Positions 1 to 64,000 of a DNA stretch of 64,000 nucleotides are shown one piece after another. The notes under the pieces are model-generated. The model saw only the letters and a list, made by a program, of their open reading frames with translations. It was not told where the DNA came from and did not search any database. The stretch spans positions 372,001 through 436,000 of the forward strand of contig NZ_QKLW01000001.1 in NCBI RefSeq assembly GCF_003208215.1, read 5' to 3'. The position numbers and the translations under genes were made by a program. How positions within the stretch are numbered: the first letter of the stretch is position 1; the number at the start of each line of letters is the position of its first letter. Source of the DNA: Marinomonas alcarazii (lineage in GTDB: Bacteria; Pseudomonadota; Gammaproteobacteria; Pseudomonadales; Marinomonadaceae).

Positions 1-803
1 TGTATGAGCAATGGAATAGCCTCGTTGCAGAACACCAGAATGAACGAGTGAAGGCCGAAAAGTTTTACGTCCGCCAAGAAGAGCGTATTGCAGAACGTCA
101 AGCTAAAGACCCAAGCTATGCTGGCATTATCCGTGATTACACTGGTAAACCGACCTTTTTTGACCAGATATTTACCAGCTTGTATACCGTCTTAGCAGGT
201 TTTGGCTTGGCCAGTTTGATCGCGATTCCCTTAGGGATTTTGATTGGTTTGAATCGTTCTGTTTACAGTGCCCTGAATCCGGTGATTCAGGTATTTAAGC
301 CGGTTTCTCCGCTGGCATGGTTGCCTTTGGTCACTATGGTCGTGAGTGCGAGTTATGTATCTGATGATCCTATGTTTTCCAAATCATTTTTAACATCCAT
401 GTTCACGGTCACCTTGTGCTGCATGTGGCCAACCTTGATTAACACTGCGGTGGGGGTTGCAGCGGTCGAAAAAGACTTGCTTAACGTATCCAAAGTATTG
501 CGCCTTGGGTGGGTGACACATGTGATCAAAATCGTCATTCCGTCCGCGATTCCTTTGATGTTCACAGGTTTACGCCTGTCGTTAGGTATTGCATGGATGG
601 TGTTGATTGCGGCGGAAATGTTGGCGCAAAACCCAGGGCTAGGGAAGTTTGTTTGGGATGAGTTTCAAAATGGCAGTTCGAACTCGTTGGGCCGAATTAT
701 GGTGGCTGTTCTGATGATTGGCTTTATTGGGTATTTGTTGGATCGAGTGATGTTGGCATTCCAGCGCTTCGCTTCTTGGGATAAGACGCAGGTGCTTCGA
801 TAA
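1..803 (+). CDS. nrtB: Nitrate ABC transporter permease (5' partial)
   Basis: Inner-membrane permease of a nitrate/nitrite ABC importer. The reading frame is open to the left edge (first full codon at base 3), so the start lies outside; 266 residues are visible. A GTG at 48 is an internal valine rather than a likely start. Several hydrophobic segments and a binding-protein-dependent permease EAA-type loop (AAVEKDLLNVSKVLRLG, with the conserved G) are visible, as in the NrtB/SsuC/TauC family. The ATPase gene follows 52 bp downstream, and nitrite and nitrate reductase genes lie beyond it, which makes nitrate the likely substrate. Confidence 0.88.
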   Translation, partial: YEQWNSLVAEHQNERVKAEKFYVRQEERIAERQAKDPSYAGIIRDYTGKPTFFDQIFTSLYTVLAGFGLASLIAIPLGILIGLNRSVYSALNPVIQVFKPVSPLAWLPLVTMVVSASYVSDDPMFSKSFLTSMFTVTLCCMWPTLINTAVGVAAVEKDLLNVSKVLRLGWVTHVIKIVIPSAIPLMFTGLRLSLGIAWMVLIAAEMLAQNPGLGKFVWDEFQNGSSNSLGRIMVAVLMIGFIGYLLDRVMLAFQRFASWDKTQVLR

Positions 804-855
804 GAAGCGATTTGTCGAAAATACATTAATTTAGAGTGCGCTAACGGAGAATGCT

Positions 856-1704
856 ATGACAACACATTTAGATATAAGCCATATTTCTATTGAGTTTCCT
901 ACACCAAAAGGGCCTTTTAAAGCGCTTGATAATGTCAGCCTGAAAATAAAAAAAGGCGAATTTGTGTCGCTTATTGGTCATTCGGGTTGCGGTAAGTCTA
1001 CCGTCCTTAATATCGTGGCTGGTTTGTATGACGCAACGGAAGGCGGCATTTTATTGGATGGTCGTGAAGTGAAGGGGCCAGGACCGGAGCGTGCAGTGGT
1101 TTTTCAAAACCATTCTTTACTGCCTTGGCTAACCTCTTACCAGAATGTCGAATTGGCAGTGAAACAGGTTTTTCGCAAAACCAAATCGAAGAAAGAAATG
1201 CATGACTGGATCATGCATAACTTAGAGTTGGTGCACATGACCCATGCCGCTGATAAGCGTCCAGATGAAATCTCTGGCGGTATGAAGCAGCGTGTTGGTA
1301 TTGCCAGAGCGTTAGCGATGGAGCCTAGTGTTTTACTGATGGATGAGCCTTTTGGAGCATTGGATGCCTTGACTCGGGCACACCTTCAAGATTCGTTGAT
1401 GGAGATTCAAAAAGACTTAAACAACACCGTGATTATGATTACTCACGACGTGGATGAAGCCGTGCTGCTATCGGACCGTATTGTGATGATGACGAATGGC
1501 CCAGCAGCCACTGTTGGAGAAATTCTCCATGTTGACCTTGAGCGCCCGCGTGAGCGTCTGGCTTTAGCGAATGACCCAAGATACGTAGATTATCGAACTC
1601 AAGTGTTGACCTTCTTGTATGAAAAACAACGCAAAGTAGAGCCTATTCAAGCAACGGCTAAAAGTAAAACGGTGGCGGCCAGTGCCAAGGTTGCCAATGC
1701 CTAG
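856..1704 (+). CDS. nrtD: Nitrate ABC transporter ATP-binding protein
   Basis: Cytoplasmic ATPase that powers nitrate import with the upstream permease. The 282-residue protein has Walker A GHSGCGKST (residues 41-49), Q-loop VFQN near 82, ABC signature SGGMKQR (140-146), Walker B VLLMDEP (159-165) and a switch histidine at about 197. Its length suits the NrtD/NasD class, without the substrate-binding fusion seen in NrtC. A GGAG ribosome site precedes the ATG. The 3' end overlaps the next gene by 8 bp, so the two are probably translationally coupled. Confidence 0.9.
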   Translation: MTTHLDISHISIEFPTPKGPFKALDNVSLKIKKGEFVSLIGHSGCGKSTVLNIVAGLYDATEGGILLDGREVKGPGPERAVVFQNHSLLPWLTSYQNVELAVKQVFRKTKSKKEMHDWIMHNLELVHMTHAADKRPDEISGGMKQRVGIARALAMEPSVLLMDEPFGALDALTRAHLQDSLMEIQKDLNNTVIMITHDVDEAVLLSDRIVMMTNGPAATVGEILHVDLERPRERLALANDPRYVDYRTQVLTFLYEKQRKVEPIQATAKSKTVAASAKVANA

Positions 1705-2938
1705 TCTTATCTCTAAGTCGGGGAAACGCCGTCTCGTCATTGTTGGGGCTGGTATGGCTGGCAGCAAGCTTGCGCACGACTTCGAAAAAGCGCATGGCGA
1801 TGATTACCAAATAGTTTTGGTTGGGGAAGAATCCAGAGTTGGCTATAACCGCATCATGTTGTCCTCTTTGTTGGCAAAGGATATTTCGGATACCGATATG
1901 CCATTTGTTGATGCGCAGAAAATGCAAGAAGATGGCGTTGATATTGTGTCCAATGATCCGGCTATTAAGTTGGACCCGAAAAATAAAACGCTCCTATTAG
2001 CCAGTGGAAAAACCATTAAATACGATCAATTAGTGCTAGCGACTGGCTCTCGGGCAAGTGTGCTACCAATCAAAGGGGTGTCGGCCCCTAATGTAATGGG
2101 CTTTCGTACTTGGAATGATGTGGATGTTATGACGCAGTTGAAAGGCCGTCAGTCTGTTTGCGTCGTCGGTGGTGGTTTGTTGGGCTTAGAAGCTGCAGTG
2201 GGCTTGGTAAAGCGTGGTCATAAGGTGGTCGTGTTTCATCGATCAAATTGGTTGCTAAATCGTCAGCTAGACGCCGAATCGGCCGAGCTCTTACTGGCTA
2301 GGCTTACGCAAATGGGTATCGAGTTTCGTCTTGGCGAGTCACCAGAATCCTTTTTGCAAACAGATGACGGCTGCGTCTCTCATGTGGTTTGCCAAAGTGG
2401 CGAACAGCTGGCAGTGAACTTGGTTGTTATGGCTGCGGGTATCGTGCCTGAAATTTCGTTAGCCAAAGCGGCTGGATTGGAAATGAATCGGGCGATTTTA
2501 GTCGATGAGCAAATGCAAACTTCTTACTCTGATGTTTATGCTCTGGGTGAGTGTTGTGAATGTAATCAACAAACCTTTGGCTTAGTAGCGCCTATTTGGA
2601 CACAAATTAACGTTTTGATGAAGGTGTTGGTAGGCGAAGAAGCCGCGTTTGTTATCGAGCCGACACCGACTAAGTTGAAAGTATCCGGCATCAATCTTTT
2701 TTCGGTTGGTAAGATTGAGCCATCAGAAGAAGACAGCTGCATTTTTTTCAAAGATGTTAGCGCAAATCATTACCGCAAACTGGTAGTCAACGACGGCTTA
2801 CTGGTTGGCGCAATTCTTTATGGCAACGTCGCCGATGGAAGCTGGTATTTCCAGCTAATTCAAAACAAGACCAATGTCTCTGAGATGCTTGATTTACTGG
2901 TATTTGGCGAAGCGTATTGCTGCCTTCAAGTGGCCTAA
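1697..2938 (+). CDS. FAD/NAD(P)-dependent oxidoreductase, NirB N-terminal-like
   Basis: A 413-residue flavoprotein with two dinucleotide-binding motifs: FAD site VGAGMAG near residues 16-22 and NAD(P)H site VGGGLLGLE near 155. The ATSGS-type and late GE(C) FAD motifs of the pyridine nucleotide-disulphide oxidoreductase superfamily are also present. It resembles the N-terminal half of NirB and rubredoxin reductases, but carries no Fe-S, BFD or siroheme domain. The ATG at 1697 was chosen over a GTG at 1682 because it overlaps the ATPase stop codon by only 8 bp. Lying between the nitrate transporter and nirB, it may pass electrons to the assimilatory nitrate reductase (inference). Confidence 0.8.
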   Translation: MPSLISKSGKRRLVIVGAGMAGSKLAHDFEKAHGDDYQIVLVGEESRVGYNRIMLSSLLAKDISDTDMPFVDAQKMQEDGVDIVSNDPAIKLDPKNKTLLLASGKTIKYDQLVLATGSRASVLPIKGVSAPNVMGFRTWNDVDVMTQLKGRQSVCVVGGGLLGLEAAVGLVKRGHKVVVFHRSNWLLNRQLDAESAELLLARLTQMGIEFRLGESPESFLQTDDGCVSHVVCQSGEQLAVNLVVMAAGIVPEISLAKAAGLEMNRAILVDEQMQTSYSDVYALGECCECNQQTFGLVAPIWTQINVLMKVLVGEEAAFVIEPTPTKLKVSGINLFSVGKIEPSEEDSCIFFKDVSANHYRKLVVNDGLLVGAILYGNVADGSWYFQLIQNKTNVSEMLDLLVFGEAYCCLQVA

Positions 2939-2998
2939 ATCAAGCCGTTCTAGACGTTGTTAGCCGTTAGGCAAACTATTATTGCAAAGGGGAACACA

Positions 2999-5557
2999 AT
3001 GATTTCTAGCGTGTCTTTTCTTACTACCAAACCTCATCTTGTGGTGATCGGCAATGGCATGGTCGGTCATCACTTTGTCGAACAAATGATCGCCCAAGCT
3101 GGTCATGAAGCCTTTCAAATTACGGTGTTTGGTGAAGAGCCTTACTTAGCTTATGACCGTGTGCATCTAAGTGAATATTTCACGGGTAAAGGCGCAGCCG
3201 ATTTGGCCATGACAGATGGCACTTTATATGACGAACATGGTGTGCGCTACTTTACCAATAGCTTGGTGACCGAGATCGACCGTGAGGCGAAGACGCTCAT
3301 ATTACAAAATGGCGAGTCATTGTCTTATGACAAGCTTGTTCTGGCGACGGGCTCTTATCCTTTTGTTCCACCTATTCCTGGTCATAAACGTGATAACACC
3401 TTTGTTTATCGTACTCTTGATGATCTTGACGCGATTAGAGCTTGTGCGAAACAAGTAACAAGAGGCACGGTTGTCGGCGGTGGTTTACTTGGGTTGGAAG
3501 CGGCGAATGCGCTCAAAAATTTGGGTTTGGAAACTAGTGTTGTGGAATTCGCTCCGCGTTTAATGCCCGTTCAATTAGATGAAAAGGGCGGTGCGGTTCT
3601 TAAGGAAATGATCGAGGGGTTAGGTGTCAAGGTATATACCGACACCGCGACCAAAGAAATAATTGATGGTGAGAGTGCTTTTCATCGCATGAATTTTGCT
3701 GATGGTTCTCATCTTGAAACTGATCTTATTTTATTCTCTGCGGGGATTCGACCGCAGGATGCGTTGGCGCATCAATCGGGTCTAACGGTTGGAGAGCGTG
3801 GCGGTATCAGTGTCAACAATCATTGCCAAACCAGTGATGACGATATTTATGCCATTGGCGAGTGTGCGCTGTGGAATAATCGTATTTTTGGTTTGGTTGC
3901 TCCAGGTTACGCCATGGCCAAATCTGCCGCAGGGCATTTGTTGGGTGATGTAGGCGTGACGTTCACTGGCGCGGATATGAGCACCAAGTTGAAGCTTTTG
4001 GGTTGCGACGTGGGGTCAGTTGGCGATGCACATGCTCAATCGCAAGGCTGCAAAGTCTTTGTTTACCAAGATGAAATCAGCCAAAGCTATCGAAAAATGG
4101 TGGTTTCTGAAGACGGTAAAAAGCTATTAGGCGCTGTTTTAGTGGGCGACAACAGTTATTACGATACCTTGTTGCAATATTACCTCAATGCCATTGATTT
4201 ACCTGAGCAAGCACAAGCACTTATTTTACCTACGATGGGCGATGCTCCCGTTGGCCTAGGTGTAGATGCTTTACCAGCGACTGCATCGATCTGTAGCTGC
4301 CATAATGTCTCTAAACAAGATATTAATGACGCCGTTTGTCATGGCGCTTTGTCGGTTGGTGATGTGAAAGGCATTACGAAAGCGGGAACGGGTTGTGGTG
4401 GTTGTGCAGCGTTATTGAAAAAAGTCGTCGACAATGAATTGCTAGCCTTGGGTGTTGAGGTCAGCACAGACATTTGTGAACATTTTGCGTATACCCGCCA
4501 AGATTTGTACAACCTAGTGAAAGTCGGTGGAATCAAAACCTTTGCTGAACTGTTAAACCAACATGGTAAAGGTCACGGTTGTGAAATATGCAAGCCCGCA
4601 GTTGGGTCTATTTTAGCCAGTGTCTGGAATGATTATGTGTTGAAAAAAGAACACATTAGCTTGCAAGACACCAATGATCGCTTCCTTGCCAATATGCAAA
4701 AAGATGGAACCTACTCAATTGTGCCGCGCATTCCGGGCGGGGAAATCACGCCTGATAGATTGATTGTATTAGGCGAGGTGGCAAAAGAGTACGGCTTATA
4801 CACTAAGGTAACGGGTGGTCAGCGGATCGACTTATTCGGTGCGACCTTGTCGCAATTACCCGAAATTTGGGAAAAGTTAATTGCAGCGGGTTTTGAAACC
4901 GGTCAAGCCTATGGCAAATCCTTACGTACAGTGAAATCTTGCGTTGGTAGCACTTGGTGTCGTTATGGCGTGAATGACAGCATGAAGATGGCGATTGATC
5001 TGGAGAATCGTTACAAAGGCTTGCGCTCACCCCATAAAATCAAATTTGCGGTGTCTGGTTGTACTCGAGAGTGCGCTGAAGCTCAGAGTAAAGACATTGG
5101 CGTGATCGCCACGGAAGGCGGTTGGAATCTATATGTGTGCGGTAATGGCGGTATGAAACCACGTCACGGTGACTTGTTTGCCAAAGATCTGGACGATGAA
5201 ACCTTGGTGAAATACATCGATCGCGTATTGATGTTTTACACCAAAACAGCGGATAGATTGCAGCGTACTTCTGTTTGGATGGACGGTTTAGAAGGTGGTT
5301 TGGATTATCTTAAAGAGGTGGTGATTGATGACAAACTGGGTTTATGTGCTGAGCTTGAAGCCAGTATGCAGCACGTCGTGGATACCTTCCAATGCGAATG
5401 GAAAACCACGTTGCAAGATCCAGAAGCCCTAAAAACGTTCCGCCAATTTGTGAATTATGAGGGAAGTGATAACAATGTGGTCTTTGTTGAAGAGCGCAGT
5501 CAAATGCGTCCGGCAACAGAAGCAGAGAAACAACAATTAATTGCGAAGGTAGGTTAA
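2999..5557 (+). CDS. nirB: Assimilatory nitrite reductase [NAD(P)H] large subunit
   Basis: Catalyses six-electron reduction of nitrite to ammonium in the cytoplasm. The 852-residue protein has an N-terminal FAD/NAD module (VVIGNGMVG near residue 17, VGGGLLGLE near 160). Two BFD-like [2Fe-2S] segments follow: the first has Cys432, 434, 466 and 469, the second a CEH...CEIC pattern. The C-terminal siroheme/[4Fe-4S] domains have CVGSTWC (Cys648, Cys654) and CTREC (Cys688, Cys692). An upstream in-frame start at 2957 is possible, but AAAGGGG sits just before the ATG at 2999, where the conserved protein begins. nirD follows after 4 bp. Confidence 0.95.
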   Translation: MISSVSFLTTKPHLVVIGNGMVGHHFVEQMIAQAGHEAFQITVFGEEPYLAYDRVHLSEYFTGKGAADLAMTDGTLYDEHGVRYFTNSLVTEIDREAKTLILQNGESLSYDKLVLATGSYPFVPPIPGHKRDNTFVYRTLDDLDAIRACAKQVTRGTVVGGGLLGLEAANALKNLGLETSVVEFAPRLMPVQLDEKGGAVLKEMIEGLGVKVYTDTATKEIIDGESAFHRMNFADGSHLETDLILFSAGIRPQDALAHQSGLTVGERGGISVNNHCQTSDDDIYAIGECALWNNRIFGLVAPGYAMAKSAAGHLLGDVGVTFTGADMSTKLKLLGCDVGSVGDAHAQSQGCKVFVYQDEISQSYRKMVVSEDGKKLLGAVLVGDNSYYDTLLQYYLNAIDLPEQAQALILPTMGDAPVGLGVDALPATASICSCHNVSKQDINDAVCHGALSVGDVKGITKAGTGCGGCAALLKKVVDNELLALGVEVSTDICEHFAYTRQDLYNLVKVGGIKTFAELLNQHGKGHGCEICKPAVGSILASVWNDYVLKKEHISLQDTNDRFLANMQKDGTYSIVPRIPGGEITPDRLIVLGEVAKEYGLYTKVTGGQRIDLFGATLSQLPEIWEKLIAAGFETGQAYGKSLRTVKSCVGSTWCRYGVNDSMKMAIDLENRYKGLRSPHKIKFAVSGCTRECAEAQSKDIGVIATEGGWNLYVCGNGGMKPRHGDLFAKDLDDETLVKYIDRVLMFYTKTADRLQRTSVWMDGLEGGLDYLKEVVIDDKLGLCAELEASMQHVVDTFQCEWKTTLQDPEALKTFRQFVNYEGSDNNVVFVEERSQMRPATEAEKQQLIAKVG

Positions 5558-5561
5558 AACG

Positions 5562-5894
5562 ATGACGATGTCATGGAAATTAATTTGTAAACAAGAAGAC
5601 CTAATAGAGGGCGCTGGTGTGGCGGCCATGGTAAATGGCGAACAAGTCGCGATTTTCTACGTCCCTGAGTCAGATAATAAAGTCTTTGCGATTGGTAACT
5701 GGGATCCGGTTGGCAAGGCGAATGTTTTATCACGAGGCTTGGTTGCCCATTTACAAGATCAATGGGTCGTTGCCAGCCCTTTGTATAAACAACACTTTGT
5801 CTTGGCATCGGGCGAATGTCTGGAAGAGGATATTAAAGTACCTCACTGGCAAGCGAAGTTAGAAGGTAATGAGGTGTTTATCGCCGCCAATTAG
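5562..5894 (+). CDS. nirD: Nitrite reductase small subunit
   Basis: Small subunit of the cytoplasmic nitrite reductase. It is 110 residues long, the usual NirD length, with a Rieske-like beta fold (FAIGNWDPVGKANVLSRG). The CxH/CxxH cluster ligands of true Rieske proteins are missing, as is typical for NirD. It starts 4 bp after nirB; a second Met (5568) could also serve. It is the last gene before a 291-bp regulatory gap. Confidence 0.93.
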   Translation: MTMSWKLICKQEDLIEGAGVAAMVNGEQVAIFYVPESDNKVFAIGNWDPVGKANVLSRGLVAHLQDQWVVASPLYKQHFVLASGECLEEDIKVPHWQAKLEGNEVFIAAN

Positions 5895-5918
5895 AAATGG
5901 TGCATTTTATTGCTTAGC

Positions 5919-5935
5919 TGCACTGTTTGAGGGCT
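5919..5935 (+). promoter_or_regulatory. Possible NtrC-type enhancer site
   Basis: The 17-bp stretch begins TGCACT and ends AGGGCT, resembling the NtrC dyad (TGCACT-N5-GGTGCA) with one good and one degraded half. It lies about 110 bp upstream of the start point predicted from the -24/-12 element at 6021-6036. A further GGTGCA half-site is at 5899-5904. Weak on sequence alone. Confidence 0.35.
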
Positions 5936-5993
5936 CTAAAAGATCGTTTTTTATAGCACTTCAGAAGTACGCCAGCCGCAAGGCCAGTAAAAC

Positions 5994-6007
5994 CCAGTTA
6001 TAACTGG
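5994..6007. repeat. 14-bp perfect palindrome upstream of nasA promoter
   Basis: CCAGTTATAACTGG is a perfect inverted repeat ending 13 bp before the -24 element. It can also be read as part of a wider GCCAGT...ACTGGC dyad (5983-6008). Its position would suit a regulator site. The cognate protein is unknown. Confidence 0.45.
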
Positions 6008-6020
6008 CTTTATTAAAAGT

Positions 6021-6036
6021 TGGCTTGTTTATTGCT
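6021..6036 (+). promoter_or_regulatory. Sigma-54-type -24/-12 promoter for nasA
   Basis: TGGCTTGTTTATTGCT matches the sigma-54 consensus TGGCAC-N5-TTGCW, with the invariant GG and GC exactly 10 nt apart. The predicted start near 6046-6048 would give a leader of about 140 nt to nasA. This fits NtrC/sigma-54 control of nitrate assimilation in proteobacteria. Confidence 0.65.
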
Positions 6037-6058
6037 AAATTAATATTACTGATGCACC

Positions 6059-6155
6059 GTAAACCGACGATGGCTTACATATAAAGCATACAGATATTAC
6101 AAAAGGCAACGAGGCCCAATCACTTTTTTTAGAAAAGTGATTGGGCCTTTTTTTG
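6059..6155 (+). promoter_or_regulatory. nasA leader: two hexaloop hairpins and attenuator terminator (ANTAR-type)
   Basis: Hairpin P1 pairs GTAAACC (6059-6065) with GGCTTAC (6072-6078), with one A-C mismatch, around a six-base loop GACGAT. Hairpin P2 pairs GGC (6105-6107) with GCC (6114-6116) around a six-base loop AACGAG, with A at position 1 and G at position 4. Both loops share ACGA at positions 2-5. P2 overlaps the 5' arm of a perfect 16-bp terminator (6112-6127 with 6133-6148, T-run 6148-6154), so the two cannot form together. In the known NasR/NasT mechanism an ANTAR protein binds such paired hexaloops and prevents termination. No ANTAR gene lies in this window. Confidence 0.7.
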
Positions 6156-6185
6156 TTTTTAAGAAGGCAAATGTGAGGAGGGTCC

Positions 6186-8885
6186 ATGGCGGCAACAACG
6201 ATGACAGCAACAAGCGGAAAAACGACTTGTCCATACTGCGGTGTTGGGTGTGGCGTAAACTTGACTGTTCCTCATTCGGTAAATGAAGCGATTCCTCCTG
6301 TTTCTGGTGACTTGGAGCATCCTGCGAACTTTGGTCGCTTGTGTGTGAAAGGCAGCAGCCTTGCACAAACGATTCAATCAGATGATCGTTTATTAACGCC
6401 TATGGTGAATGGGCGGCCAGTGGATTGGCAATCGGCTGTTGAGACGGTAAGCGCAAAAATCACTCAGGTTATTAAAGACCATGGTCCCGATGCGTTTGCT
6501 TTTTATCTTTCTGGGCAAATTCTGACCGAAGATTATTATGTGGCCAATAAACTGGCCAAAGGTTTTATTGGTACTGCTAACGTGGATACCAATTCTCGCT
6601 TGTGTATGGCGTCTGCCGTTGTTGGTTATAAACGGGCTTTTGGCTCGGACACTGTGCCTTGCAGTTATGAAGATTTAGAGTGTTGTGATTTATTGATCAT
6701 GGTTGGATCGAATGCCGCCTGGACTCATCCCATTTTATATCAGCGCATTGCTGCTGCTAAAAAACAACGACCGAATATGAAAGTCGTCGTGATCGACCCT
6801 CGTGAAACAGCGACTTGTGATATTGCGGATTTGCACTTGGCGATTAAGCCTGGGGGTGACGCCGCAATATTTTCCTTTTTATTACACGACTCTGCCCAAT
6901 TAGATATTCTGGATCATGACTTTATTGCGAACCACACCAATGGTTTTGATGAGGCTTTGGCGCAAGCGCAAGCGTCGACACCGAGTCTTTCCTCTGCAGC
7001 GAATTTTTGCGGGGTAAGTGAGCAAGATTTAACCTGCTTAGTTGGCTGGTGGCGTGATACCGCAAAGACAATTACCTTTTATTCGCAAGGGGTGAATCAG
7101 TCGTCCTCCGGCGTTGATAAATGCAATGCGATTATTAATTGTCATTTGGCGACGGGCCGTATTGGCAAAGAGGGGGCTGGGCCTTTTTCTATTACGGGTC
7201 AGCCGAATGCTATGGGTGGGCGAGAAGTCGGCGGGTTGGCCAATCAATTGGCTGCTCATATGGATTTTGCAACACCAGACGCACAGGATTTAGTCCAGCG
7301 TTTCTGGCAAGCGCCCAATATGGCCACAGAAAATGGTCTAAAAGCCGTCGACTTATTTCAAGCCATGGAGGAAGGTAAAGTAAAAGTCGTGTGGATTATG
7401 TCGACCAATCCTATGGTGAGCTTGCCTGATACAGCGCAAGTTCGACGGGCATTGGAAAAGTGTGAGCTTGTGATTGTCAGTGATTGTAAGGCGCATACGG
7501 ACACAACCGCGATGGCTAATGTCTTGTTTCCTGCGACGGGCTGGAGTGAAAAAGACGGTACGGTCACCAACTCTGAGCGGCGTATTTCTCGCCAACGAGG
7601 TTTATTGCCAGCGCCAGGGCAAGCTAAGCATGATTGGTGGGCAATCTGTGAAGTCGCAAAAAGTTTGGGCTTTCAATCGGCTTTTTCTTATCAAGATGTT
7701 CATGAGATTTTTGCTGAGCATGCGGCTTTGTCAGCGTTTGAGAACAATGGCAAACGTGATTTTGATATTGGCCATTTTAGTCAAATAACTAAGGCCGAAT
7801 ACGATGCTTTGACGCCAGTGCAATGGCCGGTGCCGAAAGGTCGTCCAGAAGGCACCAAGCGGATGTTTGAGGATGGCTATTTTTTCACGCCAGACGGTCG
7901 AGCAAAATTCATTGCCATTACGCCACGTTTGCCTAAGCATCAAGCTTCACCGGAATGGCCTTTCACTTTAAATAGCGGGCGAGTGCGCGATCAATGGCAT
8001 ACGATGACAAGAACTGGAGATGCGGCGTCTTTGGCTAAGCATACCGCACAGCCTTATGTGGAAATCCATCCGAAAGATGCGAAACAGCTTGGTATTAAAG
8101 ACAAAGCATTGGTGTGTCTTACTTCGCTGTACGGGGAAGTGTTGCTAAAAGCTAAGCTAAGTCGAGCCGTTGCACCGGCTAATGTGTTTGTGCCAATTCA
8201 CTGGACTCGACAATTTGCTAACGCGTCCGTTGTATCTAATCTAATACCCCAAGTCGTTGACCCTTTGTCAGGGCAACCAGAGTCTAAACACGCTCAGGTT
8301 CAGCTGGAGGCGGTAAGTGATATTGACTACGGCATGATTATCTCGGCAGTTCCGCTTGTTTTATCGGATTGTTTGTATTGGTGCCAAGTACCATCAGAGC
8401 AAGGCTATCACTACGAAGTTGTTTGGCCGAAGGGGCAAACACAAGCGTCCTTGAAAGCAATCCATGTAGAACGGCGTGACGGTTTAGCAAAAAAGGTTGA
8501 GTGGTTAGAGTATGCGAACCCAGTAACCCAACAAGTTCGATTGGCGAAGTTGGTTGATCAAAAAATTACCATGCTTATTTATATGCATCCGCAGCCTAAA
8601 TCCATTTTGGCGGATTGGCTTATTTCTAAATTAGAAGCAAACACTCCGTTATCATTAGCAGACCGTTTAGCTATTTTGGTAGGCAGTCCCGCCAACGCTG
8701 AAGATAAAGGAGAAATTGTTTGCTCTTGCTATCAAGTAGGCAGTAAGCAAATTGAAAAGGCGGTTTCGTCTGGTGTTTGTACTGTCAGTGGATTGGGGGA
8801 CAAACTAAAATGTGGCACCAATTGTGGCTCTTGTCTTCCTGAGTTAAAACGCTTTGTTTCTTCAGTGGCGGAGTTATCAGCATGA
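6186..8885 (+). CDS. nasA: Assimilatory nitrate reductase catalytic subunit
   Basis: Molybdenum enzyme that reduces nitrate to nitrite in the cytoplasm. The 899-residue protein has an N-terminal [4Fe-4S] motif (Cys15, 18, 22 and 53), followed by the molybdopterin oxidoreductase and dinucleotide-binding domains. A C-terminal BFD-like [2Fe-2S] domain has Cys846, 848, 880 and 883, with a further Cys876. This is the NasA layout of Klebsiella and marine gammaproteobacteria. There is no Tat signal, which agrees with an assimilatory role. The ATG follows a GAGGAGGG ribosome site 27-30 nt after the attenuator. Its stop overlaps the next start. Confidence 0.95.
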   Translation: MAATTMTATSGKTTCPYCGVGCGVNLTVPHSVNEAIPPVSGDLEHPANFGRLCVKGSSLAQTIQSDDRLLTPMVNGRPVDWQSAVETVSAKITQVIKDHGPDAFAFYLSGQILTEDYYVANKLAKGFIGTANVDTNSRLCMASAVVGYKRAFGSDTVPCSYEDLECCDLLIMVGSNAAWTHPILYQRIAAAKKQRPNMKVVVIDPRETATCDIADLHLAIKPGGDAAIFSFLLHDSAQLDILDHDFIANHTNGFDEALAQAQASTPSLSSAANFCGVSEQDLTCLVGWWRDTAKTITFYSQGVNQSSSGVDKCNAIINCHLATGRIGKEGAGPFSITGQPNAMGGREVGGLANQLAAHMDFATPDAQDLVQRFWQAPNMATENGLKAVDLFQAMEEGKVKVVWIMSTNPMVSLPDTAQVRRALEKCELVIVSDCKAHTDTTAMANVLFPATGWSEKDGTVTNSERRISRQRGLLPAPGQAKHDWWAICEVAKSLGFQSAFSYQDVHEIFAEHAALSAFENNGKRDFDIGHFSQITKAEYDALTPVQWPVPKGRPEGTKRMFEDGYFFTPDGRAKFIAITPRLPKHQASPEWPFTLNSGRVRDQWHTMTRTGDAASLAKHTAQPYVEIHPKDAKQLGIKDKALVCLTSLYGEVLLKAKLSRAVAPANVFVPIHWTRQFANASVVSNLIPQVVDPLSGQPESKHAQVQLEAVSDIDYGMIISAVPLVLSDCLYWCQVPSEQGYHYEVVWPKGQTQASLKAIHVERRDGLAKKVEWLEYANPVTQQVRLAKLVDQKITMLIYMHPQPKSILADWLISKLEANTPLSLADRLAILVGSPANAEDKGEIVCSCYQVGSKQIEKAVSSGVCTVSGLGDKLKCGTNCGSCLPELKRFVSSVAELSA

Positions 8886-9904
8886 TGAGTAGTACACAAA
8901 TCCGAATGACGAATGATTTCACTCAATATGTAAAAATTTTAGGCCGAGGTAAAAAAGGCGCACGCAGTTTGACGGCGGAAGAGGCCGAACATGCCATGAA
9001 TTTAATGTTGTCTGGTCAAGTTGCGCCAGAACAGTCAGGCGCATTCTGGATGTTGATTCGAATTCGTGAAGAAACGGTTGAGGAAACGGTTGGTTTTACG
9101 AAAGCAGCAAGAGACTATTTATCGAAAAAAGAACCGCTGAAAGCCAAGGTCGATTTGGATTGGCCTGCTTACGCTGGCAAACGCAATGAGTTGCCTTGGT
9201 TTTTGCTGGCGGCAATCGCACTTGCTAATACAGGCGTGAATATTGTTATGCATGGCCATACATTTGATGGAGAAAATCGAATCTATGTGGAATATGTTAT
9301 TCAACAATTGGGGTTAGCCGTTTGCCACTCTAGAACACAGCTAAAACAAGAGCTTATTGACAGACATTTTGCTTACATCCCACTGGCTGATATCGATGCA
9401 TCTTTGGGGAGCATGATGGATCTTAAATATGTGTTGGGGTTGCGTTCACCAGTCAATACGGTTGTGCGTATGATGAATCCTTTTTCGGCAGCCCATAGTG
9501 TGCATGGGGTGTTTCATCGTGGCTATGACCAGCTTCATCTTTCTGCCTGCGAACAATTGGGTGATGAATCAGTATTGGTATTTCGTGGTGGTAATGGTGA
9601 AGCGGAAGTGAATCCAGAGCGCGATGTGGCATTGGGTAAGTGGCAAAATAACGTAGCCAGTTGGTCTGATTGGCCAAAGGCTGAAAAGGAGCACAAGCGC
9701 TTAAAAGACAATTTGGACTTGTCACGATTAACAGATCATTGGTGCGGAAATCAGTTAGATCAATTTGGTGAGCAGGCCGTGCGACAAACTATTGCGTCGG
9801 TGGCAGGACTTCTTTATGGTGTGACGTCTCATGAGGATTGTCTTGTTTTGGTTGATGATATTTGGTCAAAGCGAGATAGGGCGTATTTTGATCATATTTT
9901 GTAG
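8882..9904 (+). CDS. TrpD2/YbiB-like glycosyltransferase-family protein
   Basis: A 340-residue protein related to anthranilate phosphoribosyltransferase: a helical N-terminal domain (LTAEEAEHAMNLMLSGQV, residues 30-50) and a C-terminal phosphoribosyltransferase-like domain. It belongs to the YbiB/TrpD2 branch, whose E. coli member binds nucleic acid and has no shown TrpD activity. It overlaps nasA by 4 bp (ATGA), with a second Met at 8885, and is followed by mobA, so it is part of the nitrate operon. Its role in nitrate use is unknown. Confidence 0.75.
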   Translation: MMSSTQIRMTNDFTQYVKILGRGKKGARSLTAEEAEHAMNLMLSGQVAPEQSGAFWMLIRIREETVEETVGFTKAARDYLSKKEPLKAKVDLDWPAYAGKRNELPWFLLAAIALANTGVNIVMHGHTFDGENRIYVEYVIQQLGLAVCHSRTQLKQELIDRHFAYIPLADIDASLGSMMDLKYVLGLRSPVNTVVRMMNPFSAAHSVHGVFHRGYDQLHLSACEQLGDESVLVFRGGNGEAEVNPERDVALGKWQNNVASWSDWPKAEKEHKRLKDNLDLSRLTDHWCGNQLDQFGEQAVRQTIASVAGLLYGVTSHEDCLVLVDDIWSKRDRAYFDHIL

Positions 9905-9916
9905 AAAGAGAATAGC

Positions 9917-10492
9917 ATGGCGTTTATATCTTTATCAGCAGCAGTGCTTGCTGGTGGAAAAGCAGAGCGAATGTCAAAGCAGGACAAAGGTTTGTTGTTC
10001 TTTCAGGGTGAACCGATGGCGTCATCCGTAGCGCGAGCGTTACAGCAAGTAGCGGATGTTGTGTTTATTAATGCCAATCGAAATATCGAAAAATACGCTG
10101 AGCTGGGTTACGACGTGATAGCGGATGAGCAAAATTATCATGGCAAAGGGCCTTTATCTGGATTGATGTCTTGCTTGGCCTTTTCTAAGACATCGCATTT
10201 ATTGGTTTCTCCCTGTGATACGCCACAAATTAGCGCAGACGCATTCGCAAAGTTAAAACAAGCCAGTGTGTCCTCACCTGATCGTATTCATTATTTATGT
10301 GATTCTTCAGGAATACATCCTTTGCATGCGATCTTACCTGTAGCGGAAACGTTAGTAGCGTTAGAAGCGTTTTTTAATACTGAGAACCGTTATAGCGTGA
10401 TGGCTTTTTATGACTACTTTGGCGGTGATACCGTCAAGTGGGATGTCCCTGAGCAGCTTTTAAATGTAAATACGCCACAAGATCTGCTGTAA
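9917..10492 (+). CDS. mobA: Molybdenum cofactor guanylyltransferase
   Basis: Joins GMP to molybdopterin to make the guanine dinucleotide cofactor that NasA-type enzymes need. The 191-residue protein has the nucleotide-binding motif LAGGKAERMSKQDKGL (about residues 9-24), and SPCDTPQI near residue 100 carries the metal-binding Asp. It begins 12 bp after the preceding gene, presumably co-transcribed. It ends one base before the convergent DUF3108 gene. Confidence 0.9.
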   Translation: MAFISLSAAVLAGGKAERMSKQDKGLLFFQGEPMASSVARALQQVADVVFINANRNIEKYAELGYDVIADEQNYHGKGPLSGLMSCLAFSKTSHLLVSPCDTPQISADAFAKLKQASVSSPDRIHYLCDSSGIHPLHAILPVAETLVALEAFFNTENRYSVMAFYDYFGGDTVKWDVPEQLLNVNTPQDLL

Positions 10493-10493
10493 A

Positions 10494-11213
10494 TTATTTT
10501 AGTGAGTCGATATCTAGGTGGTACGACTCGCCGTCTTCTTCATGCTCTAGTTTAACGAGCAAGTAGTCTAACGAAGGGACAAACCAGAAAGACGTCTTTT
10601 TACCCTTTTCAAGATTGTCTGTGCGAATGATTTTGATGGCGGAAACACGACCAAGTTTGGTGTTGATGGTTTCCATTTTATCTCGCTTGAAGCGCCAGGT
10701 TTTTATGTATCCTCCATCCGCGATTTGATACTCGAAGTCGTTTTTTCCAAGCTTTAGGTCTTGTCTAACTTGTAACTGAATTGACAGTTTATCGAGAGTG
10801 CCTGGGTTAATCGAAAGATTCCATGGCTTGTCTTTAACATCATTGCGAACGAAGTTGTTTTCCCAGTCGAAGGTCAGTGTCGCGCTTCTTTTTTTCCCAA
10901 GAGCTGAGCTTTTATATTTGTATTTGGTGGGCACTATCTGGTGATCTTTAACGTAAAAAACAGATGACTCATTTAGCGAAGCGATGAGACTGTCAGCAGT
11001 AAACGTAAATTTCCAAGAATCATTATCTTGCTTTGAAAGGGTTTGCTTGCCTTCTACTTTTAGACTGATGCCTTTTTTCCATATTGTGCTGTAGACGGCG
11101 GTATAGGGCTTTAGAAAAGTTTCTTCGGGCTTTTGTGCTGTTGAAGAGAAAGAAAGCATGGGAATACTCATAAAAATAGCCATTAACAAATTTGGAATTT
11201 TACGAGCTCTCAT
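10494..11213 (-). CDS. DUF3108 domain-containing exported protein
   Basis: A 239-residue protein with an N-terminal signal sequence (ARKIPNLLMAIFMSIPMLSF, cleavage likely after residue 25) and the beta-rich body of DUF3108. Function unknown. It follows purN by 13 bp on the same strand, a neighbourhood also common in Pseudomonas relatives. It is probably periplasmic. Confidence 0.8.
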   Translation of the reverse strand: MRARKIPNLLMAIFMSIPMLSFSSTAQKPEETFLKPYTAVYSTIWKKGISLKVEGKQTLSKQDNDSWKFTFTADSLIASLNESSVFYVKDHQIVPTKYKYKSSALGKKRSATLTFDWENNFVRNDVKDKPWNLSINPGTLDKLSIQLQVRQDLKLGKNDFEYQIADGGYIKTWRFKRDKMETINTKLGRVSAIKIIRTDNLEKGKKTSFWFVPSLDYLLVKLEHEEDGESYHLDIDSLK

Positions 11214-11226
11214 ACTTTCTCCTACA

Positions 11227-11880
11227 TCATGTTAGTGCTTCGTTATAAAGAATGCCGTGTTCGGGCAGTGGATTCTTATCTAAAAAAGCCTTTCCGTCTT
11301 GGAATGTTAGTCTTTCTTCACTGAACCATTTTACAGCCAGTGGGTAAATAATATGCTCCAAAGCATGGACTTTTTTCGCTAATGTTTCCGCTGTCTCTTC
11401 TTCGGCAATCTCTGTGCTTGCTTGCAATATCACCGCACCTGCATCCAGTTCAGGACTGACAAAGTGAACGGATACACCGTGCTCTTTTTCATTCGCATCA
11501 ATTGCACGTTGGTGCGTATCGAGCCCTTTGAACTTTGGCAACAAAGATGGATGAATGTTTAGCATCCTGCCATCATAATGTTTCGCAAATGCTTCAGTTA
11601 AAATACGCATAAAGCCAGCCAGAACAACCAGCTTTGGCTGGTATTGATCTATGAGAGCTTGTAGTTCTGAGTCGAACTCCTCTCGGCTGTTGAATGATTT
11701 ATGGCTAAGAGTATGAGTGGGAATGCCTGCATTCTTCGCTCGCTCTAGGCCATATGCATCCGCTTTATTGCTAATTACAGCGCAGATCTTGGTTTTGAGT
11801 TTTCCTTGCAAGCTTTGATCAATCAAAGCTTGCAAGTTGCTGCCGCTGCCAGAAATTAAGACAACGATTGGAAAACTCAT
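11227..11880 (-). CDS. purN: Phosphoribosylglycinamide formyltransferase
   Basis: Third step of purine synthesis: transfers formyl from 10-formyl-THF to GAR. At 217 residues it has the family length. The phosphate loop SGSGSNLQ is at residues 10-17. The catalytic region contains LAGFMRIL and [12 protein letters not shown], with the conserved Asn and His, and [13 protein letters not shown] has the catalytic Asp. It overlaps the end of purM by 4 bp, so the two are translationally coupled. Confidence 0.96.
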
Positions 11881-12935
11881 GCTTGCATCTCTAGATCAGA
11901 GATCAAGACATCTTTGCCACCGTTACGTGGGCAAATGTCACCAATGATCCAAGCGTTTTCACCTTCAGCTTGAAGAATGGCAAGCGCTTCGTCTGCTTTT
12001 TCTGCATCAATTGAAAGTACCATGCCGACACCGCAGTTTAAAACACGGTACATCTCTTCTTGCTCAACATTTCCTTGTTCTTGCAACCAATCGAACACAG
12101 CTGGGCGTTTCCAGCTTGCTGCATCGATGCGCGCCGCTGCGTCTTCAGGAAGAACGCGAGGAATGTTTTCAAGCAAACCGCCGCCAGTGATGTGAGCTAG
12201 GGCGTTGACAGAAATGGATTCCATTAACTTAAGGATAGACTTCACATAAATGCGAGTTGGCTCCATCAATGCGTCTTTTAACGGTACGCCGTCGATCTCT
12301 TGATTTAGGTCTGCTTTGCTGACTTCAAGAATCTTACGGATAAGTGAATAGCCGTTTGAGTGAGGGCCAGATGAACCTAAAGCAATCAATTTGTCGCCAG
12401 CTTTTACATTGCTGCCATCAATGATGCTTCCTTCTTCAACCACGCCTACACAAAAGCCAGCTAGGTCATAATCACCGTCATGGTACATGCCAGGCATTTC
12501 AGCTGTTTCACCACCAACAAGCGCACAGCCTGCTTGTAGACAGCCTTCGCCAATACCTGTTACTACATTGGCTGCAACGTCAACGTCTAGCTTGCCAGTT
12601 GCGTAGTAATCTAGGAATAATAGAGGCTCAGCGCCTGCTACTACTAGATCGTTAACGCACATAGCAACAAGGTCGATACCAATCGTATCGTGTTGATTAA
12701 GGTCCATTGCTAGGCGAAGTTTTGTGCCTACGCCGTCAGTGCCTGAAACTAAGATGGGGTTTTTGTATTTTGTTGGAAGGCGAGTCAAGGCGCCAAATCC
12801 ACCCAAACCACCCATTACTTCAGGGCGACGAGTTTTTTTGCTTACGCCTTTAATGCGTTCAACAAGTTGATTTCCGGCGTTGATATCTACGCCTGCGTCT
12901 TTATAACTAATGGATGGTTTATCCGACTTGGTCAT
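11877..12935 (-). CDS. purM: Phosphoribosylformylglycinamidine cyclo-ligase
   Basis: ATP-dependent closure of FGAM to AIR in purine synthesis. The 352-residue protein has the PurM hallmarks: [13 protein letters not shown] at the N-terminus, [12 protein letters not shown] near residue 65, [11 protein letters not shown] near 140 and [13 protein letters not shown] near 245. It is the first gene of purM-purN-DUF3108, divergent from the DUF2066 gene across 117 bp. Confidence 0.97.
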
Positions 12936-13052
12936 TGCCTATGCCTTATCATGGTACGAGGAAAAAAAATGCATTTTAGCATAGTGGCGCATTAGGGCTA
13001 TGGTTCTTTGCAATTAAGACAGTAGAATAGGCAAATAAACGAAGGAAGGGTT

Positions 13053-14138
13053 ATGAATTCTCGTATATTTTTACTACTTATCAGTGTTTTTTGTATTTCG
13101 TCGGCCAATGCTGTTCCTGTTAAAGGGCTTTATAGTGCTGAAATTAATTTACCAGTGACACAATCTGAGTCGCAAATGCTGAACGATGCGTTCAATTTGG
13201 CTGCTGAGGATGTGCTAATTAAAGTATCAGGAGACAAAGACGCCATTTCTGGTGATTTGCTTGAGCAAGCTAAAAAACAAGCTTCTACTTGGGTAGCGCA
13301 ACACTCTATTGCTTCTTTAAATGAGCTTTTGCCATTTGATGGGGGTTTTGTTCCGGGTAAAAAAATCAAGGTGACTTTTTATCAAGCATCAATTGATGGT
13401 TTTTTATCCAAGAATAATTTGCCTGTGTGGGGCGATAATCGACCTTCTGTATTGGTATGGTTAGTGACAGAAAAAAATGGTGTGAGGTCATTGTCTGGGT
13501 CAAGGTCGCCTTCAGATGCACTGAGTCAATTTGCGCAATCGAGCAGCATGGTTGGGGTTCCTGTGTATGCCCCGCTATTTGATGAAGTGGATAAGAAAAA
13601 TCTGACGGTGTCTGATGTTTGGGGCTTTTTTGAAGACAGTATACAAGCGGCAAGTCGGCGTTATCAGACAGATTCTGTCGTCGCGCTAAAAGTAAGTGAT
13701 TTTGCTGGGCAAATTGAAGGTAGCGCCTTGGTGCTATTAAAGAACGGTGCAACGGAACGCTTTTCATTACAGGGTGAAACACTTAATGATGTGGTCGATC
13801 AGGCTGCGGCTCGTGTAGCGAAAGTGTTTTCTTCTCGCTATGCGTCTGTCCGTAATAGTGGCTCGGCAAGCAAGCTGAATATTCAGGTAGTTGGTGTTAA
13901 AAATTACGCCGCGATGAATAAAGTGCAGTCTTATTTGGAGAGTATTGGCTTGGTGCGTGACCTGAGTATTGTGCAGGTTGAAGGTGATAAAGTGGAATTC
14001 GTTGTCGTTATTGATGGTGATAAAGAGAAACTCTTTAATAGTATTTCCTTGAGTCGCTTGCTCATCAGTGCTCCGTTAAATGCGTTAGATCCCGACGCAA
14101 ATAGGGTTGTGTCTTATCAATATGGTGGAATGAATTAA
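13053..14138 (+). CDS. DUF2066 domain-containing exported protein
   Basis: A 361-residue protein with a signal peptide (NSRIFLLLISVFCISSANAV, likely cleavage after SANA). The body matches DUF2066, a family usually found divergent from purM in gammaproteobacteria. Function unknown. A GAAGGAAGGG ribosome site precedes the ATG. The next gene starts at the base after its stop codon. Confidence 0.8.
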   Translation: MNSRIFLLLISVFCISSANAVPVKGLYSAEINLPVTQSESQMLNDAFNLAAEDVLIKVSGDKDAISGDLLEQAKKQASTWVAQHSIASLNELLPFDGGFVPGKKIKVTFYQASIDGFLSKNNLPVWGDNRPSVLVWLVTEKNGVRSLSGSRSPSDALSQFAQSSSMVGVPVYAPLFDEVDKKNLTVSDVWGFFEDSIQAASRRYQTDSVVALKVSDFAGQIEGSALVLLKNGATERFSLQGETLNDVVDQAAARVAKVFSSRYASVRNSGSASKLNIQVVGVKNYAAMNKVQSYLESIGLVRDLSIVQVEGDKVEFVVVIDGDKEKLFNSISLSRLLISAPLNALDPDANRVVSYQYGGMN

Positions 14139-14369
14139 ATGTTAGATCCGATGGATGAAACAGTAAAAGAACGTGATTTCTCGGCGCGCCCAGAGGAAGA
14201 GCAAAAAGATTTTGTATCTCAAACTTGGTGTAATCACTGCATGGAAGTTGACTTAGGCATGGTTAACCCTAAGGAATTTGAGTCGAAAGATCGAGTTTGG
14301 ATTGAAGGGGAGTGTGTTAAGTGTGGTCAATCAACGATTACTGAAATCGTTGAAGATGATGAAGAGTAG
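14139..14369 (+). CDS. Small acidic zinc-ribbon-like protein
   Basis: A 76-residue, strongly acidic protein with two CxxC pairs (CNHC near residue 31, CVKC near 60), suggesting one bound zinc. There is no recognisable catalytic motif, signal peptide or membrane segment. It begins directly after the DUF2066 stop and is followed by a strong terminator, so it is the last gene of that unit. Function not recognised. Confidence 0.65.
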   Translation: MLDPMDETVKERDFSARPEEEQKDFVSQTWCNHCMEVDLGMVNPKEFESKDRVWIEGECVKCGQSTITEIVEDDEE

Positions 14370-14397
14370 CACTTAGCTTTTATTTAGATCTTTATAA

Positions 14398-14432
14398 CCA
14401 ATAAAAAACGCGCCTAAGGGCGCGTTTTTTTG
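14398..14432 (+). terminator. Rho-independent terminator
   Basis: A GC-rich hairpin (CGCGCC, short loop, GGCGCG), flanked by an A-run before and seven T after. It ends the DUF2066/zinc-ribbon transcript. Being A/T-flanked on both sides, it may also stop the convergent gltA transcript. Confidence 0.85.
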
Positions 14433-14452
14433 TAATGCATTAGTTCAATGTA

Positions 14453-15736
14453 TTACTTTTTGGTTGGGTAGTCGCGCTCTGGCTTGCCGACATACAGCTG
14501 GCGAGGGCGGCCAATTTTATACGGCCCGCTGATCATTTCATTCCAGTGAGAGATCCAGCCAATAGTACGAGACATGGCAAAAATCACAGTAAACATACTG
14601 GTTGGAATACCAATTGCTTTCATGATAATGCCGGAGTAGAAGTCCACGTTAGGGTAAAGTTTACGCTCAACGAAGTAAGGATCTTCTAGTGCAATCTGCT
14701 CAAGGCGTTTGGCGATTTTAAGAAGAGGGTCATTAGACTGGCCTAATTCTTCCAATACCTGATCACATGTTTCACGCATTACTTTTGCGCGTGGATCAAA
14801 GTTTTTATAGACACGATGCCCGAAGCCCATTAGACGGAATGGATCGTTTTTGTCTTTGGCTTTCGCGATGTATTCATCAATGTTTTCAACATCACCAATT
14901 TCTTCAAGCATAGTCAACACAGCTTCGTTTGCACCACCATGAGCAGGCCCCCAAAGCGTTGCGATACCAGCAGCAATACAAGCGAATGGGTTTGCGCCTG
15001 ATGAGCCTGCTAGTCGTACTGTAGAAGTAGACGCATTCTGTTCATGATCTGCGTGAAGGATGAAAATTCGGTCCATTGCTTTAGCAAAAACAGGATTAAC
15101 TTTGTACTCTTCACATGGTGTTGCGAACATCATGTACAAGAAGTTTTCTGCATAAGATAAGTCGTTACGAGGGTACATAACAGGCTGATCTTTAGAGTAC
15201 TTGTAGCAAATAGATGCCAAAGTAGGCATTTTAGAGATAAGGCGGAATGCCGCAATTTCACGATGCTTTGGATTGTTGATATCCATATGGTCTTGATAGA
15301 AAGCAGACAAAGCACCAACTAGGCCACACATAATAGCCATAGGGTGAGCGTCATTTCTAAAGCCCTCGATGAATTTATGCATCGATTGGTTCACCATGGT
15401 GTGTTTGCCAACCGTTTTTTCAAATTCTGCTTTTTGGGCTTTATTAGGAAGTTCTCCATAAAGTAACAAATAGCATGTTTCTAGATAGTCTGAATGTTCT
15501 GCAAGTTGCGCAATTGGGTAACCGCGATGCAATAGTATTCCTGCATCTCCATCTATGTATGTAATAGAGGATTCACAAGAGCCGGTAGACATAAAGCCTG
15601 GATCGTAGGTGAATACACCGTTAGCACCTAGTCCGCGAACGTCTATGACGTCTGTTCCTAAAGTACCTGAAAGAACAGGAAGTTCGATAGCTTTATCGAT
15701 CCCATCCACTTTGAGTAGCGCTTTTTTATCAGCCAT
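14453..15736 (-). CDS. gltA: Citrate synthase
   Basis: Condenses oxaloacetate and acetyl-CoA. At 427 residues it has the length of the NADH-sensitive hexameric type. It has [18 protein letters not shown] and HRGYPI in the N-terminal part, and the catalytic-site segments [22 protein letters not shown] and [27 protein letters not shown] precedes the ATG on this strand. It is divergent from sdhC across a 572-bp region. Confidence 0.97.
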
Positions 15737-16308
15737 TTATGGTCTCCTTCGTATTCCGGTTCTGGGCTAAAAGTTCTTATATTGACACTGCCTAGTCCAG
15801 AAGGTGCGGAAAAAATACTGTTTCTAGACTATAAAAGTCAATCTTGTTCATTTGCACCGAATTTACATTATGGTGTGTTATTTTGTAATTATCTGACATA
15901 ACCCTGAAGGTTGTTCGGAGGGTTTTTATACTTATTTTTACTTATCTGTATGATTTATAAGGAAAAATAAAAAAATTCTCAGTGCTAGTTTTATGTAATT
16001 TTATACCATTATTGTTTGAAGTTATGTCTACATTCATTTGATGAATGGTGACCATTGAAAACCTCTTGTTCAGTCTATTTGTCTTAGTATTTTTCGCTGG
16101 TCTATAATTGCGCCTCAGACGATTTCATTGATTTGCTGATGCTAATGGATAAAAGAAAGTCGCTTTTAAACATTTGTTGGCAAATCGATGAGATTTTCAA
16201 AGTAGGCCTATGACGTGTCATATTACTCTGATTAAGATGTAAAAACAGGCGCGTATAGACATTGGGTCGTGATTGACCATTCAATCGATAAAAATGGTGT
16301 AAATAGTC
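15737..16308. other. gltA-sdhC divergent regulatory region, no gene
   Basis: A 572-bp AT-rich gap that should hold the promoters for gltA (minus) and sdhC (plus). No convincing coding frame was seen. Visible structure: a terminator-like hairpin, AACCCT (15900-15905) with AGGGTT (15919-15924) followed by T's, and a 13-bp palindrome AATGGTGACCATT (16044-16056). No individual promoter could be assigned with confidence. Confidence 0.6.
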
Positions 16309-16686
16309 GTGAATAAAAAAAGACCAGTCAACCTTGATATTTCAACAATATCAATGCCCGTCACTGCAATTGTGTCTATTCTTCATCGTGTAACAGGAAT
16401 CATCCTTTTTGTGGGATTGGCTTTCTTGTTTTATGCGTTCGATCTTTCTCTTGAATCTCAAGAAGGTTTTGATCAGGTAGTTAACGCTTTGCAAACTAAC
16501 TTTTTGGTGAAGTTCGTTATCTGGGGTGTTGTCTCTGCATTGATGTACCATTTCGTAGCAGGTGTTAAACACTTGTTTATGGATATGGGATATTTTGAAG
16601 AATTAGAAAGTGGACGTAGTGCTGCTATCGCAAACATTGTGATTGCTGTGGTTCTTATTGTGTTAGCAGGAGTTTGGATATGGTAA
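16309..16686 (+). CDS. sdhC: Succinate dehydrogenase cytochrome b556 subunit
   Basis: Membrane anchor that binds heme and quinone for complex II. It has 125 residues, three predicted membrane spans, the N-terminal signature RPVNLDIS..MPVTAIVSILHRVTG with Ser and His/Arg near the quinone site, and a heme-ligand His in YHFVAGVKHLF. It uses a GTG start at 16309, because the only nearby upstream in-frame ATG (16294) runs straight into a stop. First gene of sdhCDAB; overlaps sdhD. Confidence 0.93.
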   Translation: MNKKRPVNLDISTISMPVTAIVSILHRVTGIILFVGLAFLFYAFDLSLESQEGFDQVVNALQTNFLVKFVIWGVVSALMYHFVAGVKHLFMDMGYFEELESGRSAAIANIVIAVVLIVLAGVWIW

Positions 16687-17027
16687 CTCAAATCACTAGT
16701 TTTGGTCGTTCAGGCCTTTATGACTGGATGATGCAGCGTGTATCTGCCGTTGTGTTGTCTTTGTACACTGTTTTCATTATTGGATATTTGTTGCTTAATC
16801 CTGATCTAACATACGATCAGTGGAGTGCTTTGTTTGAAGCAACATGGATGCGCATCTTTAGTTTGATGGTGCTTCTATCTATTGGTATGCATTCTTGGAT
16901 TGGTTTGTGGTCAGTTTCAACTGACTACATCAAAGCAACCGGTGCTCGTTTCTTTTTTCAATCTCTATGCGGTTTTGTAATGTTTGTTTACATCGTATGG
17001 GGTGTTCAGGTTCTTTGGGGGCTATAA
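16680..17027 (+). CDS. sdhD: Succinate dehydrogenase hydrophobic anchor subunit
   Basis: Second membrane anchor of complex II. From the ATG at 16680 it has 115 residues and three membrane spans. SFGRSGLYDWMMQRVSAVVLSLY matches SdhD, and the His in GMHSWIGLWSVSTDY is the probable heme ligand region. A TTG at 16674 is a less likely start. It overlaps sdhC by 7 bp and precedes sdhA by 3 bp. Confidence 0.92.
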   Translation: MVTQITSFGRSGLYDWMMQRVSAVVLSLYTVFIIGYLLLNPDLTYDQWSALFEATWMRIFSLMVLLSIGMHSWIGLWSVSTDYIKATGARFFFQSLCGFVMFVYIVWGVQVLWGL

Positions 17028-17030
17028 GTA

Positions 17031-18803
17031 ATGGCAAATATTCGTACTATTTCTTTTGATGCCATTGTTATCGGTGGTGGCGGTGCTGGTATGCGCGCTG
17101 CACTTCAGTTAACAGAATCAGGTTTAAATACCGCATGTGTTACTAAAGTATTCCCAACTCGTTCACACACTGTATCCGCTCAGGGTGGTATTACGTGTGC
17201 AATTGCGAGTGATGATCCGAATGATGATTGGCGCTGGCACATGTATGACACTGTAAAAGGGTCTGATTACATTGGCGACCAAGATGCAATTGAATACATG
17301 TGTTCTGTCGGTCCTCAAGCCGTTTTCGAACTAGAGCACATGGGCTTACCGTTTTCACGTACTGAGCAAGGTCGTATTTATCAGCGTCCATTTGGCGGTC
17401 AGTCTAAAGATTTTGGTAAGGGCGGTCAGGCTGCCCGTACTTGTGCTGCTGCTGACCGTACAGGTCACGCTTTGTTGCATACGCTTTATCAGGGTAACCT
17501 AAAAGGCGGAACGACTTTCTTTAATGAGTGGTATGCCACAGACTTAGTGAAGAATAACGAAGACGCTGTTGTTGGTGTTATTGCGATTTGTATCGAAACA
17601 GGCGAAACCGTTTACCTAAAAGCAAAGGCGACTGTTATTGCAACAGGCGGTGCTGGCCGTATCTTCCAGTCAACCACTAACGCTCACATTAATACTGGTG
17701 ACGGTGTTGGTATGGCTTTGCGTGCTGGTTTCCCTATGCAGGATATGGAAATGTGGCAATTCCACCCGACAGGCATTTACGGTGCAGGTACGCTTGTAAC
17801 GGAAGGTTGTCGTGGTGAAGGTGGTTACCTAATCAATAAAGACGGCGAACGTTTCATGGAGCGTTATGCGCCAAATGCGAAAGACCTTGCTGGTCGTGAC
17901 GTAGTGGCTCGCTCAATGGTTCTTGAAATTCTTGAAGGTCGTGGCTGTGGTCCAGACGGTGATCACGTGTTGTTGAAATTGGATCACCTAGGTGAAGAAA
18001 CGTTGAATAAGCGTTTGCCTGGTATCCTTGAGCTTTCTCGCACGTTTGCGCACGTTGATCCAGTTAAAGAACCAATTCCTGTTATTCCTACTTGTCACTA
18101 CATGATGGGTGGTATTCCAACAAACATCGGTGGTCAAGCGCTTAAACAAAATGAAGCGGGTGAAGACGTTATCATTGATGGTCTTTATGCGTGTGGTGAA
18201 GCAGCTTGTGTATCTGTACATGGTGCCAACCGTTTGGGTGGTAACTCACTTCTAGACCTTGTTGTGTTTGGTCGTGCTGTTGGTTTACATGTTAAAAAGT
18301 CTCTAGATGAAGGTTTCGACTCTCTAGATGCGGACGACACGAATATAGAAAAAGCATTGTCTCGCTTGAACCGTCTAAATGGTTCAAACGGCGGTGAAAG
18401 TGTTGCAGCCGTTCGTGCTGATCTTCAGCGTGTAATGCAGCTTTACTTCGGTGTATTCCGTGATGGTGAGGCAATGCAGAAAGGTTTGGCTCAGCTTAAA
18501 GAAATTCGTACTCGCGTTGAGAATTTGCACCTTGAAGATAAGAGCCAAGCATTTAATACTGCGCGTATTGAGGCCCTTGAGCTTGAAAACCTATTGGAGG
18601 TTGCTGAAGCAACAGCTATTCCAGCAGAATTCCGTAAAGAAAGTCGAGGTGCTCATGCACGTAATGATTTTACTGAGCGTGACGATGAAAACTGGTTGAA
18701 ACATTCTTTGTTCCACCCAGTAGGTAAGAATGTGACTAAGCGTGAAGTAAACTTTGCTCCAAAAACCATGGAAGCTTTTCCACCTAAGATCCGTTCATAC
18801 TAA
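17031..18803 (+). CDS. sdhA: Succinate dehydrogenase flavoprotein subunit
   Basis: Oxidises succinate to fumarate with covalently bound FAD. At 590 residues it has the family length. The FAD-binding GGGGAG is at residues 15-20, the FAD-linked His46 lies in [11 protein letters not shown], the active-site segment [21 protein letters not shown] lies near residue 245, and the capping/substrate region includes CHYMMGGI. Third gene of sdhCDAB. Confidence 0.97.
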
Positions 18804-18815
18804 GGAGTTATATCA

Positions 18816-19520
18816 ATGTTGGTTAGTATTTATCGCTATAATCCTGAAGTGGACGATGCTCCTTACATGCAGGACTATCAAATTGAGTTGCCAGAAGGTA
18901 AAGATCTGATGGTGCTTGATGTGTTGAACTTGTTGAAAGCGCAAGATCCTACTATCTCTTACCGTCGCTCATGCCGTGAAGGTGTGTGTGGTTCAGATGG
19001 TATGAATATGTCTGGTAAGAATGGTTTGGCTTGTATAACGCCAGTATCGGAAGCCGCTAAAAAGGGTAAGCTTGTGCTTCGTCCTTTGCCTGGTTTACCG
19101 GTTGTTCGCGATCTTGTCGTGGATATGGGACAATTCTACAAGCAGTATGAAAAGATTCGTCCATTCCTAATTAATGATGAGCCTGCGCCAGCAATTGAAC
19201 GTTTGCAAAGCCCAGAAGAGCGTGAAAAGCTTGATGGACTTTACGAATGTATTCTATGTGCTTGTTGTTCAACGGCATGCCCATCTTTCTGGTGGAATCC
19301 TGATAAGTTTGTTGGGCCATCTGGATTGCTACAGGCTTACCGCTTCTTGGCAGATAGCCGTGATACAGCAACTCAGGAACGTCTTAGTGACTTAGACGAC
19401 CCATTTAGTGTTTTCCGTTGCCACGGTATCATGAACTGTGTAAACGTTTGCCCTAAAGGTCTAAACCCAACTAAGGCGATTGGTAATATTCGTTCTATGC
19501 TGTTACAAAGAGCGACCTGA
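18816..19520 (+). CDS. sdhB: Succinate dehydrogenase iron-sulfur subunit
   Basis: Passes electrons from SdhA to quinone through three Fe-S clusters. In its 234 residues all ligands are visible: [2Fe-2S] CREGVCGSDGMN..C near residues 55-75, [4Fe-4S] CILCACCSTACP near 147-158 and the last cluster motif CHGIMNCVNVCPKG near 205. An AAGGAG ribosome site precedes it. It closes the sdhCDAB operon. Confidence 0.97.
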   Translation: MLVSIYRYNPEVDDAPYMQDYQIELPEGKDLMVLDVLNLLKAQDPTISYRRSCREGVCGSDGMNMSGKNGLACITPVSEAAKKGKLVLRPLPGLPVVRDLVVDMGQFYKQYEKIRPFLINDEPAPAIERLQSPEEREKLDGLYECILCACCSTACPSFWWNPDKFVGPSGLLQAYRFLADSRDTATQERLSDLDDPFSVFRCHGIMNCVNVCPKGLNPTKAIGNIRSMLLQRAT

Positions 19521-19830
19521 TAGTTGTTTTTGTGGTTGTCCAGTTTTATTTGGATTGACTGCGCGAAATAGGCGGCTTGGAAATGTATTCAATGCCGCCA
19601 TTTTTGCATATTCTAATGTAGAGAATGCAACAAAAAGAATTTAAAATTCGACCTTTGCGAACAAGGATGTACTAAGAAAAACCGCTAACTTAGTAATTAT
19701 GGAATTAGGATGTGGCATTTTTTTAAATGTGATGTTCTTAGTGGTTTAGTATTGAACGTAGAAGGGCGAAAGTAGCTGGAAATAAACAAAAAATCGAGGC
19801 TTTAATAGCCTTACGGGCCTGATAAAATGA
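19521..19830. other. sdhB-sucA intergenic region
   Basis: No coding frame was supported in the 374 bp between sdhB and sucA. The first part holds a terminator-like hairpin (19571-19605) and the last part a structured sucA leader. The middle is AT-rich and presumably holds a sucA promoter, but no clear -35/-10 pair could be chosen. GTAGCTGG occurs twice (near 19770 and 19865). Confidence 0.5.
19571..19605 (+). terminator. Probable terminator after sdhCDAB
   Basis: GGCGGC (19571-19576) pairs with GCCGCC (19594-19599), followed by ATTTTTG. The stem is short but all G-C, with a 17-nt loop and a T-run, about 50 bp after sdhB. Confidence 0.6.
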
Positions 19831-19894
19831 TCGATCTTATTATAGATTGAGACCGGGACCCCGGTAGCTGGCTCGAACATAAGGGTGATCGAGA
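19798..19894 (+). ncRNA. Structured sucA 5' leader with ribosome site in a hairpin loop
   Basis: Consecutive hairpins abut the sucA start: TCGATC (19831-19836) with GATTGA (19845-19850); ACCGG (19852-19856) with CCGGT (19861-19865), loop GACC; and CTCGA (19872-19876) with TCGAG (19889-19893). The last loop contains the ribosome site AAGGGTG (19881-19887), and its stem ends one base before the ATG. A looser AGGC/GCCT pairing lies upstream (19798-19820). The position resembles the sucA and sucA-II motif RNAs described upstream of sucA in other proteobacteria, but membership was not tested. Confidence 0.55.
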
Positions 19895-22732
19895 ATGCAC
19901 GAAAGTTTAATGGAGTTGCTGTGGAGCACCTCTCATTTTTCAGGTGGAAACTTGGAATATGTTGAAGGGTTGTTTGAAAGCTACCTCGTCGATCCGAACT
20001 CAGTGTCGGAGGAATGGCGTAAATGTTTTGATCAATTGCCTCGTGTAAGCGAAGCACAATCAACTGATCTTCCTCATTCCGTGATTCAAGAACAGTTTCT
20101 ACAAATTGGTAAGAACAAATTTCGCTCAATGCCTGCTTCTACAGGTGTGGTGGCTAGTTCTGATCATGAGCAGAAACAAATCAATGTCCTGCAGTTGATA
20201 AACGCTTATCGCGTTCGTGGACATCAACACGCAACACTTGATCCACTTGGGTTACAAAAACGTGAGAAAGTAGCTGATCTAGATATTGGTTATCACCAAT
20301 TAACTGGTGCAGATCTAGATACCACTTTTAATGTAGGTTCTTTATTCTTTAATAAAGAAGCGCTTAAATTAAGTGAGATCGTATCTGAGCTTGAAAAAAC
20401 CTATTGCGGAAGCATTGGTTATGAATTCATGCACATTGTTGATACGCAAGAAAAAGCGTGGCTTCAACAACGTGTTGAATCGGTTCGTTCACGTCCTGAA
20501 TACTCCCAAGAAACCCGCGAAAGCTTACTTGAGCGTTTAACTGCTGCTGAAGGACTAGAGAAGTATCTTGCTAGTCGTTACCCAGGCGCAAAACGTTTTG
20601 GTCTTGAGGGTGGCGAAAGCTTAATCCCTATGGTGAATGAGCTAATCCAACGTTCTGGCGCACTTGGTGCGAAAGAAGTGGTTATTGGCATGGCTCACCG
20701 TGGTCGTCTTAACGTCTTGGTGAACACGCTAGGTAAAAATCCTAAAGACTTGTTTGATGAGTTTGAAGGTAAAAAATTAGTCAATACCTCTGGTGACGTT
20801 AAATACCACCAAGGTTTCTCATCTAATGTGATGACGGCGGGTGGGGAAGTTCATATTGCTTTGTCATTTAACCCATCACACTTAGAAATCGTTTCTCCTG
20901 TTGTTGAAGGTTCTGTACGTGCTCGTCAAGATCGCCGTAAAGACACAACGGGTAAAACTGTCGTACCTATCTCGATCCACGGTGATGCAGCATTTGCAGG
21001 CCAAGGTGTGGTTATGGAGACATTCCAGATGTCTCAAACACGCGCTTACCGAACAGGTGGTACAGTACATATCGTTATTAACAACCAGGTTGGTTTTACT
21101 ACTAACCGTCAGGAAGACTCGCGTTCTACTGAATATGCGACAGATGTTGCTAAAATTATTCAGGCGCCGATTTTCCACGTTAATGGTGATGACCCAGAAG
21201 CAGTGCTTTTTGTCACTCAACTAGCCTTAGATTACCGTTACGAATTTGGTCGTGATGTTGTCATTGATATGGTTTGTTACCGTCGTCGTGGTCATAACGA
21301 GACAGACGAGCCTTCTGGTACTCAGCCATTGATGTACAGTGTTATCAATAAATTGAAAACGACTCGTACCCTTTACTCTGAGCGTTTGATTGCTGAATCT
21401 GTCGTGACACAAGAACAGTCCGATAAGATGGTAAGTGAAAATCGCGAAGATTTGGATAATGGCCGTCATGTAGCAAAAAGTCTTGTACTAGAGTCTCAAA
21501 CAGGATCTTTTGTTGATTGGAAACCTTATCTAGGTGTTGAGTGGACGGATGCAGGCGACACGACATACCCATTATCTAAGTTGCAGGAAGTTGCTAAGAA
21601 ATTAACAACGGTTCCTGATGGTGTGGTTATTCAGCGTCAAGTTCAAAAGATTTATCAAGACCGCGATAAAATGACCGCAGGTGCTTTGCCTCTAAATTGG
21701 GGTTACGCAGAAACATTGGCGTTTGCAACTTTGCTTGAGCAGGGTTATCCGATTCGTATTACGGGTCAGGATTCTGGTCGTGGTACTTTCTCGCATCGTC
21801 ATGCGGTAATTCATAGCCAAAAAGATGGCAGTACTTATATTCCACTGAAACATTTGTCAGAAGATCAGCCTACAATGGATCTTTACGACTCTTACCTTTC
21901 AGAAGAAGCGGTATTGGCTTTTGAGTACGGTTATGCCAGCACATCTCCAAAAGGTCTGGTTATTTGGGAAGCGCAATTTGGTGACTTCGCAAATGGCGCG
22001 CAGGTTGTAATTGACCAGTTTATTACCAGTGGTGAGCATAAATGGGGACGCCTATGTGGCTTAACTATGTTGTTGCCACATGGTTATGAAGGTCAAGGTC
22101 CTGAGCACTCATCTGCAAGACTAGAACGTTTCTTACAGCTTTGTGCTGAATATAATATTCAGGTTTGTGTGCCAACAACGCCGTCGCAGATCTTCCATAT
22201 TATCCGTCGTCAAGCGATTCGTCCTATGCGTCGTCCGCTTATTATTATGTCTCCTAAGAGTTTGTTGCGTCATAAACAAGCGATTTCGACATTAGAAGAT
22301 TTGGCGGAAGGTAGCTTCAAAACGGTTCTTCCTGAGTCAGTGGAAAACATTACTGCGGATAAAGTAAAACGCATTATTCTTTGTAGCGGTAAAGTGTACT
22401 TTGACTTGATTAACCGTCGTGAAGAACTGCAAAAAGATGACGTTGCTGTAATACGTGTTGAGCAATTGTATCCGTTCCCATACGCAGATTTAGAGTCTGA
22501 GTTAGAACAGTACAAGAATGTTGAGAGCTTGGTATGGTGTCAAGAAGAGCCGAAAAACCAAGGTGCTTGGCATGCCAATCGTCACCGTATGAATCGAGTG
22601 TTGGAAAAACTGTATCCTGAATTAAAAATCCGCTTTGCAGGTCGAATTTCGTCTGCTGCACCAGCGGCTGGTTACATGTCTGTCCATGTTGAAGAACAAG
22701 AAGCGCTGGTCAACGACGCATTAGTTGGTTAG
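19895..22732 (+). CDS. sucA: 2-oxoglutarate dehydrogenase E1 component
   Basis: Thiamine-diphosphate enzyme that decarboxylates 2-oxoglutarate and reductively acylates the SucB lipoyl group. The 945-residue protein has the N-terminal LWSTSHFSGGNLEYVEGLFESYL region, which docks the complex. It also has GMAHRGRLNVLVNTLGK near 270, the ThDP motif GDAAFAGQGVVMET near 367 and the transketolase-like GQDSGRGTFSHRHAV near 625. It is preceded by a structured leader and followed by sucB after 33 bp. Confidence 0.97.
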   Translation: MHESLMELLWSTSHFSGGNLEYVEGLFESYLVDPNSVSEEWRKCFDQLPRVSEAQSTDLPHSVIQEQFLQIGKNKFRSMPASTGVVASSDHEQKQINVLQLINAYRVRGHQHATLDPLGLQKREKVADLDIGYHQLTGADLDTTFNVGSLFFNKEALKLSEIVSELEKTYCGSIGYEFMHIVDTQEKAWLQQRVESVRSRPEYSQETRESLLERLTAAEGLEKYLASRYPGAKRFGLEGGESLIPMVNELIQRSGALGAKEVVIGMAHRGRLNVLVNTLGKNPKDLFDEFEGKKLVNTSGDVKYHQGFSSNVMTAGGEVHIALSFNPSHLEIVSPVVEGSVRARQDRRKDTTGKTVVPISIHGDAAFAGQGVVMETFQMSQTRAYRTGGTVHIVINNQVGFTTNRQEDSRSTEYATDVAKIIQAPIFHVNGDDPEAVLFVTQLALDYRYEFGRDVVIDMVCYRRRGHNETDEPSGTQPLMYSVINKLKTTRTLYSERLIAESVVTQEQSDKMVSENREDLDNGRHVAKSLVLESQTGSFVDWKPYLGVEWTDAGDTTYPLSKLQEVAKKLTTVPDGVVIQRQVQKIYQDRDKMTAGALPLNWGYAETLAFATLLEQGYPIRITGQDSGRGTFSHRHAVIHSQKDGSTYIPLKHLSEDQPTMDLYDSYLSEEAVLAFEYGYASTSPKGLVIWEAQFGDFANGAQVVIDQFITSGEHKWGRLCGLTMLLPHGYEGQGPEHSSARLERFLQLCAEYNIQVCVPTTPSQIFHIIRRQAIRPMRRPLIIMSPKSLLRHKQAISTLEDLAEGSFKTVLPESVENITADKVKRIILCSGKVYFDLINRREELQKDDVAVIRVEQLYPFPYADLESELEQYKNVESLVWCQEEPKNQGAWHANRHRMNRVLEKLYPELKIRFAGRISSAAPAAGYMSVHVEEQEALVNDALVG

Positions 22733-22765
22733 TACCATAGCCTGTCAAAGAGATAAGGGTATAAA

Positions 22766-24310
22766 ATGAGCATTGAAATTAAAGCACCTACTTTTCCAGA
22801 ATCTGTAGCAGACGGCACCGTTGCTACTTGGTACAAACAGCCAGGCGAAGCCTGTGCACGTGATGAGCATATTGTAGACATCGAGACTGATAAAGTTGTC
22901 TTGGAAGTTGTTGCTCCTGCTGATGGTGTGTTGAAAGAAATCCTAAAAGGTGAAGGCGACACTGTATTAAGTGACGAAGTATTGGCGATTTTTGAATCTG
23001 GAGCTTCGGCTTCTGAAGCACCTGCTGAAAAAGCAGATGCTCCAGCTGAAAAGTCTGCAGCACCAGCTGCGGCTTCTTCAAAAGAAACGGTTCAGATTAA
23101 AACGCCAAGTTTCCCAGAATCCGTTGCCGATGGTACGGTTGCTACTTGGTACAAACAGCCAGGTGAAGCCTGTACTCGTGATGATCATATTGTCGATATC
23201 GAAACGGATAAAGTGGTTCTAGAGGTGGTTGCACCAGCTGATGGTGTGATTGGCGAAATCTTGAAAAACGAAGGCGATACCGTTCTTAGTGATGAGGTTC
23301 TAGCTAACTTCTTGGTTGGTGCTTCTGGTTCAGAAGCAGCACCTGCGCAAGCTGAATCTACTTCCGCTGCAGAAGGTGATGAAGATGGTGTTGCAGGCCC
23401 TGCTGCACGCAAAGCGCTTTCTGAAGCTGGCTTAACGGCGTCCCAAGTGAAAGGCACTGGAAAAGGTGGTCGCATCACTAAAGAAGATGTTGAAGCTGCA
23501 GTTAAGTCAAAATCTGCTGCTCCTGCTTCTACTGCTGCTCCAGCCAAAGCTGCGCCAGCTGCAAAAGCCGCTTCTGCTCCAGCTTCTACCGCATTGGGTG
23601 CTGAAGGTCGTGTTGAAAAACGCGTTCCTATGACGCGTCTTCGCGCAACTATTGCTAAGCGTTTGGTTGAAGCTCAGCAGACAGCTGCATTGTTAACTAC
23701 ATATAATGAAGTTAACATGGGTCCTATCATGGAGCTTCGTAAGAAGTACAAAGATGAGTTTGCTAAAGCTCATAACGGCACGAAGCTTGGTTTCATGTCT
23801 TTCTTCGTGAAAGCGGCAACAGAAGCGCTTAAACGCTTCCCTGCTGTAAACGCTTCAATTGATGGTAACGACATTGTTTACCATGGTTACCAAGACATCG
23901 GTGTGGCTGTTTCTACCGATCGTGGTTTGATGGTTCCTGTTCTTCGTAATACTGAAGCTATGGGTCTTGCAGACATCGAGTCTTCAATCATGGACTTCGC
24001 GCTACGTGGACGTGACGGCAAACTAGGTATGGATGATATGCAAGGTGGTACTTTCACTATTACTAATGGTGGTACCTTCGGTTCTTTGCTTTCTACACCA
24101 ATCATCAATCCACCACAAACAGCTATCTTGGGTATGCATAAAATCCAAGAGCGTCCAATGGCTGTTAATGGTCAAGTAGTAATCCAGCCAATGATGTATT
24201 TGGCCTTGTCTTATGATCACCGTATGATTGACGGCAAAGAAGCCGTACAATTCTTGGTAACGGTCAAAGACCTACTTGAAGACCCTGCACGTCTTTTACT
24301 TGAAATCTAA
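22766..24310 (+). CDS. sucB: 2-oxoglutarate dehydrogenase E2 (succinyltransferase), two lipoyl domains
   Basis: Core of the 2-oxoglutarate dehydrogenase complex. At 514 residues it is longer than the usual ~400 because it carries two near-identical lipoyl domains (about 1-78 and 108-185) with lipoyl-lysine motifs ETDKVV at Lys43 and Lys149. An E1/E3-binding domain ([14 protein letters not shown], about 207-245) and the catalytic domain with SYDHRMIDG near the C-terminus follow. Ala/Pro-rich linkers separate the domains. The two domains differ at many synonymous sites, so the duplication is not recent. Confidence 0.96.
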
Positions 24311-24346
24311 GTATTCGTATCAACTAGTTTGTATGAATTTTATACT

Positions 24347-24369
24347 AGGCGGCACAGTATGTGCTGCTT
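24347..24369 (+). repeat. Hairpin between sucB and lpd
   Basis: AGGCGGCACA (24347-24356) pairs with TGTGCTGCTT (24360-24369) in a 10-bp stem (two G-U pairs) with a 3-nt loop. No T-run follows, so it looks more like an mRNA processing or stability element than a terminator. Confidence 0.5.
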
Positions 24370-24380
24370 AGCTTGACTGA

Positions 24381-25835
<1,455 letters not shown>

Positions 25836-25847
25836 TCCAAATTAGAT

Positions 25848-25869
25848 TTGCCGGCCAATGAGCCGGCAA
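25848..25869 (+). terminator. Hairpin between lpd and sucC, possible partial terminator
   Basis: TTGCCGGC (25848-25855) pairs with GCCGGCAA (25862-25869), loop CAATGA, followed by TTTC. It lies 12 bp after lpd and 56 bp before sucC. Its weak T-run suggests partial termination or processing that tunes sucCD output. Confidence 0.45.
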
Positions 25870-25925
25870 TTTCTGTCTTAACGGGCAGAGCTTATGTCAA
25901 CCATTCAGATGAGCGGAAGAATCAA

Positions 25926-27092
25926 ATGAACTTACATGAATATCAGGCTAAACAGCTTTTTGCTGAATACGGCCTGCCAGTATCTACAGGGTACGCAGTA
26001 GACACGCCAGAAGAGGCGGTTGAAGCAGCGAAGAAAATTGGTGGTGACAAGTGGGTTGTTAAAGCTCAGGTTCATGCTGGTGGTCGCGGTAAAGCAGGTG
26101 GTGTAAAACTTGTTGATTCTTATGAAGAAGTTGCTGCGTTTGCACAAAACTGGTTAGGTAAAAACCTAGTTACTTACCAAACTGACGAAAATGGTCAGCC
26201 AGTTGCTAAGATTCTTGTTGAGTCTTGCACTGACATCGCAAACGAATTGTACCTAGGTGCTGTTGTTGACCGTTCTACTCGTAAAGTTGTTTTCATGGCG
26301 TCTACTGAAGGCGGCGTTGAAATTGAAAAAGTAGCGGAAGAAACACCTGAACTTATCCATAAAGCGATTATTGATCCTCTTGTGGGTGCTCAGCCTTACC
26401 AAGCGCGTGAAATCGCGTTCAAAATGGGTCTAAATGCTGCGCAAATCAAGCAGTTCACTAAGATCTTCCTTGGTTTGTCTCAGATGTTCCATGATTACGA
26501 TTTCGCACTTCTAGAAATCAACCCTCTTGTTATTACAGATGAAGGTAACCTTCACTGTCTAGACGGCAAAATCAACATTGATAGCAATGCTGTTTACCGT
26601 CAGAAGAAAATGCAAGAGTTCCACGATCCATCTCAAGAAGATGAGCGTGAAGCACATGCAGCACAGTGGGAACTTAACTACGTTGCACTAGACGGAAACG
26701 TTGGTTGCATGGTAAACGGTGCCGGCCTAGCAATGGGTACAATGGATATCGTTAACCTACATGGCGGCAAGCCAGCTAACTTCCTAGACGTTGGTGGCGG
26801 CGCGACGAAAGAGCGTGTTGCTGAAGCGTTCAAAATTATCCTTTCTGATGACAATGTTAAAGCCGTATTGGTTAACATCTTCGGCGGTATCGTTCGTTGC
26901 GATATGATTGCTGAAGGTATCATCGGTGCTGTTGAGCAAGTAGGCGTAAACGTGCCTGTTGTTGTTCGTCTTGAAGGTACAAATGCTGAACTAGGTCGTG
27001 AAGTTCTTGCGAACTCTGGTCTAGATATCATTGCTGCAGCAAGTTTGAAAGACGCGGCAGAGCAAGTAGTTAAAGCTGCGGAGGGCAAATAA
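25926..27092 (+). CDS. sucC: Succinyl-CoA ligase beta subunit
   Basis: Makes ATP/GTP from succinyl-CoA together with SucD. From the ATG at 25926 it has 388 residues, the family length, starting [19 protein letters not shown]. It has the ATP-grasp segment [18 protein letters not shown] near residue 46 and [13 protein letters not shown] near 325. The frame is open upstream to 25848, but that stretch covers a hairpin and is not family sequence; GCGGAAGA precedes the chosen start. sucD follows after 2 bp. Confidence 0.96.
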
Positions 27093-27094
27093 TA

Positions 27095-27967
27095 ATGTCT
27101 GTTTTAATTAACAAAGATACTAAAGTAATCTGTCAGGGGTTCACTGGCGGCCAAGGTACTTTCCACTCTGAGCAAGCGATTGCTTACGGAACGAAAATGG
27201 TTGGTGGTGTTACACCTGGTAAAGGTGGTCAAACTCACCTTGGCCTTCCTGTTTTCAATACAGTAAAAGAAGCGGTTGAGCAAACTGGTGCTGAAGCATC
27301 TGTTATCTACGTTCCAGCTCCTTTCGTTAAAGACTCTATTCTTGAAGCGGCTAATGCAGGCATCAAACTGATTGTTTGTATTACTGAAGGCGTTCCAACT
27401 CTAGACATGCTTGACTGTAAAGTAGCTTGTGACAACCTAGGTGTACGTTTGATCGGTCCTAACTGCCCAGGTGTTATCACTCCTGGTGAATGTAAGATCG
27501 GCATCATGCCTGGCCACATTCATATGCCAGGTAAAGTAGGTATTGTATCTCGTTCTGGTACTTTGACTTATGAAGCGGTTAAGCAAACAACGGATGCAGG
27601 CTTCGGTCAATCTACTTGTGTAGGCATCGGTGGTGACCCAATCCCAGGTACTAACTTCATCGACGTATTGGAAATGTTCCAAAACGATCCACAGACTGAA
27701 GCGATTGTAATGATCGGTGAAATCGGTGGTACTGCTGAAGAAGAAGCGGCTGCTTACATCAAAGCAAACGTTACTAAGCCTGTTGTATCTTACATTGCTG
27801 GTGTTACTGCACCTGCTGGTAAGCGTATGGGCCATGCTGGCGCTATCATCTCTGGTGGTAAAGGCACAGCTGATGAGAAATTCGCTGCTCTAGAAGACGC
27901 TGGTGTTAAAACTGTTCGTTCTTTGGCAGACATCGGTGCTGGCCTTAAAGAAATCACTGGCTGGTAA
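27095..27967 (+). CDS. sucD: Succinyl-CoA ligase alpha subunit
   Basis: CoA-binding and phospho-histidine subunit of succinyl-CoA synthetase; 290 residues. [14 protein letters not shown] (about 13-26) binds CoA, and [14 protein letters not shown] contains the phosphorylated His near residue 247. It follows sucC by 2 bp and ends the sucABlpdCD run, with a strong terminator 30 bp on. Confidence 0.97.
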
Positions 27968-27995
27968 GCTGGAACTTTAAGTTCAACTGATGATA

Positions 27996-28026
27996 AAAAT
28001 CCCTGCCTAGGCAGGGATTTTTTTTG
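27996..28026 (+). terminator. Terminator after sucCD
   Basis: AATCCCTGCC pairs with GGCAGGGATT across a 2-nt apex (effective loop slightly larger), followed by eight T (28018-28025). A strong intrinsic terminator. Confidence 0.9.
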
Positions 28027-28042
28027 GCAGATAGGTGTTCAT

Positions 28043-28252
28043 ATGACGTGTCCATTTTGTTTAAAGGATAATGGCTGTGCTCTTGATGACAGTCAGACTT
28101 GTTGGTGTTTTAGAGTTAAAGTGCCGGAGGATTTACTGGCGCTTATACCGTTGGAGCAAAAAGGGCGTGTTTGTGTGTGCCAAGCGTGTATTGAATTTTA
28201 TCTTGCCGATAAGTTTGGCTTTTTAAAAAAGTTCGACTTTAAGCCAAGATAG
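28043..28252 (+). CDS. Cysteine-rich CWC family protein
   Basis: A 69-residue protein with seven Cys clustered as CPFC...C...CWCF and CVCQAC, matching the small cysteine-rich CWC family (probably metal binding). No function is established. It starts 17 bp after the sucCD terminator, so it needs its own promoter or read-through. Confidence 0.75.
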   Translation: MTCPFCLKDNGCALDDSQTCWCFRVKVPEDLLALIPLEQKGRVCVCQACIEFYLADKFGFLKKFDFKPR

Positions 28253-28320
28253 CTTTATTTTTTAAGAGAATATAAAGCTTGTTCATGTAGAGTTTTCAAT
28301 AATAAAAAAGGAAGAAAGTA

Positions 28321-29550
28321 ATGAGTGACGTGTCTGGCGGCAATACTGTTTATGATATTACAGTGATAGGAGCGGGTATTGTTGGCCTGTCAACCGCTTG
28401 GCAATTACAGCAGCGTTATCCTACGTACCGCATACTATTGATTGAAAAAGAAGCAGAAGTTGGGATGCATCAGACCGGCCATAACTCAGGTGTTATTCAT
28501 GCTGGGGTTTATTATGCGCCAGGAAGTTTAAAAGCCGATTTTTGTCAGCGAGGTGCCAAAGCCACTAAGGCGTTCTGTCTTCAACATAATATCAAGTTTG
28601 ATGAATGCGGAAAATTATTGGTTGCAACCAATCCCGCTGAGCAAGAGCGTATGGAAGCCCTGTACTCGCGCTGCCAAGAAAATAACTTAGAAGTGCATAA
28701 GCTAGATCAGGCACAGCTTAAAGAGCGTGAGCCAAATGTGAAAGGCCTTGCGGCACTATATGTGCCTTCTACCGGAATCGTCAGCTATCGAGAGATTTGC
28801 CATAAGCTTGCTGAGCTTTTCGTAGGGAAGGGTGGCGAACTGCGCTTAGGTACAGAGGTGGTTGGCCTTGATGAGAGTCACGAACGTGTGGCGATCACAT
28901 TGAACAACGATGTAGTGAGTACATCTTATCTAGTCAGCTGCAGTGGTTTGATGGCGGATCGCCTGACTAAGATGCTTAATATCCCAACCGACTTTCAAAT
29001 TATTCCTTTTCGTGGTGAATATTACCGTTTGCCTGCAAAACACAATAAAGTTGTAAATCATTTAATCTATCCAATTCCGGATCCAGACTTACCGTTTTTA
29101 GGGGTACATTTGACTCGTATGATCGATGGGTCTGTGACGGTAGGCCCAAATGCGGTACAAGGATGGAAGCGAGAAGGCTATGGTCGAATTAACATAAACC
29201 TTCGTGACGTATTTGATATGGTGCGTTTCTCTGGCTTTTGGAAGCTGCTATCTAAGCATTGGAAAACAGGTTTGGTTGAGACTAAAAACTCTTGGTATAA
29301 ACCTGGTTACTTGGCGCAAGTACAGAAATACTGCGACCTTGTGTCATTGGATGATTTACAGGAATATCCAGCTGGAATACGAGCTCAGGCCGTGATGAAA
29401 GACGGCAGTTTGGTACATGATTTTCTATTTGCCCAAAGTGCTCGGACCTTACATGTATGCAATGCACCTTCACCAGCTGCCACTAGCGCATTTCCTATTG
29501 GTGCTTATATTATTGATAAGCTGGATGAGCAAATTACATCTATTCATTAA
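28321..29550 (+). CDS. lhgO: L-2-hydroxyglutarate oxidase/dehydrogenase
   Basis: FAD enzyme that oxidises L-2-hydroxyglutarate to 2-oxoglutarate and feeds electrons to the membrane. The 409-residue protein is of the DAO superfamily, with GAGIVGLSTAWQL (about 18-30) and the LhgO-typical HQTGHNSGVIHAGVYYAPGS near 57-76. GGAAGAAAG precedes the ATG. It could recycle a side product of 2-oxoglutarate metabolism from the adjacent TCA cluster. A link to the next catabolic island is possible but unproven. Confidence 0.9.
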   Translation: MSDVSGGNTVYDITVIGAGIVGLSTAWQLQQRYPTYRILLIEKEAEVGMHQTGHNSGVIHAGVYYAPGSLKADFCQRGAKATKAFCLQHNIKFDECGKLLVATNPAEQERMEALYSRCQENNLEVHKLDQAQLKEREPNVKGLAALYVPSTGIVSYREICHKLAELFVGKGGELRLGTEVVGLDESHERVAITLNNDVVSTSYLVSCSGLMADRLTKMLNIPTDFQIIPFRGEYYRLPAKHNKVVNHLIYPIPDPDLPFLGVHLTRMIDGSVTVGPNAVQGWKREGYGRININLRDVFDMVRFSGFWKLLSKHWKTGLVETKNSWYKPGYLAQVQKYCDLVSLDDLQEYPAGIRAQAVMKDGSLVHDFLFAQSARTLHVCNAPSPAATSAFPIGAYIIDKLDEQITSIH

Positions 29551-29632
29551 GGAATAAGGCGTTTTACTTCTGCAACTCAATTGATTGCTTAAATCAAATT
29601 GCTAGCCGCTGCATATAGGACGGGGAGAGTTA

Positions 29633-29677
29633 CATGACACCGCCAAGCAATTATCTAGTATGCTGGGTGGTGTCATG
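29633..29677. repeat. Long imperfect hairpin between convergent genes
   Basis: CATGACACCGCCAAGC (29633-29648) pairs with GCTGGGTGGTGTCATG (29662-29677): 16 positions, one G-T wobble and one mismatch, 13-nt loop. No T-run on either side. It lies between lhgO and the convergent DUF1330 gene, and may stop or protect both transcripts. Confidence 0.55.
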
Positions 29678-29698
29678 ATGAGCTCTAAATTTGCGTAA

Positions 29699-29992
29699 TT
29701 ATGCAAGGCCTTTGAGTATGAGTATATTTGCATTAGAACAATCGATACGATGTTCACGAGCAGCTTGGTACTCTGGAGATTGGTAACATTTAAGCGCGGT
29801 CTCATAACTATCAAACTCAAAGACTACGGCTCTATCAGGTGATCTGTCAAAGCCTTCAATGACAGTAAGGTCTTCTCCTCTTGAGAGTAGCTTCGCACCA
29901 TATTTTTTAAGCGCTTCAGGAGCGAGTGCCAAATAATCTTGATACTTTTCTTTGTCTTCTACAGTGACAAACGCAACCCAATATCCTTTCAT
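29699..29992 (-). CDS. DUF1330 domain-containing protein
   Basis: A 97-residue ferredoxin-like alpha/beta protein: GYWVAFVTVEDKEKYQDYL at the N-terminus, the conserved VIEGFDRSPDRAVVFEFDSYETALKCY core and YQAAREHRIDCSNANILI. This is the DUF1330 family (dimeric alpha-beta barrel), whose function is not established. It lies 30 bp after the CMD gene on the same strand and is probably co-transcribed with that gene and the GntR regulator. Confidence 0.85.
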   Translation of the reverse strand: MKGYWVAFVTVEDKEKYQDYLALAPEALKKYGAKLLSRGEDLTVIEGFDRSPDRAVVFEFDSYETALKCYQSPEYQAAREHRIDCSNANILILKGLA

Positions 29993-30022
29993 ACTCGATA
30001 GCCTTATTTTTATTTGATTAGA

Positions 30023-30403
30023 TTAGAGTAAGCCTTTTTCGGTCAATACGGCGCGTGCAATTCGGAAACATTCCACACCTTGCGGTACGCCACAATAGAT
30101 AGCAATCGCATGAATAATGGCGCGTATTTCTTCAACGCTGACGCCATTATTTATGGCACCTTTGAGGTGTAATTCCCATTCCTCCATTTTTCCTAATGCG
30201 GCGATCATGGAGAGGTTCATCATAGAGCGAGTTTTCGGTTCTATGGTTTCGTCGCCCCAGCCAAATCCCCAACACCATTCCGTCATGGCTTCTTGAAAAG
30301 GGCGATTAAACTCGTCTGCTTTGGCTAGGTTTTTCTCAACATATTCAGCACCTAACGTTTCTTTGCGCTTGTTAATACCTAGTTCAAATAGTGCTTTATC
30401 CAT
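30023..30403 (-). CDS. Carboxymuconolactone decarboxylase family protein
   Basis: A 126-residue all-helical protein of the CMD/PcaC family: KTRSMMNLSMIAALGKMEEWELHLKGAINNGVSVEEI, with the conserved His, and IHAIAIYCGVPQGVE. No CxxC pair typical of AhpD peroxidase-like members is present, so it is closer to the lactone decarboxylase type. Its ATG overlaps the GntR stop by one base (TAATG), so it belongs to the regulator's operon. Its substrate may be a lactone or small acid from the divergent pathway (inference). Confidence 0.82.
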   Translation of the reverse strand: MDKALFELGINKRKETLGAEYVEKNLAKADEFNRPFQEAMTEWCWGFGWGDETIEPKTRSMMNLSMIAALGKMEEWELHLKGAINNGVSVEEIRAIIHAIAIYCGVPQGVECFRIARAVLTEKGLL

Positions 30404-31062
30404 TACGCTGCTCCTTGTTCAGTTTGCATGGCGATATCATAGGCTTCTTGTAAGTGCCGGGTACAAATCTCACCGGCTTTTTCGGGGTCTTTTTCTTCCA
30501 TTGCTTTAACAATATCAAACAGGTCTTTTGGACCAGATGTCTTACGTCCGGTAGAGCTTAGTGTGAGAGCTCTTAGTCGTGAAATACGTGAATTCAGCTG
30601 CTCAACCAGGTCCCATGAAACATGCTTTTCAGCCGTCTTAAAAATGAGTTCGTAGAAATCCTTAGTCATTTTTAGGCCAGTTTTTACATCATCATTCAGT
30701 AGGTGGCTCGCAATATCATCCTGCAGTAGATAGAGTTTTTTAATGATTTCTGGTGTGGCTTTTTTGCTACAGGCTTTTACGGCAGAGCATTCAAGTAAGG
30801 TTCGAATTTCATAAATTTCTTTGACTTCCTCATTACTAATGGAAGCTACGATAAAACCCGCATTAGGAACGCCAACAACGAGCCTTTCGCTTTCAAGATG
30901 GCGAATGCACTCTCTGACAATGGTCCGGCTAACTCCCATGCTTTCACATAACGTTCTTTCTACAAGCCTATCTCCAGGTTTCAGTAGGTTGCTAGTGATG
31001 GCTCCCCTTAATGATTCCAGCGCATTTTCCTTTAGTGTTTTAGGGCGCTCAACTTTTTGCAT
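30403..31062 (-). CDS. FCD-type GntR transcriptional regulator
   Basis: 219-residue repressor-type regulator: N-terminal winged helix (ESLRGAITSNLLKPGDRLVERTLCESMGVSRTIVRECIRHL) and C-terminal helical FCD ligand domain. The ATG at 31062 is preceded by AGAGGA at good spacing and is preferred to 31092. It is divergent from the DUF1185 gene across a perfect palindrome carrying the TGGTATACCA core typical of FCD regulators, so it very likely controls the island in response to a pathway acid. Confidence 0.88.
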   Translation of the reverse strand: MQKVERPKTLKENALESLRGAITSNLLKPGDRLVERTLCESMGVSRTIVRECIRHLESERLVVGVPNAGFIVASISNEEVKEIYEIRTLLECSAVKACSKKATPEIIKKLYLLQDDIASHLLNDDVKTGLKMTKDFYELIFKTAEKHVSWDLVEQLNSRISRLRALTLSSTGRKTSGPKDLFDIVKAMEEKDPEKAGEICTRHLQEAYDIAMQTEQGAA

Positions 31063-31120
31063 CCAGTTTTCCTCTAATAATGTCCTAACCAATTATTTCA
31101 TGATAGTAGCACATTTATTG

Positions 31121-31150
31121 TTGCACCTAATAAGATTGTATGTTTACTAT
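31121..31150 (+). promoter_or_regulatory. Possible promoter of the DUF1185-led operon
   Basis: TTGCAC (31121-31126) and TACTAT (31145-31150), 18 bp apart, are a modest -35/-10 pair. The predicted start falls within the palindromic operator that follows, which would suit repression by the GntR protein. Confidence 0.35.
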
Positions 31151-31152
31151 TG

Positions 31153-31176
31153 TGTCATATGGTATACCATATGACA
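31153..31176. promoter_or_regulatory. Perfect 24-bp palindromic operator
   Basis: TGTCATATGGTA and its exact reverse complement meet at the centre with no spacer. The core TGGTATACCA is the FadR/FCD-type GntR half-site pair. It sits between the regulator and the catabolic operon it probably controls. Confidence 0.75.
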
Positions 31177-31204
31177 AATTAAATGTTTCATTGTAGGAAT
31201 GGAT

Positions 31205-31804
31205 ATGACTTTAGAAATTCGCAAAATCGTTAGTTTTGAAGAAGAGACACTGGTTGAAGGGTTTAAAGCAGCAGATACGCCTTTGCGTATGTTTGCCGTT
31301 GCCGCTGTCATTAAAAACCCGTGGGCTGGTAAGTATGTTGAAGACCTAAAACCTATCGTTCTGGAATACGGCCCACAGCTTGGAAAATTATTAACGGATA
31401 GAATTTGTGAACTGGCTGGCGGGGCTGACAAGATAGAAGCCTTTGGTAAAGCGGCGCTTGTCGGTCTAAATGGTGAGATCGAACATGCTTCCGCTCTAAT
31501 TCATACTTTACACTTCGGTAATTTCTATCGAGAAGCGGTAGAAGCGAAATCCTTCTTATCTTTTACCAATACTCGTGGTCCTGCCAACGCGTCTATTTCT
31601 GTTCCTATGATGGACAAGAACGATGGCGGCAAACGCTCTCATTATTTGACACTTCAATTCAACATAAATGATGCGCCTGGTGCGGATGAAGTTGTTGTTG
31701 TGTTGGGAGGTGCTTCAGGCGGCAGACCACATCATCGTATTGGTGACCGTTACCAAGAGCTGAAGGAGCTAGGGCATGACATTGAAAACCCTGCAGCGGT
31801 TTAA
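31205..31804 (+). CDS. Amino acid synthesis family protein (DUF1185)
   Basis: 199 residues from the ATG at 31205 (ribosome site TAGGA at good distance; the ATG at 31199 is too close). It matches the DUF1185/AA_synth family: IRKIVSFEEETLVEGFK, VAAVIKNPWAGKYVEDL, AALVGLNGEIEHASALIHT and GGASGGRPHHRIGDR. The reaction is not established; the fold is reported to be chorismate-mutase-like. First gene of the catabolic operon; overlaps the hydrolase gene by 29 bp. Confidence 0.82.
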   Translation: MTLEIRKIVSFEEETLVEGFKAADTPLRMFAVAAVIKNPWAGKYVEDLKPIVLEYGPQLGKLLTDRICELAGGADKIEAFGKAALVGLNGEIEHASALIHTLHFGNFYREAVEAKSFLSFTNTRGPANASISVPMMDKNDGGKRSHYLTLQFNINDAPGADEVVVVLGGASGGRPHHRIGDRYQELKELGHDIENPAAV

Positions 31805-32609
31805 ATCGCCAACAGGTCTTTCCTACGTGAAATTAGGGCAAGGGCCATCCCTTGTTCTGATTCATGGAGTAGGGCTTAGGCTGGAAGCTTGGGTGAATCA
31901 ATTAGAGGCCTTGTCTAAAAACTATACCGTTTATGCTGTCGATATGCCTGGTCATGGAGAGAGTAGTGTGATGAAAGAATGCACCGATATCTCTAAATAC
32001 ACAGATGTTATTGCCCGTTGGGTAAAAACAGAATTGAAGTCCTCTGTTGTTATGGTTGGTCATTCAATGGGGTCGATGATTGCGCTGAATTTTGCGATTC
32101 GATATTCAAAGCTTTGCTCTGGAGTGCTTGCTCTTAACTCGGTTTATCGTCGTTCTGCAGAAGCTAAGAAAGCTGTTTTGGCGAGAGTTCAGCAAATTAA
32201 ACATGACATTAACGCGCAAAATGTCACGGGTCCTGTGGCTCGTTGGTTTGATTATCCGGTTCAAGGCAATGATGTTGTCTACGCTGATTTGTGCTGCCAA
32301 TGGCTTAGTCAGGCACCTTTAGATGGCTATCGACAAGCCTACGAAGTGTTTTGTCTAAATGACGGCCCAGCTGAAAGTGATCTGGAAGCACTGGCCGTAC
32401 CTGCGATGTTTATTACCGGTCGGAATGACCCAAATTCTTTGCCTTCTATGTCTGAGAATATGGCTGCAATTTGCTCTAAAGGTGAATCGTATATTGTTGA
32501 AAATGCTCGACATATGGCGCCGTTGACTCATTCGAATGAAATAAACCCGATTATGATTGATTTTGCCTCACGCTGCTTTATTCAATCAAAGGAGATGTCT
32601 CATGAGTAA
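31776..32609 (+). CDS. Alpha/beta hydrolase, candidate TgnD-like ring-fragment hydrolase
   Basis: A 277-residue cytoplasmic alpha/beta hydrolase: oxyanion motif IHGVG near 29, nucleophile elbow GHSMGS (Ser near 98), acid in ITGRNDPNS near 214, and catalytic His in ENARHMAPLTHS near 248. In the trigonelline pathway a hydrolase cleaves the N-methylformamido-methylene succinate intermediate to succinate semialdehyde, methylamine, formate and CO2. The gene context fits that role, but other amide/enol hydrolases are possible. It overlaps its neighbours on both sides. Confidence 0.75.
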   Translation: MTLKTLQRFKSPTGLSYVKLGQGPSLVLIHGVGLRLEAWVNQLEALSKNYTVYAVDMPGHGESSVMKECTDISKYTDVIARWVKTELKSSVVMVGHSMGSMIALNFAIRYSKLCSGVLALNSVYRRSAEAKKAVLARVQQIKHDINAQNVTGPVARWFDYPVQGNDVVYADLCCQWLSQAPLDGYRQAYEVFCLNDGPAESDLEALAVPAMFITGRNDPNSLPSMSENMAAICSKGESYIVENARHMAPLTHSNEINPIMIDFASRCFIQSKEMSHE

Positions 32610-33510
32610 TTTTGACGTACGTGAACTACGCAATGCATTCGGTTCCTTTATGACTGGAGTGACCATAGTAACGGCAGTAAGTAAAACTGGAGAAAAGGTA
32701 GGTTTTACTGCGAACTCATTCACGTCGGTATCTATGGATCCACCTTTGTTGTTGGTTTGTCCTGCTTTGCGCCTATCTAGTTACGACATTTTTGAGTCAT
32801 GTGATCACTTTGCCGTGAGTGTTCTGGCGGAAGATCAGCAACATGCTTCGAATACATTTGCAGGTTCTAAAGGCGATCGTTTTGCTGAAGTGGAATGGCA
32901 TGCAGATGAATTTGGAACGCCACTGATTACTGGAGCGGTTGCCCATTTTTCTTGTTCATCATTTCAAAAAGTTGAGGCTGGTGATCATTTACTGCTGATG
33001 GGCAAAGTTGAACAGTTTTCAAGCAATGAAAAGTTTGGATTGGGTTATGCGAAAGGCGGCTATTTTAGCTTAGGCATGGAGCATAAAGCGGAAGAGATCG
33101 CCCATGAACAGTATGCACAAGTTGGAGCGTTAGTAGAATGTAATGGCAAACTCTTACTTAAACGAACGGAACAAGGCTTCAGTTTACCGCAAGGCAAAAT
33201 GCAGGCTGAAATTTCGTCTCTCCAAACTTTAAAAAACCTGCTTGTTTCTCTTGGTATTGAAGCGGAAGTCGGTCAGGTTTTTTCTGTCTATGAGAAGTCA
33301 ACAGCGGGAAATTTTGTGGCTTTCTATCGCGCTGAAAGTGTCGCTGAAAATACGCTTGATGGTTATGAGTATGTGGGCATCGATGATTTGTCGGATGTGG
33401 CTTTTGCCTCTTCAGACTTAACCTCTATGGTGACACGTTTTGTTCAAGAAAAGCGTAATGGTGTTTTTCGCCTATACGTCGGTAATGAATTAGAAGGAGA
33501 TGTACGATGA
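32602..33510 (+). CDS. Flavin reductase fused to a degenerate Nudix-like domain
   Basis: 302 residues from the ATG at 32602 (GGAGATGTCTC before it, 8-bp overlap with the hydrolase gene). Residues 1-160 are a flavin reductase domain (FGSFMTGVTIVTAV, GFTANSFTSVSMDPPLLLVC), which supplies reduced FMN. Residues 175-300 look like a Nudix fold (VGALVECNGKLLLKR, LPQGKM), but the Nudix box lacks the REXXEE catalytic residues. The next gene encodes the matching monooxygenase. This corresponds to the TgnA-type reductase component (inference). Confidence 0.8.
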   Translation: MSNFDVRELRNAFGSFMTGVTIVTAVSKTGEKVGFTANSFTSVSMDPPLLLVCPALRLSSYDIFESCDHFAVSVLAEDQQHASNTFAGSKGDRFAEVEWHADEFGTPLITGAVAHFSCSSFQKVEAGDHLLLMGKVEQFSSNEKFGLGYAKGGYFSLGMEHKAEEIAHEQYAQVGALVECNGKLLLKRTEQGFSLPQGKMQAEISSLQTLKNLLVSLGIEAEVGQVFSVYEKSTAGNFVAFYRAESVAENTLDGYEYVGIDDLSDVAFASSDLTSMVTRFVQEKRNGVFRLYVGNELEGDVR

Positions 33511-34541
33511 AGTTTTCACTTTTTGCTCATATGGAGCGGGTAGACGAACAACAGCGTCAGAAAGATCTTTATGATGAATTTATGTCGCTTTGTAAAATGG
33601 CGGATGAAGGCGGAATGACTACTGTTTGGACGGGTGAACACCACGGCATGGACTTTACCATTGCGCCAAACCCATTCCTGAATTTGATTGATATTTCGCA
33701 TCAAACTAAAAATATCCGCTTGGGAACAGGCACCGTTGTTGCGCCATATTGGCATCCAATAAAGCTGGCAGGCGAAGCGGCGATGACAGATATCATCACT
33801 AAAGGTCGTCTTGAATTGGGTATCGCACGTGGTGCTTATTCTTTTGAGTACGAGCGTATGGTTCCAGGTGGGATGGATGCTTGGGCAGCGGGTGAGTGTT
33901 TACGAGAAATGGTGCCTGCTATCAAAGGGTTGTGGAAAGGGAATCATACCCAAGAAAGTAAGCATTATAACTTTCCGAAAACCACGTCTTCACCAAAGCC
34001 ATTAACGCAAGATGGTCCTCCAATCTGGATTGCAGCACGAGACATTAATAGCCATGAATTTGCTATTAGCCAAGATTGTAACGTGCAAGTCACTCCTCTT
34101 TGGCAGGGTTTAGAGGAAGTTGAAGGGCTCATTGAAAAGTACAACGAAGCCTGTAATAAGTTCGATCGTCGTACCAAAATTATGATTTTGCAGCATGCTT
34201 ATGTTGCAAAGGATGAAGTTGAAGCAGACAAAGCAGCGACTAAGTTGCATGAATTCTATTGTTATTTTGGCGCGTGGTTTAAGAATGAACGCCCAATTAA
34301 TCAGGGGTTGATTCAGTCTCTTACTCAAGAAGAAATTGATAATCACCCATTCTATAAAAAAGAAGCCATTAAAAACGATCTCATGATAGGCACTTCTGAA
34401 CAGATTATTGAGCGTCTAAAACATTATGAAGCACTTGGTTATGATGAATTCGCTTATTGGTCTGATTCCGGCATGACTCGGGAAGAAAAAGAAACGTCCT
34501 TACGTCGCTTTATTGATGAAGTAATGCCAGCTTTTAATTAA
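33507..34541 (+). CDS. Luciferase-like flavin monooxygenase, candidate TgnB-like ring-cleaving oxygenase
   Basis: A 344-residue class C flavin monooxygenase with an (alpha/beta)8 luciferase fold: VWTGEHHGMDFTIAPNPFL near 41-60, RLGTGTVVAPYWHPIKLAGE near 71-91, RLELGIARGAYSFEYE near 101-116 and a C-terminal MIGTSEQIIERL. It overlaps the reductase gene by 4 bp (ATGA), a two-component monooxygenase pair. In Acinetobacter TgnA/TgnB such a pair opens the pyridinium ring of trigonelline; the substrate here is inferred from context. Confidence 0.82.
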   Translation: MKFSLFAHMERVDEQQRQKDLYDEFMSLCKMADEGGMTTVWTGEHHGMDFTIAPNPFLNLIDISHQTKNIRLGTGTVVAPYWHPIKLAGEAAMTDIITKGRLELGIARGAYSFEYERMVPGGMDAWAAGECLREMVPAIKGLWKGNHTQESKHYNFPKTTSSPKPLTQDGPPIWIAARDINSHEFAISQDCNVQVTPLWQGLEEVEGLIEKYNEACNKFDRRTKIMILQHAYVAKDEVEADKAATKLHEFYCYFGAWFKNERPINQGLIQSLTQEEIDNHPFYKKEAIKNDLMIGTSEQIIERLKHYEALGYDEFAYWSDSGMTREEKETSLRRFIDEVMPAFN

Positions 34542-34552
34542 GGAATAGGCTC

Positions 34553-36046
34553 ATGTCTAATAAAAATAAATTACCACACTTTAAGTTGCTTATTGATGGT
34601 GTCTGGACTGATGGTGCTAATGCTCGCTCTATGACAACAACGAACCCTGCAACGGGTGAAGCTTGGGCAACTTTTGCCATGGCGGAAGCCGAAGATGTTG
34701 ATCGTGCCGTTAAAGCTGCACGTAATGCACTTTCTAAGAAAGAATGGGGCGGATTAAGCCCGACGCAGCGTGGTGTTCTAATGCACAAGTTGGCTGATCT
34801 ATTGGAGCAGCATTCAGAAGCCTTAGGCGAAATTGAAACCACAGACAGTGGCAAGCTGGCTGCAGAAACTCAGAGTCAAGCCAAATACGTAGCGAGCTAT
34901 TATCGTTATTACGCCGGATTAGCTGACAAAATAGAAGGCCATACATTACCAATCGACAAGCCAGATATGCATGTCTTTACCAAGCCTGAACCGATCGGTG
35001 TGGTTGCTGCCGTCGTGCCATGGAATGCACAAATGTTTTTAACCGCTACTAAGTTGGCGCCTGCGCTGGCTGCTGGTTGTACGGTGATCATTAAGGCATC
35101 AGAAGTTGCTCCTATTGCTATCTTAGAATTTGCTAAGTTGATTGAAAAAGCAGGTTTTCCAAGCGGTGTTGTCTCTGTCATTACTGGGGACGCTGAAGGC
35201 TGCGCGATTCCACTAACCTCTCATCCTGATATTGATCGTCTTGCTTTTACTGGTGGTCCAGAAACTGCAAAACATGTGGTTAGAAATACCGCGAATAACT
35301 TCGCAGTGACGTCATTAGAATTAGGTGGGAAATCACCGATTTTAGTCTTTGATGATGCCAATATTGAAAGTGCTGTAAATGGCATTATCGCAGGAAATTT
35401 TGGTGCATCTGGACAGTCTTGCGTTGCAGGCTCTCGTGTTTATGTCCAACGTGATATCTACCCTAAAATTTTGGCGCGTTTGTTAGAAAAAACCGCAGCT
35501 ATTGTTGTTGGCAACCCTCTGAATGCGACAAGTCATATTGGTCCCTTATGCACCTTGGCACAAGTTGAAGGCATTGAGCGAACTTTGGATAAAGCTAAAG
35601 CACAAGGCGGCAAAGTGTTAACAGGAGGCACACGTCTAAACGATCTAGGGTCGGATTATTATTTTGCACCAACCATCGTTGAGTGTCCGACTCACGATAT
35701 TGAAACGCTGCATGTTGAGCTATTTGGTCCTGTGTTATCGATCGCATGTTTTGATTCAGAAGAAGAGGCGATTACGTTAGCGAATAACTCTGAATTTGGT
35801 CTTGGCTCAGGCCTTTTTACCGAAAATTTAGCTCGCGCGATGCGTGTTTCTCAACAAATTAAGTCAGGTGTCTGTTGGGTGAATACTTATCGAGCCGTTT
35901 CGCCTATGGCACCTTTCGGTGGCATTAACCAATCTGGCTATGGGCGAGAAGCGGGTATTCAAGCTATCCAGGATTACATCAGGGTACGTACCACTTGGAT
36001 TAATACATCAAGTGAACCTATGGGGAATCCATTTGTAATGCGATAA
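34553..36046 (+). CDS. NAD(P)-dependent aldehyde dehydrogenase, candidate TgnC-like
   Basis: A 497-residue aldehyde dehydrogenase. The NAD-binding and catalytic motifs are intact: VPWNAQMFLTATKLAPALAAG, general base Glu in SLELGGKSP near 262, and nucleophile Cys in GASGQSCVAGSRVYVQ near 296. It follows the monooxygenase by 11 bp. In the trigonelline pathway the aldehyde formed by ring opening is oxidised by TgnC, which this gene could represent. Confidence 0.85.
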   Translation: MSNKNKLPHFKLLIDGVWTDGANARSMTTTNPATGEAWATFAMAEAEDVDRAVKAARNALSKKEWGGLSPTQRGVLMHKLADLLEQHSEALGEIETTDSGKLAAETQSQAKYVASYYRYYAGLADKIEGHTLPIDKPDMHVFTKPEPIGVVAAVVPWNAQMFLTATKLAPALAAGCTVIIKASEVAPIAILEFAKLIEKAGFPSGVVSVITGDAEGCAIPLTSHPDIDRLAFTGGPETAKHVVRNTANNFAVTSLELGGKSPILVFDDANIESAVNGIIAGNFGASGQSCVAGSRVYVQRDIYPKILARLLEKTAAIVVGNPLNATSHIGPLCTLAQVEGIERTLDKAKAQGGKVLTGGTRLNDLGSDYYFAPTIVECPTHDIETLHVELFGPVLSIACFDSEEEAITLANNSEFGLGSGLFTENLARAMRVSQQIKSGVCWVNTYRAVSPMAPFGGINQSGYGREAGIQAIQDYIRVRTTWINTSSEPMGNPFVMR

Positions 36047-36228
36047 ATACAGGTTATTTGTGCCTTTTAATTATCTAGAAGCTACGCATTAGCAAAAGGA
36101 TGAGTGTTTTTTTACTTGATTCCAATTGCGGTGCGTTTGCGATTTTTAGCGAATTTTATATACGTTGCTGATTTATATGGATTTTTTAAAGATAAGCGCT
36201 GTAACAGCCTAAACCAATAAAAATAAAC

Positions 36229-36245
36229 TCAAATATTATATTTGA
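36229..36245. repeat. 17-bp palindrome before the BCCT gene
   Basis: TCAAATATTATATTTGA is a perfect odd palindrome, 22 bp upstream of the BCCT start and inside a 221-bp gap that may hold a second promoter. It lacks the TGGT-ACCA core of the main operator, so it may bind a different factor. Confidence 0.4.
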
Positions 36246-36267
36246 AGGCTTATGCTTAGGAGTTGTC

Positions 36268-37887
36268 ATGAAACCAAGCAGTACAGAACAAGATATGAGT
36301 CATAAGAGAATGCGTAACATCATGTCCTACGGTTCCATTTTAATGGTCGGGGCGTTTGTTCTCTTTTCGGTTTTAAATGTGAAGCTATCTAACGATATAG
36401 CAAATGGAATTAATCATTGGATTCAAACTAATATGAGTTGGTATTACATTGCGGTTGTCTGCTTTGTATTATTTTTCTCAGTGTGGGTGGCATTCAGTCG
36501 CTACGGTAACATTCGTCTTGGTAGGGATGATGAGAAGCCTGAATTCGGCTTTACTGCCTGGTTCTCAATGCTGTTTAGTTGTGCGATTGGTACAGGGCTA
36601 CTGTTCTGGAGTATTGCAGAGCCTATTACCTATTTACAGGGCAATCCATTTTTGGATATGGAGCATATACAACCTAATACACTAGATGCGGCGCGAGTTG
36701 CATTGCGTATAACCATGTTTCATTGGGGACTTCATGGTTGGGCTGTTTATATTTTAGTGGGCCTTTGTTTAGCGTATTTCTGCTATCGAAGAGGGTTACC
36801 GCTTACCGTTCGTTCTGGATTATATCCCTTGTTGGGCGACAGAGTTTATGGGCCGATTGGTCATGCTGTCGACTTCTTGGCCATATTCAGCACGCTCTTC
36901 GGTACTGCCACTACGTTAGGTCTTGGCGTCTCACAAATGAACGCGGGCCTGAATTATCTTTTTGGTATCGAGATTTCTTCTACTTCTCAGGTGATATTAA
37001 TCGCTATTGTATCGATTATCGCGACTATTTCTGCTATTTCAGGGGTAGGTAGAGGCATTCGAATATTGAGTATTTGGAATATTCGATTAAGCACTCTTGT
37101 CATTGCGTTTTTCGTTCTAGCTGGCCCTACGGTATTTTTATTAAAAATGACCGTTTCAGGTCTAGGTGACTATTTTACCAATTTCATTCCTATGGGATTC
37201 TGGGTTGATACGGACCCTAATCGCCAATGGCAGAGCTGGTGGACAATCTTTTATTGGGGTTGGTGGTTGTCTTGGGGTCCATTAGTTGGGATGTTCATTG
37301 CGCGTATTTCTCGTGGCCGCACTATTCGCCAGTTCCTATTAACTGCTTTGGTTATTCCTCCATTAGGTGGTTTTATTTGGATTATTGTATTCGGCGGAAC
37401 GGCTCTTCATATTCAGGTGCTTGGTGATGGTTCTTTAGCTAGCGTTGTGAATGACAATATTACATTGGCTTTGTATAGCACCATTGAAGCGATCAATGTG
37501 CCATCTTTAACAAATTTGGTTGCTGGTCTTACGACCTTCCTTATTGTTACGTGGTTCGTGACTTCTGCGGATTCCGGAACCTTGGTCATTTGTACAATAG
37601 TGTCACTTGGAGATAAGAATCCATCCAAAGTATTGCGTCTTGTTTGGGGGATCGGGCTTGGCGCTGTCTCAGCTATTTTATTGATTGCTGGCGGGTTGGA
37701 CTCTTTAAAAACGGCATCAATTATCGCCGCTTTACCTTTCTCTGTTGTTTTATTGTTTATGTGTTGGGCGTTGGTGAAAGGCTTGGCTGATGAAGCCAAT
37801 GGCATTCGTTACAACCAAGATGATCTTGCAGGTGGTGGTTCTCAGGAAAAGTCTGTTTCTTCAAAAGAAGAGCTTGCATCAAATTAA
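36268..37887 (+). CDS. BCCT family betaine/carnitine/choline-type transporter
   Basis: A 539-residue secondary transporter with about 12 membrane spans. The BCCT signature is clear: FYWGWWLSWGPLVGMFIARI followed by SRGRTIRQF near residues 325-355, with the Trp-rich segment that binds quaternary ammonium groups. GTGLLFWSIAEPI near 110 is the conserved unwound-helix region. It lies between two aldehyde dehydrogenases of the island, so it probably imports the N-methylated zwitterion the island degrades. AGGAG precedes the ATG. Confidence 0.92.
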   Translation: MKPSSTEQDMSHKRMRNIMSYGSILMVGAFVLFSVLNVKLSNDIANGINHWIQTNMSWYYIAVVCFVLFFSVWVAFSRYGNIRLGRDDEKPEFGFTAWFSMLFSCAIGTGLLFWSIAEPITYLQGNPFLDMEHIQPNTLDAARVALRITMFHWGLHGWAVYILVGLCLAYFCYRRGLPLTVRSGLYPLLGDRVYGPIGHAVDFLAIFSTLFGTATTLGLGVSQMNAGLNYLFGIEISSTSQVILIAIVSIIATISAISGVGRGIRILSIWNIRLSTLVIAFFVLAGPTVFLLKMTVSGLGDYFTNFIPMGFWVDTDPNRQWQSWWTIFYWGWWLSWGPLVGMFIARISRGRTIRQFLLTALVIPPLGGFIWIIVFGGTALHIQVLGDGSLASVVNDNITLALYSTIEAINVPSLTNLVAGLTTFLIVTWFVTSADSGTLVICTIVSLGDKNPSKVLRLVWGIGLGAVSAILLIAGGLDSLKTASIIAALPFSVVLLFMCWALVKGLADEANGIRYNQDDLAGGGSQEKSVSSKEELASN

Positions 37888-37923
37888 GCTATTTACTGAG
37901 GATGATTTCTCAATGGAGCAAAT

Positions 37924-39387
37924 ATGTTACAACAACAATTAAAAGATCCTTCGTTACTTAAATGCGCAGGGTTTATCAATGGGCAGTGGGTGCAAACCAA
38001 GACTGAAAAAGCCTTTGAGGTGTTTAATCCATCGACTGGTGATGTGGTTGCCAATGTCGCGGATTTAGGGGTTAAAGAAACACAGCTGGCCATTGATGCT
38101 GCTCAAGCCGCTTTTGAAAAATGGCGAGAAGTGCCTGCAAAGCAAAGATCGTCTCTTTTACGTCGCTGGTTTGACCTTGTTATGGCGAATCAAGAAGATC
38201 TGGCTTTAATTATGACCTTTGAACAAGGGAAGGTGATTGCAGAGTCTCGCGGTGAAGTGGCTTATGGTGCTTCTTATATTGAATGGTTTGCTGAAGAAGC
38301 GAAACGTATCTATGGTGATATTCTTCCAAGCACCACCTCAGATCGACGCTCATTAGTGATTAAGCAAGCTGTCGGTGTGGTTGGCGCGATTACACCATGG
38401 AATTTTCCTAATGCCATGATCACTCGTAAAGTGGCTCCTGCATTGGCGGCAGGTTGCACGATTGTATTAAAGCCTGCGTCAGAAACACCACTTTCAGCCT
38501 TAGCCTTGGCTGAACTGGCTGATCGCGCAGGTTTTCCTGCGGGTGTGTTTAATGTTGTCACAGGAACGGATTCAAAGTCGATTGGCGCAGAATTGACATC
38601 TAACCCTGATGTGAAAAAAATCACATTTACGGGGTCTACGGTAGTCGGCAAGATCTTGATGGAACAATCTGCAAAAACTGTTAAGAAAACATCAATGGAG
38701 TTGGGTGGCAATGCACCTGTTTTGATATTCGAAGATGCAGATTTAGATAAAGCGGTTGAAGGCGCATTGGTAGCGAAGTTTCGTAATGCAGGTCAGACTT
38801 GTATATGTGCTAATCGTATTTTGGTTCAGGATTCTATTTACGAAGAGTTTATCCGTCGCTTTACAGCGCGTGTATCGGAATTCGTACTGGGCGATGGGCT
38901 ATCTTCTGAAAGTACAATGGGTCCTTTAATCACTAAAAAAGCGGTGGCTGGTGTTGTTTCTTTGGTAAATGATGCGGTAAGTCTAGGAGCGAAGGTTTGT
39001 ATCGGGGGAAATGTTGGCAGTAATGGAGATTATTTCTTTGAACCAACGGTCCTGAGAGATTTAAATGCTTCTATGCGTCTTGCTAAAGAAGAGGTGTTTG
39101 GTCCGGTCGCGCCTGTGTTTAAGTTTGGCTCAGAAAAAGAAGCTGTAGCGATGGCGAATGATACTGAGTTTGGACTTGCTGCCTATATGTATACCAAGGA
39201 TCACGGACGTATTTGGCGTGTTGGTGAGGCACTGGAGTACGGAATGGTGGGAATTAATGAAACGGCCATCAGTTCTGAAATGATACCTTTTGGTGGCGTT
39301 AAAGAATCAGGTCAGGGTCGCGAAGGTTCAAAATATGGACTAGAAGACTATTTGGAAATCAAATACATGTGTATGGGAGATATCTGA
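37924..39387 (+). CDS. gabD: Succinate-semialdehyde dehydrogenase (NAD(P)+)
   Basis: A 487-residue GabD-type aldehyde dehydrogenase: TPWNFPNAMITRKVAPALAAG, Glu in SMELGGNAPVLIFEDADLDKA near 260 and Cys in FRNAGQTCICANRI near 294. It would convert succinate semialdehyde to succinate, the last step of the trigonelline route before the TCA cycle. Glutarate or 2-oxoglutarate semialdehyde are alternative substrates. It lies 36 bp after the transporter and ends with a strong terminator. Confidence 0.88.
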   Translation: MLQQQLKDPSLLKCAGFINGQWVQTKTEKAFEVFNPSTGDVVANVADLGVKETQLAIDAAQAAFEKWREVPAKQRSSLLRRWFDLVMANQEDLALIMTFEQGKVIAESRGEVAYGASYIEWFAEEAKRIYGDILPSTTSDRRSLVIKQAVGVVGAITPWNFPNAMITRKVAPALAAGCTIVLKPASETPLSALALAELADRAGFPAGVFNVVTGTDSKSIGAELTSNPDVKKITFTGSTVVGKILMEQSAKTVKKTSMELGGNAPVLIFEDADLDKAVEGALVAKFRNAGQTCICANRILVQDSIYEEFIRRFTARVSEFVLGDGLSSESTMGPLITKKAVAGVVSLVNDAVSLGAKVCIGGNVGSNGDYFFEPTVLRDLNASMRLAKEEVFGPVAPVFKFGSEKEAVAMANDTEFGLAAYMYTKDHGRIWRVGEALEYGMVGINETAISSEMIPFGGVKESGQGREGSKYGLEDYLEIKYMCMGDI

Positions 39388-39395
39388 TAGGAATG

Positions 39396-39434
39396 GAGCC
39401 CCGCCAATCGAATAGTTTAGCGGGGCTCTTTTTT
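39396..39434 (+). terminator. Terminator after the catabolic island
   Basis: GAGCCCCGC (39396-39404) pairs with GCGGGGCTC (39420-39428), 15-nt loop, followed by a T-run. It closes the transporter/GabD transcript. Confidence 0.9.
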
Positions 39435-39646
39435 AATGTTAATTATTGATAGGGTTCTTAAATGAACCCACGTTCTTACTCTGTGTTACCTGTTTGCATC
39501 ATTTCCAACCGTTCTTTGTATTGCATAAGTAAGTAGCCCTGTTTGTTTAGTACGAAAGCATTGTGAAATAAAGATGGCTTAGTTTGTATTGTGTAAGTGA
39601 TTCAAGCTAAAGTGACTAATGTATAAATCACTGATAAGGAATAAGT

Positions 39647-40117
39647 ATGACGGGTTTAAAGAAAAATCTAGGCTTTACTCGTTTGGCACGAGGTGTTGCC
39701 GCTGCCTTACTTGTTACTCAAGTAACAGCGTGTGGCACATTGCTTTACCCTGAACGTCGTGGACAAACGAATGGCCAAATTGATATCGGTGTGGCGGCAT
39801 TGGACGCCATTGGTTTACTGTTTTTCTTTGTTCCTGGTGTTGTGGCATTCGGTGTCGATTTCGTAACGGGGGCAATATATTTGCCTGGTGGCGGAATGGC
39901 CAGTTTAACGGAAGATGAATTGAACACCATTAAGAATGGCTCAGACTCAATCGATGTTGAGAAATTTAAAACTGTGATGGCGCAACGTAATGATATTGAG
40001 TTGCCTAAAGATATTTATACTGATCAATTGAATGTTGTTGCTATGTCTTCGCCCCAGTCTCTAAAAACGGCAATGAGCCTGAATGACCAGCGTGTTGCGG
40101 TTTCATCAGCTTACTAA
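39647..40117 (+). CDS. Predicted lipoprotein, unknown function
   Basis: A 156-residue protein with a basic N-terminus, a hydrophobic stretch (VAAALLVTQVTAC) and a lipobox ending at Cys29, followed by GTLLYPERRGQ and a hydrophobic segment IGLLFFFVPGVVAFGVDFVTGAIY that could span or enter the membrane. The C-terminal half is polar. No enzyme motif. AAGGAATAAGT precedes the ATG. It stands alone between terminators. Confidence 0.7.
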   Translation: MTGLKKNLGFTRLARGVAAALLVTQVTACGTLLYPERRGQTNGQIDIGVAALDAIGLLFFFVPGVVAFGVDFVTGAIYLPGGGMASLTEDELNTIKNGSDSIDVEKFKTVMAQRNDIELPKDIYTDQLNVVAMSSPQSLKTAMSLNDQRVAVSSAY

Positions 40118-40157
40118 TTGGTTTAGACGAGCGTTATAGATAAGATATGTAACGTCT

Positions 40158-40200
40158 AAAAATAGGGTTATGGAGCACTTCTCTGTAACCCTATTTTTTT
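40158..40200. terminator. Bidirectional terminator
   Basis: AAAAATAGGGTTA-type arm (from 40158) pairs with TAACCCTATTTTT (from 40186), 15-nt loop, with A-run before and T-run after. It serves the lipoprotein gene and the convergent minus-strand operon, whose last stop codon lies inside it (40191-40193). Confidence 0.85.
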
Positions 40201-40613
40201 ATGTTTTCGCAAGCTTTGTAAACAATCTCTTGCATTTGTTTGAGACCCTGATGCTTGTCTAGTGTAATGATTGATACTTGGGTTTTGATGATATCTTGCC
40301 AAATGTTGTCTGCAATTTTGATTGATTCCCCCTCTACTTGAATGACTATATCCACATCATGTTTGCGTATTAGGGCAGACACTTCACTGGGCGAAAATAC
40401 TGTCACACCGTGAACCAGCGTTCTGTTATTCCAAGGTTCATCGTCTATGAAAGCGATAATATTCAGGGGTTGTCTAGCCTGTTTGTTTTGGTCGAGTAAG
40501 GACTTAGACAGCGCAAAGCAGAGGTAGTCAATACCAACAAAAATGAGCTTTTTGGGGATCGGCCTGCGTTTAAAGTATTTAGGCAGTAAACTCGTTAGTG
40601 CGTTAATCATCAT
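40191..40613 (-). CDS. Small Rossmann-fold (CoA/NAD-binding-like) protein
   Basis: A 140-residue protein resembling the nucleotide-binding segment of CapD/FlaA1-type sugar epimerases: KKLIFVGIDYLCFALSKSLL, then NIIAFIDDEPWNNRTLVHGVTVFSPSEVSALIRKHDVDIVIQV. The GxGxxG motif is degenerate (GIDYLC) and the catalytic half is absent. It starts 3 bp after the response regulator and is probably co-expressed with the citrate/malate-type sensing genes. Function unknown. Confidence 0.6.
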   Translation of the reverse strand: MMINALTSLLPKYFKRRPIPKKLIFVGIDYLCFALSKSLLDQNKQARQPLNIIAFIDDEPWNNRTLVHGVTVFSPSEVSALIRKHDVDIVIQVEGESIKIADNIWQDIIKTQVSIITLDKHQGLKQMQEIVYKACENIKK

Positions 40614-40616
40614 GTC

Positions 40617-41300
40617 TCAAGTCGTTTTTGTGTAGCGTTGCTTTGGCCTGCCACCTGTTTTGTAATCGAGTGTCATGCAGACATAGCCTTGGGTTTCTAA
40701 ATACTCAAGGTAGCGTCTTGCGGTGATGCGGCTAAGATTAATGGCATCGCCAACTTCTTCGGCAGTGAATGAATGTTCCTCTATGGTTTCAAGGTATTGA
40801 TTAAGCTTTTCTAAGGTGTTCTCGTCAATGCCTTTTGGTGTTTTTCGGCTGCCGTCTTGAGAAGCGCTCTTTCGAAATAGCGCATCTATGTCTTGTTGAT
40901 CGATTTTATTGTTTTTCGTTAGACGCTTTTTAAAATCTAAATAATCATCCAACGCCTGTAATACGCGAGACATGCGAATTGGTTTGACTAAGTAATCTAT
41001 CACGCCAAGTTGGATGGCTTTTTCAATGGTCGTGGTTTCTCTTTCTGCCGTTGTCATGATAAAGGCGGCATTGAAACCACGCTGCTTTAAAGATTTTACT
41101 AAGCCAATCCCGTTTCCATCAGGAAGCGTAATGTCCACCATGATCAATTCTGGTTCGAATGCTTCGGCTTTTAATTCTGCTTCAATAATACTTTCACAGA
41201 CTGCGATAACATGAAAATCATTGTGCTGGTTTACGGTACTTTCTAATACATAGCTAGCACGCAGATCATCTTCCACAATCATTACAGGAATGCGACTCAT
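40617..41300 (-). CDS. CitB/DcuR-type response regulator
   Basis: A 227-residue regulator. Receiver domain 1-125: acidic VEDD near 10, phospho-acceptor Asp in LIMVDITLPDGNG near 56, Thr in MTTAE, Lys in YLVKPIR near 106. The C-terminal helix-turn-helix is LNQYL..EHSFTAEEVGDAINLSRITARRYLEYLETQGYV. It partners the overlapping kinase and probably activates the 2-hydroxycarboxylate transporter gene upstream. Confidence 0.88.
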   Translation of the reverse strand: MSRIPVMIVEDDLRASYVLESTVNQHNDFHVIAVCESIIEAELKAEAFEPELIMVDITLPDGNGIGLVKSLKQRGFNAAFIMTTAERETTTIEKAIQLGVIDYLVKPIRMSRVLQALDDYLDFKKRLTKNNKIDQQDIDALFRKSASQDGSRKTPKGIDENTLEKLNQYLETIEEHSFTAEEVGDAINLSRITARRYLEYLETQGYVCMTLDYKTGGRPKQRYTKTT

Positions 41301-42895
41301 CTTATTAGTGCTCGTTTATCTAAATAAATACTAAACACAGTGGTGTTTTCTTCACTGCGCTCCCAATCCAGACTGCCATGATATTGGTCGACAACTTTTT
41401 TAACCAAATATAAGCCAATACCGTGTTGCTCTGTACTGTGCTTGCTGCTGACGCCAAAATCCAATATTCGGCTTTCTAGTTTTTCATCAATACCGGCGCC
41501 GCTGTCTTCAATTTGTATCATGATGTGGGCGTTACGATCACTGATATAGAGTTTAACAAATGGTGATGAATGCTGTCTGTTTGACCAGGCTGCCAGAAAG
41601 GCATTGTCTATTAGGTTTCCAACTAAAGTGACCAAGGCTTCATTTGCCTCAGAAGGGTAGTGACCTAATTGGCAATCGCTATCCATTTGCATGTCTACTT
41701 TTAAGTCTTTGGCTTTGTTGTGCTTAGCGAAAATAAGGCCTGCTACAGCACTGTTTTCGATGGTCTGAATAATGCGTTTTAGTATTATTTGGTCGCCGTC
41801 GCTTTCTTTTTGGAGGTATTCAATAGCGTCATCATAGCGCCCTGCTTGCAGCATACCAGACAGTACATTAAGTCGATTAGAATGCTCATGTGTTTTAGCA
41901 CGTAATAAGTCAGCGTAATTCTTTGTGGAAATTAGCTCTTGTTCTAGAGACTTTTCACCGTGATCAGGAAAGAAGACGATGACATAGCCTACATTGCCTT
42001 TTTTACCTTTGATAGGGTAAAGGGTAGCGATAAATTCCAGAGCACCTAAATGAAACCTGTTTTGAGTGAGTTGGCCTTTTGCTTCTAAGATAAAATGGGA
42101 AAGACTTTGAGAGAGTTCTTTTAACGGCTTTCTGACAACTTGTGACGGGCTTAAAACGTTCATGGTTAACCATTCAACCGCTGTGCTGTTAATCGCGGTA
42201 ATGCTCTGTTCATGATCAATGGCAACAATGCCATCGCGAATGCTGTCTAAAATTAATTCATGCTCTTTGAATTTCTGTACGATCTCTTCTGGTTCTAAGC
42301 TTAAAAAAGTCCGTTTTAACTTGGCGATCAAAAAAATCGCGATAACCACACCAAGTAAATAAACTAGCACAACAAGTAAGCCTGCTTCTTTTAAATGTTG
42401 ATATATCAATTCGCTGGTAGTTTGAGATAAATAGCCAACGCTAACGGCCCCAATTACGTCTGAATTGTGTTTTATAGGTGTGAAATTGCGAATGGCTTCC
42501 CCTAGTGAACCGCTGGCGACATTGGTAAAAGCGATGCCTTGCTGTAGGACTGGGTATATATCGTCTCCTATAAAAGCTTTACCGATCAATGTGGGTGTTG
42601 GATGACTTAGACGAATGGCGTCTTTGTTTACGACAACAATATAAGATGCGTCTGTTTGCTGGCGAAGATTTTCGATGTGTTGCTCTAGGGAAGTAAATTG
42701 ACCCGAATTGCTTGCTTTGACGGCCTGAATCACTTTTTCGTCTTGGGCAATGACTCGAGCTAGCTCCAACCCTCGTTTACTTATTCCTTCTAAATAGGCA
42801 TTTTGTAGGGAATAGCCGAATACGAATGCCGCTGAAATGATAATGGCGGTAATGGTTGAAATTGTAATTAATGCTAAGTAGGACTTAAGTGTCAT
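41297..42895 (-). CDS. CitA/DcuS-type sensor histidine kinase
   Basis: About 532 residues from the ATG at 42895. Membrane span LALITISTITAIIISAAFVF, a periplasmic PAS-like sensing domain (SYIVVVNKDAIRLSHPTPTLIGK), second span LLVVLVYLLGVVIAIFLIA, cytoplasmic PAS, phospho-acceptor His in THEHSNRLNVLSGMLQ, and ATPase motifs NLIDNAFLAAW and DSGAGIDEKL. The frame stays open to 43009, but that stretch runs through a terminator hairpin, so a later start is preferred; no strong ribosome site marks it. Overlaps the regulator by 4 bp. Confidence 0.87.
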   Translation of the reverse strand: MTLKSYLALITISTITAIIISAAFVFGYSLQNAYLEGISKRGLELARVIAQDEKVIQAVKASNSGQFTSLEQHIENLRQQTDASYIVVVNKDAIRLSHPTPTLIGKAFIGDDIYPVLQQGIAFTNVASGSLGEAIRNFTPIKHNSDVIGAVSVGYLSQTTSELIYQHLKEAGLLVVLVYLLGVVIAIFLIAKLKRTFLSLEPEEIVQKFKEHELILDSIRDGIVAIDHEQSITAINSTAVEWLTMNVLSPSQVVRKPLKELSQSLSHFILEAKGQLTQNRFHLGALEFIATLYPIKGKKGNVGYVIVFFPDHGEKSLEQELISTKNYADLLRAKTHEHSNRLNVLSGMLQAGRYDDAIEYLQKESDGDQIILKRIIQTIENSAVAGLIFAKHNKAKDLKVDMQMDSDCQLGHYPSEANEALVTLVGNLIDNAFLAAWSNRQHSSPFVKLYISDRNAHIMIQIEDSGAGIDEKLESRILDFGVSSKHSTEQHGIGLYLVKKVVDQYHGSLDWERSEENTTVFSIYLDKRALIR

Positions 42896-42955
42896 GTATG
42901 GATTATTACTTATGAAATAAGAGCGGTGATTATACAGCATACAGAGGGAACGGCT

Positions 42956-42997
42956 AAACAAAAGGGAAAAGCCTTGACGGACTTTTCCCTTTTGTTT
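42956..42997 (-). terminator. Terminator between transporter and kinase genes
   Basis: A perfect 16-bp stem: 42956-42971 pairs with 42982-42997, 10-nt loop; the A-rich and T-rich ends allow function in either direction. It lies 59 bp after the transporter stop on the minus strand. Confidence 0.8.
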
Positions 42998-43055
42998 GAA
43001 AGCTAGCAAGGTGATTATGCGGACTTGCTAGTTTATTAAATAACTTGTTGAAGTG

Positions 43056-44339
43056 TTATGCGATCGATTGCACCACAATTGTCGCCAATATCAGCATGAA
43101 GGCACCACCAATTCGCGATGAGATTTGTGCGAAAGGCATCAGCTCCATACGTTTACTTGCCGCAAGTACCGCTACGTCGCCTGTACCGCCCATGTTTGCC
43201 ATGCAAAGCCCGCCAGTAATCGCAGCCTCGATTGGATAAAAGCCCATCAACCAGCCGATTAAGCCAGCACCAAAAACAGCGCCAAGTACGGTGATTAGAA
43301 CTAGTAAGAAGTAGATTGGGGATAGAGCATTAAGAATTTGGTTCAGATCTGTGTATGCCACACCAATGCCGACCAATAGGGCTGGTGTTAGGTTGCCAAC
43401 AACAAACTTGTACCAAGAAAAAGCAGCTTGCTCTAACGCCTTAGGCATAATGCCAGACACTTTGATAATAGCGATTGACAGGATCATTAGCGCATAAGTG
43501 TGCATGCTAATGTAGTTGGATAGAAAAGTACCAATGAAGTACATGCTGACAGCCAACAAAGCACCAACGCCAAGAGTGGTGACAGTCAATCCAGAGACTG
43601 TTTGGTCTTCTTCCTCAATCGGTTTTTGGCCGCGAATTAGTTGGCCATTACCTGTTAGGCTTGGGGACATCTGGCCGAGTTTATTGAGCAATCCCGCAAT
43701 CACAATAGCGATAGCATTACCAATAGCCAATGCAGGAACCATTTGTGACATTAGCGTCTCTGCATTCATGCCCGTCTTTCCAGACATGATTTCAACAAGT
43801 GGCACAGCTCCAGCACCCATACCACCACCCATAATAGGCAGTGCTATTAACATCACGGAATCGTAAAAGTCTTTGCTCACCAGCATGCCAACTAGGCCTG
43901 TGAAGATACAAGCGAAGAAAGCAGACCCTAAAATCACCGGAATGTATTTTAATGCGGCTTGTTTTAGGGTTTGTGTGTCCATACCAAAAATGGAGCCCGT
44001 TACTAGACTGGCAACATAAAACGCTAAAAAGCCACCACTTTTCATGAAGGTTGTAATGTTGCTTTCAGCGCTAGAAGGAAACAAACCGCTGTGGAATAAG
44101 TAAGCAGAGCCGAAAATGACGACAATCGCGCCACCACCGAAGAACTGATTGATAATAGGGGTTCTGTCCCCAATGTAATTAAGGATGAAGCCGATGATGA
44201 CCATAATACCCAAGGCACCGATCATTCCGCTGGGCATTTGGCCGGCAAACGTAGCCAATAGAATGGTAATTGCGGCAATAGCCAATATGATTTTACTGGT
44301 GCGTTGATCGCGCACTGTCATAGCATCATTACTGAACAT
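43056..44339 (-). CDS. 2-hydroxycarboxylate transporter (citrate/malate:Na+ type)
   Basis: A 427-residue membrane protein with 10-11 spans in the 2HCT family (CitS/MaeP/CimH): GQMPSGMIGALGIMVIIGFILNYIG near residue 30, the re-entrant loop GGMGAGAVPLVEI near 170 and the second GGLCMANMGGTGDVAVLAA near 395. Substrate is citrate, malate or a related acid. The adjacent CitA/CitB-like pair supports induction by that acid. Confidence 0.9.
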   Translation of the reverse strand: MFSNDAMTVRDQRTSKIILAIAAITILLATFAGQMPSGMIGALGIMVIIGFILNYIGDRTPIINQFFGGGAIVVIFGSAYLFHSGLFPSSAESNITTFMKSGGFLAFYVASLVTGSIFGMDTQTLKQAALKYIPVILGSAFFACIFTGLVGMLVSKDFYDSVMLIALPIMGGGMGAGAVPLVEIMSGKTGMNAETLMSQMVPALAIGNAIAIVIAGLLNKLGQMSPSLTGNGQLIRGQKPIEEEDQTVSGLTVTTLGVGALLAVSMYFIGTFLSNYISMHTYALMILSIAIIKVSGIMPKALEQAAFSWYKFVVGNLTPALLVGIGVAYTDLNQILNALSPIYFLLVLITVLGAVFGAGLIGWLMGFYPIEAAITGGLCMANMGGTGDVAVLAASKRMELMPFAQISSRIGGAFMLILATIVVQSIA

Positions 44340-44502
44340 GGTAGACTCTCTTGTTTTTTTGCTTGTTTTGATATGCGGCGCAGTCTACCAACCTTCGTTA
44401 TAAGCGGAAGTTTCTTTTCTTCTAATGAAACTAAAAAGTGGTTTTGAAACTTTTGTAATGCAAGTTATTGTCACGTTTTACACAATAGCGTAAATTTTTC
44501 CC

Positions 44503-46221
44503 TTAATGATGAGTCTTTATCCATGACGTCATTTTGTCCGCTGGCATTGGCTTGGCAATGAAATAGCCTTGCCCAAATTGACAGCCAATCTCTAATAACG
44601 CCTGTTGAATTTCTTGGGATTCAACGCCTTCAGCAATGAGCTTGTAATTAAATGCTTGGCTTAAGGCAACGATACAAATCACGATAGATCGATCCTCAGG
44701 ATTTTTTAATAGGTTTTGTACAAAGCTCTTATCGATTTTTAATGTGTTCAAAGGCAATTGTTTTAAATAGCTTAGGGACGCATATCCTGTCCCAAAGTCG
44801 TCCAATGCGACATGTACACCTAATTGGCCACAGGCTTTTACCACCTCAACGGCATGTTTGATGTCAGACATAGACACCGTTTCTAGGATCTCAATCTCTA
44901 ATGCTTGAGGGTTTACAGCTGGAGTTTGCTCTAGTAACAGAGAGAGACGCTGAACAAAGTTGTGGTTTAACAAGTGAGCGGGAGCAATATTGACGCTAAT
45001 GACGAGGCCTGGGGTATTCCAGATTGCGTGTTGCTTTAGAGCTTCTTTTAGAACCCATTCACCAATCAAAACCCCTGTGCTTGGGTGTTCTAATGCTTCG
45101 GAAAAAGTCTCCGGATACAATAAACCTAGGCTGGGATGGTGCCAACGAATCAGAGCTTCAACACCAATAAGTGTCTGTTTTATCATGTCAATCTGAGGTT
45201 GGTAATAGAGTTCAAATTCATTTAATGCGACACCTCGTTCAGCGGCTTGCAGCATGGTTCTGCGATCATATAGGCGCTTCTCTTCATGAGGATCGAAAAA
45301 TAAAATGTTGTTACTACCGGAATTTTTAGCTTGATACATGGTTTGGTCAGCGCGACGTAATATGGTGTCAGCGTCTAGACTATTATCTGTCACCAAGGCT
45401 ACGCCAACACTCGCAGAAACCTGTACTTGGCATTCGAACTCTGTCAGTTCAATAGGCGTGTTGATTAGGCTGATTAGCCTATTTAAGAACAGGTCGCATT
45501 CTTGCTTGCTGGCAATTCCTCTAAGCAGTAAGACAAATTCATCACCACCCATTCTAGAAAGCGTATCTTCTTTGCGAAGCAAATTTTTCAGACGATTCGC
45601 AATGGTAACCAAAACATAGTCACCCGTCTCATGGCCGTAATTATCGTTGACGGGTTTGAAATTATCCAAGTCCAAAAAAGCGACAGCAGCGGGTTCGTTG
45701 TTTTTAACGACCTGTTGCAACTTTTCTAATAGCAGCGGCCTGCTGGCTAACCCTGTAAGGTTGTCATAATGGGCCATATCGTGAAGTTTTTTTTCTAGCT
45801 CGGCACGATGCACTGAATTGATGATGGCGTGGATGAGTTTGTGGCTTTGTAGCTGACTTTTTAATAGGTAATCACTTGCTCCAAGCCTCATAGCCTCAGC
45901 TGCCACTTCTTCATCGCCTAATCCAGTGATCATGATGACAGCACAATGGTTATCCATCGTCGAACGAATACTATCTAGCAAAGTGAGTCCCGAAGTTAAT
46001 CCCAAACGGTAGTCAATAATGACACAGTCAAAATCACTCTTGCTCAAATGCTCTAAAGAGTCTTCGACGGAAATCGCTTCAGATACGTGCGTTTTTATGT
46101 CTGATTTGGACAGCATTCTACGCAGACGTTCACGATCAACATCATCATCGTCAACAATCAGCAGCTTTAGTGTGGGCCCTTGGTAGGCTTCTAATAGGTC
46201 TACAGTGAATTGTGCTTCCAT
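44503..46221 (-). CDS. Receiver-GGDEF-EAL protein (cyclic-di-GMP metabolism)
   Basis: 572 residues from the ATG at 46221 (GGAG before it; the frame is open to 46251). N-terminal receiver with Asp in CVIIDYRLG, GGDEF domain with intact RMGGDEF near residue 245, and EAL domain with EALIRW near 370 and DDFGTGYASLSYLKQL near 495. Both catalytic motifs look active, so it may make or break cyclic-di-GMP depending on phosphorylation. Last gene of a three-gene signalling operon. Confidence 0.9.
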   Translation of the reverse strand: MEAQFTVDLLEAYQGPTLKLLIVDDDDVDRERLRRMLSKSDIKTHVSEAISVEDSLEHLSKSDFDCVIIDYRLGLTSGLTLLDSIRSTMDNHCAVIMITGLGDEEVAAEAMRLGASDYLLKSQLQSHKLIHAIINSVHRAELEKKLHDMAHYDNLTGLASRPLLLEKLQQVVKNNEPAAVAFLDLDNFKPVNDNYGHETGDYVLVTIANRLKNLLRKEDTLSRMGGDEFVLLLRGIASKQECDLFLNRLISLINTPIELTEFECQVQVSASVGVALVTDNSLDADTILRRADQTMYQAKNSGSNNILFFDPHEEKRLYDRRTMLQAAERGVALNEFELYYQPQIDMIKQTLIGVEALIRWHHPSLGLLYPETFSEALEHPSTGVLIGEWVLKEALKQHAIWNTPGLVISVNIAPAHLLNHNFVQRLSLLLEQTPAVNPQALEIEILETVSMSDIKHAVEVVKACGQLGVHVALDDFGTGYASLSYLKQLPLNTLKIDKSFVQNLLKNPEDRSIVICIVALSQAFNYKLIAEGVESQEIQQALLEIGCQFGQGYFIAKPMPADKMTSWIKTHH

Positions 46222-46234
46222 AGTAACTCCATGT

Positions 46235-46660
46235 TTAATGGTTTGGCTCAACAGCGTTTCTATAAGCGTCCATTAGCATGGCCAATTTAGCGAATTGTGG
46301 CCCAACAGCGGATTTCACCATGTAGCCTGCCACATTATTGTCATACGCTCGCGCTCGGTCGTTATCATCATTTGAAGTAGTAAGAATGAAAACGATGCAG
46401 TCTTGAAGGACTGGGTCTTCACGTATGTACTCTAAAAACTCAAAACCATTCATGACTGGCATATTTAAGTCTAGTAGTACCAAATAGGGTGCTGCTAATG
46501 TTCTGCTTGGATGGCGTTTTTCTAATATTTCTATCGCTGTCTTACCGTGTTCTGCATAAACCAAGCTGATATCGGGATCCACTTTTTTTAGGCTGCGAGT
46601 AATGGATTCAGCTGCAACATCATCGTCTTCAACAATAAGTACGTTTAGGTGTTCAATCAT
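46235..46660 (-). CDS. Single-domain response regulator
   Basis: A 141-residue stand-alone receiver of the Rcp1 type: acidic VEDDD near 10, phospho-acceptor Asp in YLVLLDLNMPVMNGFEFL near 67, LTTSNDDNDR with the Thr switch near 98, and Lys in YMVKSAV near 120. GGAAGGATACCC precedes the ATG. It overlaps the kinase by 8 bp and lies 13 bp before the GGDEF-EAL gene, so it probably relays the kinase's signal. Confidence 0.9.
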   Translation of the reverse strand: MIEHLNVLIVEDDDVAAESITRSLKKVDPDISLVYAEHGKTAIEILEKRHPSRTLAAPYLVLLDLNMPVMNGFEFLEYIREDPVLQDCIVFILTTSNDDNDRARAYDNNVAGYMVKSAVGPQFAKLAMLMDAYRNAVEPNH

Positions 46661-48158
46661 GGGTATCCTTCCTCAAAAATCGTGGCCACCATACATGGAA
46701 TGTGACGCCTCTTTGTGGCGTATTTGCTTCAACGCTAATACGGCCACCGTGTGTTTCAACTAAGCGCCGACTAACAGATAGGCCTATACCAGTGCCACTG
46801 CGCTCGTTGGATGTTACTGTTTGAAATAAACGAAAAATGCGTGAGAAAGCCGCTTCTGGAATACCGGGTCCATCATCCGATATCGAGAAATGACAAAGAT
46901 TATTTTCAGCAACACAGTGAATAAATATATTGCCAGTGTCCCGATCATGGTGTTTGATCGCGTTACTAATTAGGTTGCGAATGACCGTTTCTAACGGTGT
47001 CGATGTGGAAGTGAGATGTTTTAATTTGATATCTCTAGTAACGGTTATGCCTTTTGGAATAGGGATTAATTCGAATATATCATCTAGAAGCTTGTTGACG
47101 TCGATTTGTTGTGTGTTTGACTCGACTTTACCTGCTTTAGCATAAGTTAATAAATTGTCTATTAACTGTTCCATGCGCTCAATTCGAACCTCTATTCTGT
47201 CGAGGTTTCGTTTGACATCCGGAATAAGGCCAGAGTCTAAATCTTCTTTTATCCACTCTAATAAATCTGCAATACCTCGAAGTGGTGAGCGCAAATCATG
47301 AGAAGCCACATAGGTGAATTCTTCTAAGTTAGTATTTGTCTCTTTAAGATCTTGTTCCATACGTTTACGTTTGGTGATGTCCAGCAGAGAAACCAATACC
47401 ATGTTATTGCCTGTTTCGTCTTCAAACGGGCTGAGGCCTATTTCAACTGGGAATTCTCGCCCATCTTTATGCAGTGCTGTTAGGTCGCGACCCACGCCCA
47501 TCATTCTTGGTGTTGGCGTCTGGTGAAAAGTGTCGCGCAATTTACCGTGGTATTCGCGGTAGCGATGGGGTAAAAGCATATCCATTGACTGATTGATTAG
47601 CTCTTCAGCGGAATAACCAAAAGCTTGGCAAAGAGCGCTGTTTGTAAGTTGAATTATTCCACCAGCATCCACCGCTAGAATGCCATGAGGAGCGCTTTCA
47701 ATAGAGCGTTGAAACATATTGTTAGCGCGTTGTCTTGCGGTTAAATCGATCAAGGTGGCTAATACAAAAGTGTGTCCGTTTTGCTGTATTGGGTTAAGCC
47801 CAATTTCTATTGGGATATGTTCACCATTTTTCTTGCGAGCGTATAAGGCTTGTCCTAACCCCATTTGACGCTTACGCGGTTGCGCAAAAAAATGCTGTAT
47901 AAAGTTTTTGTGCTTATCTCTGAATTCTTCAGGCAGCAACATATCAATGTCAGCATTAAGCAGCTCTTCTTGGGAGTAGCCGAGAATATCAATAAGAGAG
48001 TCGTTAACGAATAGGATTCGTGTGTTGGCATTGACGACCATGGCCCCCATAGGTAAGTAAGTGACTAATTGTTTTAAAAAAAACTCATCCCTTGACGGGC
48101 TATTAGGCAGGTCAATTCTGCTATCTTCAACTTCAGTATGATCCATCATGTATTCCAT
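46653..48158 (-). CDS. Cytoplasmic PAS-PAS sensor histidine kinase
   Basis: A 501-residue kinase without membrane spans. Two PAS domains (about 30-145 and 150-270) contain the matching phrases DMLLPEEFRDKH and DMLLPHRYREYH. HisKA follows with the phospho-acceptor in FTYVASHDLRSPLRGI near 288, then HATPase motifs NLISNAIKHHDRD, DDGPGIPEAAF and GTGIGLSVSRRLVETHGG. This is the bacteriophytochrome-related output type. Starts at 48158 or at a nearby internal Met (48149/48146). Confidence 0.88.
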   Translation of the reverse strand: MEYMMDHTEVEDSRIDLPNSPSRDEFFLKQLVTYLPMGAMVVNANTRILFVNDSLIDILGYSQEELLNADIDMLLPEEFRDKHKNFIQHFFAQPRKRQMGLGQALYARKKNGEHIPIEIGLNPIQQNGHTFVLATLIDLTARQRANNMFQRSIESAPHGILAVDAGGIIQLTNSALCQAFGYSAEELINQSMDMLLPHRYREYHGKLRDTFHQTPTPRMMGVGRDLTALHKDGREFPVEIGLSPFEDETGNNMVLVSLLDITKRKRMEQDLKETNTNLEEFTYVASHDLRSPLRGIADLLEWIKEDLDSGLIPDVKRNLDRIEVRIERMEQLIDNLLTYAKAGKVESNTQQIDVNKLLDDIFELIPIPKGITVTRDIKLKHLTSTSTPLETVIRNLISNAIKHHDRDTGNIFIHCVAENNLCHFSISDDGPGIPEAAFSRIFRLFQTVTSNERSGTGIGLSVSRRLVETHGGRISVEANTPQRGVTFHVWWPRFLRKDTHD

Positions 48159-48311
48159 ATATCAAGAAGGCGCTCTATATATTGATAGACTAGAAATGAC
48201 AGAACAGCAATTAGGTAAATATTGCTTTTTGTAAATATGGGAGGGTCTTAGGTGAGGGGAGGAAACTTTGGTAGGAATGGAATGCACGGCGAAGGACAGA
48301 ACATTCGCATA

Positions 48312-48340
48312 GTGCTCTCTTATTAATGGCAAGAGAGCAC
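48312..48340. repeat. Inverted repeat after the uronate GntR gene
   Basis: GTGCTCTCT (48312-48320) pairs with AGAGAGCAC (48332-48340). It lies just downstream of the GntR stop on the minus strand, but the T-run is on the wrong side for a classical terminator of that gene. Confidence 0.45.
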
Positions 48341-48355
48341 GACAAAAAAGGTTTG

Positions 48356-49135
48356 CTAGTTACTAGTAGGCAGTTGTACAGGGTTAGTACTGAATAAGTA
48401 ACCATCGAAATTAGGGTCTTGATGTTCTGACAACAGCATTAAGGTGTCTTTAACGTTTTCTAAATGTCGCCACATGGCCATACGAGCCGCATCAGGCTTC
48501 TTTTGTTGAATCGCAAGCAGAATATTCTCGTGATCAATAAGCCATTTTTTTCGGTAAGCCTGATCAATGATGTGGGAGTGAAGTTGTTTCCACATGGGGC
48601 TATTTTCACGGCGTTCCCATAGAGTTTTGACAAGGTCGACCAAAACGCTATTTTGCGTTGCTTCAGCGATCGCCAAATGAAACAACTTATCAGCCTCATG
48701 ATTTTTGTCGGCTGTGTCTATTGTCTGCTTTTCCAGCTCTAGTGCATCGCGCATTTTGAGAATGTCTTTCTTGGTTGCCTGGCTGGCTGCAAATTCTGCA
48801 ACATGACTTTCAAGCAGTTGCCTTGCTTGCATCATTTCAAATGGGCCAACATCATCCTTGTCTAATGATTCTTCAAATCGATCGGTCGATTTAATGCTAG
48901 TGGGTTGCTTTAAAAGATAAACACCGCTGCCTTTACGAACTTCAACCACCTCCATCAGTTCAAGCATGATTAGTGCTTCACGAAGTAAGGTTCTGCTGAC
49001 GCCTAATTGTTCGGCGATATCGCGTTCCGGTGGTAAACGGTCTCCGATCTGATATCTGCCTTTTCTAAGTTCCTCGTATAATTTAAGGCCTACCTCTTGG
49101 TAAAGGCGCTTTGGTTTTACAAGACTGTTTATCAT
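48356..49135 (-). CDS. FCD-type GntR regulator of hexuronate genes
   Basis: A 259-residue UxuR/ExuR-like regulator: winged helix YEELRKGRYQIGDRLPPERDI and AEQLGVSRTLLREALIMLE, then the helical FCD domain with metal-ligand-type His residues (LFHLAIAEATQN, HIIDQAY, HENILLAI). It lies beside a TRAP transporter and hexuronate enzymes, and twin TTGGT-NN-ACCAA sites lie in the dctP/dctQ gap. It is probably a repressor released by a hexuronate intermediate. Confidence 0.85.
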   Translation of the reverse strand: MINSLVKPKRLYQEVGLKLYEELRKGRYQIGDRLPPERDIAEQLGVSRTLLREALIMLELMEVVEVRKGSGVYLLKQPTSIKSTDRFEESLDKDDVGPFEMMQARQLLESHVAEFAASQATKKDILKMRDALELEKQTIDTADKNHEADKLFHLAIAEATQNSVLVDLVKTLWERRENSPMWKQLHSHIIDQAYRKKWLIDHENILLAIQQKKPDAARMAMWRHLENVKDTLMLLSEHQDPNFDGYLFSTNPVQLPTSN

Positions 49136-49219
49136 GGCGTTCTACTTTAATTTTAATAATAGTGAGAGATCAGAGGTCGATAGACTAATGTACTAAAAAG
49201 AGGGAGCTTTAATAAGTAA

Positions 49220-49255
49220 GCGACTCTTATTAAGAGGTAACCCAATAAGAGTCGC
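49220..49255 (-). terminator. Probable terminator after dctP
   Basis: GCGACTCTTATT (49220-49231) pairs with AATAAGAGTCGC (49244-49255), 12 bp perfect, 12-nt loop, just after dctP on the minus strand. The T-run is weak (TTACTTATT). Confidence 0.6.
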
Positions 49256-49265
49256 TGGATTTTGC

Positions 49266-50258
49266 TTATTTGTCGAGTGCTTTTATTGCTTTCACATAAG
49301 ATGAAATCGCAGGGTTCTCTGCTGCGGCTTCATGCATTGGAGCAACGGCTTTAATAAAGGCGTCTTTATCAGCCTGAAGAACTTCTACGCCCATTTTTTC
49401 AGCTTTTTTAAGCTCTTCTACCGTGTATTCCGCCCAAAGTGTCTTCATGAACGCTGTCGCGTCTTTACCCGCAGCGATTACGGCTGCTTTGTTATCATCA
49501 GACAATCCTTCCCAAGTGCTAGCGCTGATAACTAATACATCAGGAATCATAGCGTGTTCATCTTCGGTGTAATATTTCGCCACTTCACCATGACGGTAGG
49601 TCGTTACAGCGCCAATGTTGTTTTCGGCACCATCAACCACACGTTGTTGTAGTGCAGTGTACAGCTCACCAAATGGTAGTGGGGTTGGAGATGCACCCAT
49701 TAATTCCATCATTTTAATCGCGCTAGGGCTTGGCTGAACGCGAATTTTCATGCCTTTCAAATCGGCTGGTGTTCGAACAGGCTTAGTTGTGTAGAAGTTA
49801 CGAGAACCTGCATCAAAATACGCTACACCGACAAAACCGTATTTTTCAGAAGAGCGCAGGATTTTTTGGCCAATGTCTTCACTTTCAAGTGCGCGATAAA
49901 AGTGTTCACGATCTCTAAAGATGTAAGGGATGTTGAAAGCGCCGTAACCTGGGTCAAATGACTCAAGTTCACTGGCGTTTGATTTCGCCATGTCGAGCGC
50001 GCCACTTTGAAGTAATTCTAGAGACTCACGTTGTGTACCTAATTGTCCATTTGGGTAAACACGAACTTTCAAATCACCATCTGTCTTTTCTTTTACTTCA
50101 TCAGCGAAGAATTTAAGAGCTTTATGGACAGGGGATTTTGTGTCGCCGTTATGACTAAGTTTTAGAGTTTGAGCGAAACTCATAGAAGAGGCACCCATCA
50201 AGCCGCCAATGATGACTGCTGTAGCAAGGTGTAACTTAGTTTTTTTGATATTTAACAT
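49266..50258 (-). CDS. TRAP transporter substrate-binding protein (DctP family)
   Basis: Periplasmic binding protein of a TRAP importer, 330 residues from the ATG at 50258 (GGAG before it; the open frame to 50336 has no signal). Signal peptide NIKKTKLHLATAVIIGGLMG ending in SFAQ, then TLKLSHNGDTKSPVHKALKFFADEV, GSRNFYTTKPVRTPADLKGMKIRV with the conserved ligand Arg, and GELYTALQQRVVDGAENN. Substrate is probably glucuronate or galacturonate, from context. Divergent from the permease genes. Confidence 0.9.
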   Translation of the reverse strand: MLNIKKTKLHLATAVIIGGLMGASSMSFAQTLKLSHNGDTKSPVHKALKFFADEVKEKTDGDLKVRVYPNGQLGTQRESLELLQSGALDMAKSNASELESFDPGYGAFNIPYIFRDREHFYRALESEDIGQKILRSSEKYGFVGVAYFDAGSRNFYTTKPVRTPADLKGMKIRVQPSPSAIKMMELMGASPTPLPFGELYTALQQRVVDGAENNIGAVTTYRHGEVAKYYTEDEHAMIPDVLVISASTWEGLSDDNKAAVIAAGKDATAFMKTLWAEYTVEELKKAEKMGVEVLQADKDAFIKAVAPMHEAAAENPAISSYVKAIKALDK

Positions 50259-50347
50259 TTTGTAAATCTCCGTTTTGATATTTTTATAATGTTTTAGATT
50301 ATCAAAGTGTGTTGTTTCGAGTTCGAATAATTGCACGCAAGTTGATT

Positions 50348-50380
50348 TTGGTCAACCAATCCGTCTGATTAGTTGACCAA
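50348..50380. promoter_or_regulatory. Twin GntR-type operators in dctP/dctQ gap
   Basis: TTGGTCAACCAA (50348-50359) and TTAGTTGACCAA (50369-50380) match the UxuR/ExuR-like TTGGT-NN-ACCAA pattern, with one mismatch in the second. They are 21 bp apart, two helical turns. Together they form a larger inverted repeat TTTGGTCAAC...GTTGACCAAA. Confidence 0.7.
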
Positions 50381-50455
50381 ATTTGATGTTTGGTTCAATA
50401 TGTCGTTGGTTAATAGGCGCTGTTTTGCGCTTTTAGTCTCTTTTGGGGGTAGTAA

Positions 50456-50926
50456 ATGGCGAAATTCATTCATGTGGTCGACCGCATATTATCGACAATT
50501 TGTATCACTTTGATGGTGGTATTGGTGTCGTGTGTGGTGTGGCAAGTGTTCTCTCGATATGTTCTTGGTGCGCCAAGTACATCAACTGATGAGATTGCTA
50601 GGTTCTTGTTTATTTGGGTTGCTTTGTTAGGTGCGGCTTTCACATTAGGGCAGAAAAAGCATCTGGCGATGGACTTTGTTTTGCTGATGTTGGATGGCAA
50701 TAAAAAAGCCACCTTGCAATTGGTCATTACATTAATTGGTGTGTTTTTCGCGGCTGTAATTATGGTGTATGGCGGTGGATCATTGATGATGAAAACGTTG
50801 AATGTTGGTCAAGTCTCTCCTGTTTTAGGGTTGCAAATGGGCTGGATTTATTCCGCAATTCCAATCAGTGGCGTATTCATGATCTCGTATTTGGTAAGAG
50901 ATTTGGTCACACCAAGCCAAGATTAA
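50456..50926 (+). CDS. TRAP transporter small permease (DctQ family)
   Basis: A 156-residue membrane protein with four spans and the DctQ core: VFSRYVLGAPSTSTDEIARFLFIWVALLGAAFTLGQKKHLAMDF. GGGGGTAGTAA precedes the ATG. Works with the large permease and the DctP protein encoded divergently. Confidence 0.9.
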   Translation: MAKFIHVVDRILSTICITLMVVLVSCVVWQVFSRYVLGAPSTSTDEIARFLFIWVALLGAAFTLGQKKHLAMDFVLLMLDGNKKATLQLVITLIGVFFAAVIMVYGGGSLMMKTLNVGQVSPVLGLQMGWIYSAIPISGVFMISYLVRDLVTPSQD

Positions 50927-51006
50927 AAAAATTTACATGTTAAAGAATTCCGCTGTTTTCTAGCGTCTTAGCGGTCTAAAAAATTCTGATAATAAGGATA
51001 AAAAAC

Positions 51007-52305
51007 GTGGAATGGTTAATTGCACTTGTTTTATTTGGTAGTTTTTTCGGAATGCTGGTACTTGGCGTACCCATTTCTTTTTCCATTGCGATTGCTTCGC
51101 TGCTGTCTATTATGGTTTCTCTGCCGTTTGATGCGGCCTTATCTGTTGTTTCGCAAAAAATTGCGTCAGGCATGGACAGTTTCACTTTGCTGGCGATCCC
51201 GTTTTTCATTCTCGCTGGTAATATAATGAACCGTGGCGGGCTGGCATTAAGATTGATTGAATTTTCTAAGTTGTTAGCTGGGCGTTTACCAGGTTCTTTA
51301 GGCCATGTGAATGTGATTGCTAATATGCTGTTTGGCTCGATTTCTGGTTCTGCCGTTGCGGCGGCTGCTGCGGTGGGCGGTACTATGGCGCCATTGCAGA
51401 AAAAGAGTGGCTACGACCCTGTATTTTCCACAGCAGTAAACATATCTTCTAGCCCCGCAGGCCTATTGATTCCACCTAGTAATGCTTTAATTGTTTACTC
51501 CCTGATTTCTGGTGGTACCTCGATTAGTGCTTTGTTCTTAGGCGGCTATTTGCCTGGTATATTAATGGGCGCGTGTGTGATGTTGGCCGTTGCTGTCGTG
51601 TCTAAAAAGAAAAACTACCCAGTTTCTGAACCAGTTTCTATGACCGAAGCTGGACGAATTACGCTTCGAGCTTTGCCTAGCCTAGGACTTATTGTGGTCA
51701 TCATGGGTGGTATTATCGGTGGTGTTTTTACAGCCACAGAAGCGTCTGCTGTCGCGGTTGTGTACTCGCTATTGCTAGCCTTGATTTATCGTGAAGTGAC
51801 GATTAAAGATATGCCGAGCATTATTCTAGGCTCCATCATGACTGCTTCTATGATCATGTTGTTGATCGGGGCGTCTATGGCAATGGCTTGGGCAATGGCA
51901 AACGGTGATATCCCTTATGCTGTAAGTGATGTGCTTCTGGCTCTTTCTGATAACCCTATTATTATCTTGTTGATTATTAACTTAATTTTGCTTGTTGTCG
52001 GTATCTTTATGGATATGACACCAGCGTTGTTAATCTTCACACCTATTTTCTTACCTATTGCGCAAGAGCTTGGTATCGATCCAGTTCACTTCGGCATCAT
52101 CATCACATTTAACTTATGTATTGGTATTTGTACTCCTCCAGTCGGCAGCGCCTTGTTTGTTGGTTGCTCTGTAAGTGGCGTCAAAATTGACCAAGTGATT
52201 AAGCCGTTGTTGCCTATCTTTGGTTTACTCTTATTGGCGTTGTTGGCAGTGACTTTCATTCCAGAAATTAGCCTGTTTTTACCGTCTCTTTTACTTGGGT
52301 ACTAG
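51007..52305 (+). CDS. TRAP transporter large permease (DctM family)
   Basis: A 432-residue, roughly 12-span permease: ALVLFGSFFGMLVLGVPISFSI, PFFILAGNIMNRGGLALRLIEF, ANMLFGSISGSAVAAAAAVG, and NLCIGICTPPVGSALFVGC at the end. Uses a GTG start with AAGGA upstream. Ion-driven importer component; the substrate is inferred to be a hexuronate. Confidence 0.92.
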   Translation: MEWLIALVLFGSFFGMLVLGVPISFSIAIASLLSIMVSLPFDAALSVVSQKIASGMDSFTLLAIPFFILAGNIMNRGGLALRLIEFSKLLAGRLPGSLGHVNVIANMLFGSISGSAVAAAAAVGGTMAPLQKKSGYDPVFSTAVNISSSPAGLLIPPSNALIVYSLISGGTSISALFLGGYLPGILMGACVMLAVAVVSKKKNYPVSEPVSMTEAGRITLRALPSLGLIVVIMGGIIGGVFTATEASAVAVVYSLLLALIYREVTIKDMPSIILGSIMTASMIMLLIGASMAMAWAMANGDIPYAVSDVLLALSDNPIIILLIINLILLVVGIFMDMTPALLIFTPIFLPIAQELGIDPVHFGIIITFNLCIGICTPPVGSALFVGCSVSGVKIDQVIKPLLPIFGLLLLALLAVTFIPEISLFLPSLLLGY

Positions 52306-52349
52306 TTTAGAAGCGTGCGAATTTTAACGATATTTGGAGATATGTATTT

Positions 52350-54737
52350 ATGAAGCCAATTAAGAATTGGAAGCTTCTAGGTGTTGAAGGCAATCGTGTA
52401 GACGTCCAGTGTGACGATCGCCATGTGCTGCATTTTTTCGTTCTAGAATCTAACGTGATTCGTGTTTTACTAAAAAAGAACGCTACATTGCAGCTTGAAA
52501 GCAGCTGGTGTGTTTCTCCTAATGATAGCGAAACAGGCTGGGAAGGGCGCGACCGTATGAGTACGGAAGGCTTTACTTGTCCAGAATTTAACGTGTCAGA
52601 GCAGGGGGATCAGCTAAGCATTGCTTCCGACGCTCTTCGCGTTACTCTATCGAAGCCACTAAAGCTTACATGGGAATATGCCGACGCGACTGGCGAATGG
52701 CATTATCTTGCAGCAGACCGCCAAAGCGGTGCCTATATGCTGGGCGTGCAAAGTAACGATATCCATCATTATATGGCTCGTGATTTGTCTGAAAAATATT
52801 ATGGATTGGGTGAGAAGGCTGGTGATTTGAATCGTCATGGTTCTCGATACCAAATGCGTAATATTGATGCGATGGGTTACGATGCGAAAAATACCGACCC
52901 TTTGTATAAACATATTCCGTTCTACATTACGAAAACCGAGCAAGCGAGTTTTGGTATTTTCTACGATAACTTATCAACCAGCTGGTTTGATTTGGGTAAC
53001 GAGCTTGATAACTATCATGGCTATTACCGCAGTTATCACGCTGATGAAGGCGACCTCGATTTCTACTTCATGTACGGTGAAAAAGTCTTAGATGTGACCA
53101 AAACCTATGTCAACCTAACAGGTCGTACCATCTTTGGCCCTAAGTGGAGCCTTGGTTACAGTGGTTCCACCATGCTTTATACGGATGCGGAAAACGCTCA
53201 AGAGCAGTTAGGCGACTTTATTAAGCATTGTGATAATCACAACATGCCATGCGATTCTTTTCAGCTTTCGTCTGGTTATACCTCAATTGGTAATAAGCGC
53301 TACGTATTTAACTGGAACACCAGCAAGGTACCAAACCCACTTAAATTGAGTGAAGACTTCCATAAGGCGGGTCTTAAACTAGCGGCCAATATCAAGCCTT
53401 GTTTGCTGCAAGATCACCCGCGCTTTGATGAAGTCGCGTCGCAGAATTTATTCATTCAAGACTCTGAATTCGACGCCCCTGAGTCTTCACAATTTTGGGA
53501 TGATTCAGGGTCACACTTGGACTTCACTAACCCAAAAACCATTCAGTGGTGGAAAACAAATGTTACCGAGCAGCTGCTTGAAAAGGGCATTGATTCTACT
53601 TGGAATGATAACAACGAATACGAAGTGTGGGACAGCAATGCTCGTTGTGTTGGCTTTGGTAAACAAACACCAATCAAGTTAATTCGTCCGCTACAACCTT
53701 TGCTAATGATGCGTGCCTCTTTCGAAGCACAAACGGAATTCGCACCAAGCCTGCGCCCATATTTGATTTCGCGATCCGGTTGCCCAGGCATGCAGCGCTA
53801 CGTGCAAACATGGAGTGGTGACAACCGTACTAACTGGCAAACTTTGCGTTACAACACTCGCATGGGGGTTGGTATGAACCTTTCTGGTTTGTATAACATG
53901 GGCCATGACGTGGGTGGGTTCTCTGGTGATCGTCCAGATCCTGAATTGTTTGTACGCTGGGTTCAAAATGGTGTCATGCATCCTCGTTTCACTATTCATT
54001 CTTGGAATGATGATAAAACGGTTAACGAGCCTTGGATGTATCCAGAGGTGACGCCAATTATTCGTGAAGCCATGGCGCTTCGTTACCGCTTGATGCCTTA
54101 TTTGTATAACCTACTTTGGCAAGCACACAAGCACCACGAACCTATGCTGCGTGCGACTTTCTTAGATCACGAAGGCGATGCTCGTACTTATGAAGAGTGC
54201 GACGACTTTTTGCTAGGTCAAGATCTATTGGTTGCCTCTGTGGTGGAGCAGGGACAACGAACTCGTCCTGTTTATTTGCCTGATAATGGTGAAGGTTGGT
54301 ATGACTTCCATCGCAAGACTTGGTATGCCGGCGGACAAGACATTAGGTTACCTGCTGCATTAGAAGAAATTCCGCTACTTGCTCGTGCCGGTAGTGTGAT
54401 TCCTACCAGCAGTCGTATTGCTCATGTGGACGCAGAAAAAGACACACAACGCCAGTTCCTTGTTTTCCCATTTAAAGGTGCAGGGCAGCGCAACGTATCA
54501 GTGTTTGATGATGATGGCCTAAGCAACGGCTACCTAGATGGCAAGTATCTGATGCTAAACATGACATTAACATCGGATCTAGAGCGTATTGATTTGGCAG
54601 TATCAAGTGAGGGTGAATGGCAACCAGCTTACAGCGAAGTGAGCTTTGTTCTGCCTAGCAATGAGTTACGCCCTTTCTACGTCAATGGCAAGCGAGTGCA
54701 AGCATCTCAAACTGTTGCCTTAAACGAACTAGCCTAA
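52350..54737 (+). CDS. Glycoside hydrolase family 31 protein
   Basis: A 795-residue retaining glycosidase without a signal peptide, so cytoplasmic. N-terminal beta-sandwich, central barrel, C-terminal beta domains. The nucleophile is in WNDNNE (Asp420) where many GH31 enzymes have W-x-D-M-N-E; the acid/base is in WSGDNRTNW (Asp491). Known GH31 activities include alpha-glucosidase, alpha-xylosidase and sulfoquinovosidase. Lying between a TRAP importer and uxaC, it may release a uronate from an imported alpha-glycoside (inference). Confidence 0.85.
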
Positions 54738-54750
54738 GCCGAGGAATGAC

Positions 54751-56163
54751 ATGAAAAACTTTATGACAGAAGATTTTTTGCTTACAACGGAAACGGCCAA
54801 GCGCCTTTATCATGACTACGCGGCTGAGCAACCAATCTACGATTACCATTGTCATCTAAGCCCTCAAGAGATTGCTGAGAATCGCCGTTTTAGCGACCTT
54901 GGCGAGATCTGGTTGGAAGGTGACCATTACAAGTGGCGCGCTATGCGCGCCGCAGGTATGGAAGAGCGTTTAATCACCGGAGACGCTAGCTTTAAAGAAA
55001 AATACCAAGCTTGGTCTAAAACTGTCCCTCAGTGCATAGGCAATCCAATTTACCATTGGACTCACCTAGAGTTGCGCCGTCCATTTGGCGTCACAGATGT
55101 GCTGTTTTCTCCAAAAACAGCCGACGCTATTTGGGAGCAGTGCAATGATATGTTGCAGCAACCAGAGTTTTTCGCACGTGGCATTATGCAGCAAATGAAT
55201 GTGAAAATGGTTGGCACCACGGATGACCCAGCGGATAGCCTTGAACACCATAAGTTTATCGCTAACGACAGCAGTTTTGACATTGCTGTGACGCCAAGCT
55301 GGCGACCTGATCGCGCTTTTAAAGTCGATCATGTTGGCTTCAAAGATTACTTAAACAAACTGGGTAAAGCTGCCGACATAAACATTGTTCGCTTTAAAGA
55401 TCTGATTGATGCCTTAGCGCAACGTCTAGAAGTATTTGATGCTCATGGTTGTCGTAGTGCCGATCACGGTATTGAAATCATGCGCTTTGCTAACGAACCA
55501 AGCGAAGCTGAATTGGATTCTATTCTATCCAAACGCGTTAATGAGCAACCGCTAACCGAACTTGAAATAGCGCAATTTTCCAGCGCCGTTCAAGTGTGGT
55601 TAGGCAAGCAATACGCTAAAAAAGGCTGGGTGATGCAGTTGCACATTGGTGCGCGCCGAAACAATTCATCCAGAATGTTCAAACTGGTTGGTGGTGATTC
55701 TGGTTTTGACTCTATGGATGATCGCGCTTACGCAGAGCCATTGTCTGGATTCTTGAATGCTTTAGATCAGACTGATGAACTACCAAAAACCATCCTTTAC
55801 TGCTTGAATCCAATTCATAATGAAATGCTGGCAACCATGGCGGGTAACTTCCAAGGTGGCGGCATTGCAGGCAAGGTGCAATTTGGTTCTGGCTGGTGGT
55901 TTAACGATCAACTGGATGGCATGCAGCGCCAGCTTACCAGTGTGGCTCAAATGGGCTTGTTGAGCCAATTTGTCGGTATGCTAACCGACTCTCGTAGCTT
56001 TTTGTCCTATACCCGTCATGAGTATTTCCGTCGTTTGTTGTGCGACATGATTGGTGGTTGGGTTGAGCGTGGTGAGGCTCCTGCAGATATGGCGCTATTA
56101 AGTGGCATGGTGGAAGGAATTTGTTCTGAAAACGCTAAGAAGTACTTTGGCTTCCAGAATTAA
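54751..56163 (+). CDS. uxaC: Glucuronate/galacturonate isomerase
   Basis: Converts D-glucuronate to D-fructuronate, or galacturonate to tagaturonate. At 470 residues it has the family length. Metal-site HxH in [17 protein letters not shown] near residue 32, [13 protein letters not shown] near 165, [13 protein letters not shown] near 300 and [20 protein letters not shown] near the C-terminus. GAGGAATGAC precedes the ATG. 13 bp after the GH31 gene. Confidence 0.96.
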
Positions 56164-56209
56164 TCTCGTAAGGCTGCGCTATTTTATCGTTACAACCTAA
56201 GGAACCATC

Positions 56210-57679
56210 ATGATTAGCATAAAAACAACAAATACCTTATATGCGCCAGACAAGGTAGATGTTGGCATTGTTCATATTGGATTGGGGGCTTTTCATCGTG
56301 CCCATCAAGCAGTTTATATCGAAAAAAATCTTAATCGTCACCAAGGTGGTGATTGGGGAATTTGTGCCGTTAATATTCGCTCGAATACCCAGTTGGTTGA
56401 TCAGCTGAAAGCCAATAATTGTCGATATCATATTGCCGAATATCAGGATAGTCAGAATGTCGAGTTGCGAGAAGTCAACGCGATTCGTGACGCTTTATTT
56501 GCGGGCACTGATAAAGAACCTTTGTTTGAAAAACTGGTGTCGCCAAAGACCAAGATCGTCACTTTAACCGTGACCGAGAAGGGCTATTACTTGGCGCCAG
56601 CCGATAAAACATTGCGTCTAGATGATCCAAGTATTCAGCATGACATACAGAATCCCACAGCACCGAAAACGGCGCCTGGAATTTTAGTTGAAGCCTTGTA
56701 TCGCAGAAAAGAATCTGGCTTGCCAGCGTTTACTGTCTTGTCTTGTGACAATATGCCCAATAATGGCAGCTTGACCCGTCAAGCTGTGTGTGGATTAGCT
56801 GAGCACCGTTCTACTGAGTTCGCCCAATGGATTCAAGATAACGTTGCTTTCCCTAGCTCTATGGTTGACAGAATCGTACCAGCTATGTCGGACGCTTCTC
56901 GTGAACGCTTGCAGTCAGAACTGCAGTGTGACGATGAAAATGCCGTCATGTGTGAAGCCTTTAGCCAATGGGTTGTCGAAGACAACTTCCCACAAGGTCG
57001 CCCAGACTGGGAAGAAGATGGCGTACAAATGGTGGCAGATGTACATCCATTTGAAACTATGAAGCTTCGTCTGTTGAACGGGAGTCATTCTTTGTTGGCG
57101 TATGTTGGTTTAGCAGCCAAACATCAAACAGTTGCACAAGCGGTAGCGGATGAAAAATTCGCTAACTTAATTCGTCACTATATGAGTGTTGAAGCCTCGC
57201 CTACCTTGGATTTACCTGAAGAGGTGCAAGTACAGGCTTACATTGATAGTTTGATCAGCCGATTTGCCAATGACAGCCTGCAGCATCAGTTGTCACAAAT
57301 AGCGATGGATGGATCACAGAAGATCCCGCAACGCTGGTTGAGTGGCGCAGAAGAACGCTTAGCTACCAGATCCAGTCTTGCTGCGACCGCATTAGGCGTG
57401 GCGGCGTGGTTGTTCTATGTACGTGGCGAAGACCTTGATGGCAATAAACATCAAGTTGATGACCCAATGGCACAGACATTAAGTGAGCTCCATGCTCGCT
57501 GTTCAGACCCAGAATCATTGGTACACGAAGCTCTAAAATTGAACGATATATTTTCAAATACACTCAGCCAAAACGAGGCATTCTCTGTTGCTGTGCTGAG
57601 CGCTTACAAAACACTTATTTCAAGTGGTGTTGTGGAATGTCTGTCATTCAATAACAACACTGCGAATTTCGGAGGATAA
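56210..57679 (+). CDS. uxuB: Fructuronate reductase (mannitol dehydrogenase family)
   Basis: NADH-dependent reduction of fructuronate to mannonate. 489 residues: N-terminal Rossmann motif [18 protein letters not shown] (about 21-38), and the catalytic segment [17 protein letters not shown] near 285-300 with the conserved Lys, Asn and His. Mannitol dehydrogenase is a close relative, but flanking by uxaC and uxuA supports UxuB. It ends one base before uxuA. Confidence 0.93.
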
Positions 57680-57680
57680 A

Positions 57681-58856
57681 ATGGAACATACTTGGCGTTG
57701 GTTTGGACCAAACGATGAAACAACGTTGACGGATATTCGTCAAACAGGCGCGACGGGTGTTGTGACCGCGTTGCATGAAATTCCTAATGGTGACGTTTGG
57801 CCAGTAGAGGCGATCAGAGCTCGTAAGGAAATGATCGAATCGCATTCACTGCGCTGGTCTGTGGTAGAAAGTGTGCCAGTGCATGAAGACATTAAAAAGC
57901 GCACTGGTAACTACAAAGAGTACATTCAAAACTACAAGCAAACCCTGCTGAATTTGGCTGAATGTGGAATCGATACGGTATGTTACAACTTTATGCCAGT
58001 GTTGGATTGGACGCGTACGGATTTGGATTATGCATTGCCTGATGGCTCGCGTGCGTTGCGTTTCGATCAAACTGCGTTTGCGGCGTTTGAACTTTATATT
58101 CTAGAGCGTAAAGGGGCAGAATCTGAATACAGCGATGAAGAAAAAGCCCGAGCAAAAATCTTTATTGAAAACCTAAAAGAAGAAGATAAAAACCGTCTAG
58201 TGGCGAATATCATTGCAGGTCTTCCTGGTTCAGAAGAGAGCTACACTCTAGAGCAGTTTCGTTCTAAATTAGACGAATACGATGGTATCGACAAAGACAA
58301 ACTTCGTGAACACTTGAAGCTTTTCTTGGAAGAAATTGTGCCAGCCGCAGAACAAGGCGGTTTACGTTTAGCGATTCACCCAGATGATCCACCACGTCCA
58401 ATTCTTGGTTTACCACGCGTTGTCTCTGTCAAAGACGATATCGAATGGTTGCTTGGGGCAGTGCCAAGTCCTGTAAACGGCATAACTCTTTGTACTGGTT
58501 CTTATGGAGTTCGTGCTGATAACGACTTGGTCGACATGGTGCAACGCTTTGGCTCAAACATCTTCTTTACGCATTTAAGATCCACTAAACGTGAAGAAGT
58601 GGCAGGTAGCTTCCATGAAGCGTCCCACCTTGGTGGTGACGTAGACATGGTTGGCGTGGTTCGCGCGCTTCTTGTAGAAGAGAAAAAGCGTAACGACAAC
58701 AACGCACCGCGTCCTATCCCAATGAGACCAGACCATGGCCATCAAATCTTGAATGACCTAGATAAAAACTCGAAACCGGGTTACTCGAAACTAGGCCGAA
58801 TGAAAGGCTTGGCGGAAGTTCGTGGTTTAGAGTTAGGTCTTAAGAGTACGCTTTAA
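57681..58856 (+). CDS. uxuA: Mannonate dehydratase
   Basis: Dehydrates D-mannonate to 2-keto-3-deoxygluconate. 391 residues from the ATG at 57681, which has GGAGGA directly before it; the open frame to 57624 only overlaps uxuB. Starts [16 protein letters not shown]; metal-site region [19 protein letters not shown] near 260, [10 protein letters not shown] near 305 and [13 protein letters not shown] near 355 are intact. Last gene of the hexuronate operon. No kdgK/kdgA follow, so the product must be used by enzymes encoded elsewhere. Confidence 0.96.
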
Positions 58857-58877
58857 TTTAAGCTGAATAGAATGGGT

Positions 58878-58917
58878 AAAAAAAGACCGAATAGTTTGCT
58901 ATTCGGTCTTTTTGTTT
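58878..58917 (+). terminator. Terminator after uxuA
   Basis: AAAAAGACCGAATAG pairs with CTATTCGGTCTTTTT around a 4-nt loop, followed by GTTTT. Strong, and probably active on both strands. Confidence 0.92.
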
Positions 58918-58972
58918 TATCCAAGTTTTAACAAATTAATGCAAGGCAGCAGCAAGAATGGCTGACTGTAGG

Positions 58973-59569
58973 CTAGTTTATTCTATGGAAAGGACGCTTA
59001 TAGTCGAGTCTGGTTGGTCTCTGTAACGTATCTTGGTCATCAGCTCCAGTGTAGAGATTGTCGTTCTTGATATAAATGATGTTGTGTTCTTCAGGGTAGA
59101 AGTGGGCGCCATCATATCGCATAGTGCGACTATCGACTTCGGTGACGATAGTGCCATCACTCAGCATAATGCCGTTTCCCAACGTGAATTTGCTAAATGA
59201 TGTAGGATTCGGAGCCCCAGGTAAGGGGCTAGTGCAGCCAGCATCAAGGTAGTTTTTTATATCAGTGGTGAATTCGCTACGACTGAAGGATAACGTAACG
59301 ATATCATAGTGCGCTTCACCGTCTACATGCCCGCATGACTTTCTCCAAGAGCCTTCAAGGTCACTGGTCGTCACGGTGGCGTTGTATACTTTTTCGGGGT
59401 CGTCAGGATTGTTTTCTGTGTCGTTACCTTCGCTCTCGGCATCTTCGATTTCTGTGACAGGGCTTTCGTCGCTGCCATTGAAATAATTCCCAATTTTGGT
59501 ATAGCTTTCATTACCTACGCAGCCAGCCATGAGTACCGAAACTAGGCATACCAATACAAGCTTTTCCAT
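58973..59569 (-). CDS. Predicted lipoprotein, unknown function
   Basis: A 198-residue protein with lipoprotein signal KLVLVCLVSVLMAGC (lipidated Cys17), then an acidic linker (ESEGNDTENNPDDPEK) and a beta-rich domain beginning LEGSWRKSCGHVDG, with Cys residues that may form a disulphide. The start of that domain resembles lipocalin-like small domains, but no family is certain. It lies downstream of apbE. Confidence 0.65.
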   Translation of the reverse strand: MEKLVLVCLVSVLMAGCVGNESYTKIGNYFNGSDESPVTEIEDAESEGNDTENNPDDPEKVYNATVTTSDLEGSWRKSCGHVDGEAHYDIVTLSFSRSEFTTDIKNYLDAGCTSPLPGAPNPTSFSKFTLGNGIMLSDGTIVTEVDSRTMRYDGAHFYPEEHNIIYIKNDNLYTGADDQDTLQRPTRLDYKRPFHRIN

Positions 59570-59628
59570 AGCGTTTTTTCCTTACGATCTTGCCATTTCT
59601 AAATGGGAGGAAAATAGTCTCGCATAAG

Positions 59629-59667
59629 GCGAGCAGTAGTAACAAGCATTACACCTGCTCGCTTTTT
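59629..59667. terminator. Hairpin between apbE and the lipoprotein gene
   Basis: GCGAGCAG (59629-59636) pairs with CTGCTCGC (59655-59662), followed on the plus strand by TTTTT. On the minus strand, in the direction of apbE, the T-run is poor, so read-through to the lipoprotein gene is likely. Confidence 0.45.
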
Positions 59668-60730
59668 AATCAAATTTCACTTTGTCTGTTTTGAGCAAAG
59701 CGGCACTGCTGGAGTTCACCAACTTGTCGTTCTTTCTTTCGATAAAGAAGACGTCTAAGTTTTCCTCTTTGGCGATTTTTGCGCCTTCCACTGGGCCAAG
59801 GCACAACATGGTGGTTGCCCATGCATCGCTTATTCTAGGGTCGGTGCCAAATACCGATGCCGAGACAAGGTCATGAGTGATTGGCTTGCCTGTGCTTGGG
59901 TTGATTATGTGCGAATACTCCACGCCATTATCGTCGAAGTGACGGTTATAAGTGCCTGATGTATCCAGTGTGACGCCATCTTCATTTTTGACCGTTATGA
60001 CTTTATAAACTTTTGGACCACCTTCAGTAGAAGGGATTGGACTTTGAATGGCCACTCGCCATTTGTCGCCATTTGGCTTGTGTCCTTTGATTTTCATATC
60101 GCCACCAAATTGCACCATGTAATTATCGTAGCCTTTGGATTCTAATACATGACTTAACTTGCCAATGGTGTAACCTTCGCCCATAGAAGAAAAATCAAGC
60201 TGTAAGAAAGGACGCGTTTTACGCACGCGCATATTTTCTTCATCGATTTCAACTTTATCTATGCCTATTTCTGCTTTCAGAGCTGTGAGTTCTTCTGGTG
60301 TTGGCACATGAAGTTGGTCGGTTTTGAACCCCCATAGATCAAACAAAGGCCCAATAGTCGGGTCGTAACAACCTTCTGATTTCGCGTGTATGTCTTGGGC
60401 GATTTGAACCAGTTCGACAAAGTCTTGAGAAACAGGTTGCCAGGCCACAGAAGGGCTGCGGTTGAACTCGGAAATGAAAGAATCTGGACGATAAGTAGAA
60501 AGTTCTTTATCAATCTGGGCAAGAGTATCGTTAAATGCAGCTTGTACCTCTGTTACTGGAACCGCGTCTTCAGACCAAAAGCTGATTTGATAGGTTGTGC
60601 CTTGGGCATAGCCTTCAACCGTTTCCAGTTTTGGTGGCTCACTGCAACCCACTAAAAACGTTGTCATCAGAATAGTACTAAAGCCCGCAACCCTGGTTAC
60701 ATTAAAACCAGATTTTATCGAAGTAGACAT
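59666..60730 (-). CDS. apbE: FAD:protein FMN transferase
   Basis: Attaches FMN to Ser/Thr of target flavoproteins such as NqrB/NqrC. 354 residues with a lipoprotein signal (FSTILMTTFLVGC, Cys29), so anchored on the periplasmic side. ApbE motifs: GYAQGTTYQISF near 41, MGEGYTIGKLSHVLESKG near 180, GGDMKIKGHKPNGDKWRVAIQ near 205, and TSGTYNRHF..YSHIINPSTGKPI near 255-280. No obvious target gene is nearby. Confidence 0.94.
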   Translation of the reverse strand: MSTSIKSGFNVTRVAGFSTILMTTFLVGCSEPPKLETVEGYAQGTTYQISFWSEDAVPVTEVQAAFNDTLAQIDKELSTYRPDSFISEFNRSPSVAWQPVSQDFVELVQIAQDIHAKSEGCYDPTIGPLFDLWGFKTDQLHVPTPEELTALKAEIGIDKVEIDEENMRVRKTRPFLQLDFSSMGEGYTIGKLSHVLESKGYDNYMVQFGGDMKIKGHKPNGDKWRVAIQSPIPSTEGGPKVYKVITVKNEDGVTLDTSGTYNRHFDDNGVEYSHIINPSTGKPITHDLVSASVFGTDPRISDAWATTMLCLGPVEGAKIAKEENLDVFFIERKNDKLVNSSSAALLKTDKVKFD

Positions 60731-60845
60731 GTGATTTAAGCCTTATGAAAAGTAAATTCAGTAAGTTTACCAGTGGATTATGATCAACTCTATCAACCAG
60801 CTTACCATCCACACTTATGTGCATTTTGTTGTTCTACTTTTGTTT

Positions 60846-61832
60846 TCAAAGTTCTGGAAGCAGGCCATTTCTAACCGCGCCGGGGGATATACCTGTCATT
60901 CGTTTGAAGGCTCGACTAAACGATGCTGTTGAGCTATAGCCAAGGCGATCTGCGATTTCGTCAAGATTCAGGTTGTCTTGGCTGATCCATTGGCTTGCGA
61001 GCCGCATGCGCAGATTGCCTAGATATTGCTGTGGTGTGGAATGGGTTAATTCGGTAAAGCGCTCAGCAAAGACAGAACGTGAAACGCCCATCTCACAAGC
61101 CATATCTGCTACCGACCATTGTCGACCTGGGTCATGGTGTAGGGCGGATAAAACCTGTGCCAATTTGGGGTCGCGCATGGCTTCAACCCAGCCGCACACA
61201 TCGCATCCAACTTCTACCCAACGACGTAAAATCGCAGCGGCCACGACATCGGCAAGCCTTGTTAAAATGACGCTATATCCAGGTCGTTTTGCCTTTAGTT
61301 CTTTGGTCATGACATCAAGAATGGCCGGGATTTGAGGGTCATAATCGGGCACGGTTTCAATATGCATGACTTCGGGCTTCAAATGGGCTAATGGATGAAG
61401 CCAGCCTAAGTTGAACTCCATCGCACAACTGAAAATAAAGTTGTCTTTTGATCTACAGATTTCGGTATCACAAGCACGGATTTCAGAGGAGGCATCACAC
61501 AGCGATACTTTTTCAAAGGCATCGATACTGACTAATGGCACGCCGTCTTCGCTATAAATATCGTGCGCTCCAGCGCAAGGCAACAATACAGCATCGCCAC
61601 AGGCAAGCTCTTGTACTGCGCCACTCTTGGTTCGAAGTAATACTGAGCCTTGGCCGATAAAATGAAAGTACGCCAATTTTGTATCGGCTCCTTCTCCATA
61701 TTTCAGGCCAAATGGCGCTGAAATTTCGATACGTCGGTATTCAAGGCCTTTAAGGCGAACACCGGACAGAAGCTCGTTTACCATGTCGTGTTGGGTTTTA
61801 TTGGTGATGTTGTTTTGCGTGGAAAGTTGCAT
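60846..61832 (-). CDS. AraC family transcriptional regulator (cupin N-terminus)
   Basis: 328 residues from the ATG at 61832, preceded by CCGGAGCGCT; the frame is open to 62108, but that part overlaps the divergent gene and is not family-like. N-terminal cupin sensing domain (GSVLLRTKSGAVQELACGDAVLLPCAGAH), C-terminal pair of helix-turn-helix motifs (WSVADMACEMGVSRSVFAERF; LNLDEIADRLGYSSTASFSRAFKRMTG). Probably controls the divergent MFS transporter gene. Confidence 0.88.
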   Translation of the reverse strand: MQLSTQNNITNKTQHDMVNELLSGVRLKGLEYRRIEISAPFGLKYGEGADTKLAYFHFIGQGSVLLRTKSGAVQELACGDAVLLPCAGAHDIYSEDGVPLVSIDAFEKVSLCDASSEIRACDTEICRSKDNFIFSCAMEFNLGWLHPLAHLKPEVMHIETVPDYDPQIPAILDVMTKELKAKRPGYSVILTRLADVVAAAILRRWVEVGCDVCGWVEAMRDPKLAQVLSALHHDPGRQWSVADMACEMGVSRSVFAERFTELTHSTPQQYLGNLRMRLASQWISQDNLNLDEIADRLGYSSTASFSRAFKRMTGISPGAVRNGLLPEL

Positions 61833-61841
61833 AGCGCTCCG

Positions 61842-61883
61842 GACGATATGGTATAAATTTAAGATATATTGGTATATATCGTC
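61842..61883. promoter_or_regulatory. AraC-type operator repeats
   Basis: TGGTATA occurs at 61849-61855 and 61870-61876, exactly 21 bp apart in the same direction, typical of AraC dimer sites. The pair is framed by the inverted repeat GACGATAT (61842-61849) and ATATCGTC (61876-61883). It lies in the gap between the regulator and the transporter. Confidence 0.5.
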
Positions 61884-61956
61884 TGGCCTGTCCATATTAT
61901 TCTGTGCATATTGTTCGATAGGCAATGTACAAACATTTATATCTAGAGGATTTTCA

Positions 61957-63162
61957 ATGACGAATACCATAAATGAGCCGTCCATGCAGACAAAAGAAAC
62001 ACCTGCCTGGTGGGCTGTGATAGCGATGACGTTAGGTGTTTTTGGGTTGGTCACGGCAGAGTTTTTGCCTGCTAGCCTTCTTACTCCGATGGCGTCAGAC
62101 CTTTCCATTACCGAAGGTATGGCTGGTCAAGCGGTTTCGGCTACTGCTATTTTGGCGGTGGTCGCCAGCCTTTTAACGGCTACTGTGACCCGCAGAATAG
62201 ATCGTCGATACGTATTGCTGGGCTTCTCTGTGCTATTAATTATCTCAAGCGCTTTGGTTGCGCTTGCTCCAAATTTCTTCTTGCTGTTGGCCGGTAGGGT
62301 GTTACTTGGTATTGCACTGGGTGGTTTCTGGACCATGGCGGCCGCTGTCGTTATGCGCTTGGTTCCCGATAAAGACATTCCTCGTGCGTTGGCTATTATG
62401 TTTAGTGGGGTGTCGGCCGCGACGATTTTTGCGGCGCCGCTTGGCAGCTACCTCGGTGGTACTATTGGCTGGCGTAATGTCTTTTGGCTTGTTGCTTTAC
62501 TAGGGGTTATGGTTCTTTTCGTCCAGCTTGCGACCTTACCGAAAATGCCTCCTCGTGGGCGAGCGACATTGGGTACATTGTTAGCAGTGATGAATCGACC
62601 TCGAATGAAGTTTGGCCTAATAATGCTGGTGCTTATTTTTACGGGGCACTTCGCTTTATTTACTTATGTCCGACCCTTTCTTGAAAACGTAACAGGCGTG
62701 GCTACGGCTGGTATTTCTGGCATCTTATTAGGTTTTGGCGTGGCGAACTTCATTGGGACTCACTTAGCCGGTGTGTTAATTGCGCGATCTCTGCGTCTTA
62801 CTTTAACGCTTGCACCATTGATCATTGGCTTAGCTGGAATCGGGATGGTCAGCATTCAGGGCGCTATTGCTCCAACTGCTGTATTGGTAGCGATTTGGGG
62901 CATGGCGTTTGGTGGCGTGCCTGTCGGTTGGTCTACCTGGATTACACGTAGTGTACCGGACGAAGCTGAAAGTGGTGGTGGGCTTTTGGTTGCGGCTATT
63001 CAAGTAGGGATTGCAACCGGTGCTGCAGCGGGCGGATTGGTGTTTGATGCAAGTGGTGCTTTGGGGGTCTTTAGTATCGCTGCATTGATACTGTTGGCGG
63101 CTTCCTTGTTTGTCTCAATCGGCTTGAGGGTTAAGCCCTCTGCAGCCGCAAAAGCCATTTAA
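61957..63162 (+). CDS. MFS transporter, NepI-like (DHA1 family)
   Basis: 401 residues from the ATG at 61957 (AGAGGA before it; upstream open frame to 61783 overlaps the regulator). Twelve spans. It closely resembles E. coli NepI, a purine nucleoside exporter: EFLPASLLTPMASDLSI near 31, RLVPDKDIPRALAIMF near 132, GSYLGGTIGWRNVFW near 160 and GVPVGWSTWITRS near 323. The substrate may differ. Controlled presumably by the divergent AraC protein. Confidence 0.87.
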   Translation: MTNTINEPSMQTKETPAWWAVIAMTLGVFGLVTAEFLPASLLTPMASDLSITEGMAGQAVSATAILAVVASLLTATVTRRIDRRYVLLGFSVLLIISSALVALAPNFFLLLAGRVLLGIALGGFWTMAAAVVMRLVPDKDIPRALAIMFSGVSAATIFAAPLGSYLGGTIGWRNVFWLVALLGVMVLFVQLATLPKMPPRGRATLGTLLAVMNRPRMKFGLIMLVLIFTGHFALFTYVRPFLENVTGVATAGISGILLGFGVANFIGTHLAGVLIARSLRLTLTLAPLIIGLAGIGMVSIQGAIAPTAVLVAIWGMAFGGVPVGWSTWITRSVPDEAESGGGLLVAAIQVGIATGAAAGGLVFDASGALGVFSIAALILLAASLFVSIGLRVKPSAAAKAI

Positions 63163-63274
63163 TTCAAACATCTTCTATCTATTGGGCTATCGTTATAAGT
63201 CGACTTGAAAGTGTGTGTATTGCTAATAAATACGGAATAGACGGGGACGGGGTAAAATAAAAGTAAATTGTCAC

Positions 63275-63316
63275 AAGGAACCGAGTAGCAAGTGCTCCTC
63301 GGTTCCTTTATCTTTT
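63275..63316. terminator. Terminator between convergent genes
   Basis: AAGGAACCGAG (63275-63285) pairs with CTCGGTTCCTT (63298-63308), 12-nt loop, with T's after. It lies between the MFS gene and the convergent peptidase gene and could serve both. Confidence 0.8.
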
Positions 63317-63362
63317 TGGATGTTAGTACTTTATCTATTAACCAAGATGTTTAGGGCAGACG

Positions 63363-64000
63363 CTAGTAACACTTAGCCGTTTTATTCTGGGCGACTAAGT
63401 CTTCATAAATTGGTAGGTTTTTACTTAAATTTGCCTGCAAATCTTTAATGCGAGTGGAGTTGGAAGGGTGAGTAGATAGCAGCTCCGGTGCTTTGCTTTC
63501 ACCTCCTGCACTCATATTACGCCATAATTGAACGCTTTCTCGTGGATCAAAGCCCGCTTTTGCCATATAGCTTAGGCCAAGTAAATCTGCCTCAGACTCA
63601 TGAGAGCGGCTAAAGGGTAAAATAATGCCTACTTGCGCTCCTATGCCTAGCGCTTGGAAGATGGCTATTTTTTCTGGCGACTCTTCACCACTCAATTGAT
63701 ACCCCAACGCCAAAGCTTGGCTTGTTGCCAACTGAGTCGACACGCGTTCGTTACCGTGGCGGGCAATAACATGGGCTAATTCATGACCGACCACAGCGGC
63801 TAATTGTGATTGGTTTTCTGCAACAGTCAAAAGTCCCGTATAAATACCAACTTTGTATCCAGGTAAGGCAAATGCATTCACTTGTTCATCGTTAAACAGC
63901 ACCACTTCCCAGTCTTGGTTGCGATACTTTTCTGGCAACACCGCAATTAATGAATCTGCCACACATTGAACTTGCTCGCGCAATTTAGCATCAGATGAAG
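63363..64000 (-). CDS. M48 family metallopeptidase (5' partial)
   Basis: Zinc metallopeptidase of the Oma1/LoiP type. The frame is open to the right edge with no stop, so the start and any signal peptide lie outside; a TTG at 63983 is an internal Leu. Zinc motif HELAH (in VVGHELAHVIARHGNERVS), third ligand Glu in SRSHESEADLLGLSYMAKAGFDP, and a C-terminal STHPSNSTRIKDLQ typical of the family. Likely role in envelope protein quality control. Confidence 0.9.
   Translation of the reverse strand, partial: SSDAKLREQVQCVADSLIAVLPEKYRNQDWEVVLFNDEQVNAFALPGYKVGIYTGLLTVAENQSQLAAVVGHELAHVIARHGNERVSTQLATSQALALGYQLSGEESPEKIAIFQALGIGAQVGIILPFSRSHESEADLLGLSYMAKAGFDPRESVQLWRNMSAGGESKAPELLSTHPSNSTRIKDLQANLSKNLPIYEDLVAQNKTAKCY

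Follow-up and report, generated by a model that had tools for sequence, protein, structure and literature searches.

Positions 29,699 to 39,434 of the window (the whole stretch of 64,000 nucleotides of Marinomonas alcarazii DNA that was analysed) are filled by ten intact open reading frames in the order DUF1330, CMD, FCD/GntR / DUF1185, alpha/beta hydrolase, flavin reductase, LLM oxygenase, aldehyde dehydrogenase (ALDH), BCCT carrier and GabD-type succinate semialdehyde dehydrogenase (SSADH), which is the set and place first described. All ten proteins passed the Pfam cut-offs (DUF1330; CMD; FCD + GntR; AA_synth, i.e. DUF1185; Abhydrolase; Flavin_Reduct; Bac_luciferase; Aldedh; BCCT; Aldedh); the features are collected in Table 1. 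The end point given originally, 39,434, is the end of a T-run preceded by the hairpin GAGCCCCGC-15 nt-GCGGGGCTC, as read from the sequence; this hairpin was not listed by the terminator scan, its 15-nt loop exceeding the limits of the scan, and the promoter and terminator scans gave nothing above chance.

Table 1. Features of the locus, with positions in the window.
Feature	Positions	Strand	Basis
Inserted island between lhgO-like gene and lipoprotein-like gene (names by eye)	29545..39540	none	blastn against empty sites
DUF1330 protein, accessory	29699..29992	-	Pfam PF07045, 3.4e-31; in 11/11 Marinomonas clusters
CMD-family protein, PcaC-related, possible decarboxylase	30023..30403	-	Pfam PF02627; in 11/11 Marinomonas clusters
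FCD/GntR regulator, divergent from operon	30403..31092	-	Pfam FCD + GntR
24-bp perfect palindrome TGTCATATGGTATACCATATGACA, presumed operator	31153..31176	none	sequence and cross-genus comparison of core
DUF1185 protein, TgnF homologue	31199..31804	+	Pfam PF06684, 1.2e-71; 67% to PK01; PMC7913881
Alpha/beta hydrolase, TgnD candidate	31776..32609	+	catalytic residues invariant; 29-bp overlap with DUF1185 gene
Flavin reductase with Nudix-like C-terminal half, TgnA candidate	32602..33510	+	profile match to structure 3rh7
Luciferase-like oxygenase, TgnB candidate	33507..34541	+	64% to annotated PK01 TgnB; tree position
Aldehyde dehydrogenase, TgnC candidate	34553..36046	+	54% to annotated PK01 TgnC; invariant catalytic residues
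BCCT carrier, presumed trigonelline importer	36268..37887	+	Pfam BCCT; neighbourhood in relatives
GabD-type succinate semialdehyde dehydrogenase, TgnE candidate	37924..39387	+	NCBIfam SSADH above cut-off
Presumed rho-independent terminator	39396..39434	+	hairpin read from sequence

Comparison by blastn with four empty sites (genomes G006, G026, G041 and G027) placed the breakpoints at 29,540–29,544 and 39,541–39,553. Among the 27 Marinomonas genomes with both flanks near each other, the flanking genes are 0.1–0.95 kb apart in 25, and the 10.1-kb insert stands between them only in this genome and one relative; with breakpoints this sharp the word island, used in the original prediction, is literally right. 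No integrase-like gene was found by Pfam among its ten genes, and its GC content is not unusual. The oxygenase is carried by 11 of 48 Marinomonas genomes, and the eight-gene core from DUF1330 to ALDH is kept in all 11; BCCT and SSADH adjoin this core in seven of the clusters and do not adjoin it in four, and the site of the cassette varies between species. The run DUF1185–hydrolase–reductase–oxygenase–ALDH was also present in each of the eight plasmid records opened for context (our own choice from the best 40 rows of 1005 records); the constancy of core and run argues that the clustering is not due to chance.

The oxygenase of the window is 64–65% identical to the protein annotated as TgnB in Acinetobacter sp. 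PK01 and 58% identical to the homologue on pSymA of Sinorhizobium meliloti (proteins of the loci were taken as longest open reading frames, the N-termini being overlong in some rows). A split of 100/100 groups it with these two proteins, 22 rows lying on the TgnB side; this support is that of a second tree, of 36 rows chosen by us, to which S. meliloti had been added and from which distant outgroups had been removed, the earlier tree (48 rows, three outgroup rows missing, very long outgroup branches) having given 77/100. Membership of a RutA or alkanesulfonate clade had been named beforehand as the result that would speak against the assignment; the SsuD model reached 25 of the 518 bits needed, no RutA model was among the 25 of 26 matches listed, and both identities were rejected. 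A sister oxygenase clade (36–42% identity) has CoA-pathway genes as neighbours at the loci opened, and the idea that this clade is homarine-specific was dropped for that reason.

The flavin reductase profile matches the solved structure 3rh7, which we take to be the SMa0793 reductase of S. meliloti, over positions 4–308 of 309 (7e-116); the C-terminus gave weak matches to Nudix chains, and the protein has the two domains expected of TgnA. Residues S97, D218, H246, R126 and R137 of the hydrolase do not vary across the 23 aligned rows, S97–D218–H246 being the catalytic triad; at 53–67% identity to other Oceanospirillaceae rows it is fast-evolving across this set, and its match to the vitamin B6 hydrolase 3kxp is weak (6.6e-18), a 3-oxoadipate enol-lactonase being the better one (9e-28). 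The gene of the first ALDH (C290, E256 and N158 invariant in 23/23 rows) lies directly behind the oxygenase gene, as expected of TgnC; the protein resembles ALDHs from the sister clusters (53–56%) about as much as it does PK01 TgnC, and at 54% identity to the latter strict orthology is unproved. The final ALDH exceeds the NCBIfam SSADH subfamily cut-off (691 vs 646 bits); three further GabD-like genes, 57–59% identical to it, occur elsewhere in the genome.

The original prediction had treated DUF1185, CMD and DUF1330 as extra genes lacking a step in the Tgn scheme, so that the route might differ. This reading is rejected: the DUF1185 protein corresponds to TgnF, which in A. baylyi is a homologous protein that stimulates TgnE (PMC7913881), so that both TgnE- and TgnF-type genes are present, and both CMD and DUF1330 are found again in some tgn clusters elsewhere. 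DUF1330 was found in those of PK01, Marivivens, Chimaeribacter and Thioclava; CMD was found outside the Oceanospirillaceae in only 2 of 15 TgnB-type loci (L040 and L042), some of these loci being short. The CMD protein falls below the PcaC equivalog cut-off (118 of 156 bits) and is 70–78% identical to copies that stand next to oxygenases of another clade. The BCCT gene of the Thioclava cluster adjoins the ALDH gene, and its product matches the island carrier best of three in the genome (51% vs 39 and 26%). A rather doubtful proposal is that CMD acts as a dedicated decarboxylase of 2-formylsuccinate, the aldehyde acid to be expected after TgnD, and that BCCT is the trigonelline importer; if so, CMD would make enzymatic in these bacteria a step otherwise taken to be spontaneous or to belong to TgnD.

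The inner 20 bp of the palindrome are the sole such site in the genome with three mismatches allowed (regulon search). Several other genera retain its core TGGTATACCA in their tgn clusters, although their regulators are only 40–44% like that of the window; the core in PK01 is ATGGTATACCAT. With one mismatch allowed the 10-mer TGGTATACCA gave 5 sites in the window (one exact) vs 1.4 expected; the core was not found in five of the tgn loci searched for it, and no second operator was found before the BCCT gene. The palindrome is presumed to be the operator of the FCD/GntR protein.

Trigonelline, found in plants and algae, is related to vitamin B3. The genomic evidence supports a Tgn-type island for an N-methylpyridinium carboxylate, as predicted, and from sequence we put the probability that it is a cassette for uptake and degradation of trigonelline at roughly 85%. 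The steps proposed are those of the Tgn scheme reportedly set out by Perchat in 2018. The BCCT carrier would import trigonelline; TgnA would provide reduced flavin, with which TgnB would open the ring between C5 and C6, giving N-methylformamido-methylene hydroxybutyrolactone; the ALDH (TgnC) would convert this to N-methylformamido-methylene succinate, and the alpha/beta hydrolase (TgnD) would yield formate, methylamine, CO2 and succinic semialdehyde; with help from TgnF (the DUF1185 protein), the SSADH (TgnE) would oxidise this last product to succinate. Repression by the FCD/GntR protein, acting at the palindrome, is presumably lifted when a ligand binds. A literature search returned no paper testing the substrate of this cluster in Marinomonas.

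Two genes bear on the fate of methylamine, called here GMAS-type and MGD-type; the names are our own interpretation, the annotations being glnT and sarcosine-oxidase-like. In Marinomonas 7 of the 11 genomes with tgn have the former, vs 6 of the 37 without it (Fisher p 0.004), and 7 of 11 vs 7 of 37 have the latter (p 0.008), relatedness being ignored in both cases; in five of the 11 carriers (G005, G006, G010, G013 and G021) the two flank tgn within a span of 19–29 kb, a linkage that points to release of methylamine. Both are missing at the thresholds used (MGD-type query, of inferred identity, at E 1e-130) from this genome, as from three other carriers, and methylamine is therefore probably excreted here; the two Sox-like subunits that it encodes, A and B, qualify as sarcosine oxidase. 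Presence of the two genes may predict strains that gain nitrogen from trigonelline, and absence those that gain carbon only and leak methylamine; the contrast would be a simple test of the input of N-methylated pyridines to marine methylamine pools.

Trigonelline and homarine had been offered as alternative substrates, and the first of them is favoured on account of the SSADH in the cluster, the methylamine-assimilation genes adjoining it in relatives and the lack here, at the threshold used, of a gene of the N-methylglutamate-dehydrogenase (MGD) type. Degradation of homarine (N-methylpicolinate) by the same C5–C6 cleavage, leading to an N-methylated 2-oxoglutarate imine and N-methylglutamate, is improbable. 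On mechanistic grounds N-methylglutamate would be reached by the same chemistry of oxygenase, ALDH and deformylase, MGD participates in homarine catabolism (PMC13390433) and MGD-type genes stand beside tgn in several Marinomonas; however, this genome has no MGD-type match at E 1e-130, the GMAS co-located in relatives would be unneeded on such a route, an SSADH would not be required, and the oxygenase falls among trigonelline-linked references in the tree. According to PMC8269262, homarine exceeds trigonelline in seawater particles (the homarine values were later corrected downwards), but TgnAB is unlikely on steric grounds to act on it, and it supports poorer growth of R. pomeroyi than trigonelline.

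It is quite improbable that the island targets a similar ring compound (another N-alkyl nicotinate, N-methylnicotinamide or nicotinate) and takes trigonelline by side activity: the Marinomonas/Marinobacterium branch has its own type of ALDH and hydrolase (54% and 38% to PK01), but the hydrolase evolves fast across the whole set, and gene order and operator core are common to island and PK01. An unrelated betaine or carnitine route sharing only enzyme classes is hardly credible, for although the sister oxygenase clade adjoins CoA-pathway genes and the island BCCT shares 47–55% identity with BCCTs of Leisingera, including one encoded after a carnitine 3-dehydrogenase gene, the window cluster is without those CoA genes and its oxygenase lies across the 100/100 split.

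With trigonelline as the favoured substrate, the system is of a known kind and its host is new; apparently undescribed are the presumed BCCT importer, the constancy of the CMD gene, the mobility of the island within Marinomonas and the GMAS–tgn–MGD linkage. A marine host very probably takes up and burns trigonelline by a pathway known from soil bacteria, and what was described in soil Acinetobacter and rhizobia would extend to Marinomonas and marine relatives.

On plasmid NZ_CP094644 of Acinetobacter sp. PK01, where labels are automatic and only tgnA, tgnB and tgnC are so named, the order GntR / DUF1185, hydrolase, TgnA, TgnB, TgnC is shared, and DUF1330, SSADH and CMD are nearby as in the island; its carrier is an annotated cytosine permease instead of a BCCT, SSADH and CMD lie downstream of that carrier, and its CMD is only 47–50% like that of the island. 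Identities to PK01 are 65% for the oxygenase and 67% for DUF1185; the remaining proteins match only loosely (SSADH 56%, ALDH 54%, regulator 43%, reductase 41%, hydrolase 38%). Degradation of vitamin B6 ends with alpha-(N-acetylaminomethylene)succinic acid hydrolase, which gives succinic semialdehyde; the B6 hydrolase 3kxp, an alpha/beta hydrolase acting on an N-acylaminomethylene succinate, is likened to TgnD for its chemistry, the sequence match being the weak one given above. Homarine catabolism (Nat Microbiol 2026) likewise has an N-methylpyridinium carboxylate as substrate; it involves MGD (PMC13390433), for which this genome is without a match at the threshold above. The pSymA region of S. 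meliloti has GntR, DUF1185, hydrolase, reductase, oxygenase and ALDH consecutively and SSADH 4.3 kb further; its GntR is on the operon strand, whereas that of the island is divergent, and no CMD, DUF1330 or BCCT match was found within the 40 kb examined. S. meliloti fails to grow on trigonelline when pSymA is missing (PMC4207669), and the requirement for pSymA is also indicated by the title of Goldmann 1991.

The ten genes listed in the original prediction were borne out by ORF and family-model checks. Genes of the FCD/GntR regulator, the CMD protein and the DUF1330 protein read leftward from a 106-bp gap; those of the DUF1185 protein, alpha/beta hydrolase, flavin reductase, luciferase-like oxygenase, aldehyde dehydrogenase (ALDH), BCCT carrier and succinic semialdehyde dehydrogenase (SSADH) read rightward and close with a strong hairpin and T-run. 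The first four rightward genes overlap by 29, 8 and 4 bp, which suggests that their translation may be coupled. Matches to promoter-like (11; 21.0 in shuffles) and terminator-like patterns (10; 10.1 in shuffles) were not above chance.

Features with coordinates (window numbering unless a genome or locus is named)
Feature	Position	Remark
E2-like protein	22766-24310	two near-identical lipoyl-type domains; adjoins lpd and sucCD (names by eye)
Left island breakpoint	29,540-29,544	alignment to four empty sites
Perfect palindrome, 24 bp	31,153-31,176	inside the 106-bp divergent gap
Right island breakpoint	39,541-39,553	alignment to four empty sites
Response regulator, sensor kinase, putative 2-hydroxycarboxylate-type transporter	40617-44339	right of island; names by eye
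tgn between GMAS-type and MGD-type genes	G013:C1 ~2,044,000-2,064,000	Marinomonas genome G013; L143, L149
CMD protein adjoining sister oxygenase	L069:8488-8883	

The oxygenase is 64% identical to the protein annotated tgnB on a plasmid of Acinetobacter sp. PK01, and the order DUF1185-hydrolase-reductase-oxygenase-ALDH was found in all eight plasmid records whose gene context was examined (PK01, Leisingera, Marivivens, Ruegeria, Caballeronia, Phyllobacterium, Chimaeribacter, Thioclava). The first oxygenase tree, which included distant outgroups, was split only weakly (77/100); without them, a TgnB side (22 rows) separated from a sister side (14 rows) at 100/100, and the window's copy grouped with PK01 tgnB and S. 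meliloti. The S. meliloti copy is located on pSymA; a strain lacking pSymA did not grow on trigonelline, according to PMC4207669, and a 1991 paper, by its title, places trigonelline genes on pSym. The reductase profile aligned along its whole length with the solved structure 3rh7 (7e-116), and the second half of the protein shows a weak likeness to Nudix proteins. Oxygenase, ALDH, hydrolase and DUF1185 genes are also carried by Woeseiaceae loci and one alphaproteobacterial locus (L057, L058, L060, L061, L062); no TgnA-like reductase was matched in the stretch examined of these.

Sister-side oxygenases, from marine and soil Proteobacteria (loci L064 on, L127, L128), are 36-42% identical to the window's. 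Their neighbours in the five loci examined (L066, L069, L070, L127, L128) are varying sets of ALDH, DUF1185, alpha/beta hydrolase, RidA, enoyl-CoA hydratase, 3-hydroxyacyl-CoA dehydrogenase, acyl-CoA dehydrogenase, CoA-transferase, BKACE and a GlxA-type regulator. RidA near the oxygenase suggests an enamine intermediate in this clade. At L069, L105, L108, L110, L112, L114 and L121 the sister oxygenase adjoins a CMD protein that shares 70-78% identity with the one in the window, although the oxygenases there are only 37-39% like the window's.

On the PK01 plasmid, a glnT-annotated gene with glutamate-synthase-like neighbours was read as gamma-glutamylmethylamide synthetase (GMAS); a sarcosine-oxidase-like set adjoining tgn scores under the SoxA/SoxB cut-offs and was therefore read as putatively of the N-methylglutamate dehydrogenase (MGD) type. 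The corresponding G013 set is 39-80% identical to it, subunit by subunit, and likewise under the Sox cut-offs; its MGD-type gene lies in a PurU-FolD-MGD-type set resembling that beside tgn in PK01. Among Marinomonas genomes, 7/11 tgn carriers vs 6/37 non-carriers have a GMAS-type gene at 67-70% identity (Fisher p 0.004), and 7/11 vs 7/37 have the MGD-type FAD subunit (p 0.008), both uncorrected for kinship; the two types of gene flank tgn in G005, G006, G010, G013 and G021 (span 19-29 kb). At the thresholds used, neither type was found in the organism's own genome, whose two Sox-like subunits, A and B, score as true sarcosine oxidase; carbon, not nitrogen, is thus probably gained from trigonelline. 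The same position is held by three further genomes (G018, G026, G041).

The substrate, originally given as trigonelline or homarine, is narrowed by these data towards trigonelline, for which the TgnB clade, the SSADH of the cassette, the GMAS linkage in relatives and the lack of an MGD-type match here at the thresholds used would all speak. Homarine instead is very unlikely: the MGD linkage in Marinomonas relatives and the higher marine concentrations reported for it, since revised downwards, are set against the same clade, SSADH and missing MGD-type match, and against a steric argument and R. pomeroyi growth data that favour trigonelline in PMC8269262.

DUF1185, CMD and DUF1330 had been regarded as lacking a Tgn step. 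For DUF1185 this is contradicted by PMC7913881, where TgnF of A. baylyi, a DUF1185-type protein, stimulates TgnE-dependent succinic semialdehyde oxidation, and DUF1185 therefore belongs to the scheme; the authors of that paper could not show stimulation for their own TgnF homologue. CMD and DUF1330 are present in 11/11 Marinomonas clusters; outside Oceanospirillaceae they occur in 2/15 and 5/15 TgnB-type loci (some short), so that neither looks essential. The CMD protein scores under the PcaC cut-off; decarboxylation of 2-formylsuccinate is a conceivable role.

The inner 20 bp of the palindrome had no second site in the genome with 3 mismatches allowed. The stretch separating the regulator gene from DUF1185 contains the core TGGTATACCA, mostly as ATGGTATACCAT, in multiple genera: Marinobacterium, PK01, Leisingera, Marivivens, Phyllobacterium, Chimaeribacter and an uncultured gammaproteobacterium, as well as the Marinomonas loci examined. 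Ruegeria has the core too, with a partial copy in an Oceanospirillales MAG and a one-base variant in S. meliloti; the searched tgn loci of Thioclava, Caballeronia, L058, L060 and L062 gave none. FCD regulators often bind similar half-sites, so the operator-like core may be taken as support, not proof.

The left neighbour gene (lhgO-like) is present in 45/48 Marinomonas genomes (E 1e-60), the right one in 36/48 (E 1e-10) and both in 34; they stand close together on one contig in 27 of these, and far apart or on different contigs in 7. Their spacing, counted by hand from match tables, is ~0.1-0.95 kb in 25/27 and 10.1 kb in the own genome and G018, with the cluster in between. The oxygenase occurs in 11/48 genomes (84-100% identity), in G006, G026, G041 and G013 at another site, the island site being empty. 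Between the own genome and G018 DNA identity is 91.6% for the island vs 83.7 and 79.8% for the flanks, which fits recent island exchange; stronger constraint would also give it, and the ALDH-BCCT gap within the island reaches only 80.9%. Island GC is unremarkable (43.0 vs 43.8% for the window). Among 369 sampled genomes of the class, the oxygenase was matched in 8 at E 1e-60, and 4 of these reached at least 59% identity; both counts include the own genome. One lipoyl-type domain is usual for the E2 of 2-oxoglutarate dehydrogenase; two are present in the E2-like protein left of the island.

In the open-access papers searched, the sole co-mention of trigonelline and Marinomonas was trigonelline in a cited paper's title. 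The presumed BCCT importer, the constant CMD gene, island mobility within Marinomonas and GMAS-tgn-MGD linkage are apparently undescribed in these papers; the PNAS 2018 Tgn paper may list marine homologues, which would limit this.

Leisingera BCCTs are 47-55% identical to the window's, one following a carnitine 3-dehydrogenase gene, and this likeness would count against trigonelline specificity of the carrier. BCCT follows ALDH in 7/11 Marinomonas clusters and in Thioclava; the Thioclava copy matches the window's (51%) better than it does two further BCCTs of the organism's own genome (39 and 26%). Other tgn clusters have a cytosine-permease-type or ABC carrier.
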